A stretch of 33,847 nucleotides of DNA from Burkholderiaceae bacterium (lineage in GTDB: Bacteria; Pseudomonadota; Gammaproteobacteria; Burkholderiales; Burkholderiaceae_E), in assembly GCA_023383035.1 (NCBI GenBank), contig JAHDYE010000011.1, positions 1-33,847 of the forward strand. The letters are read 5' to 3'. Below are positions 1 through 33,847 of this stretch, piece by piece. The position numbers and the translations under genes were made by a program. Numbering within the stretch: the stretch's first letter is position 1; every line of letters begins with the position of its first letter. The notes under the pieces are model-generated. The model searched no databases, had not been told where the DNA came from, and was given only the letters and a program-made list of their open reading frames with translations.

Positions 1-187
1 AGCCGACGAGGACCGTCTTCGCCTCGTCGTAGCTGTCGAGTTCGGCCTGCAACGCCGCGGCGAGCTTCTTGGGCGTATTGTGCAGTGAAATGTCCATCCA
101 TGTCCGCGGCATGTCTGCGGGCAGGCGCTTGCCAAGCAGCACCTTGAGAACGTCGCAGGCAAGGACGACGGTGGGTCGCTTGCTCAT
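1..187 (-). CDS. DUF1638 family protein (5' part only, runs off left edge)
   Basis: Only the first 62 codons are in the window. The N-terminus reads MSKRPTVVLACDVLKVLL and the visible part ends in KTVLVG, which fits the start of DUF1638 proteins (a conserved Cys near residue 11 and a strand ending in LVG). The ATG at 187 has a strong ribosome site (GGAGGGG, about 6 bases upstream). It starts 13 bases after the stop of the corrinoid-activating protein and so is the most distal visible gene of the B12 methyl-transfer operon. DUF1638 proteins are known from corrinoid methyltransferase neighbourhoods; their biochemical role is not established. The family call rests on a short stretch and is moderate. 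Confidence 0.6.
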   Translation of the reverse strand, partial: MSKRPTVVLACDVLKVLLGKRLPADMPRTWMDISLHNTPKKLAAALQAELDSYDEAKTVLVG

Positions 188-200
188 CTTCACCCCTCCA

Positions 201-2075
201 TCACGCGAACGGGTTCTCGGCCATCGAAGTCAATCCGGTGTGCATCACGAACAGGTCCTGGAAATCGGCTCTCCCGGAGAGCTCGAGCACGTCGAGGCGG
301 CGCGCGAGCGAGACGGCGCGACTGCGATGATGACGGTTGAACAATGCCATGCGGGCGCCGTCGCCGGCCGCGTTGCCGATCGAGTGCACGTGCTCGACCG
401 GCACCTGGGGCACCAGGCCGATCGAGAGGATGTCCACCGGATCGAGGTGATTGCCGAAGGTCCCCGCCAGATAGATGCGATCGACCTTCGTCACGCCGCT
501 CTCGGCGAGCAGGATCTCGATTCCGGAGCGCAGCGCCGACTTGCCCAGCTGCACCGCGCGCACGTCCTGCTGGGTGAGCACGATGTCGCGCCCGGTACGC
601 GAGAACGGCGCCTCGACCAGCATCAGTTCGCCGCTGCGTCCCGAGGGGTTTGCCCGCAATTGCCGGTGCGTCTGCACCGGCGCGAGAGCACCATCGGTGC
701 CGATCAGCCCCGCGCCTACACCAGCGGCGACGCACGAGATCACGCCCGAACCGCACAAGCCGATCGGGCGCCGGTCGCCGCGCTCGCCGTCGCCGGGGAT
801 CGCAGCCCAGCGGATCTTGCCGCCCGGTTCGACCCAGACGCGCTCGAGCGCACCGGGCGCGGCGCGCACGCCGCAACGGATGTGCGCCCCCTCGTATACC
901 GGACCGGTCGCGCAGGAGGTCGCCGTCAGCTTGCCGTCGTGGGCGAGCACCACCTCCCCGTTGGTCCCGACGTCGACCAGCAACTGCGTACCGCGGTAGA
1001 AATCCGCGCCACGCGTGAGCAGCGCGGCGAGCGTGTCGCCGCCGATGTAACCGGAGACCATCGGGAACACGAAGGCGCGCGCGCGCGGTGCGATATCCAG
1101 CCCGAGCGCTGCGGCCTCGACGTCGGCACCCTCCGACCAGACCGGCAGGTAGGGGCCGCGTCCGAGCGATTCGGGATTGACGCCGAGCAGGATGTGCTGC
1201 ATCGTCGGATTGCCCACGAGCACCGCGTCGACGATGTCGCGCGACGCCACGCCGCATTCGGCGCAGGCCTCGGCGACCAGCCGGTTGATCTCGTCGACCA
1301 GCAGCTTGCGCATCGCAGCGAGAGCCGTCGGGTCCTGCTGGATGCAGGTCATTCGCGAAACGACGTCCTCGCCGTAGATTGCCTGCGGGTTGCCGGCGGT
1401 ATGCATCGCAATGATCTCGCCGCGCGCCAGATCGCAAAGGAAGACGACGAAAGAGGTGGTGCCGATGTCCACCGCGATACCGCAGACACGCTCGTGGCGT
1501 CCCGGCAGGATCTGGATCACGCGCCGCTCGCGAAATACCGTCGCGGTCAGCTCGCGAGCGCCGTCGAACCCGTCGACGGCCGAGTAGTCGCCGATCACCT
1601 CGAGCGGGATCTCGACCTCGCGCCGTCCGAGCGCCTTCGCGACGGCCTGCGCGATCCGCGTGGTCAGCGAACGCGGCGGCTGCGACGCCGCCGGGTCGAC
1701 CGACAAGGTCAAGCGGCTCGCGAGCGGGCGAGCAGCGATCGAAATCATGGTGTGCGGCTTGCGCGGAGCGCTGCGCACCGCCTGGCTCTCGAACGGCACG
1801 GAAATCGATACGTCGCCCTGCACCTCGCACATGCAGGCGAGACGATAGTTCCCGCCCTGCGGATGCTCGGGCAGCAACTCGCGCTCGGTGTCGCTACGCG
1901 CGGTGAGCATGGCGTCGGACGCCGCATCGACCTCGACGATGCAACTGCCGCACTTGCCCCGTCCTCCGCAGACCGACTTGATACCGACGCCGGCCTTCCA
2001 CGCCGCGGAGAGCAGGCGCTCGCCGGATCGAACCTCGACGCTGCGCGAATCAGGCTGGATGGTGACGCGATGCAC
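201..2075 (-). CDS. Ferredoxin/ASKHA reductive activator of corrinoid proteins (RamA/RACo-like)
   Basis: The predicted role is ATP-dependent reduction of inactive Co(II)-corrinoid back to Co(I), needed whenever a methyltransferase corrinoid protein is accidentally oxidised. The N-terminus is a 2Fe-2S ferredoxin domain with Cys36, Cys42, Cys45 (SVCGGRGKCGSC) and Cys81 or Cys83. A linker region follows, then an ASKHA ATPase-like domain beginning near GIAVDIGTTSF (about residue 205) with a second phosphate-loop-like LLVDVGTNGEV. The 624-residue length fits the COG3894/DUF4445 family. I chose the GTG at 2075 because AAGGA lies 10 bases upstream; a TTG at 2084 is the alternative but sits only 1 base from that site. 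It lies between the amidohydrolase (34-base gap) and the DUF1638 gene (13-base gap), in the operon containing the corrinoid protein it would service. Confidence 0.88.
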   Translation of the reverse strand: MHRVTIQPDSRSVEVRSGERLLSAAWKAGVGIKSVCGGRGKCGSCIVEVDAASDAMLTARSDTERELLPEHPQGGNYRLACMCEVQGDVSISVPFESQAVRSAPRKPHTMISIAARPLASRLTLSVDPAASQPPRSLTTRIAQAVAKALGRREVEIPLEVIGDYSAVDGFDGARELTATVFRERRVIQILPGRHERVCGIAVDIGTTSFVVFLCDLARGEIIAMHTAGNPQAIYGEDVVSRMTCIQQDPTALAAMRKLLVDEINRLVAEACAECGVASRDIVDAVLVGNPTMQHILLGVNPESLGRGPYLPVWSEGADVEAAALGLDIAPRARAFVFPMVSGYIGGDTLAALLTRGADFYRGTQLLVDVGTNGEVVLAHDGKLTATSCATGPVYEGAHIRCGVRAAPGALERVWVEPGGKIRWAAIPGDGERGDRRPIGLCGSGVISCVAAGVGAGLIGTDGALAPVQTHRQLRANPSGRSGELMLVEAPFSRTGRDIVLTQQDVRAVQLGKSALRSGIEILLAESGVTKVDRIYLAGTFGNHLDPVDILSIGLVPQVPVEHVHSIGNAAGDGARMALFNRHHRSRAVSLARRLDVLELSGRADFQDLFVMHTGLTSMAENPFA

Positions 2076-2109
2076 GGCTGGCAAGTCCTTTGGCGTTGGC
2101 TATCCGATA

Positions 2110-3279
2110 CTACGAGACCGCTCTCGCGCGCACCCAGCCAGCGCCTCGCACGACCTCGCTCGCCTGCAGCAGGTTGGCGGGATCCCGGAACGGGTCGGCG
2201 CTGAACAGCGCGAGGTTGGCGCACGCACCGGGCCGGATGTCGGCCGATCCGGCACCCCAGAGCCGCCGCGGCAAGCTGCTCGCGGCACGCAGCGTCTGCT
2301 CCATCGACAGGCCGCACTCGAGCAGAAAGCGCAGCTCGTCGATCAGTCCGGCGCCGTGCTCGACGCCGGGGCTGCCCGCGTCGGATCCCGCCACCAGATC
2401 GACACCCAGTTGCGCTGCGCGCGCGACATGCTCGCGGTGCGCATCGAGGATTGCTCCGAGCTTGAGCACCGTGTCCGGCCCCCAGCCGGCAGCCTCGGGC
2501 CTGCGCCACTGGAAGTGCACCGGCGCGAAGGTCGGTACCCACGCCGTGCCCTGGTCGGCCATGCGGCGCAGCAGCTCCTCGGTCATGAAGAACCCGTGCT
2601 CGACCGAATCGATGCCCGCCTCGACCGCCACGGCGATGCCTTCGGTGCCGCTGCAATGCGCGAAGGTTCTCAGTCCGTGCTCGCGCGCGCAGCGCACGAT
2701 CAGTCGAAGCGATTCGACATCGAACTGCGGTGCGCCCTTGACGCTGCCCGACTCGAAATCGATGATGCCCGTCTCGATGATCTTCAGATCGTCGGAGGAG
2801 CGCGCGATGTCGCGCACCGCGGCGCGGATCTCGTCGTCGCTCGAGACCTCGCGCGCCATGAAGCTGCCGTATCGCTGGGGCCGGCGCAGCGCCTCGCCCG
2901 CCGATCGCACCTCCAGCACCTTCGACTCGCCGCGGATGCCGTGATTCACGCCGTAGCGGTCGCCCGCGTCGCGCACCATCGTGATTCCGTGCGAGAGCGT
3001 GCGTGCGACGTTGTCCCGCCCCACTTCCATCATCAACTCGAGCGGCGCATCCTGGTAGCGCGAACGCGCCTGGAAGTCGAGTTCGCCGCCGTCCAGGAAG
3101 AGATGGCAGTGCGCGTCGACCAGCCCGGGCATCACGAACGCGCATTGCGTCGTCGGGCCCGCGACCGCGTGCTCTCCCGGCGTCACCGCGGCAATGCGCT
3201 CGCCGTCGACGACGATGCTCACCGGCGAGTCGCGATAGCGCTCGCCGTCGAACCAGGCGCTGGCGATCAGGGTTCTCAC
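2110..3279 (-). CDS. Metal-dependent amidohydrolase (imidazolonepropionase/COG1228 type)
   Basis: This is a 389-residue cytosolic hydrolase of the amidohydrolase superfamily. The metal-site pattern is complete: DAHCHLF (HxH, end of strand 1), FAHCSG and VEHGFF (later histidines), and GSDAGSPG (the catalytic Asp). The start is a GTG overlapping the TGA of the methyltransferase upstream (GTGA, 4 bases), so the two are translationally coupled. The family includes imidazolonepropionase, Xaa-Pro dipeptidases and other C-N hydrolases, so the substrate cannot be named from sequence. Its place inside the corrinoid operon suggests it acts on the methylated substrate or on its demethylated product, for example by opening an amide or lactam ring. 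That is inference. Confidence 0.8.
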   Translation of the reverse strand: MRTLIASAWFDGERYRDSPVSIVVDGERIAAVTPGEHAVAGPTTQCAFVMPGLVDAHCHLFLDGGELDFQARSRYQDAPLELMMEVGRDNVARTLSHGITMVRDAGDRYGVNHGIRGESKVLEVRSAGEALRRPQRYGSFMAREVSSDDEIRAAVRDIARSSDDLKIIETGIIDFESGSVKGAPQFDVESLRLIVRCAREHGLRTFAHCSGTEGIAVAVEAGIDSVEHGFFMTEELLRRMADQGTAWVPTFAPVHFQWRRPEAAGWGPDTVLKLGAILDAHREHVARAAQLGVDLVAGSDAGSPGVEHGAGLIDELRFLLECGLSMEQTLRAASSLPRRLWGAGSADIRPGACANLALFSADPFRDPANLLQASEVVRGAGWVRARAVS

Positions 3280-4160
3280 GATTGCTGGTACAGATCGACG
3301 ATTGCCATCAGCGCATCGCTGTCGCGCAACTCGATGATGCGGCGAAACTCGCGCAGGACGAAGTTGTCTTCGGGCAGGAGCGCGTACTCGCGCCACGGCG
3401 TTCCGAGCACCGTGTCGAATCCGATCGGCATCGCCACGGTGAGAAACGCGCACTCGAGCTGGAACTTCAGGTCGGATCCGTCGGCCGCCTTGTCCGGCAG
3501 GTGCTGGGGCAGATTGGACAGCCCTCCCATGATGTGGATCCCTGCGAGCGCCGGATCGTCGCGCACCGCGCGGATACCCTCGAGCGCCATCTTGATCAGG
3601 CCCTCGGTGTCCGCGGCAAGCGTGCAGATGGAGACGTCGACGAAGAGGTCGGCGTTTCCGACGCCATAGCCTCCCTCCTTGAGTCGCTCGGCCATGCGCC
3701 GCGCGGTCTCGTGGACTTCGGCGCCGGTGCGGTTGTGCACCATCTTCCCGTCCCTGACCTGCTCGGAGGACATCAGGATCGCCTTGCACGGACGGATCTT
3801 CAGCAACTCGGCCAGTTCCCAACGCGATTCGGAGATGGAGTTGACCAGCGGCTTCCTCCCGCCCGCCCTGGCCTGATCGTAGGCCTGGAGCGCCGCCTCC
3901 TGTACCGCGAAGTCCGGGCAATCGAGCGACAGCGGCAGGTTCACCACTTCCTGAATCGCGCGCACGATCTCGACCATGAAGCGCGGGTCGCTGATCGCCT
4001 TGTCGCCGGCGTTCACGTTCAGGCAGGTCGCGCCGGCCTCGGCCTGACGCCGCGCGAGCTTCTGGATTCCGTCGATGTCCTCGTTGTCGAACAGTGCCTT
4101 CGTCGAGCGGAATCCGGGGTTGATGCGCTCGCCGATGATGCTCAGGCCGGGGATCGACAC
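3276..4160 (-). CDS. Methyltetrahydrofolate:corrinoid methyltransferase (pterin-binding, MtgA/CmuB-like)
   Basis: It is predicted to move the methyl group between a methyl-corrinoid protein and tetrahydrofolate. In a catabolic setting the direction is methyl-Co(III) to H4folate. The 294-residue protein is a single pterin-binding TIM barrel: the opening SIIGERINPGFRSTK and the strand CLNVNAGDK are typical of the MeTr/AcsE-MtgA-CmuB branch, as are SLDCPD, LVNSIS and GGLSNLP further on. The GTG start at 4160 has GAGGAG upstream with good spacing. It follows the MetF-like gene by 11 bases and overlaps the amidohydrolase by 4. The pairing with a reductase for the same folate intermediate strongly supports H4folate as methyl acceptor. 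Confidence 0.88.
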   Translation of the reverse strand: MSIPGLSIIGERINPGFRSTKALFDNEDIDGIQKLARRQAEAGATCLNVNAGDKAISDPRFMVEIVRAIQEVVNLPLSLDCPDFAVQEAALQAYDQARAGGRKPLVNSISESRWELAELLKIRPCKAILMSSEQVRDGKMVHNRTGAEVHETARRMAERLKEGGYGVGNADLFVDVSICTLAADTEGLIKMALEGIRAVRDDPALAGIHIMGGLSNLPQHLPDKAADGSDLKFQLECAFLTVAMPIGFDTVLGTPWREYALLPEDNFVLREFRRIIELRDSDALMAIVDLYQQS

Positions 4161-4171
4161 GGATGTTCTCC

Positions 4172-5587
4172 TCAGTGTTGTACAGGTTGCGCGCGCCCGG
4201 ACAGCAGCCCGGATTCGCTGACGATCTCCGCGATCAGGTGTTCGTTCTTCGGCGCCATCAGGTGGATCCCGGCGACCCCCTCGATCGCGCGAATCCTCAC
4301 GATCTGCTCGACGCAGATGCGCACGCCCTCTGCCTTCGGATCGCTGGCGCGCTCGATGCGCGTGATTAGCTCGTCCGGAATGTGCACTCCGGGCACGTGG
4401 TTGCGCATCCAGCGCGCCGAGCGCGCCGACGTCAACGGACCGACACCGACCAGGATGTGGCAGCGCTGGTGCAGGCCCTGCGCGCGCACCGCGTGCATGT
4501 AGCGTTCGAGCATCGGCACGTCGAAGCAGTATTGGGTCTGGACGAAGCGCGCGCCGGCGGCCACCTTGCGCCCGAGGCGCATCGGTCGCAGGTCGAAAGG
4601 CGGCACGAAGGGGTTGTCGACCGCGCCCAGGAACAGCCGCGGCCGACCGGTGAGCATGCGCCCCGAGCGATAGAGACCGTCGTCGCGCAGGCGCCGCGCG
4701 GTGTCGAGCAGCGAAACCGCGTCCAGGTCGAACACCGGCTTCGCGCCAGGGTCGTCGCCGTTGCCGATGCCGTCGCCGGTCAGGCACAGCAGATTGCCGA
4801 TTCCGAGTGCCGCGGCCGCGAGGATGTCGCCCTGGATCGCGATCCGGTTGCGGTCGCGACAGGTCATCTGCATCACCGGCTCCCATCCGTGGCGCGCGAG
4901 AATCAGCGAGACGCCCAGGCTGGACATGTGACAGTGCGCGCCGGGCGCGTCGGTGACGTTGAGCGCGTCGACCCATCCCTCGTAGTGGTGCGTGCGCGTG
5001 AGCACGTCGCCGGGGTCCGCCGAGTCGGGCGGCGAGCACTCCGAGGTCACCACGAAGGTTCCCGAACGCAGCAGCGACTCGAGGCGGCTCGCAGCGAGCG
5101 CTTCGTCGGACCGCGGGGGAGCCTGCGTGACCAGCGACGCCGGCCACGGTTCCTGGCGCAGTACGCGCAGCCAGCTCGACCGCCCCTGGTACTGGTGCTC
5201 GAGCGGCGGGTTCGGTTTCGTCGGCAAGGCACCCGCGCGCATCCGCGCGGCGCCGTGGTTCGCCTCGATCCAGACGCACTGCATCCCGGGCTCCACCTCG
5301 CAACCGCCGTCGGCGCGCACCCCGCCGCAGGGCCCGTTGCGCAGCGACTTCGGGCAGTTCATCGGGCAGGCCATCCCGGTGACCGAGAGCACGCACGCGC
5401 CGCACATCCTGCAGTCGAACAACGCGCCCTTCGCTGCGCGCTCGATCGCCGCCACCGGGCGTTCCAGCCTGGCATAGCCGATCAGGCGCGCGAGCGGACG
5501 CAGCGCATCGAGCGCCCTGTCGAGAACGCTGTAGACGGATTCGAGCAGCCTCGCGTGCCTGACGGCCCATCGGCGCAGTACGTACAC
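4172..5587 (-). CDS. metF: Fused MetV-like zinc/iron-binding domain plus methylenetetrahydrofolate reductase (MetF)
   Basis: The 471-residue protein joins two domains. Residues about 1-150 are the cysteine-rich MTHFR_C (MetV-like) domain, with cysteines in FDCRMCGACVLS, MACPMNCPKSLRNGPCGG and GCEVEPGMQCVW. Residues about 170-471 are a MetF TIM barrel, starting VVTSECSPPDSADPGD and containing NVTDAPGA and LCLTGDG. It should interconvert methyl-H4F and methylene-H4F, running oxidatively if the operon is catabolic. The start is a GTG at 5587 (MYVLRRWAVRHARLLE), which matches how this domain family begins. Its ribosome site is weak and 59 bases separate it from the URO-D gene. MetV is a separate gene in acetogens; here the two are one chain. 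Confidence 0.88.
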   Translation of the reverse strand: MYVLRRWAVRHARLLESVYSVLDRALDALRPLARLIGYARLERPVAAIERAAKGALFDCRMCGACVLSVTGMACPMNCPKSLRNGPCGGVRADGGCEVEPGMQCVWIEANHGAARMRAGALPTKPNPPLEHQYQGRSSWLRVLRQEPWPASLVTQAPPRSDEALAASRLESLLRSGTFVVTSECSPPDSADPGDVLTRTHHYEGWVDALNVTDAPGAHCHMSSLGVSLILARHGWEPVMQMTCRDRNRIAIQGDILAAAALGIGNLLCLTGDGIGNGDDPGAKPVFDLDAVSLLDTARRLRDDGLYRSGRMLTGRPRLFLGAVDNPFVPPFDLRPMRLGRKVAAGARFVQTQYCFDVPMLERYMHAVRAQGLHQRCHILVGVGPLTSARSARWMRNHVPGVHIPDELITRIERASDPKAEGVRICVEQIVRIRAIEGVAGIHLMAPKNEHLIAEIVSESGLLSGRAQPVQH

Positions 5588-5646
5588 GTCGGTCTGCTCG
5601 CGAATTGCGATCCCGCGCGAGCGCCGGATCGCGTTCGGCCAGCCGG

Positions 5647-6732
5647 CTAGGGGTAGCGCCGGTACTTGTCGATGGCGCGCGACATGGCCCGGACGTTCTC
5701 CAGCTTGCAGTAGTCGGTGATGCTGTTGGCGCTGGAGATCATGTAGCCGCCGCCCTTGCCCACCTTCTCGATCCGGTCGCGCACTTCGGCTTCGACTTCC
5801 GCTTCGGTGCCGCGCGGCAGCGTGTAGTCGAGGTCGATGTTGCCGACGATGCAGACCCTGTCGCCGTACTTCGCCTTGAGCTGGTTGATGTCCATCGCCG
5901 CCGGCTGCACCGGATGAATGGCGTTCATTCCCAGCGTGAGCAGCCCGTCGAGCAGCGGGAACAGGTTTCCGTCGCTGTGGAAGATCCAGGGCTTTCGCAT
6001 CTCGTTGGCCACCAGCATCTGGTAGGGCTTCATGAACTCTTCCCACATCTCCGTGCTCACCCACGGCATCTTGTTGTCGGCGTGGTCGTCGTTCGCCCAG
6101 ATGAAGTCGAAGTCCATCTTGTTCAGGTGCTGCACGACGCGCGCCGACCACTCGGAGAAGCGCCGGTGCACTTCCTTCACCAGGTCGGGGTCGTCGTACA
6201 TCATGATCGAGAACACATCCAGCCCCATGCTCTCGAAGGTGCTCGCGCCGCCCAGCCTGATCCGGGCGAACACCGCGTAGTCCTCGCGGTACTTCTCGAT
6301 CCACTCGGCTACCTTCTCGTAGCGCGCCGGGTGGTCCGGGTCGGGCAGGAAGCGGTCGAACAGCTCGAGCGAATCGCGGCTGGTGAGCAGCCCGTGCTTG
6401 ACGTAGGTGCGCCCGTCGGACGGATCGGTACCCATCTCGGCGATCCAGGGCGGAGTGAAGTCGAAGGTGATGCGCTGCGGGTAGTACCAGGCCTCCTTGC
6501 CCGTCGTTCCGGTCGTCTGGATCGACTGGCCGTCGCTCGCGCTCAGGCCGCTGGGGAAGTGATAGCCGAAACCGTCCATGCCCAGCGCCCGGCACAGCTC
6601 GCCGGGCGTGAAATCGGTGCGCCCGCCCATCACCCGCACCTGCATTCCTTCCTCGATGTCGTTCTCGATCCACGGCACCATGTCGGGCTGACCGCGCTTC
6701 AACGCAGTCAGTACGCGTTCTCTCGGTGTCAT
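5647..6732 (-). CDS. URO-D superfamily corrinoid methyltransferase (stand-alone)
   Basis: This is a 361-residue protein of the uroporphyrinogen decarboxylase-like superfamily, but its context (ATGA overlap with a corrinoid protein, then MetF and MeTr) makes it a methyltransferase rather than a haem enzyme. It opens TPRERVLTALKRGQPDMVPW, as typical for these proteins. Near residue 251 it has WIFHSDGNLFP, where the MtaA/MtbA branch carries the zinc-binding HxC; here the second ligand is Asp. The predicted job is to transfer a methyl group from the primary substrate to the corrinoid protein encoded just upstream. The substrate is unknown; O-methyl, N-methyl and halomethyl compounds are all possible. 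The start at 6732 was chosen over a longer frame because of the coupled ATGA. Confidence 0.85.
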   Translation of the reverse strand: MTPRERVLTALKRGQPDMVPWIENDIEEGMQVRVMGGRTDFTPGELCRALGMDGFGYHFPSGLSASDGQSIQTTGTTGKEAWYYPQRITFDFTPPWIAEMGTDPSDGRTYVKHGLLTSRDSLELFDRFLPDPDHPARYEKVAEWIEKYREDYAVFARIRLGGASTFESMGLDVFSIMMYDDPDLVKEVHRRFSEWSARVVQHLNKMDFDFIWANDDHADNKMPWVSTEMWEEFMKPYQMLVANEMRKPWIFHSDGNLFPLLDGLLTLGMNAIHPVQPAAMDINQLKAKYGDRVCIVGNIDLDYTLPRGTEAEVEAEVRDRIEKVGKGGGYMISSANSITDYCKLENVRAMSRAIDKYRRYP

Positions 6733-7388
6733 CGCCCTGCCTCCGCGCGCGCGCTGTCGACCATCCTGTTGCAGGCCTGGACGCACTCGTACGCGTCCTC
6801 GCTGTAGAAATCGGCGCCGATCTCGGCGGCGTACTTGTGCGTGAGCGGAGCTCCGCCCACGCCGACCCGCACCGACGAACGCAGCCCCGCTTCCTCGAGC
6901 GCCGCGATCGTGCGGCGCATGCCTTCCATGGTGAGCGTGATCAGCGCGCTCATCAGCACGAACTGCGGCGCCTCCTTGCGGATCGCCTCGATGAACATGT
7001 CGGCGGTCACGTCGACGCCCAGGTCGACGACCTCGTAACCACCGCCTTCGAGCATCATCCGCACGATGTTCTTGCCGATGTCGTGAAAGTCGCCCTGCAC
7101 GGTGCCCAGCACCACCTTGCCGCGGGTCGCCGCCGCCTCGCCGACCAGATGCGGCTTGAGCACCGGAACGACCTCGGTCATCGCGCGCGCCGCGACCATC
7201 ATCTGCGGCAGGAAGAACTCGCCCGACGAGTACTTCTCGCCCACCACCGACATCGCGGCGATCAGGCCGTCCTTCATGATCGCGCCGGGATCGACTCCTT
7301 CGTCGAGCGCGGCGCGGGTCGCCGCCACCGCCTCGTTCTTCCTGCCCCGGATCACCCAGTCCTTGATCGTCGCTATCGCGTCGGACAT
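6729..7388 (-). CDS. Corrinoid-binding methyl-carrier protein (MtbC/MttC-like)
   Basis: This 219-residue carrier holds the cobamide that shuttles the methyl group. Residues about 1-85 form the helical B12-binding-2 cap. The rest is the Rossmann-like B12 domain with the base-off, His-on signature: GDFHDIGK near residue 101, SALITL, and VGVGGAPLT. The ATG at 7388 has GGGAG 6 bases upstream; an in-frame ATG at 7394 abuts that site and is less likely. It is the first gene of the downstream methyl-transfer set, with a palindromic operator-like site in the 72-base gap to the TRAP permease gene. Its partner methyltransferase overlaps it by 4 bases. Confidence 0.92.
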   Translation of the reverse strand: MSDAIATIKDWVIRGRKNEAVAATRAALDEGVDPGAIMKDGLIAAMSVVGEKYSSGEFFLPQMMVAARAMTEVVPVLKPHLVGEAAATRGKVVLGTVQGDFHDIGKNIVRMMLEGGGYEVVDLGVDVTADMFIEAIRKEAPQFVLMSALITLTMEGMRRTIAALEEAGLRSSVRVGVGGAPLTHKYAAEIGADFYSEDAYECVQACNRMVDSARAEAGR

Positions 7389-7419
7389 CGCCATCTCCCT
7401 CGCTCTCGGAGTTCCTCTG

Positions 7420-7436
7420 ACATATTACGCATATGT
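7420..7436. promoter_or_regulatory. Palindromic operator-like site A upstream of the corrinoid protein gene
   Basis: ACATATTACGCATATGT has perfect 6-base arms (ACATAT/ATATGT) around a 5-base spacer. It lies in the AT-rich 72-base gap before the corrinoid gene and closely matches site B (13514-13530) upstream of the fused methyltransferase gene. It is likely the binding site of the GntR-family regulator at 13723-14439; this is inference from the shared motif. Confidence 0.6.
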
Positions 7437-7460
7437 TTCAGACTGTCAATGCCGATCGGC

Positions 7461-8780
7461 CTAGCGAAAGCCCAGCAACTGGCTCGGCAGCCAGGTGACG
7501 AGCGCGGGAAAGATCATCACGATCACCAGCGTGAGGCACTGCAGCACGATGAACGGCGTCACACCCCTGTACATGTCACGAATCGTGATCTCCTCCGGCG
7601 CCACCGCGCGCAGATAGAACACCGCGGGAGCCATCGGCGGGGTCAGGTACGAGGTCTGGATCATGATCAGGAACAGGGTCAGGAACCACACCGCATCGAA
7701 CCCGGCCGCCACGGCCAGCGGCGTGAACAGCGGCACGAAGATCAGCACGATCGAGATCCAGTCGAGGAAGAAGCCAGCGATGAAGATCACGAACATCATC
7801 ATCCACAGCAGCACCCACGGCGAGAGTTGCGCCTTGCTGATCAGCGCACTGGCGGTGGTGATCCCGCCCCCGCCGATGAACACGCCGGTGAACAGCGTTC
7901 CGGCGAGCAGCACCGTCATGATCATCGCAGTGATCTTGAGCGTCTTGATCAGCGCCTCGTACAGGCCGGGAATGCTGAAGCGCCCGTAGAGCATCGTCAG
8001 GAACAGGGAGGCCAGCGCGCCGAGTGCCGCCGCCTCGGTCGGCGAGGCGAGGCCGAGCAGGATCGAACCCAGCACGGCGAAGATCATGAACAGCGGCGGC
8101 ACCAGGTTGCGCGAGGAGATCCACAACTTGCGACCGAATCCGGGCTCGTCGGGTTCGCGCGGGATGCGCGGGCCCTTCTCGGGGTAGACCAGGCAGATGA
8201 AAACGATGTAGACCAGGTACAACCCGGCCATGAGCAGGCCGGGAAACGCCATTCCGTAGAACAGGTCGCCGACCGACACGTTCGCCATCGGACCCATCAC
8301 CACCGCCACCACCGACGGCGGGATGATCGTTCCCAGAGAGCCACCCGCGCAGATGCTGCCCGAGATCAGCGCCTTGTCGTACTTGTAGCGCAGCATGATC
8401 GGAATCGTCAGCATGCCGACTACCGATTCGGTCGCGCCGATCACGCCGCTCGACGCCGCGAAGATCACGCACATGAAGATGGTCGCGAGCGCCAGTCCGC
8501 CCGGCAGGCGCCGCGTCCAGATGTGGATCGCCTCGAACAGCTTGTCGGCGATTCCGGACTTCTCCAGCATCGCACCCATGAACACGAACATCGGCACTGC
8601 GGCGAACACGAAGTTCGACGCGATGTCCTCGATCTTGTCGACGAACTGGAACACGACGTTGCTGCCGAAGATCATCAGGCCGAAGATCACGGCGGTGATC
8701 ATCATCGCGAAAGCGACCTGGACGCCCAGGAACATCAGCAGGAACGCAAGCGGCAACATCAGGAACGGCAGGTAGCTCAT
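7461..8780 (-). CDS. dctM: TRAP transporter large permease subunit DctM (system 1)
   Basis: This 439-residue inner-membrane protein has about 12 hydrophobic segments and is the ion-coupled transport subunit of a tripartite ATP-independent periplasmic transporter. Family features visible include GGSLGTIIPPSVVAVVMGP, ASPTEAAALGA and the C-terminal TSYLTPPMAPAVFYLRAV. The ATG overlaps the stop of the small permease gene (ATGA), so Q and M are coupled. With the receptor at 9492-10553 it completes a DctPQM set placed between the two methyltransferase units. It therefore probably imports the methylated substrate or its acid product. Confidence 0.93.
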   Translation of the reverse strand: MSYLPFLMLPLAFLLMFLGVQVAFAMMITAVIFGLMIFGSNVVFQFVDKIEDIASNFVFAAVPMFVFMGAMLEKSGIADKLFEAIHIWTRRLPGGLALATIFMCVIFAASSGVIGATESVVGMLTIPIMLRYKYDKALISGSICAGGSLGTIIPPSVVAVVMGPMANVSVGDLFYGMAFPGLLMAGLYLVYIVFICLVYPEKGPRIPREPDEPGFGRKLWISSRNLVPPLFMIFAVLGSILLGLASPTEAAALGALASLFLTMLYGRFSIPGLYEALIKTLKITAMIMTVLLAGTLFTGVFIGGGGITTASALISKAQLSPWVLLWMMMFVIFIAGFFLDWISIVLIFVPLFTPLAVAAGFDAVWFLTLFLIMIQTSYLTPPMAPAVFYLRAVAPEEITIRDMYRGVTPFIVLQCLTLVIVMIFPALVTWLPSQLLGFR

Positions 8781-9286
8781 GCTGCGTTTCCGCGGTTGAG
8801 AGTGAGTCTGCGCACGCACTTGGTCACCTCGACGATGACCTGCAGGGCGAATAGCACGAAGGCGACCAGGAACACGACGCGAAACGGCCACACCGGAAGG
8901 TTGAGCGCCGACTGTCCGCTGGTCTCGCCGCTCCTGTACCCGTCGACCAGGTAGCGGTACATCTGGTAGCTGAGCCAGATCAGCAGCGGCAGCATGACGG
9001 TGTAGCCGACCAGGTCGATCGCCGCGCGGGTGCGCTCGGAGAACTTGCCGCTGAACACGTCGATGCGGATGTGCGCGTCCTCGCGCAGGGTATAGGCCAT
9101 GCCGAGCAGGAAGTGCGAGCCGGTGAGCAGGTATCCCACCTCGTAGGCCCAGATGGTCGGCGCGCCCATCGCGTAGCGGGCGAATACCTCGTAGCAGGTC
9201 GCGAGCACCAGAGGGACCAGGACCATCGCCGCGGCGATGCCGACGCTTCCGGTGACACGTTCGATCGACTTCGTGAGCGCATTCAT
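8777..9286 (-). CDS. dctQ: TRAP transporter small permease subunit DctQ (system 1)
   Basis: This is a 169-residue four-helix membrane protein. Typical DctQ signatures are an early membrane segment leading into CYEVFARYAMGAPTIWAYE, then HFLLGMAYTLREDAHIRIDVF. It bridges the periplasmic receptor and the DctM subunit. It overlaps dctM by 4 bases. Unusually for a TRAP operon, 205 bases with two hairpins separate it from its receptor gene. Confidence 0.92.
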   Translation of the reverse strand: MNALTKSIERVTGSVGIAAAMVLVPLVLATCYEVFARYAMGAPTIWAYEVGYLLTGSHFLLGMAYTLREDAHIRIDVFSGKFSERTRAAIDLVGYTVMLPLLIWLSYQMYRYLVDGYRSGETSGQSALNLPVWPFRVVFLVAFVLFALQVIVEVTKCVRRLTLNRGNAA

Positions 9287-9318
9287 CGCGCCCTCCCCTT
9301 ACTGGTTGGTGACGGACA

Positions 9319-9346
9319 ACGATCGGCGCCGCATCGTGCCGATCGT
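9319..9346. other. Inverted repeat in the dctP-dctQ gap
   Basis: ACGATCGGC at 9319-9327 pairs exactly with GCCGATCGT at 9338-9346 across a 10-base loop. It lies 33 bases before the dctQ start in a 205-base gap. There is no T-run, so it is not a simple terminator. It could be an RNA processing or regulatory structure, or chance in GC-rich DNA. Confidence 0.35.
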
Positions 9347-9450
9347 CGGCGGGCGCGTCTCGCGCCGCCCCGGCCCCACCCGGCGCGGACTGCCGGGCAG
9401 GACTGCGCACCGAGCGGTGAACAAGCCGGATGTGCAACGGTCAGCAACAA

Positions 9451-9474
9451 GATGGGGTGCTTTCGCACCCCATC
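9451..9474 (-). terminator. Strong intercistronic hairpin after dctP (attenuator or mRNA stabiliser)
   Basis: GATGGGGTGC at 9451-9460 pairs perfectly with GCACCCCATC at 9465-9474 around a 4-base loop. In the direction of transcription it falls 17 bases after the receptor stop codon and is followed by TTGTTGC rather than a clean U-run. The likely role is partial termination or 3'-end protection of receptor mRNA, giving more receptor than permease, as is common for binding-protein operons. Confidence 0.65.
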
Positions 9475-9491
9475 GTTTCGGCGACGAGCGC

Positions 9492-10553
9492 TCAGGCCCT
9501 CGTCTTGACCGTGCGCCAGCCGGACGCGCCTTTCCAGAGCGCGTCCATCTCCTTCTGACTCGCGAGCGCCTTGCCGAACCAGGGAAGGTTTCCTTCCTTG
9601 GCCGTCTTCTCCGCCCACTTCAGGCCGATGTCGCGAGCCGCGTACTGCACCTCGGGCGAGAGTTCGATCAGCGTATTGCCCGCCTTCTTGTAGAAATCGA
9701 GCGCTTTGGCGTCCTCCTGGCCGACCTTCATCCAGAAATCCACCGTCACGAGCCTGGCCACCGTTTCGACCAGTTTCTGGTCGGCGGGCGTGAGCTTGGC
9801 CCAGGCCTCCTTGTTGATCGCCAGCTCGAAGGGCGCTGTGGGCTGGTGAACGCCAGGGTAGATGATGTACTTGGCGATCTTGTGAAAGCCCATCGAGATG
9901 TTCTCGTACATCGTGCCCCACTCGGTGGCGTCGATCGCGCCGCGCTCGAGCATCGGGTACACGTCGCCGCCCGCGGTCGTCACCGGCGCTGCGCCGAGAT
10001 CCTTGGCCATGTCCAGCCACGCGCCTGCGGTGCGCATCTTCAGGCCCTTGAGGTCGGCCAGCGTCTGGACCGGCTTTCTCGAGTGCAGGAAAGCCTCGGC
10101 GGTACGGGCCGCCAACGGGAACGAGATGATGTCGGCGGTTTCCTCCCGAAACTTGCGCTGCATCTCGACGCCGCCGGCCTGGTACAGCCAGTGCAGCATC
10201 CGTTCGGTGTCGAAGGAGCCCGCGTACCCGCCGAACAGTACCGTCGTCGGATCCTTGCCCCAGTCGTAGCCCATCCAGGTGTGGCCGCACTCGGCGATTC
10301 CGTTCTTGACCGTCTCGGGCACCTTCAGTGCGTTGCCCAGCGCGCCACCCGGGAACACCTCGACCTTGAAGCGTCCGCCGGAAAGCTCGCCCATCTTCTC
10401 GGCGAATGCCTTCGCGCCGAGGTCCATCAACGGGCCGCCGCCCCATCCGGTGGCCATCTTCCAGTTGATCGTGGACTGCGCCTGCGCCGGCTGCGCAAGC
10501 GTCGCGCCGGCAGTCGCGATCGCACCGGCCTTGAGAAAATCGCGTTTCTTCAT
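9492..10553 (-). CDS. dctP: TRAP transporter periplasmic substrate-binding protein DctP (system 1)
   Basis: This 353-residue secreted receptor begins KKRDFLKAGAIATAG and continues to an AQPAQAQ cleavage region, a Tat-like leader with only one Arg in the twin-arginine position. The mature part has TRAP receptor landmarks: FAEKMGELSGGRFKVEVFPGG, ADLKGLKMRTAG and the binding-site region GAIDATEWGTMYEN. The Glu-Trp pair in that region recalls the TakP-type subgroup that binds carboxylic or 2-oxo acids; this subgroup placement is tentative. It is the first gene of the transporter set and is separated from dctQ by a hairpin-containing gap. Confidence 0.9.
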   Translation of the reverse strand: MKKRDFLKAGAIATAGATLAQPAQAQSTINWKMATGWGGGPLMDLGAKAFAEKMGELSGGRFKVEVFPGGALGNALKVPETVKNGIAECGHTWMGYDWGKDPTTVLFGGYAGSFDTERMLHWLYQAGGVEMQRKFREETADIISFPLAARTAEAFLHSRKPVQTLADLKGLKMRTAGAWLDMAKDLGAAPVTTAGGDVYPMLERGAIDATEWGTMYENISMGFHKIAKYIIYPGVHQPTAPFELAINKEAWAKLTPADQKLVETVARLVTVDFWMKVGQEDAKALDFYKKAGNTLIELSPEVQYAARDIGLKWAEKTAKEGNLPWFGKALASQKEMDALWKGASGWRTVKTRA

Positions 10554-10595
10554 TCCCCGTCTCCTCTGTTGTCTTTGGTTCGGACTTCGCTAGGA

Positions 10596-11408
10596 CTAGG
10601 CTGCTTGCTCGGCGACCGGGCCGTCGAGCGAGACCGGCGCGTCGGGCCGTCGGTACTTCTCGATCACCGGTTTCAACTCCGGTTTGATGTGGTCTTCGCT
10701 GTAGCCGTTGAAGATGGTTCCGACCAGGCCACGATCGAGGTCGCTCGTCCCCATCAGCCAGTCGGCGATCGGGAACGTCAGGTTCATGTTGTGCCCCATC
10801 ATGATTCCGTAGTTGTGGTGCGCCGTGTGATGACGCCTGATCGTGTTGATGAAGGGCGTGTGGCGCACGAACCAGTTGTCATGGACGTGGCAGCAGTAGT
10901 GGAAGCTCTCATATATCAGGTACTGCCCGACGATCGTCACCATCAGGATGTAGCCGGCGTTCGGGTTGATCAGCGCGCCGAGCACGAGCGCGAACGGCAC
11001 GCCCAGCGCCATGAAGGTGAACAGCGCACGCCACGGAAAGAAGATGATCCGCCATTCGCGCGCAGTGTCCACCGTCATCTCGTTGTCGGTGAAGTACTGG
11101 TGGTGCTGACGCGTGTGGCGGTCGTAGATCGCGCGCAGCGCCCACACGTCGATCAGACGATGCATCACGTTCTTGTGCATGTACCACTCGAACAGGTTCG
11201 AGAAGACGAACACCGGCACCACGAGCAACCACTCCCATCCGGCGTTGTCGAGGCGCATGACGCACCACCAGATCACCGCGATGCCCACGACGTAGATCAC
11301 GGCGATGTGCAGCGGGCCGTTGTAGGCGGGGTGGATCTCCGAGCGGTACTGCTCGCGAAACGCCACTTGGCGGGGCGACGGGTTGTGCCGTTCGATCAGT
11401 TCTGCCAT
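10596..11408 (-). CDS. Fatty acid hydroxylase / sterol desaturase family di-iron membrane protein
   Basis: This 270-residue integral membrane protein has the histidine boxes of the superfamily: HKNVMH, HTRQHHQYF, a further HYCCHVHDNW, and RRHHTAHHNYG near the C-terminus. It has several hydrophobic helices. Family members use O2 and two irons to hydroxylate or desaturate a hydrocarbon chain. The ATG at 11408 has AGGAGG 6 bases upstream, far better than the longer upstream frame. It sits between the fused methyltransferase (106 bases away) and dctP (42 bases). Its job in a demethylation locus is unclear: it could modify the substrate, or it may be a passenger. Confidence 0.85.
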   Translation of the reverse strand: MAELIERHNPSPRQVAFREQYRSEIHPAYNGPLHIAVIYVVGIAVIWWCVMRLDNAGWEWLLVVPVFVFSNLFEWYMHKNVMHRLIDVWALRAIYDRHTRQHHQYFTDNEMTVDTAREWRIIFFPWRALFTFMALGVPFALVLGALINPNAGYILMVTIVGQYLIYESFHYCCHVHDNWFVRHTPFINTIRRHHTAHHNYGIMMGHNMNLTFPIADWLMGTSDLDRGLVGTIFNGYSEDHIKPELKPVIEKYRRPDAPVSLDGPVAEQAA

Positions 11409-11470
11409 GGCTGTCCTCCTTTGCTGCGTGATTGCCGAATGCCAGATCCGGGAGACTGCCGTCATGCGTC

Positions 11471-11644
11471 CGGCGCTGCGCGGTATCGTGTCATGCACCG
11501 TGGCACCGAGCGGCTCACGCCGCCAGCAGACGCTTGGCTTCGTTGACTGCCTGCACCGCGTCGGCGGCGAATCCGTCGGCGCCGATCTGGCGCGCGAACT
11601 TGTCGCTGACCGGCGCCCCCCCGACGAACACCTTGCGCCCGTCG
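11471..11644. repeat. Source copy of an imperfect direct repeat (3' end of fused methyltransferase gene plus downstream spacer)
   Basis: This segment covers the last about 43 codons of the fused gene and about 45 bases beyond its stop. It matches 13545-13714 in the same orientation, by eye at roughly four of five bases with several small indels. The matching blocks include GCACCGCGTCGGCGGCGAA and the spacer motif TATCGTG near the outer end. The second copy is degenerate and is listed separately as a pseudogene fragment. Confidence 0.7.
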
Positions 11645-13440
11645 CGCAGCCCCCGCGCGTCGAGCTCGCGGATGATCGCGGGCATTTCCATCATCGTCGT
11701 GGTAAGCAGCGCCGACAACCCGATCACGTCCGGGCGATGCTCGGCGACCGCGTCGCAGAACGCATCGCGCGCGACGTTCACCCCTAGGTCGATCACCTCG
11801 AATCCGACCCCGCGCAGCATCGTCACCACCAGGTTCTTGCCGATGTCGTGCATGTCGCCCTTGACCGTGCCGATCAGCACGCGCCCGCGCTTCTCGTTCG
11901 ATCCGCCCGCCGCCAGGTGCGGCTCGAGCACGCTCACCGCGCTGCTCATCGCGCGTGCCGCGAGCAGCACCTCCGGAATGAACGCCTCGCCGCTCGCCAT
12001 GCGCTTGCCCACCACGTCGATCGCCGCGATCAGCCCCTTGTCCAGGATGTCGCGCGCCGCCACGCCCTGCGCGAGCAGTTCGGCGACATGCTCCCTGATC
12101 GCCAGGTGCTTGCCCTTGCTCACGTCCTGGCGCACCTGCGCGTAGATCTCCTCGCCCGCCGCTTCGCCCGCCTCGGCCGCGGCCGACGCCGCGACCGCGC
12201 CGCCTGCACCGGCCGTCGGCAGCGGCCGGAACGCCCCCGCCTTCAGCGGCAGCGACCCCTCGCGCTCGACCCGCTCGCCGATGCGCTGCAGCCGCGAGAA
12301 GATCGCCCCGGGCGGCACCTGGTCAGCCACCCCGACCAGGTAGCGCGTTCCCGGCGCGACCGCACGAAACAACTCGTCCAGGTAGGCCTCGAAGTCCGCC
12401 TCGCTGGTCTCGGGCAACACCACCGTCGAGGGCACGCCTCCGAACAGCGTGAGCTTCGGGCTCCAGCGCCGGTAGTACTCGGCCAGGCTCAGCTTCGTCA
12501 TCGGCGCCGGACAGATCGACTCGGCGATGTGCATCCCCGACTCGCGGATCAGGCCCATCAGCCCCTCGTTCTCGCCGTCGGTGTGGCACATCAACAGCTT
12601 GCCGCGCGCCTCGAGCGCCGTCGAAACCTTGCGCAGCCACGGACTGATCTCGCGCTCGAAGTAGGGCGGGTACGTGATCATGTCGTCGTAGTTCGCGCCC
12701 CAGAATACGACCTCGGCCGGCGAATCGCACTGGATCGCGAGCATCCGCTCGAACAGCGGCTCCATCTGCGAGGCCAGCCGCTGGAGCTTGTCGTAGTGGT
12801 CCTTGTAGTGGAAGAAGAACTGCGTCGAGTCGATCAGGTCGCGCTGGATCTCGTTGACCGGCGACGCGCCGAACGGACCCATCGAGACGGCCACGCCGTC
12901 GTCGCGCATCTCCTCGGCGGACCAGCGGTTGAAACGTTCGGGGTTGAGCTTCAGGTCGAGGTGTTCGTACAGGCACCCTGCCGCCTCGTAGTCGTCCACG
13001 GACTTGATCAGCGGTTCGACGATGGTCGGGATCGTCGTGCCGAGCCGCTGCGCCTCGAGGTCATAGTGCACGGTGGTGCTGACCATGCCCAGCGGCGTGT
13101 GGTACTCGACCCGCATTCGCGGACCGTCGTGTACCACCTTGACCTCGACCTTGTTCGAGATCACCAGGTCGTAGACCGTATCGCGGCTGCCGAACAAGCC
13201 GATGCCGCGATGCAGGTACATCGGCTGGATCGCCGGGTCGAGCTGGTCGTCGGCAAAGCGAAAGTACAGCGCCCAGCCCTCGGCGCGCGCGATCTCGTTC
13301 ATCGCGCGTCCGGCGTGCTGCGCGGGCAGCGTGCCGCAGGTATGGTTGGCGAGATACCACAGGTCCAGCCGCGGAACGTAGGGCAACCGGTCGACCTGCT
13401 CGCCGCGAAACGCAGCGAGCATGCGCGCCTTGTGGTTCAT
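11515..13440 (-). CDS. Fused URO-D-type methyltransferase and corrinoid-binding protein (CmuA-like domain order)
   Basis: This 641-residue two-domain protein joins an N-terminal URO-D-type methyltransferase (about 1-400) through an Ala/Gly/Glu-rich linker to a C-terminal corrinoid module (about 440-641). The latter has a helical cap and the B12 signature GDMHDIGK (His near 530), then SALLTT and VFVGGAP. The domain order is that of CmuA, the chloromethane methyltransferase of aerobic methylotrophs. Near residue 285 it reads MCHTDGENEG, with Asp at the position of the zinc Cys, followed by SICPAP. One chain could take the methyl from substrate and hold it on its own cobamide, for MeTr (3276-4160) to pass to H4F. 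The ATG at 13440 has AGGAGA upstream; a longer frame would run through the operator. Confidence 0.87.
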   Translation of the reverse strand: MNHKARMLAAFRGEQVDRLPYVPRLDLWYLANHTCGTLPAQHAGRAMNEIARAEGWALYFRFADDQLDPAIQPMYLHRGIGLFGSRDTVYDLVISNKVEVKVVHDGPRMRVEYHTPLGMVSTTVHYDLEAQRLGTTIPTIVEPLIKSVDDYEAAGCLYEHLDLKLNPERFNRWSAEEMRDDGVAVSMGPFGASPVNEIQRDLIDSTQFFFHYKDHYDKLQRLASQMEPLFERMLAIQCDSPAEVVFWGANYDDMITYPPYFEREISPWLRKVSTALEARGKLLMCHTDGENEGLMGLIRESGMHIAESICPAPMTKLSLAEYYRRWSPKLTLFGGVPSTVVLPETSEADFEAYLDELFRAVAPGTRYLVGVADQVPPGAIFSRLQRIGERVEREGSLPLKAGAFRPLPTAGAGGAVAASAAAEAGEAAGEEIYAQVRQDVSKGKHLAIREHVAELLAQGVAARDILDKGLIAAIDVVGKRMASGEAFIPEVLLAARAMSSAVSVLEPHLAAGGSNEKRGRVLIGTVKGDMHDIGKNLVVTMLRGVGFEVIDLGVNVARDAFCDAVAEHRPDVIGLSALLTTTMMEMPAIIRELDARGLRDGRKVFVGGAPVSDKFARQIGADGFAADAVQAVNEAKRLLAA

Positions 13441-13513
13441 GGTCTCTCCTGTGGAGCGTCGACGCGTCGAACGCCGCCGGGAGCACCGCCACCCGATTAC
13501 GAGCAAACGCCGA

Positions 13514-13530
13514 TCATATTAGTGATATGT
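13514..13530. promoter_or_regulatory. Palindromic operator-like site B upstream of the fused methyltransferase gene
   Basis: TCATATTAGTGATATGT shares CATATTA and ATATGT with site A at the same spacing, differing only at the outer base and three spacer bases. It lies about 75 bases upstream of the fused gene's ATG in an AT-rich island, with a further AT-rich stretch beside it. It is a likely operator for the GntR regulator encoded about 200 bases upstream. Confidence 0.6.
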
Positions 13531-13544
13531 TAGGCGTATACATT

Positions 13545-13714
13545 CGGCGCTGTCCACAGTATCGTGTTGTGCACCGCGGCACCGGGCGGCACGCCGTCGG
13601 CGAACGTCTGGCTTCGTCGACTACCGGCACCGCGTCGGCGGCGAAGCCATCGACGCCGATCCGGCGGCGAACCTGCCGCTCACTGGCGCACCTCCGACGA
13701 ACCCTTGCGTTCGT
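13545..13714 (-). pseudogene. Decayed duplicate of a corrinoid-domain 3' end
   Basis: On the minus strand one frame still reads RRRIGVDGFAADAVPVVDEA, clearly related to ARQIGADGFAADAVQAVNEA at the end of the fused methyltransferase. Homology continues past where the stop codon should be into the spacer sequence, so DNA and not just protein was duplicated. Small indels shift the frame and the stop has been lost. It lies between the GntR gene (stop at 13723) and the operator. It looks like the tail of an earlier tandem copy of the fused or a free corrinoid gene, whose body has been deleted. Confidence 0.7.
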
Positions 13715-13722
13715 CATGTCTG

Positions 13723-14439
13723 TCAGACGTCGGTGTCGAGCGTCGCCCGGGTGAAACTCTCGATGTGATCGATCAGCGCGTCGGTGGCGCGTCCCGCGCC
13801 GGCCTCGTCACCCTCGGCGATCGCCTCGGCGATCGCCGCATGCAGATTGGCCGTGACCGGCATGTCGGCGGCCTGCTGGTAGTGCACGTACCAGAAACGG
13901 CGCGAGAGCGGCTGCATCAGACGCATCGCCGCCGCGGCGAACTCGTTGCGCGCCGTCATGATCGCGAGCTCGTTGTACTCGTTGTCGGTGCGCATGAAGC
14001 CGACGTCGTCGTTCGCCTTGGCGGCCTTTCTGAAATTGACCGCGAGCGCGGCGAACCGCGCGCGTTCGCGCGGCTGAGCGCGCCGCGCCGCGCTGCGCGA
14101 CACCAGCCGTTCGATCTCGCGGCGAACCTCGAGCATCCCGAGCTGGCGCTTCACATTGATGTCCGAAACGATCACTCCGCGCCGCGGCAGGATCTGCACC
14201 AGCTTCTCGCGCGACAATCGTTGCAGCGCCTCGCGAATCGGCGTGCGACCGATTCCCAGCATTTGCGACAGTTCGGCTTCCGACACCGCACTACCGGGCG
14301 CCAGCTTGAGCGTGACGATCATCTCCTCGAGCGTGCCGTAGGCGCGATCGGTCAGCGTTTCGCCTGCGGAACCCGGAGCGCGAAGCGCCGGCTTCGTTCC
14401 GTCGCGCACGGTTGCCGCAACCTTGCGCGCGGACGTCAA
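13723..14439 (-). CDS. GntR-family regulator with FCD ligand domain
   Basis: This 238-residue DNA-binding regulator has a winged helix at about residues 25-90 (LSQMLGIGRTPIREALQRLS, then LPRRGVIVSDI), followed by an all-helical FCD domain with the expected metal/ligand residues (TDNEYNELAIM and a late HLHAAIAEAIAEGDEAGA-like helix). FCD regulators usually sense carboxylic acids. The start is a TTG at 14439 that overlaps the TGA of the PanB-like gene (TTGA) and has GGAGG 5 bases upstream. It is the obvious candidate to bind the paired palindromes at 7420 and 13514 and thus control both methyltransferase units. Confidence 0.87.
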   Translation of the reverse strand: MTSARKVAATVRDGTKPALRAPGSAGETLTDRAYGTLEEMIVTLKLAPGSAVSEAELSQMLGIGRTPIREALQRLSREKLVQILPRRGVIVSDINVKRQLGMLEVRREIERLVSRSAARRAQPRERARFAALAVNFRKAAKANDDVGFMRTDNEYNELAIMTARNEFAAAAMRLMQPLSRRFWYVHYQQAADMPVTANLHAAIAEAIAEGDEAGAGRATDALIDHIESFTRATLDTDV

Positions 14440-15305
14440 ACCTGCCTCCGTTTCTCCAGCATTTCGAGGAAGCGCTCGTACTCGCGCATGTCCACGCCAT
14501 AGCTGTGCTCGTCGTCCGGGAAGCTGCCTGCCTTCACTTCGGCCACGTACTGCTTGAGGCCGCCCACGGCCACTTCCGTCAGGTTGGCGAAGCGCTTCGT
14601 GAACTTCGGCTTGAAGTCGGTGAACACGCCGAGCAGGTCGTACGAGAGCAGGATCTGCCCGTCGGTGCCGACTCCCGCCCCGATGCCGATCGTCGGGATC
14701 TCCAGCTGGGCCGAGATCGCGGCGGCGATCTTGGCCGGCACCGCTTCGAATTCCAGCATGAAGCAGCCGGCATCCTGGATCGCCAGCGCGTCCTCGAGGA
14801 TCTTCATCGCCGCCTCGGCGGTCTTTCCCTGGATCCTGAATCCGCCGAAGGTCGCGACCGTGTGCGGCGTCAGCCCGATGTGCGACGCGGTCGGGATGCC
14901 CGCATCGACCAGCGCCTTGAGAATGTGCGCCTGGCTCTTGCCGCCTTGCGGCTTGACCGCGTCGCATCCGGCCTCCTGCATGAACCTCGTGGCGTTGGTC
15001 AGCGCGCGGTCGACGGTGTTGTAGCTCTGGTAGGGCATGCAGCCGAGAACGAAGGTGTTCATCGCGCCGCGGCGCACCGCCTGCGAGTGCAGCACCATCA
15101 TGTCCATCGTCGCGGGAATCGTGTTCGGGTGCCCATGTGCGGTCATCGCCAGGCTGTCTCCGACCACACACACGTCCACTCCCGCCGCTTCGGCCCACTT
15201 GGCCGATGTGTAGTCGAGCACCGAGGTGTAGACCATCTTCTCGCCGGTCTTCTTCGACTCCCGGATCTCTGGAATCGTGCGCTTCTTGCGCTCGCCCTGA
15301 TTCAT
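14436..15305 (-). CDS. panB: PanB-family (ketopantoate hydroxymethyltransferase-like) protein with altered metal site
   Basis: This 289-residue TIM-barrel protein is clearly homologous to PanB, which adds a hydroxymethyl group from methylene-H4F to 2-oxoisovalerate. Conserved blocks include VCVVGDSLAMTAHGH, AVRRGA, HIGLTPHTVATFGGF, EFEAVP and IGIGAGVGTDGQIL. Compared with E. coli PanB, Asp45 (VGDS), Lys112 and Glu181 are kept. The residue matching Asp84 (ADLPF) is Cys (GCMPY) and Glu114 (KIEGG) is Gln (KPQGG). The metal site is therefore changed and the substrate may differ. The ATG at 15305 has GGGGGA upstream. It leads the minus-strand operon and overlaps gntR. Methylene-H4F would be the end product of the downstream methyl-transfer pathway, which may explain the linkage. 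Confidence 0.82.
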   Translation of the reverse strand: MNQGERKKRTIPEIRESKKTGEKMVYTSVLDYTSAKWAEAAGVDVCVVGDSLAMTAHGHPNTIPATMDMMVLHSQAVRRGAMNTFVLGCMPYQSYNTVDRALTNATRFMQEAGCDAVKPQGGKSQAHILKALVDAGIPTASHIGLTPHTVATFGGFRIQGKTAEAAMKILEDALAIQDAGCFMLEFEAVPAKIAAAISAQLEIPTIGIGAGVGTDGQILLSYDLLGVFTDFKPKFTKRFANLTEVAVGGLKQYVAEVKAGSFPDDEHSYGVDMREYERFLEMLEKRRQV

Positions 15306-15477
15306 TGCGTTCCCCCTGCAAACCGAGGTCCCCTCGGCGTGGAACCGACGCTCTCCCTCAGACCGTTCAGTCGTATGAAAATGATATATCAACAACGAAC
15401 CGGTGCGCGCCTCCACGGATGTCGCGATGGCGTTAAGCTCGCCGGGTCCGATGCGATTCCTGCTTTCTTTTTGCTCC
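15306..15477. promoter_or_regulatory. Divergent promoter region between panB-like and enolase-like genes
   Basis: This 172-base gap between divergent genes contains an AT-rich island at about 15371-15395 with the perfect 10-base palindrome TGATATATCA (15382-15391), next to CGTATGAAAA. It resembles the ATAT-rich half-sites of operators A and B, but the spacing differs. No clear -35/-10 pair stands out. It probably contains the promoter of the panB-gntR unit and perhaps a third, weaker GntR site. Confidence 0.45.
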
Positions 15478-16776
15478 ATGACAGCCACCGCCATCCGTTC
15501 GCTGCACGCCCGCCAGGTCCTCGATTCGCGAGGCCGCCCCACGGTCGAAGTCGACATCGTCCTCGAAGACGGCTCGCCGGGCCGCGCCTCGGTGCCCTCG
15601 GGCGCCTCCACCGGCGCGGCCGAGGCGTACGAGCTGCGCGACCGCGAGCCCGCGCGCTACGCCGGACTCGGCGTGCGACGCGCGGTGGCCAACGCCAACG
15701 GCGAGATCGCCGACGCGCTGCGCGGCTGCGACGCCTGCGACCAGACCGGACTGGACCGGCGACTCGTCGAGCTCGACGGCACGCCGCGGCTCGAGCGCCT
15801 GGGCGCCAACGCGATCCTCGGCGTCTCGCTGGCGGCCTGCCGGGCCGCAGCGGTATCGCTACGCCAGCCGCTGTACCGGCGCATCGCGGACCTGGCCGGC
15901 ACCGGTGCGCTCACGATGCCGATGCCGATGGTCAACATCCTGTCGGGCGGCCTGCACGCCGGCCGCGGGATGGACGTGCAGGACTTCCTCGCGATCCCCG
16001 CCAGCGCGCGTTCGATCGCCGAGGCGATCGAGATGGTCGCCGCGGTGCGCGCGGCCGCCAGCGAAGCGATGACGCAGCGCGGCCTGCCCACGCTGCTGGC
16101 CGACGAGGGCGGATTGAGCCCGGGTCTGGCGACCGGCCGCGAGGCGCTGGAGCTGTTGGTCGAATCGATCGCCCGCGCAGGCCTGGCAGCGGGCCGCGAC
16201 GTGAGCATCGCGATCGACGTGGCGGCGACCTCCCTGAAGGGCCCGGCACCCGGCCGCTACCGACTCGCCCGGGAGGGCCGCGATGCGAGCAGCGCCGAGA
16301 TGGTCGAGCTGGCGGCCGGTTGGGTGCGCGACTTTCCGGTGGTGTCGATCGAGGACGCGCTCGACGAAGAAGACTGGACCGGCTGGCGGGCGTTGACCGA
16401 GCGACTGGGCAGCTCCGCGCAGCTGGTGGGCGACGACCTGTTCACCACGAACCCGGCACGGGTGGCGCGCGGCATCGCCGAAGGCGTGGCCAACGGCGTG
16501 CTGATCAAGCTGAACCAGAACGGCACATTGAGCGGCACGCTGGACGTGATGCGCCGGGCCCGCGAGGCGGGCTATGCGCCGGTCGTTTCGGCGCGCTCCG
16601 GAGAGACCGAGGACCCGTTCATCGCCGACCTGGCGGTGGGCACCGGCGCCGGCCAGATCAAGATCGGCTCGCTGCGCTGCGGCGAGCGACTCGCCAAGTA
16701 CAACCAGTTGCTGCGCATCGAGGAGGAAAGCGGCGCGCCCTTTGCCGGCACCTCGGCGCTGGCCGGCCGGCGGTGA
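15478..16776 (+). CDS. Enolase-superfamily protein, divergent phosphopyruvate hydratase homologue
   Basis: This 432-residue protein is full length for enolase and plainly homologous along its whole length (VLDSRGRPTVEVD, PSGASTG, MPMVNILSGGLHAG, LADEGGLSP, VSIEDALDEEDW, VGDDLFTTNP, KLNQNGTL, SARSGETEDPF). In yeast numbering the metal ligands (Asp246, Glu295, Asp320) and catalytic Glu211, Lys345, Lys396 and His159 are kept. Glu168 is Asp (VQDFLAIP) and His373 is Ala (SARSGETED), both substrate-contact positions. It is probably a second, specialised copy rather than the glycolytic enzyme. The ATG at 15478 gives the normal enolase N-terminus but has no good ribosome site; an in-frame ATG at 15451 is possible. 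A kinase gene overlaps its stop. Confidence 0.85.
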   Translation: MTATAIRSLHARQVLDSRGRPTVEVDIVLEDGSPGRASVPSGASTGAAEAYELRDREPARYAGLGVRRAVANANGEIADALRGCDACDQTGLDRRLVELDGTPRLERLGANAILGVSLAACRAAAVSLRQPLYRRIADLAGTGALTMPMPMVNILSGGLHAGRGMDVQDFLAIPASARSIAEAIEMVAAVRAAASEAMTQRGLPTLLADEGGLSPGLATGREALELLVESIARAGLAAGRDVSIAIDVAATSLKGPAPGRYRLAREGRDASSAEMVELAAGWVRDFPVVSIEDALDEEDWTGWRALTERLGSSAQLVGDDLFTTNPARVARGIAEGVANGVLIKLNQNGTLSGTLDVMRRAREAGYAPVVSARSGETEDPFIADLAVGTGAGQIKIGSLRCGERLAKYNQLLRIEEESGAPFAGTSALAGRR

Positions 16777-17822
16777 GCAAGGACGCTGCGGCGAGCCCGC
16801 CGCCGACGACGAGCGATCCGGAGGTCGCAGTCGATGTGCAGGTCCTGATCTCGGGCTTCCTGGTCCGCCACGGCCTGGCAGCGGCCGGCGACACCCTTCG
16901 CTGCACGCCGCTCGAGGGCGGCGTGTCCTCGGACATCTGGCGGATCGACACCGGCCTCGGCACGGTCTGCGTGAAGCGCGCGCTTCCGAAGCTCAAGGTG
17001 GCGGCAGACTGGCGCGCCCCGATCTCGCGCAACACCTACGAATGGGCCTGGCTCGAGTTCGCGGCACGCCATATGCCGAAGGCGGTGCCGGCACCGCTGG
17101 CGCATGACCCGCAGGCCGGTCTGTTCGCGATGGCCTGGCTCGACCCCGGGCGGTACCCCGTCTGGAAGCGACAACTGCTCGACGGCCGGGTCGAGCCCGA
17201 GACCGCCCGGTCGGTCGGCACGGTCCTCGGCCGGATCCACTTCGCCAGCGCCCACGACCCGGCACTGGCCGCCGCATTTCCTACGCTGTCGAACTTCCAC
17301 GCGTTACGGCTGGAGCCCTACCTGCTCGCGACGGCGACCCGGCATCCGGATCTCGCGACGCGCCTGCACGGCCTGGCCGAGCGCACCGGCTCCAAGCAGA
17401 TCGCCCTGGTCCACGGCGACGTGAGTCCCAAGAACATCCTGGTGGGCCCGGACGGGCCGATCCTGCTCGACGCCGAGTGCGCCTGGTACGGCGACCCGGC
17501 CTTCGACATCGCCTTCTGCCTGAACCACTTGTTGCTGAAGGGTCTGGTCCGCTCCGAGCTGCGCGGCAAGCTCACCGCGAGTTTCGAGGCCTTCGTGAAG
17601 GCCTACTTCGCGGAAGCCCGCTTCGAACCGCGCTCGGACCTGGAGGCGCGGGCCGCGGCGCTGCTGCCGGCGCTGATGCTGGCCCGCGTGGACGGCAAGT
17701 CGCCGGTCGAATACCTGCGCGACGAAGCGCGGCGCGATACGGTCCGGCACTTCGCCCGCCCGCGCATCGCCGCCGCGCCCAGCACCCTCGAGGAGGTCGT
17801 CCGCGACTGGATCTCGGTCTGA
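16773..17822 (+). CDS. APH-family small-molecule phosphotransferase
   Basis: This 349-residue cytosolic kinase has the aminoglycoside phosphotransferase/choline-kinase fold. The catalytic loop is VHGDVSPKNILV (Asp as base, Asn as metal ligand), followed by LLDAECAWYGDPAFDIA as the DFG-equivalent; the N-lobe has LEGGVSSDIWRIDT and a Lys in VCVKRA. The GTG start overlaps the enolase-like stop by 4 bases, so the two proteins are made together. APH-fold kinases act on sugars, hydroxy acids, homoserine, methylthioribose and others, not only antibiotics. With an enolase-like partner, phosphorylation of a hydroxy acid followed by elimination is attractive. That is inference. The gene converges on the MFS gene with 5 bases between stops. 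Confidence 0.85.
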   Translation: MSKDAAASPPPTTSDPEVAVDVQVLISGFLVRHGLAAAGDTLRCTPLEGGVSSDIWRIDTGLGTVCVKRALPKLKVAADWRAPISRNTYEWAWLEFAARHMPKAVPAPLAHDPQAGLFAMAWLDPGRYPVWKRQLLDGRVEPETARSVGTVLGRIHFASAHDPALAAAFPTLSNFHALRLEPYLLATATRHPDLATRLHGLAERTGSKQIALVHGDVSPKNILVGPDGPILLDAECAWYGDPAFDIAFCLNHLLLKGLVRSELRGKLTASFEAFVKAYFAEARFEPRSDLEARAAALLPALMLARVDGKSPVEYLRDEARRDTVRHFARPRIAAAPSTLEEVVRDWISV

Positions 17823-17827
17823 CCGTC

Positions 17828-19036
17828 TCACACCGGCACCGGCGCGATGCGTGCTTCCCGTATCGGCAGGTTGACGACCGCCGCGGCTGCGGCAAGCGCC
17901 ATGTCGGCGTACCACATCCACTGGTAATCGCCGGACTGGACGAGCGTGATTCCGCCGAGATACGCGCCCAGGAATCCGCCGACCTGGTGCGACAGGAGCG
18001 TCAGGCCGAACAGCGTGGCGAGATAGCGCACGCCGAAGAGCTTGCCTACGATCGACGCGGTCGGCGGCACCGTGGCGAGCCAAGTGAGCCCGAGGCCGAT
18101 GGCGAACAGGTAGAACGTCCACTCGGTCTTCGGCGCGACCAGGTACCACGCGATCAGGACGGCGCGCGACCCGTACATCACCGCGAGGATGTACTTGCTC
18201 CGGAACCGCGAGATCGACGACCCGGCGAGCAGGCTGCCGGCGATATTGGCCAGACCGATCAGCGCGAGCGACCAGCTTGCCACCGACGCCGGCAGCCCGC
18301 ACAGATCGACTTCCCCCGGCAGGTGCGTGACCAGGAACGCGATGTGGAATCCGCAGGTGAAGAATCCGGCGTGCAGCAGCAGGTAGCTGCGATCGGCCAT
18401 CGCGCTGCGTACGGCGCGCCACGGCGTCGCATGATCGCCGGTCGCCTTCGCGGGATGCACCGGAGCCTTTGGGCTCACGACCTTCGCGAGGGGCAACGCG
18501 GCGAGCGTGATCGCCGCGAGCGACCACATCGCGCCCATCCATCCGAGCAGTCCGATCAGCCCTTGCGAGATGGGCGCGAACACGAACTGGCCGAACGATC
18601 CACCCGCATTGATGATTCCGGCAGCCTTGCCGCGGCCTTCGGCCGGGAGCCTCTGCGCCGCGGCACCGATCAGCACCGAAAAACTGCCCGCACCCGAGCC
18701 GATGGCGACGAGAAACCCGAGCGACATGACGAGACCGAAGGTCGACGTCATGAACGGCGTCATCGCGGTGCCGATCGCAAGCACGATCAGTCCGCCGACG
18801 AGCACCCGGGCGGGTCCGTGACGATCAGCCATCGCGCCGGCGATCGGCTGGATGACGCCCCACATCAACTGGGACACTGCCATCGCAAGGCTGATGGCCG
18901 TGATCCCGAGCCCGGTCGACGTATTGATCGGCGATACGAACAGGCCGAGCGATTGCCGTGCGCCCATCGTGACCATCAGGAACGCCGCCGCCGCCAGGGT
19001 AACCGCCCACGCGGTGCGCTGGTTCTGGTTCAGCAT
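17828..19036 (-). CDS. MFS transporter
   Basis: This 402-residue, about 12-helix inner-membrane carrier belongs to the major facilitator superfamily. The loop between helices 2 and 3 carries GAMADRHGPARVLVGG, the MFS motif A region, and the N-terminus MGARQSLGLFVSPI resembles the oxalate/formate-antiporter-like and monocarboxylate branch. The substrate is unknown. It is divergent from a TetR regulator, and its promoter carries two operator-like inverted repeats, so it is probably the TetR target. Whether it exports or imports cannot be told from sequence. Confidence 0.88.
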   Translation of the reverse strand: MLNQNQRTAWAVTLAAAAFLMVTMGARQSLGLFVSPINTSTGLGITAISLAMAVSQLMWGVIQPIAGAMADRHGPARVLVGGLIVLAIGTAMTPFMTSTFGLVMSLGFLVAIGSGAGSFSVLIGAAAQRLPAEGRGKAAGIINAGGSFGQFVFAPISQGLIGLLGWMGAMWSLAAITLAALPLAKVVSPKAPVHPAKATGDHATPWRAVRSAMADRSYLLLHAGFFTCGFHIAFLVTHLPGEVDLCGLPASVASWSLALIGLANIAGSLLAGSSISRFRSKYILAVMYGSRAVLIAWYLVAPKTEWTFYLFAIGLGLTWLATVPPTASIVGKLFGVRYLATLFGLTLLSHQVGGFLGAYLGGITLVQSGDYQWMWYADMALAAAAAVVNLPIREARIAPVPV

Positions 19037-19093
19037 ACGCTGCTCCGCTCCTTCGGCACGGCGGCATCCCGCGGATGCGGCTGCCCTGGATAG

Positions 19094-19107
19094 ATGACGC
19101 TCGTCAT
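19094..19107. promoter_or_regulatory. TetR operator-like inverted repeat 1
   Basis: ATGACGCTCGTCAT is a perfect 6-base-arm inverted repeat. It sits at the expected transcription start of the MFS promoter, 25 bases (centre to centre) from a second copy of the motif. It is probably bound by the divergently encoded TetR protein. Confidence 0.65.
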
Positions 19108-19113
19108 GATTGT

Positions 19114-19144
19114 ATTATATGACGATCATCATGTATGCTGTCAA
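19114..19144 (-). promoter_or_regulatory. Sigma-70 promoter of the MFS gene, overlapped by TetR operator 2
   Basis: On the minus strand a consensus TTGACA (19144-19139) and TATAAT (19119-19114) are separated by 19 bases. Operator-like repeat 2, ATGACGATCATCAT (19119-19132, one mismatch between arms), lies inside the spacer. A repressor bound there would block RNA polymerase. Confidence 0.6.
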
Positions 19145-19173
19145 CGCCCAGTGATGCCCCGGGAGCGAGCGAC

Positions 19174-19767
19174 ATGAAAGTGACCAGGGAAGAGGCGACT
19201 CGCAACCGCGAGCGGATCATCGATGCCGCGGCGCGGCTGTTCCGCGAGAAGGGGTTCGATGGCATCGGCGTCGCCGACCTCATGAAGGAGGTCGGCCTGA
19301 CGCACGGGGGTTTCTACGGCCACTTCGCTTCGAAGGACGACCTGGAGGTGCAGGCCTGCGCGCGCGCGCTCGCCCGGTCGCTCTCGCTCTGGAAGAAGCG
19401 CTCGGACGCTGCGCCCGACGATCCCCTTTCGGCGATCACGGACGCCTACCTCACCGCCAGGCACCGCGACGATCCGGGCGCGGGATGCCTGCTCGCGGCG
19501 CTCGGCCCGGATCTCTCGCGCCGAGGCCCGGGCGTACGGCGCGCGGTCACGGAGTACCTGGACTCCGCCTTCGGTCTGTTGGCGAAGCTGGTGCCCGGCA
19601 GATCGAAAGCGGCGAGAAGGCGCAAGGCGATCGGCACTTATGCGAGTCTCGTCGGCGCCTTGGTGCTGGCGCGGGCCGTCGACGACGATGCGCTGTCGCG
19701 CGAGATCCTCGACACGGTCCGGGAAGCCCTGTCGTCCTCGCATCCACGCAGGGAGGTGCTCCCGTGA
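19174..19767 (+). CDS. TetR/AcrR-family repressor
   Basis: This regulator is 197 residues from the ATG at 19174, which has GGGAG 8 bases upstream; a 13-codon longer start at 19135 falls inside the divergent promoter and is less likely. The N-terminal helix-turn-helix is textbook TetR: RERIIDAAARLFREKGFDGIGV split around the first helix, then GLTHGGFYGHFASKDDLE. The C-terminal ligand domain includes GCLLAALGPDLSR. It lies divergent to the MFS gene, with two inverted repeats between them, and its stop overlaps the GTG of the broken dehydrogenase gene. Likely role: autoregulation and MFS repression, relieved by a small molecule. Confidence 0.88.
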   Translation: MKVTREEATRNRERIIDAAARLFREKGFDGIGVADLMKEVGLTHGGFYGHFASKDDLEVQACARALARSLSLWKKRSDAAPDDPLSAITDAYLTARHRDDPGAGCLLAALGPDLSRRGPGVRRAVTEYLDSAFGLLAKLVPGRSKAARRRKAIGTYASLVGALVLARAVDDDALSREILDTVREALSSSHPRREVLP

Positions 19768-20128
19768 ATACCCGAACCGCGCTGGTGATGGGCGCCGGCG
19801 ACAGCCTCGGCGCCGCGCTCGCGCGACGTTTCGCGCGGGAAGGCGTGGCGGTGTGCGTGGCACGACGGCTTGCGCGCGCTGGCGCAGAGCATGGCGCGCG
19901 AGTTCGGCAAGCAGGGCCTGCACATCGTGCACCCGGTGATCGACGGGCCGATCGACACGCCCTTCGTGCGCGAGCGGTTCCTCGATCTGGTGGCGTCGCG
20001 GCCCGCCGACGGGCTGCTGGCACCCGACGACAGCCGACACGTACTGGATGCTGCACTGCCAGAGGCGCAGCGCCTGGACCTTCGAGCTCGACCTGCGCCC
20101 CTGGCTCGAACCCATCACCAACTTCTGA
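19764..20128 (+). pseudogene. Short-chain dehydrogenase/reductase remnant (internal deletion plus frameshifts)
   Basis: The GTG start overlaps the tetR stop. The first about 35 codons encode an intact SDR nucleotide-binding start (TRTALVMGAGDSLGAALAR). At about 19864 the sequence jumps, in another frame, to the C-terminal third of an SDR (LRALAQSMAREFGKQGLHIV, then IDGPIDTPFVRERF). Near 20030 the frame shifts again to YWMLHCQRRSAWTFELDLRP ending at the TGA at 20126-20128. The central region with the catalytic Ser-Tyr-Lys residues is missing, so no active enzyme can be made. The ancestral gene probably sat in an operon between tetR and the isomerase gene. Confidence 0.82.
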
Positions 20129-20138
20129 AGGAGCTGCC

Positions 20139-20744
20139 ATGAGCCTGCAGGCCGACTTCTACTTCGATTACGGCAGCCCCACCAGCTACCTCGCCTGGGT
20201 CCAGCTCCCGGGCATCGTCGAGCGCACGGGCGTCACCATCCACTACAAGCCCATCCTGCTCGGCGGCGTGCTGAAGGCGGCGGGCAATGCATCCCCGATG
20301 GACGTACCGGCCAAGCGGAACTGGATGGCCAGGGACATGGCATCGTTCGCCCGCCGCTACGGGGTGCCTTTCCGGCTCAACCCGCTCTTTCCGATCAACA
20401 CGCTTCCCCTGATGCGCGGCGCGATCCACGCGCAGCGCGAAGGTTTCCTGGTCCCCTACTCCGACGCGATGTTCCGCGCGATGTGGGTCGATGCGCGCGA
20501 CATGTCGAATCCGGCGGTGATCGCCGAGGTGCTGGCGGGCGCCGGCATCGACGCCGCTCGACTGATGGCCGGCGCGCAGGAACCCGGGATCAAGGAAGCG
20601 CTGAAGGCGGAAACCGAAGCCGCCGTGCAGCGCGGCCTGTTCGGCGCCCCGGTGCTCTTCGTCGGCGACGAGATGTTCTTCGGCCAGGATCGCCTGCCAT
20701 ACGCGGAGGAACAGTTGCGCAGCCTCGGAAGGAGCGCACCATGA
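20139..20744 (+). CDS. 2-hydroxychromene-2-carboxylate isomerase / DsbA-like (GST-kappa) family protein
   Basis: This 201-residue thioredoxin-fold protein has the family N-terminus FYFDYGSPTSYLAWVQLP with the Ser that activates glutathione, the inserted helical domain (NWMARDMASFARRYGVPF), and the closing GAPVLFVGDEMFFGQDRL. NahD-type members use glutathione to isomerise ring-opened aromatic intermediates; many relatives have unknown substrates. It starts 10 bases after the remnant dehydrogenase stop with AAGGAG upstream. A short 22-codon frame overlaps its stop but has no recognisable content. Confidence 0.87.
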   Translation: MSLQADFYFDYGSPTSYLAWVQLPGIVERTGVTIHYKPILLGGVLKAAGNASPMDVPAKRNWMARDMASFARRYGVPFRLNPLFPINTLPLMRGAIHAQREGFLVPYSDAMFRAMWVDARDMSNPAVIAEVLAGAGIDAARLMAGAQEPGIKEALKAETEAAVQRGLFGAPVLFVGDEMFFGQDRLPYAEEQLRSLGRSAP

Positions 20745-20842
20745 GGGTGCCGCAAGCACCTTCGGCAGTTGATCGCGATCATGCCGCGCCGCCGCAGCCT
20801 GGTCGATAATTCCCGGTTTCACACGTCTCAGGAAATGCTTCG

Positions 20843-21187
20843 ATGACCCGCATCCAGATCTTCGAATCGGCACGTTCGGAAGCAGGGCGCAATGCCCGGA
20901 ACCGTCTCGAGGCGATGACGGAAGTCGCGCGCGCCCGCGAGCAGGGCGCCGATATCGAGCACTACGAGTTCGCGAGCGATGCTTCCGAGTTCCTGCGCGA
21001 TGCGCAGGTCAAGGCATACATCGACACCGCGGGTGCCGATGCGCTGCCGCTGGTCCTGGTCGACGGCAAGCAGGCGCTCGCCGGGCGGTATCCCACGCGT
21101 GCCGAGCTGGCGCGCTGGAGCGGCCTGTCGATCGTCAAGGTCCATCCCGACAGCGTGAACTGCTGCAGCGGCGGCAACTGCGGTTGA
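20843..21187 (+). CDS. arsD: ArsD-family metallochaperone homologue without the N-terminal cysteines
   Basis: This 114-residue protein aligns with ArsD along its length. KAYIDTAGADALPLVLVDGK and GRYPTRAELARWSGL are diagnostic. ArsD normally binds As(III)/Sb(III) with an N-terminal CC...C site (FDPAMCCSTGVCG in E. coli) and hands the metalloid to the ArsA ATPase. Here that position reads FESARSEAG, with no cysteine. A C-terminal NCCSGGNCG remains, matching the tail cysteines of ArsD. The chaperone site defined in E. coli is thus absent, so arsenic delivery is doubtful; a repressor-like or other metal role is possible. No arsA, arsB or arsR lies in the window. An AGGAA ribosome site precedes the ATG. 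Confidence 0.82.
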   Translation: MTRIQIFESARSEAGRNARNRLEAMTEVARAREQGADIEHYEFASDASEFLRDAQVKAYIDTAGADALPLVLVDGKQALAGRYPTRAELARWSGLSIVKVHPDSVNCCSGGNCG

Positions 21188-21193
21188 AGCGCT

Positions 21194-21355
21194 TCACAGC
21201 ACCGCTTCGGGCCCCTTGCGCTCGATGAGATCGAGCAGTTTCGAGGAGGGCCCGCTAGACTTCTCGTCGCCGATCTCTCCCTTGCGAACGGTGGAAACGC
21301 TGGTGTTGAGCATCCCCGCGAGAACGGCCTGACTCAGGCGGAGACTCTCGGTCAC
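21194..21355 (-). pseudogene. Truncated HigA/NadS-type XRE antitoxin remnant
   Basis: From a GTG at 21355 the frame encodes 53 residues: a helix-turn-helix (LRLSQAVLAGMLNTSVSTVR) followed by SSGPSSKLLDLIERKGPEAV, the characteristic tail of HigA/NadS-family antitoxins. These proteins are normally about 95-105 residues, so the N-terminal half is gone, and the usual WExG after the recognition helix is degraded to GEIG. No toxin gene is adjacent. The LysR gene starts 31 bases away on the other strand, which probably marks the breakpoint. Confidence 0.65.
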
Positions 21356-21385
21356 GGTAGGGCCGCTCCGGGCGATAATTACCCG

Positions 21386-22324
21386 ATGCGCCTGCGACAC
21401 GTCGAAATCCTCTACGCGATCAAGAAGACCGGCTCGATCAGCGCCGCCGCCGAGGCGCTCTCGATCACCCAGCCGGCCGCCAGCAAGATCCTGAAGCACG
21501 CCGAGCAGCGGCTCGGCTTCGCACTGTTTCGCCGCAGCCGAGGGCGCGTATACCCGACCGACGAAGCCGAACTCCTGCTGATCGAGGTCGAGAAGGTGTT
21601 CGCCGCGCTCGAGAGAACCCGGGACGCCGCGCGCATCCTGCGCCAGCGCCAGGACACGCGCCTGACCGTGGCCTGCCTCCCGAGCCTCGGCTTCAGCGTC
21701 GTGCCGCGCACCGTACAGTCCTTCCGGAAACGGCATCCGGGAACGATGATCGAGATCGGGGCGCGCCACTCGTCGGAAATCATCAGCTGCCTGCTCGCCC
21801 GCGAGTTCGACCTCGGCATCGGCTTCGGTCCGGAGAGCGGCGAGTGCGCCCCGCTCGGGATCGAGGCAACCCTGCTCGCCGTGGGCCGGATGCTGTACAT
21901 CGACCACGCTTCGAGCCGCGCCGCCACCGCCACCGGGAGCGTGCGGCTCTCCGATCTCGATGAACGACGCCTCATCGGACTGAACACCGGGCACCATCTC
22001 GGCACGAGCCTCAATCGCGCCCTCACCGAGCACGGACTGACCGGCGTGCCCGGCATCCAGGTGCAGACCTACTATTTCGCGCTCGGCCTCGTGGCGGCGG
22101 GTACCGGATGTGCGGTGGTCGACGAGTTCACGGCCGGCGCGAGCTCAGCCGACGTCATCGTCCGTCCGATCGAACCGACGATCCGGTTCGGTGTGTACGC
22201 GTACACTCGCGGGCCGCGTCCGCCCGATGGCCGGATGCTCGAGTTCCTCGAGTGCCTGCGCGCCACGTGCCTCGACAACCGTGTCGGTGATGACCGGTTG
22301 GCCGCCCGCCCAGCGGCGCGATGA
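21386..22324 (+). CDS. LysR-family transcriptional regulator
   Basis: This 312-residue regulator has the N-terminal winged helix (LRHVEILYAIKKTGSISAAA, then ITQPAASKILKHAEQRLGF, FRRSRGR) and a periplasmic-binding-protein-like effector domain (RLTVACLPSLGFSVVP onward). There is no Shine-Dalgarno sequence; GATAAT at 21373-21378 lies only 7 bases before the ATG, so the transcript may be near-leaderless. It converges on the imidazole-acid operon with 29 bases between stops, not divergent from any likely target. LysR proteins of amino-acid and aromatic pathways often sit at an operon end, so control of that operon is possible but unproven. Confidence 0.87.
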   Translation: MRLRHVEILYAIKKTGSISAAAEALSITQPAASKILKHAEQRLGFALFRRSRGRVYPTDEAELLLIEVEKVFAALERTRDAARILRQRQDTRLTVACLPSLGFSVVPRTVQSFRKRHPGTMIEIGARHSSEIISCLLAREFDLGIGFGPESGECAPLGIEATLLAVGRMLYIDHASSRAATATGSVRLSDLDERRLIGLNTGHHLGTSLNRALTEHGLTGVPGIQVQTYYFALGLVAAGTGCAVVDEFTAGASSADVIVRPIEPTIRFGVYAYTRGPRPPDGRMLEFLECLRATCLDNRVGDDRLAARPAAR

Positions 22325-22353
22325 GCCGACGCGCCGGGTGCCTGCGCAGGTCC

Positions 22354-23541
22354 TCAGACCCGGCTGACCGCGACGACCGCCGAGACGAATGACTCGACCT
22401 GCCCTTCCTGCAGGCCGGCAATGTTGACCCGTCCGTCGTCGACCATGTAGATCGCATGCTCGCGGCGCAGCCGCTCGACTTGCGCGGCAGTGGTGCCGAT
22501 CAGCGAGAACATGCCCCGGTGCCTGCGCAGGAAGTCGTACCGGTTGGAGTTCGAGTGTTCGGCGAAGACCCTCGCCAGCTCCGAGCGCAGCGCGACGATC
22601 CGGTCGCGCATGGTGCCGAGCTCTTCGCGCCACTGCGCCGAAAGCGCCGGATCCTGCAGGATGATGCGTACCAGCGACCCGCCGTGATCGGGCGGCATCG
22701 AGTACGCGATGCGCGCGCACGTGAGCAACTGGCCCCGGGCGATCCCGGCCCGCGCGGCTGTGTCCGCCAACACGAAGGCGCAGCCGGTTCGCTCGCGGTA
22801 GATGCTGAAGTTCTTGCAGCTCGAGACCGCGACCAGCATCTCGGGCAGCCGGCGTGCGAAGAGACGCACCGCATGGGCATCCTCGTCCAGGCCGTCGCCG
22901 AAGCCCTGGTAAGCGAGGTCGACGAACGGAACGAGCCCACGCGCGAGCACGAGCTCGCAGACGCGCTCCCAATCGTCTTCGGCGAGACTCGCCCCGGTCG
23001 GATTGTGGCAGCAGCCGTGGAGCAGCACGACGTCGCCCGGCGCTGCATCGTGCAGGCCGGCGAGCATCGCCTCGAGCTGCACGCAGCTGCCGACCGGGTC
23101 GAAATAGGGGTAAACGCGCGTCGCCAGCCCGGCGTCGCTGAAGATCGCATGGTGGTTGACCCAGGTGGGGTCTGGGAGCCAGACCGAGGCCTGCGGGCGC
23201 GCGCGAGCGATCAATGCCGCGAGGATCCGCAAGGCGCCCGCTCCGCCCGGAGTTTGCGCGGAGGCGAGCCGATCCACCGGTGCGTCATCGCCGAGGACGA
23301 GTTTGGCGATGCTGCCGCAGTAGGCTGGATCGCCGCCCGGGCCGAGATAGGCCTTCGTATCCTCGGTCTCGTAGAGTCGGCGCTCGGCTTCGCGCACCGC
23401 GCGCATCACCGGCGTGCGCCCCGCACTGTCTCGGTACACACCCACCCCCAGATCGATCTTGTGGGGCCGCGGGTCGCCGCGGAACAGGTCGATCAGCGAG
23501 AGGATCTTGTCCGGGGGCGAGGGCTGCAGGAGTTCGAACAT
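22354..23541 (-). CDS. Aromatic amino acid-type aminotransferase (class I, PLP-dependent)
   Basis: This 395-residue aminotransferase belongs to the AspC/TyrB group. Visible landmarks are the N-terminus DKILSLIDLFRGDPRPHKID, HGCCHNPTGASL (PLP-contacting Asn), FVDLAYQGFGDG, the Schiff-base Lys in VSSCKNFSIYRERTG, and the substrate-carboxylate Arg in GRVNIAGL. TyrB-group enzymes act on aspartate, phenylalanine and tyrosine, and several also accept histidine/imidazolepyruvate. It is the last gene of the right-hand operon, 15 bases after the FAD-linked dehydrogenase. The pair would convert a 2-hydroxy acid to a 2-oxo acid and then to an amino acid, which the ammonia-lyase next door could use. Confidence 0.9.
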   Translation of the reverse strand: MFELLQPSPPDKILSLIDLFRGDPRPHKIDLGVGVYRDSAGRTPVMRAVREAERRLYETEDTKAYLGPGGDPAYCGSIAKLVLGDDAPVDRLASAQTPGGAGALRILAALIARARPQASVWLPDPTWVNHHAIFSDAGLATRVYPYFDPVGSCVQLEAMLAGLHDAAPGDVVLLHGCCHNPTGASLAEDDWERVCELVLARGLVPFVDLAYQGFGDGLDEDAHAVRLFARRLPEMLVAVSSCKNFSIYRERTGCAFVLADTAARAGIARGQLLTCARIAYSMPPDHGGSLVRIILQDPALSAQWREELGTMRDRIVALRSELARVFAEHSNSNRYDFLRRHRGMFSLIGTTAAQVERLRREHAIYMVDDGRVNIAGLQEGQVESFVSAVVAVSRV

Positions 23542-23556
23542 GGTGAGCCTGGCGAG

Positions 23557-24975
23557 TCAGGTGGGTTGGCGGTCGACCAGCTTGCCCGGGTTGAGCACGC
23601 CGACAGGATCGAAGGCGAGCTTGATCGCACGCATGATCCCGATTTCCGCGGGCGAGAGCATTCGTGCCAGCGCGTCGCGCTTGCCTTGCCCGATGCCGTG
23701 CTCGGCGCTTACGGTTCCACGCAGCGACAGCGCGATGTCGTCGATCATGCGCGACAACTCCTCCGAACGCATGCGGAACTCCGTGTCCGCCATGCCCGGC
23801 GGGGGCAGGACGTTGAGGTGGATGTTGCCGTCGCCGACGTGGCCGAACGCGACCGGCCTGCAGCGCGGAAGGCGGTGCTCGAGTTCCGACTCGACACGCC
23901 GGATGAACTCAGGGGAACTCGCAACCGGAACCGCCGTATCGGTCTTCACGATGTGGAACCGGGCCTCACCCATCGCCACGGCGATGCCCTCGCGAAGGGC
24001 CCACATCGAGCGCCGCTGCGCAATCGAACTCGCGACGCTGCCGTCGAGCAGCAGGCCGGCCTCCATCGCCCGATCGAGCAGCGACTGGAAGGCGGCGTCC
24101 AGGTCCATGAAGCGGCTCGTGCTCTCGGCCTCCAGCAGCGCCAGCCACGGCGTCGGGCGGTCGAGCGGCTCGCGCCTCGCCTTCACGTGTGCGAAATGGA
24201 ATTCCACCGCGGGACGCGACATCAGCTCGAACGCGGAGACCGTCTCTCCCAGCACCGATCTCGCCAGCAGGAAGAGATCGAGCGCCTTCTGTGGCGACTC
24301 GACTCCGAACACGCCGGTCGCGAACGCGATCGGCGCCGGGCGCAGCTTCAGTGCCACCGCGGTGACGACCGCGAGCGTTCCCTCCGAGCCGACGATCAGC
24401 GAGCGCAGATCGTACCCCGCATTGCATTTGCGCAGCACGGACGGCGGCCCGAGCACGCTTCCGTCGGCGAGCACCGCTTCGACGCCGAGCACCTGGTCGC
24501 GAGCCATGCCGTAGCGGAGGACGTTGTTGCCGCCGGCATTCGTGGCAACGTTGCCGCCGATCGAACTGGACCCCGCCCCGCCGTGATCCAGCCCGAGCAG
24601 GCGGTTTACGCCGAGCGCAGCCTGCTGGAGTTCGTGAAGGGTGCAGCCCGCGTCGGCCACCATCACGTCGCCTACCGTGTCGATCGAACGGATGCTGCGC
24701 ATGCGCTCGACCGACAACAGCACGGCGTCCTGTCCGGGCAGCGGCAGGGCGCCGCCCGCGAACCCGGTTCCGCCACCCCGGGGAACCAGCGCAACGCCAG
24801 CCGCGCGGCAGGCGGCCACGACACGCGAGACCTGTTCCGTGTCGGCTGGACGCGCGACACAGAGGATGCCGGCATCGACACGGTGGACGCTGTCGCAGCG
24901 GTACGCGCCGAGATCCCCGGGCTCGACGAGCAGCCCCGCGCCGCCCAGGATCTCGCGCAGCCTCGCGACGATCAC
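23557..24975 (-). CDS. FAD-linked 2-hydroxyacid dehydrogenase (GlcD / D-lactate dehydrogenase family)
   Basis: This 472-residue flavoprotein has the FAD_binding_4 domain (VPRGGGTGFAGGALPLPGQ, SSIGGNVATNAGGNNVLRYG) and the C-terminal FAD-oxidase domain (AFGHVGDGNIHLNVL, SAEHGIGQGKRDAL). Relatives oxidise D-lactate, glycolate or D-2-hydroxyglutarate to the 2-oxo acid and pass electrons to the respiratory chain or ETF. The GTG at 24975 has GAGGG upstream and gives a normal N-terminus; the longer frame overlaps the lyase gene. Placed between an ammonia-lyase and an aminotransferase, it may oxidise imidazolelactate or an aryl-lactate. That substrate is inference. Confidence 0.9.
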   Translation of the reverse strand: MIVARLREILGGAGLLVEPGDLGAYRCDSVHRVDAGILCVARPADTEQVSRVVAACRAAGVALVPRGGGTGFAGGALPLPGQDAVLLSVERMRSIRSIDTVGDVMVADAGCTLHELQQAALGVNRLLGLDHGGAGSSSIGGNVATNAGGNNVLRYGMARDQVLGVEAVLADGSVLGPPSVLRKCNAGYDLRSLIVGSEGTLAVVTAVALKLRPAPIAFATGVFGVESPQKALDLFLLARSVLGETVSAFELMSRPAVEFHFAHVKARREPLDRPTPWLALLEAESTSRFMDLDAAFQSLLDRAMEAGLLLDGSVASSIAQRRSMWALREGIAVAMGEARFHIVKTDTAVPVASSPEFIRRVESELEHRLPRCRPVAFGHVGDGNIHLNVLPPPGMADTEFRMRSEELSRMIDDIALSLRGTVSAEHGIGQGKRDALARMLSPAEIGIMRAIKLAFDPVGVLNPGKLVDRQPT

Positions 24976-24994
24976 GACCGTCGGCCCTCGAAGG

Positions 24995-26611
24995 CTAGTG
25001 CAGCGCGCCCAAGTCGCGTTCGGCGACATCGAGCGCGACGCCCTCGGTCGCGATGCGGATCGCGGGGCCGGTCTGGCCAGGCATGTACGAATCCTCCGTC
25101 CGGAACGGGATTGCCTCGCGCAGCGCGCGGTAGACCGCAGCCGTCCCTTTCCCTAGCGCAAAGCCCCCGAGCTGCGACTCGGTGACGTAGATCGCCCGCG
25201 CCGCGAGCATCAGCTCGATCCCGACGATCTTGGGCAGGTTGTCGATGACCTGGCGGGTCTTTCGACACGCCCAGGTGGCCATGCTGACGTGGTCTTCCTG
25301 GTTGCTCTTGGTCGGAATCGTGTCGACACTGGCGGGAAAGCAGAGGCCCTTGTTTTCGGACGCGATCGCCGCAGCCGAGCAGGAGATCACCGCGTAGCCG
25401 CTGTTCAGGCCCGGGGGATTGCCCGCGAGATTGGGAGGAAGCCCGTAACTCAGCGTGCTGTCGCACAGCGCGAAGAGCCTGCGCTCCGAAATGTTGCCGA
25501 TCTCGGCCAGCGACATCGCGACGATGTCCATCGCGAAGGCAATCGGCTCGCAGTGGAAGTTGCCGCCCGACAGGAACTCGAGCCGGCCGTCCGGGTTCCA
25601 GAAGACGAGCGGATTGTCGGTGGCGGCGTTCAGTTCGTTGGTGATCACGCGTCGTGCGTAGGCCAGGTTGTCGCGACACGACCCGTGCACCTGCGGGAGA
25701 CAGCGGAACGAGTACTGATCCTGGACGCGTGCCGAATACGTGGGGTGCAGCAGGTCGTCGGCGAGGCGCACCTTTCTCGCGGCCTCGGTCGTGCGCTCGC
25801 TGCCGGCGATGAGCCGCCGGATGTTCTCCGCCACGTCGATCTGGCCGGGCTGGCGGCGCGCAACGTGGATGCGCGGATCGAAAGCGGCCTGTTCGCCGCG
25901 GATCGCCTCGAGGCTGAGCGCTGCCGCCACGTCGGCCTGCCTGGCCTGACGCTCGGCGTCGTGAACGTTGAGCGCCGCCATCGCGGCGCACAGGCTGTTG
26001 CCGTTGATGAGCGCCAGACAGTCCTTGGCCTCGAGCGCGAAGCTCACCGGGGAGATCGCGGCTTTCGCCAGTGCCTGCTGCGCAGACATGCGCTCGCCCT
26101 CGAACCAGGCCTCGGCGGCCTCGTGCCCGATCAGCACCGACACCACGTGCGCCAGCGGCGCGAGGTCGCCGCTGGCGCCCACCGAACCCTGCACGGGAAC
26201 CACCGGATGGACACCGCGGTTGAGCATCTCGACCAGCCGGTCGACCACTTCGATCCGCAGGCCCGATACCCCCTGGCAGAACGCGTTGATCCGGATCGCG
26301 AGCATCGCGCGAACGACGTCCTGCGGGGCCGGTTCGCCGATGCCGGCGCAGTGGGAAAGGACGATGTTGAGCTGGAAACGGTCGTTGTCGGCTTGGGCGA
26401 TCGCGAAGTCCTTGAGCTTGCCCACGCCCGTGTTGAAGCCGTAGACCGGCGGCGCACCTTCCTTCAGCCACTCCCTTGCGATGTAGTCGCGTACGCGAAC
26501 GATCTCGGCACGGCAGGCGGCGTCGAGTTCGACTTTTGCGCCGTGCCTCGCGATCTGCACAACGTCCTCGATCGTGAGGCTCGCGCCGTCGAGGTGGATG
26601 ATTCGGCTCAT
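24995..26611 (-). CDS. hutH: Histidine ammonia-lyase-family protein (MIO enzyme)
   Basis: This 538-residue aromatic ammonia-lyase has the Ala146-Ser147-Gly148 triad that self-cyclises to the MIO cofactor (QGSVGASGDLAPL). It retains the positions used by P. putida histidine ammonia-lyase: Tyr57 (VYGFNTG), Ser86-His87 (LSHCAGIGEP, the pair separating histidine from Phe/Tyr lyases), Asn203, Gln297-Tyr300-Arg303 (VQDQYSFRC), Phe352 (SGGNFH) and NQEDHVSM with the histidine-lyase Glu. Neighbouring residues differ from the usual enzyme: NTGV instead of NTGF, and LINGNSLC instead of LINGTQxS. It should release ammonia (or a methylamine) from histidine or a close analogue to give urocanate or an analogue. 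A urocanase-like gene heads the same operon. The ATG at 26611 has an AGAGAAGA ribosome site. Confidence 0.88.
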   Translation of the reverse strand: MSRIIHLDGASLTIEDVVQIARHGAKVELDAACRAEIVRVRDYIAREWLKEGAPPVYGFNTGVGKLKDFAIAQADNDRFQLNIVLSHCAGIGEPAPQDVVRAMLAIRINAFCQGVSGLRIEVVDRLVEMLNRGVHPVVPVQGSVGASGDLAPLAHVVSVLIGHEAAEAWFEGERMSAQQALAKAAISPVSFALEAKDCLALINGNSLCAAMAALNVHDAERQARQADVAAALSLEAIRGEQAAFDPRIHVARRQPGQIDVAENIRRLIAGSERTTEAARKVRLADDLLHPTYSARVQDQYSFRCLPQVHGSCRDNLAYARRVITNELNAATDNPLVFWNPDGRLEFLSGGNFHCEPIAFAMDIVAMSLAEIGNISERRLFALCDSTLSYGLPPNLAGNPPGLNSGYAVISCSAAAIASENKGLCFPASVDTIPTKSNQEDHVSMATWACRKTRQVIDNLPKIVGIELMLAARAIYVTESQLGGFALGKGTAAVYRALREAIPFRTEDSYMPGQTGPAIRIATEGVALDVAERDLGALH

Positions 26612-26625
26612 GAGTTCTTCTCTCT

Positions 26626-27798
26626 TCAGGTGGATGGTGCGTGAGTTCGCCGGCCCTCCGCGGCATCTACGCTGCCGTGGAGCCCGGCCAACATTCGAAG
26701 CCGCTGGTCCGACGAACCGAACAGTGCGTCGATCACCGCGAGGCGCTTGAAGTAGCCGCCAACGGGAAGCTCGGCGCTCATTCCCATGCCGCCGTGCAGT
26801 TGAACGGCACCGTGGGCCACACTGCGGCCCGCCCGACCCACCGTGATCTTGGCCATCGACAGCAGCCGCTCGGCCGCCGGAAGGCTCTCGGCGAGCGCCA
26901 TGCAAGCCGCCATGACGATCGAGCGGGCCTGCTCCAGCGCGATCAGCATGTCGACCTGGCGGTGCTGCAGGACCTGGAACTGCCCGATCGGACGTCCGAA
27001 CTGCTTGCGCACCTTCAGGTGATCGAGTGTCAGGTCGTGCAGTGCCTGCATGGCGCCCACTGCCTCCGCGCACAGCGCAGCGACCGCCGCATGCGTGAGC
27101 TCGGCGAGGATTTCGTCTCCCTGGCCAGCCTTGCCGAACCGGTCGGCGTCACCGGCACGGACCGCACGCAGCCGCAGGCGGCTGGCCCGGCCTCCGTCGA
27201 GCCGCTCGAAGTGCCGCGCTTCGAGCCCGGGTGCGTCGCCGTCGACCAGGAAGAAGCCCAGCGCGCCGCCTTCGGCGCCCTCGACGCGCGCGGCGACGAG
27301 GATCTTTCCAGCCGTCTCGGCGTCGAGCACGCAGGGCTTCTCCCCGTGCAGCGTGTAGCCGCTGTGGCAAGGTACCGCCCGCGTGGCGATCGCCGACGGC
27401 ATGCAGCCCGACGGATCCTCGTGCAGGGCCGCGGCGAAGCGCAGATCTCCCCGGGCCAGGCGCGGAAGCAGTTCCTGCCGTTGCGCGTCGGATCCGAAGC
27501 GCAGGATTGCCCGGGCGCCGACCACGGCGCTCGAGAGGAAGGGTTCGAGCGCTCCTGCCCTTCCGAACGCCTCCATCAGGATCATGGTCTCCAGCGGCCC
27601 ACCGGACATGCCGCCGAGTTCCTCGGGCAACTGCAGAGCGAGCCAGCCGAGCTCGGCGATTCCCCTCCAGTCACCCGCCTCGGACGCCTTTCCGCCGGCA
27701 TGCGCCGGGCCACCTCGGGATCTGGCCGCACGCGTGGCGAAGTAGGCCGACGCACTGTCCTGCAGCATCCTTTGCTCTTCGGTCGGAACGAAATCCAT
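26626..27798 (-). CDS. Acyl-CoA dehydrogenase, small-subunit type
   Basis: This 390-residue acyl-CoA dehydrogenase fold protein has KVRKQFGRPIGQFQVLQHRQ (FAD/dimer region) and QLHGGMGMSAELPVGGYFKR. The C-terminal segment that in classical enzymes carries the catalytic base (YEGTxEIQR) reads FGSSDQRLRM, so this chain probably lacks a complete active site. It is the typical partner in PimC/PimD- or ChsE-like heteromers. It lies 9 bases after the large-subunit type gene and 14 before the lyase. Together they would desaturate a CoA thioester made by the adjacent CoA-transferase. Confidence 0.9.
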   Translation of the reverse strand: MDFVPTEEQRMLQDSASAYFATRAARSRGGPAHAGGKASEAGDWRGIAELGWLALQLPEELGGMSGGPLETMILMEAFGRAGALEPFLSSAVVGARAILRFGSDAQRQELLPRLARGDLRFAAALHEDPSGCMPSAIATRAVPCHSGYTLHGEKPCVLDAETAGKILVAARVEGAEGGALGFFLVDGDAPGLEARHFERLDGGRASRLRLRAVRAGDADRFGKAGQGDEILAELTHAAVAALCAEAVGAMQALHDLTLDHLKVRKQFGRPIGQFQVLQHRQVDMLIALEQARSIVMAACMALAESLPAAERLLSMAKITVGRAGRSVAHGAVQLHGGMGMSAELPVGGYFKRLAVIDALFGSSDQRLRMLAGLHGSVDAAEGRRTHAPST

Positions 27799-27807
27799 GT
27801 CCCCGTC

Positions 27808-29010
27808 CTAAAGGCCTAGCACCTGCCGCGCCAAGATGTTGCGCTGGATCTCGTTCGAGCCGCCCCAGATGCTCACCTTGCGCAGGTTGAAGTAGAGGGG
27901 ACCCACGGCAGCCCCGAACTCGGGTGCGAGCGCGTCGCCGTCGGAACCACGCCCTTCGAGCGTCTCGACATCGAAGGGAATCGCCCGCGTGCCGAAGCAC
28001 CGGAAGGCGAGCTCGGCGATCGCCTGCTCGATCTCGGTGCCGCGGACCTTGAGGATGGAGACGAGGGCGCCCGGGGTGCCGCCCTGCTCGAGCGCGCTCA
28101 GGTAGCGCAGCTCGGTGTATTCGAGCGCCGCGATCTGGGTCTCGAGGTCTGCAAAGCGCAACGCAACGTCGGGCAGGTCCGCCACGCGCCTTCCCGGTCC
28201 CTCTTCCATTCTTGCCGCCAGGCCCTTGACCCTGCGCAGCAGCCGCTTCGAACGCGGCAGCCCGGAGATCACGAAGCGCTCGTGCTCGAGCAGGAACTTG
28301 CCGTACGACCACCCCGCACCCTCGCGCCCGACGAGCTGCTCGGCCGGCACCCGCACGTCGTCGAAGAACACCTCGTTGACCTCACGATCGCCGTCGAAGG
28401 TCCGGATCGGGCGCACGGTGATGCCCGGCGAGCGCATGTCGACGAGCAGGAACGAGATCCCCTGCTGCGGCCGCTCCTCGCGGCTCGTGCGCACGAGCGC
28501 GAACATCCAGTCCGCCCACTGCGCCCAGGTCGTCCAGATCTTCTGGCCGTTGACGACGTAGTGGTCTCCGCGCAGCACGGCTTCGGTCTTGAGCGAGGCG
28601 AGATCGGAGCCCGCACCCGGCTCGGAGTAGCCCTGGCACCACCAGTCCTGGTTGGCCAGGATCCTCGGCAGGAAGCGCCGCTGCTGCGCTGCGTTTCCGT
28701 AGGTGTAGATCACCGGTCCGACCATGTTGACGCCGAACTGCACCAGCGGCGGGCAGGGTTGCGCGCCGTACTCCTGCTGGAAGAGGTAGCGCTGCGCCGG
28801 CGTCCAGCCCGGACCGCCCCATTGCTTCGGCCAGTTGACCGCGTACCATCCGCGCGCCGCGAGAATGTCCTGCCAGCGGACGTAATCGTGCTTCGCGAGG
28901 TATTGGCCAAGCTCGACCTTGCGACGAATGTCGGGCGGGAGGTGATTACCGATGAAATCGCGCACCTCGATGCGGAAGCGCTCCTCCTCGGCCGTGAACC
29001 CCAGTCGCAT
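27808..29010 (-). CDS. Acyl-CoA dehydrogenase, large-subunit type
   Basis: This 400-residue acyl-CoA dehydrogenase has the full set of motifs: WCQGYSEPGAGSDLASLKT (FAD contact), NGQKIWTTWAQWADWMF, and the C-terminal WGGSNEIQRNILARQVLGL. This is the pattern of long-substrate PimC-like enzymes that pair with a shorter partner chain. The ATG at 29010 was chosen over a TTG two codons upstream; GAGGGG precedes it. It is 13 bases after the CoA-transferase. In this operon the substrate could be imidazolepropionyl-CoA, giving urocanoyl-CoA, but any short arylpropionyl-CoA fits equally. Confidence 0.92.
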   Translation of the reverse strand: MRLGFTAEEERFRIEVRDFIGNHLPPDIRRKVELGQYLAKHDYVRWQDILAARGWYAVNWPKQWGGPGWTPAQRYLFQQEYGAQPCPPLVQFGVNMVGPVIYTYGNAAQQRRFLPRILANQDWWCQGYSEPGAGSDLASLKTEAVLRGDHYVVNGQKIWTTWAQWADWMFALVRTSREERPQQGISFLLVDMRSPGITVRPIRTFDGDREVNEVFFDDVRVPAEQLVGREGAGWSYGKFLLEHERFVISGLPRSKRLLRRVKGLAARMEEGPGRRVADLPDVALRFADLETQIAALEYTELRYLSALEQGGTPGALVSILKVRGTEIEQAIAELAFRCFGTRAIPFDVETLEGRGSDGDALAPEFGAAVGPLYFNLRKVSIWGGSNEIQRNILARQVLGL

Positions 29011-29023
29011 GTGCAATCCCCTC

Positions 29024-30223
29024 TCAGACGACGGCTTTGCCGTGGAGGTCCGCCAGTTCCGCCGCGTCCAGCCCGAGCAGCTCGGCGAGCACCGTGTCCG
29101 TGTGCTCGCCCAGCCCGGGCGCCGCAGCGGCGAAGTTCGATGCTGCCGACGAGAACTTCACCGGCTGCGGCGCCAGCCAGCAGTCGCCGAAGGCGGGATG
29201 CCGCGTCGGGAGCAGCAGATCGCGGTCGCGAACCTGCGTGCTCGAGGCCGCTGCGGCTATACCCTGAATCGGCGCGCAGGGCACGCCCGCTGCCCCGAAC
29301 GCGGCGACGACCTGCGCGAGTTCGACACCGCGACTCCAGCCCTCGATGAGCGCACGCAGCTCGGCATCGTTGCTCGAACGGGCGGAGTCGGTGGCGAAGC
29401 GCGGATCCGTGGCCAGTTGCGGCTGGCCGATGACCTCCGCCAGGGCCCCGAACAGCTTGTCGTTGGCGGCCGCCAGCACGAAGTGGCCGTCACGCGCAGC
29501 GTAGGCGCCGAACGGGGCACTCAGCGGATGGCGGTTTCCGACCCGCTTCGGCTCGACTCCCGCGTACAGGTACCGGGTCAGCGCGGTCGGCAGAATCGCG
29601 AAAAGCGAATCGAACATCGCCACGTCGACGTGCCGGCCGCGGCCGGTGCGCTCCCGCGCGTAGAGTGCCGACAGGATGCCCCAGGCGGCGAACATCCCGG
29701 CGCAAATGTCGCCTACCGACTCACCCACGAGAGTCGGCGGCCCCTCGGGGTCCCCGGTGATGCTCATCAGGCCGCTCAAGGCCTGCGCGACGATGTCGTA
29801 CGCGGGTGTCGTCGCCAGGGGTCCGCGCTGCCCGAAGCCCGAGACGCTGCAGTACACGAGACGCTCGTTATCGGCTGACAACCGCTGGTAGCCGATGCCC
29901 AGCTTGTCCGCGACTCCCGGGCGGAAGTTCTCCACGACGACGTCAGCGCGCGCCGCGAGCTGCCGCGCGATCCGCTGCCCCTCGGGACGACCTAGGTCGA
30001 GGCGAATGCCCTGCTTGTTGCGGTTGATCATCGCGAAGCTGGCGCTCTCGCCATCGATGATCACGCCCATCCGCCTCTGGTCGTCACCCTGCGGCGGCTC
30101 GACCTTGATCACGCGTGCACCGAGGTCGCCCAGCATCGCAGTGCAGTAGGGACCGGCGAGGATTCGCGAGAAATCCAGGACCAGCAGCCCGTCGAGCAGC
30201 GGCGCGCCCGCCGCGGGGCTCAC
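29024..30223 (-). CDS. CaiB/BaiF family (class III) CoA-transferase
   Basis: This 399-residue enzyme is of the formyl-CoA transferase type. Landmarks are VLDFSRILAGPYCTAMLGDLGA, IKVEPPQGDDQRR, NRNKQGIRLDL, VENFRPGV and the catalytic Asp near residue 171 in ESVGDICAGM. It moves CoA from a donor thioester to a free acid. The GTG start overlaps the dctM stop (GTGA), coupling uptake to activation. It is followed directly by the two acyl-CoA dehydrogenases, the usual order for side-chain desaturation of an imported acid. CoA could be returned from the product enoyl-CoA to the next substrate molecule, avoiding ATP cost. Confidence 0.92.
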   Translation of the reverse strand: MSPAAGAPLLDGLLVLDFSRILAGPYCTAMLGDLGARVIKVEPPQGDDQRRMGVIIDGESASFAMINRNKQGIRLDLGRPEGQRIARQLAARADVVVENFRPGVADKLGIGYQRLSADNERLVYCSVSGFGQRGPLATTPAYDIVAQALSGLMSITGDPEGPPTLVGESVGDICAGMFAAWGILSALYARERTGRGRHVDVAMFDSLFAILPTALTRYLYAGVEPKRVGNRHPLSAPFGAYAARDGHFVLAAANDKLFGALAEVIGQPQLATDPRFATDSARSSNDAELRALIEGWSRGVELAQVVAAFGAAGVPCAPIQGIAAAASSTQVRDRDLLLPTRHPAFGDCWLAPQPVKFSSAASNFAAAAPGLGEHTDTVLAELLGLDAAELADLHGKAVV

Positions 30224-31536
30224 TTCAGACCCGGCAGCCACAGGCACACCATCGGGACAGACAGCACCAGCAGTACGCGCAGGACGTCCATCGCGCAGAA
30301 GCCGAGAACCCCCCGGTAGGTCTCCTTCATCGGGACGTCCTTGGCGAGCGAATTGATCAGGAACAGATTCAGGCCGAAGGGCGGCGAGATCATGCCGATC
30401 TCCACGCTCATCAGCACGAGGATGCCGAACCACACCAGCGTGGCGTCCTTGGACATTCCCAGATCGAGCGATAGCATCAGCGGGATGAACACCGGCAGCG
30501 TGAGCAGCACCATGGCGAGCGACTCCATGAAGCAGCCGAGAATCATGTAGGCGATCACCACGCACAGCACGACCAGATAGGGCGAAGCGTTGATCTGCGC
30601 CACCATCCGCGCCAGCTCGGTGGGCATCTGCGAGGATGCCAGCGCGGCCGAGAACAGCTCGGCCGACAGCATGATCAGAAACATCATCGCGGTCGTGAGC
30701 CCTGCGCTGCGAACCGACTCGACGAAGCCCTTCATTCGCATTCCGCCCTGCAGCACGGCGAAACCCAGCATCAGGAATGCGCCGACCGCGGCGCCTTCGG
30801 AAGGCGAGAAGAAGCCAGCGTAGATGCCGGTGACGATCAGCGCGAACACTACGACGATCGGCCAGGCCCCGCGGGTGGCCGCGATCCGTTCCGACCAGTC
30901 CGCGCGCGGCACCGACGGGCTCGCGCCGGGGACGAAGCGCGAATAGAGGTTCACCACGAGCATGTACTGCACCGTGGCGATCAAACCGGGGAGCACCGCC
31001 GCTACGAAAAGCGCGCCCACCGACTGCTCGGTGTAGACGGCGTAGATCACCAGGATGATCGACGGGGGAATGAGGATCCCCAGGGTGCCGCCCGCGGCGA
31101 GGGTGCCGGTGGACAGCGCCGGCGAGTACCCCGCGTTGCGCATCTCGGGCAACGCGACCCGTGACATCGTGGCCGCGGTCGCGAGCGACGAGCCGCAGAT
31201 CGCCCCGAACGCTGCGCAGCCTCCGATGGTCGCCACCGCGAGTCCGCCGCGCCAGTGGCCGAACCAGGCCAGCGCCGCCCGGAACAATCGCGAGTTCATG
31301 CCGCCGTGTGTCGCGAACTCACCCATCAGCAGGAACAACGGCAGTACCGCCAGCGTGTTGTTCGCGAACTTCGAGTACGTCATGGTCTTGATCGCGCTGA
31401 GCAGCGGAAGCCACCCGTTGATCGCCGCGTACCCGAGTCCGCCCACGAGCAGCATCGCGCCCGATACGGTCATGCGCAGCCCGATCACGAGCAGGGCACC
31501 GGCGAACATCAGCAATCCGATATCGAATCGGTCCAA
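30220..31536 (-). CDS. dctM: TRAP transporter large permease subunit DctM (system 2)
   Basis: This 438-residue protein has about 12 membrane segments. Family landmarks are PLFLLMGEFATHGGMNSRLF, AAGGTLGILIPPSIILVIYA, FSPSEGAAVGAFLML and MISPPFGLNLFLINS near the C-terminus. The TTG start at 31536 is supported by GGAG 6 bases upstream and by the normal N-terminus. It overlaps the CoA-transferase by 4 bases. Its closeness to a CoA-transferase and acyl-CoA dehydrogenases implies a carboxylic acid as cargo. Confidence 0.93.
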   Translation of the reverse strand: MDRFDIGLLMFAGALLVIGLRMTVSGAMLLVGGLGYAAINGWLPLLSAIKTMTYSKFANNTLAVLPLFLLMGEFATHGGMNSRLFRAALAWFGHWRGGLAVATIGGCAAFGAICGSSLATAATMSRVALPEMRNAGYSPALSTGTLAAGGTLGILIPPSIILVIYAVYTEQSVGALFVAAVLPGLIATVQYMLVVNLYSRFVPGASPSVPRADWSERIAATRGAWPIVVVFALIVTGIYAGFFSPSEGAAVGAFLMLGFAVLQGGMRMKGFVESVRSAGLTTAMMFLIMLSAELFSAALASSQMPTELARMVAQINASPYLVVLCVVIAYMILGCFMESLAMVLLTLPVFIPLMLSLDLGMSKDATLVWFGILVLMSVEIGMISPPFGLNLFLINSLAKDVPMKETYRGVLGFCAMDVLRVLLVLSVPMVCLWLPGLK

Positions 31537-31569
31537 TTGAATCTCCGCGGAAAGCCGTCGCGTCGGGGA

Positions 31570-32133
31570 TCAGCCGAAGGTATGGACGTCGGTCGGAGAG
31601 CCGGCCGAGCCTGTGCGGACGCGCTGGACCGCTTCCCAGGCGACGAACAGGATCACCGCCACCCACAGGATGCAAGCGACGCTGCCCAGCGCGTAGACCG
31701 TCCATTCGGGCAGGTTGAGGAACATACTGCGCTGGTCGCGGGTGTACGCCGAGACTCCGCCGGCGGCCAGACGCCAGGTGATCATCGCGGCCACGATCGC
31801 GAACAGCAGGTTCATGACCGCGTCGAGCGCATGGTTCACCCTGCGCGGCAGCGGACGCGTGAAGAAATCGACCATCACGTTTCCGCCGTGAAGGTGGCAG
31901 TAGGGAAGGAAGCAGAAGACCAGGACTCCGGTGAGCTGGTCGACGATCTCGCTGTCGCCCAGGATCGGCTTGCCGAACTGCGCGCCGATCACCGACATCA
32001 TGATCACCATCATCACCGCGATGAGCGCCGCGCCGCCGACCATCGCGACGCTGCCGCAGATCCGGTCCAGTCGACGACGGCCGGCGGCCGTCGCGTCGGC
32101 CCCACCCCCCGATACCGGAGATACGTCGTTCAC
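31570..32133 (-). CDS. dctQ: TRAP transporter small permease subunit DctQ (system 2)
   Basis: This is a 187-residue four-helix membrane protein starting at a GTG with a G-rich ribosome site. DctQ features include AQFGKPILGDSEIVDQLTGV and HLHGGNVMVDFFTRPLP. The first 20 or so residues are a hydrophilic Gly/Ala/Arg-rich tail. It is 19 bases after dctP and 33 before dctM, completing an ordinary P-Q-M set. Confidence 0.9.
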   Translation of the reverse strand: MNDVSPVSGGGADATAAGRRRLDRICGSVAMVGGAALIAVMMVIMMSVIGAQFGKPILGDSEIVDQLTGVLVFCFLPYCHLHGGNVMVDFFTRPLPRRVNHALDAVMNLLFAIVAAMITWRLAAGGVSAYTRDQRSMFLNLPEWTVYALGSVACILWVAVILFVAWEAVQRVRTGSAGSPTDVHTFG

Positions 32134-32152
32134 CTCTGCCCCCCGCGGCCGG

Positions 32153-33187
32153 TCATTTGCGGCCGTATCTGGCGGTCACGTCCAGGAGGTCGTCGAACAT
32201 CTTCTGCCCCGGCAGTCCGCGCTTTTCGGCGTCGGCGATCCACTGCTTGTAGACCGGTGCCATCGCCGCGCGCCACTTCGCGGTCTCCTCGGGCGAAAGC
32301 GAGTAGATCGTGTTCCCGGCATCGCCGATCGCCTTCTTGGCAGGGATCGTCAGCTCGTCGATCTTCTTCGCGACGGAAATCGAGTAGGCAACGCCGATGT
32401 TGTCGTCGATCACCTTCCTGAGGTCGGCCGGCAGCTTGTCGTAGGAGGCCTGGCTCATCAGGGTCATGATCGGGTTCTGGTACAAGGGCGTCTCCATGTG
32501 GAACTTCGTGACCTCCTGCAGCTTGTACGGAGCCATGATCGCCCAGTTGATCGTCATGCCGTCGAGCTGGCCACGCTGCAGCGCCTCGTAGACCTCGGGC
32601 AACGCGACCCCGACCGGGGTTCCGCCGAGGGTCTTGATCGCCTCGCCCACGTAACGTCCCGGAACGCGGATGCGCATGCCGGAGAGATCGGCTGCGGAGC
32701 GGACCGCCTTGGTCCGCGTGTGCAGCACCGCCGCGTCGGTCGTGTGTATGTGGATGATCTTGAGTCCCTTGAGCTCGCTGTTCATCAGCCACTTCTGCGC
32801 CCATTCGAGCACCGCAGGCGTCTGGCCCGCGGAAGTGCCGACGTTGACGAACGGCAGTTCGGTGGCCTGCAGCAGCGGGAAGCGGTTCGGTGTCGCCCCC
32901 GGAATCGTGATCACGATGTCGACCACCCCGTCCTCGACCTGCTGGATCAGGTCGCTCACCTTCCCGCCGAGCTGCATGCTCGGGTAGAACTCGAGCTTCA
33001 GCCTGCCGTTGGAGTCCTTCGCGATCTTCTCGATCAGCGGAAGCATGTGGTGCACGGCTTCCGGAGCCTGCGGGCCGGAGAATGAGTGCACCTTCAGGAT
33101 GACGGGTTGCTGCGCCATGGCGCCGGCAGAAGCCGCCATGGCGAACGTGGCGGCCAGCGCCCATTTACCGAGGGTCTTCCAGTTCAT
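32153..33187 (-). CDS. dctP: TRAP transporter periplasmic substrate-binding protein DctP (system 2)
   Basis: This 344-residue secreted receptor has a Sec-type signal peptide (KTLGKWALAATFAMAASAGA with cleavage after AMA) and DctP-family landmarks: KDSNGRLKLEFYPSMQLGGK, LSGMRIRVPGRYVGEAIKTL (the Arg binding the substrate carboxylate) and EVYEALQRGQLDGMTINWA. It starts 14 bases after the urocanase-like gene, so transport and catabolism are co-transcribed. The cargo should be a carboxylic acid; given the operon, an imidazole acid is the first guess. Confidence 0.9.
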   Translation of the reverse strand: MNWKTLGKWALAATFAMAASAGAMAQQPVILKVHSFSGPQAPEAVHHMLPLIEKIAKDSNGRLKLEFYPSMQLGGKVSDLIQQVEDGVVDIVITIPGATPNRFPLLQATELPFVNVGTSAGQTPAVLEWAQKWLMNSELKGLKIIHIHTTDAAVLHTRTKAVRSAADLSGMRIRVPGRYVGEAIKTLGGTPVGVALPEVYEALQRGQLDGMTINWAIMAPYKLQEVTKFHMETPLYQNPIMTLMSQASYDKLPADLRKVIDDNIGVAYSISVAKKIDELTIPAKKAIGDAGNTIYSLSPEETAKWRAAMAPVYKQWIADAEKRGLPGQKMFDDLLDVTARYGRK

Positions 33188-33201
33188 GATGGTTGTCTCG
33201 C

Positions 33202-33847
33202 TCACAGTGAAAAATGGTTGATGTTCCTGCGCCTGCTCTCGTCGATCGCGTCGTCGTACCCGGCGTCGGCGTAGCGCATCACGCCGAGCGACGTGTCGTT
33301 GTCCAGCGTGAGCCGCAGCCGCTGCTCGGCCTGGAGCGTGCCGTCGGCGATCAGCGTGACGCCCGCGCTCGTCATGTACCCGCTGTAGCCGCCCCCACCC
33401 GAATGGATCGCCACCAGGTCGGCCTGCGACGAGCACGTGATCATCGCGTTGAGCAGGGGCCAGTCAGCGATCGCGTCGGACCCGTCACGCATGTTCTCGG
33501 TCATGATGTTCGGGTGCGCCATCGCGCCCGCGTCCAGGTGATCGCGGGTGAACGCCACCGGGGCCTTGAGCACGCCCTCGGCGACCATGCGGTTCACCGC
33601 CAGCGCGAGTTCGGTGCGGTCGCCATGGCCCATCCAGGCGATGCGCGCAGGAAGGCCCTCGAAGCGGATGTGCTCGCGCGCCAGCCGGATCCAGTTCGCG
33701 ATGATCCGGTTGTCGGCAAAGCGGTTCAGCAGGAAGTCGTCGATGGCGGCGATGTCCGCCGGGTCGTTCGACAGCGCGATCCACCGGAAGGGCCCGATGG
33801 CGCGGCAGAACATCGGCCGCAGGAAGGCCTCGGTGAAGATCGGGATG
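33202..33847 (-). CDS. hutU: Urocanate hydratase-like protein (3' part only, runs off right edge)
   Basis: The last 214 codons of a urocanase-family protein are present. The active-site Cys (P. putida Cys410) is seen in RPMFCRAIGPFRW, and RDHLDAGAMAHPN, MRDGSDAIADWPLLNA and GVMRYADAGYDDAI follow the family. Several normally near-invariant stretches differ: HSGGGGYSGYMTSAG replaces the usual HHGGGVGMGxSxHxG, MRYADAGY replaces MRHADAGY, and the GLGxR of the Rossmann region reads GHGDR. It probably hydrates urocanate or a modified urocanate (for example N-methyl- or thio-urocanate). It is the most upstream visible gene of the operon that also holds the ammonia-lyase. Confidence 0.85.
   Translation of the reverse strand, partial: IPIFTEAFLRPMFCRAIGPFRWIALSNDPADIAAIDDFLLNRFADNRIIANWIRLAREHIRFEGLPARIAWMGHGDRTELALAVNRMVAEGVLKAPVAFTRDHLDAGAMAHPNIMTENMRDGSDAIADWPLLNAMITCSSQADLVAIHSGGGGYSGYMTSAGVTLIADGTLQAEQRLRLTLDNDTSLGVMRYADAGYDDAIDESRRRNINHFSL

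Follow-up and report, generated by a model that had tools for sequence, protein, structure and literature searches.

An ergothionase-free thiourocanate hydratase operon in a Burkholderiaceae genome bin, and a possible second bacterial route into thiourocanate

The gene that is cut off by the end of a Burkholderiaceae contig is, with high confidence, best explained as encoding a thiourocanate hydratase (ErtB-type) that works with a back end of ErtD, ErtE and a desulfurase and is probably supplied by an unusual route into thiourocanate. The DNA analysed (the window, 33,847 nucleotides) is the entire contig C11 of a genome bin of 4.1 Mb in 479 contigs, 83% complete and with 5% contamination. Thiourocanate is probably not formed in the usual way: ergothionase, which releases trimethylamine, is missing, and a lyase of the MIO type is in its place. 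Tentatively, and with appreciable but less than even probability, we propose that bacteria have a second route into thiourocanate, starting from a compound other than ergothioneine, in which an MIO-dependent 2-thiohistidine ammonia-lyase would operate beside a CoA-transferase and paired dehydrogenases that recover dihydrothiourocanate. If true, this second route would imply a wider thiohistidine cycle, in which ammonia is released and trimethylamine is not.

Identity of the hydratase

In the window the gene is read on the minus strand as an open frame whose stop codon lies at 33202-33204; it runs off the contig end, and the window, which ends at this edge, shows the C-terminal 40% of the hydratase. 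The encoded part matches Pfam Urocanase_C with 259 bits (E 3e-77), which identifies it as the C-terminus of a urocanase-family protein and bears out the preliminary description in calling it a urocanase homologue, and the RDHLDxG and DGSDAxxDWPLLNA blocks are intact as described there. The end of another contig of the same genome, C109, and the start of the reverse complement of C11 have exactly 41 bases in common, the mark of a contig pair split at the assembler word length. When both contigs are joined, the frame continues unbroken from an N-terminal part on C109 to give a hydratase of 547 residues with the NAD-binding glycine motif of urocanases (LTAGLGGMGGAQ at residue 163). The join is based on sequence overlap rather than reads and is very probably correct, because the order desulfurase-hydratase-DctP that it creates is also found on single contigs in the relatives L036 and L037.

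The joined protein passes the NCBIfam model of thiourocanate hydratase, NF058530 (1009 bits, cut-off 930), and fails that of S-methyl thiourocanate hydratase, NF058531 (770 bits, cut-off 880). Two solved structures provide controls: 7ned, the structure nearest to the joined protein (842 bits), passes NF058530 with 1019 bits, and 8q9u passes NF058531 with 963 bits. In the tree, which the preliminary description had proposed as a check, the joined protein is nested with 7ned in the clade of thiourocanate hydratases (support 99) and is not placed in that of HutU, so that the refuting placement named in that description did not arise; its nearest neighbours are the proteins of L036 (86% identical) and L037 (84%). 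One could argue from the 712 bits that the protein reaches on the HutU model (cut-off 375) that it is a canonical urocanate hydratase whose changes are harmless, but this pass is of little meaning because the model is broad and is passed by 7ned and 8q9u as well. The separation of the groups in the tree, the replacement of the ICW cysteine by alanine and the adjoining desulfurase likewise speak against it, and we consider this reading extremely improbable.

A comparison of 82 thiourocanate hydratases with 35 HutU proteins identified 41 columns that are fixed differently in the two sets, and these include the HHGGGVGMG loop, the RHADAGY histidine and the ICW cysteine. The preliminary description had pointed to three altered segments near the pocket. 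Two of them, the loop (HSGGGGYSG for the canonical HHGGGVGMG) and the histidine (MRYADAGY for MRHADAGY), are indeed changed, and the changes are family-wide rather than private to the window hydratase: in the numbering of the joined protein, Ser482, Gly486, Tyr487 and Tyr525 occur without exception in the 82 thiourocanate hydratases, and 34 of the 35 HutU proteins have His, Val, Gly and His at these sites. The third change, in the GLGxR turn (GHGDR here), is real but not diagnostic, because canonical urocanases already differ there (GYGER, GLGDR). The catalytic cysteine, reported as intact in the same description, is absent. The ICW Cys of HutU has index 411 in the P. putida chain, which we take to be the essential Cys410 of the literature, and the residue aligned with it here is Ala403, in a column that holds Ala in 81 of the 82 thiourocanate hydratases and Cys in 34 of the 35 HutU proteins.

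It is very improbable that the substrate is S-methyl-thiourocanate or an N-methylurocanate. The GHGxR turn and RYADAGY are common to the window hydratase and the S-methyl-type 8q9u, but the protein stays below the S-methyl cut-off, 8q9u falls outside its clade, and the neighbouring desulfurase scores 592 bits on the thiohydantoin model against 267 (cut-off 450) on the S-methyl one. No characterised N-methylurocanate hydratase sequence was found for comparison in the libraries and literature searched. A modified urocanate, previously rated as likely as urocanate itself, is now the likelier substrate, and thiourocanate is singled out among the candidates by profile cut-off, tree and neighbouring genes. 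There are good grounds for viewing the window hydratase as an ordinary enzyme and a new member of the known thiourocanate hydratase family: it has in common with NF058530 and 7ned a score above the cut-off, the clade, the adjacent desulfurase and the family-fixed residues in all three segments flagged earlier, one of them the GLGxR turn, whose change has no diagnostic value. The enzyme itself is no different; what differs is the operon, which is without ergothionase.

Gene order of the operon

Upstream of the hydratase, C109 carries in order ErtD, ErtE, a UbiD-family decarboxylase and the thiohydantoin desulfurase, of which the desulfurase, ErtD and ErtE lie on the same strand as the hydratase. 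The scores are 761 bits for the hydantoin-5-propionate amidohydrolase ErtD (cut-off 600), 577 for the N-carbamyl-L-glutamate amidohydrolase ErtE (cut-off 520), 271 for the decarboxylase (cut-off 245) and 592 for the desulfurase (cut-off 440). Species genomes, 84,980 in all, were scanned for relatives, of which 80 were kept, and the desulfurase adjoins the hydratase in all 66 that have full flanks. The genes in the window are listed in Table 1; several operon neighbours overlap or sit no more than about 20 bases apart, and the CoA-transferase is also linked in L037, L038, L057 and L072.

Table 1. Operon genes in the window and the evidence for each
Feature	Position	Strand	Evidence and remarks
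Thiourocanate hydratase, C-terminal 214 residues	33202..33847	-	Pfam, joined protein, profile scores, tree, fixed columns
TRAP solute-binding subunit DctP	32153..33187	-	14 bases past hydratase stop; beside hydratase in L036, L037, L038
TRAP small subunit DctQ	31570..32133	-	Position, frame; relatives in L036-L038
TRAP large subunit DctM	30220..31536	-	Relatives in L036-L038, L057
CoA-transferase family III	29024..30223	-	Pfam CoA_transf_3, 428 bits; GTG start overlaps DctM stop
Acyl-CoA dehydrogenase 1, PimC-like	27808..29010	-	Profile matches, relatives' loci
Acyl-CoA dehydrogenase 2, PimD-like	26626..27798	-	Profile matches, relatives' loci
MIO-type aromatic amino acid lyase (GSVGASGDLAPL), clade outside HutH	24995..26611	-	Sole PF00221 member in genome
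FAD-linked oxidase, GlcD-like	23557..25029	-	Beside lyase in L036, L037, L131
Aromatic amino acid aminotransferase	22354..23541	-	Kept in L036, L130, L131
LysR regulator	21386..22324	+	Convergent; end of conserved module; about 60% identical in L130, L131

Hydratase, desulfurase, ErtD and ErtE occur in the same order as in the ergothioneine utilisation operon and score above curated cut-offs. Unlike that operon, the one described here is without ergothionase and adds the MIO lyase, UbiD, the CoA-transferase, two acyl-CoA dehydrogenases, the FAD oxidase and the aminotransferase; it represents a new form of the operon, with ergothionase replaced.

At the other end of the window, positions 201-13506 hold corrinoid methyltransferase genes, which may form a demethylation system: 201-2084 encodes a RACo-type activator, 5647-7394 a URO-D family protein and its B12-binding partner, and 11515-13506 a long protein that contains two B12-binding domains. 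Genes of a second TRAP transporter are also present there. The idea that these genes form a demethylating front end for ergothioneine was dropped; in genome G402 the conserved module stops at LysR, with no convincing match beyond it. None of 399 genomes sampled from the source's order scores above the cut-off for thiourocanate hydratase, and among the genomes listed, the three from the same genus (97-99% complete) lack any match to urocanase. These absences suggest that the operon was gained recently or that the contig is misbinned.

Probable entry into thiourocanate without ergothionase

Ergothionase converts ergothioneine to thiourocanate and does so without the MIO cofactor (PMC13405746); pathway facts in this section were drawn from NCBIfam names, that paper and general knowledge. 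In 51 of the 80 relatives, a lyase near the hydratase is without a detected ASG triad, as expected for ergothionase. The window, L036, L037 and G402 have the GSVGASGDLAPL lyase instead, with 78-83% identity to that of the window. The source genome (G000) yielded no MIO-less ergothionase within a bin that is 83% complete, and its sole PF00221 member has the ASG triad. One PF00221 lyase and one urocanase, the thiourocanate hydratase, were found in each of G000, G399 and G400, the last two being relatives from other assemblies. HutI above the cut-off is absent from G000 and G400, and G399 has a partial match only.

The same gene set might belong to an ordinary ergothioneine operon, with ergothionase in the unassembled part of the genome and the MIO lyase a plain histidine ammonia-lyase that happens to lie nearby. 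The incompleteness of the bin leaves room for this, and the lyase does pass the HutH cut-off, if barely (550.8 against 539.15). We nevertheless hold it to be unlikely, as the pattern is repeated in G399 and G400, the PF00221 search is able to find ergothionase-like lyases (286 bits in L128), the lyase lies outside the HutH clade, and neither a second urocanase nor, in G000 and G400, a HutI above the cut-off is present for the use of urocanate. For the same two absences, a role of the lyase as a HutH feeding the hut pathway was rejected for G000 and G400.

Among the relatives' loci, UbiD is present in 9 loci, which fall in two subclades of the tree, and in none of the 51 with an ergothionase-like lyase (Fisher p 4e-5, kinship ignored), and the CoA-transferase together with both dehydrogenases is present in 4 loci and again in none of the 51 (Fisher p 0.015, kinship ignored). 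G404 (L072) combines a CoA set close to the hydratase with an ergothionase-like lyase some 18 kb away, and the two front ends can therefore coexist. In the isolate Nitratireductor alexandrii Z3-1 (G403, the source of L057), UbiD accompanies the CoA set, and a whole-genome search detected no ergothionase. A second UbiD group, about 47% identical, sits directly downstream of the thiourocanate hydratase in L039, L043, L065, L057 and L074, all from Alphaproteobacteria and with no ergothionase in the vicinity; the known pathway has no step for a decarboxylase of the UbiD type.

The back end leads from thiourocanate through thiohydantoin-propionate, hydantoin-propionate and N-carbamyl-glutamate to glutamate. 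For the operon described here the sequences show the families to which the proteins belong and the order of the genes, and from these we infer the activity of the hydratase and the flux through this pathway: the hydratase would add water to thiourocanate and form thiohydantoin-5-propionate, the desulfurase would take out the sulfur, ErtD would open the hydantoin and ErtE would free glutamate. The source of thiourocanate would be 2-thiohistidine and/or dihydrothiourocanate and not ergothioneine. The MIO lyase may deaminate 2-thiohistidine to thiourocanate, and the CoA-transferase and the two acyl-CoA dehydrogenases may re-oxidise dihydrothiourocanate, 3-(2-thioxoimidazol-4-yl)propionate, to the same compound. 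MIO chemistry requires a free amino group, and ergothioneine, with its quaternary ammonium, is therefore predicted not to be a substrate of the lyase. This combination of a lyase acting on 2-thiohistidine with oxidation of dihydrothiourocanate by the CoA set is plausible but, on balance, less likely than not, and it counts against the scheme that UbiD is without a role in it. If some degraders of thiourocanate do without ergothionase, counts of ergothionase genes underestimate the consumers of these compounds, and other thio-imidazoles must circulate.

The MIO lyase and its relatives in Rhizobiaceae

The lyase is of the MIO type (GASGD) and groups with its subfamily in a separate clade (support 100), outside that of 22 HutH proteins (support 97). 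It shares with HutH the MIO triad and the catalytic residues, retaining without exception Tyr53, His83, the ASG triad, Asn195, Gln277, Tyr280, Arg283, Phe329 and Glu414 (residues of P. putida HAL). It differs from HutH in its separate clade, in the absence of hut genes for the use of urocanate and at Met382, a residue that presumably forms part of the ring pocket of P. putida HAL. Met382 is invariant in all 22 HALs, Ala or Gly in the lyase subfamily (Ala407 in the window lyase) and Gly in all eight ergothionase-like lyases. Of 28 columns that separate the ergothionase-like lyases from HutH, the subfamily matches the former at 8; another divergent MIO lyase, taken for comparison, does so at 3. 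As judged from sequence, these features would fit MIO chemistry on a primary amine in a pocket for a ring with an extra atom, and 2-thiohistidine is a natural guess for the substrate.

Relatives of the lyase (68-70% identical) are also encoded on pAtS4e of Allorhizobium ampelinum and on plasmids of Agrobacterium vitis; a sample of 398 genomes from the family to which G403 belongs has three with such a lyase. On pAtS4e (L159, NC_011981.1, 8030-21614) the lyase belongs to a conserved Rhizobiaceae operon in the order UbiD, UbiX, ABC transporter, PEP mutase family, ErtD, ErtE, lyase, which is found in Allorhizobium ampelinum and three further genomes. Likeness to the window operon extends to the lyase (70%), UbiD (51%), ErtD (65%), ErtE (49%) and a nearby aminotransferase (57%), and UbiD is thus common to both kinds of operon; the plasmid operon differs in its ABC transporter, UbiX and PEP-mutase-family gene. 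No hydratase or urocanase and no desulfurase was found in the Rhizobiaceae lyase operons examined. Of the three genomes from the sample of 398, one has no urocanase match, one has a canonical-scoring protein only, and in one a thiourocanate hydratase is encoded, on a different contig. Either the lyase substrate is sulfur-free in Rhizobiaceae, or part of the pathway is encoded elsewhere.

Because the subfamily occurs in operons without hydratase and desulfurase, and in one genome without any urocanase, its substrate may be sulfur-free, and the 2-thiohistidine half of the proposal is weakened by a Rhizobiaceae operon that has the lyase and no thio-specific genes. The lyase might then act on a sulfur-free histidine derivative such as 2-oxohistidine, the product entering at hydantoin-propionate, while the hydratase would be fed thiourocanate through the CoA branch or uptake. 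The link of the lyase with UbiD, UbiX, ErtD and ErtE in Rhizobiaceae favours this possibility, but these operons show no apparent enzyme to hydrate such a product and, in the source lineage, the lyase always lies within the thiourocanate operon; we consider it possible but doubtful. Where proteins of such clusters are annotated as urocanate hydratase or histidine ammonia-lyase, the names are probably wrong; hutH on pAtS4e is one example.

A further divergent pair was encountered in L129 (G401:C1:42000-60000), where a urocanase on the minus strand (4091-5737) falls below both thio cut-offs and has a QENYSMGE loop, yet keeps Cys in ICW and His in RHAQAGY. The same locus encodes an MIO lyase with Asn for His83 (11174-12871, plus strand) and has a HutI gene nearby; these genes possibly form a pathway that handles a different derivative of histidine, for instance an N-methylhistidine.
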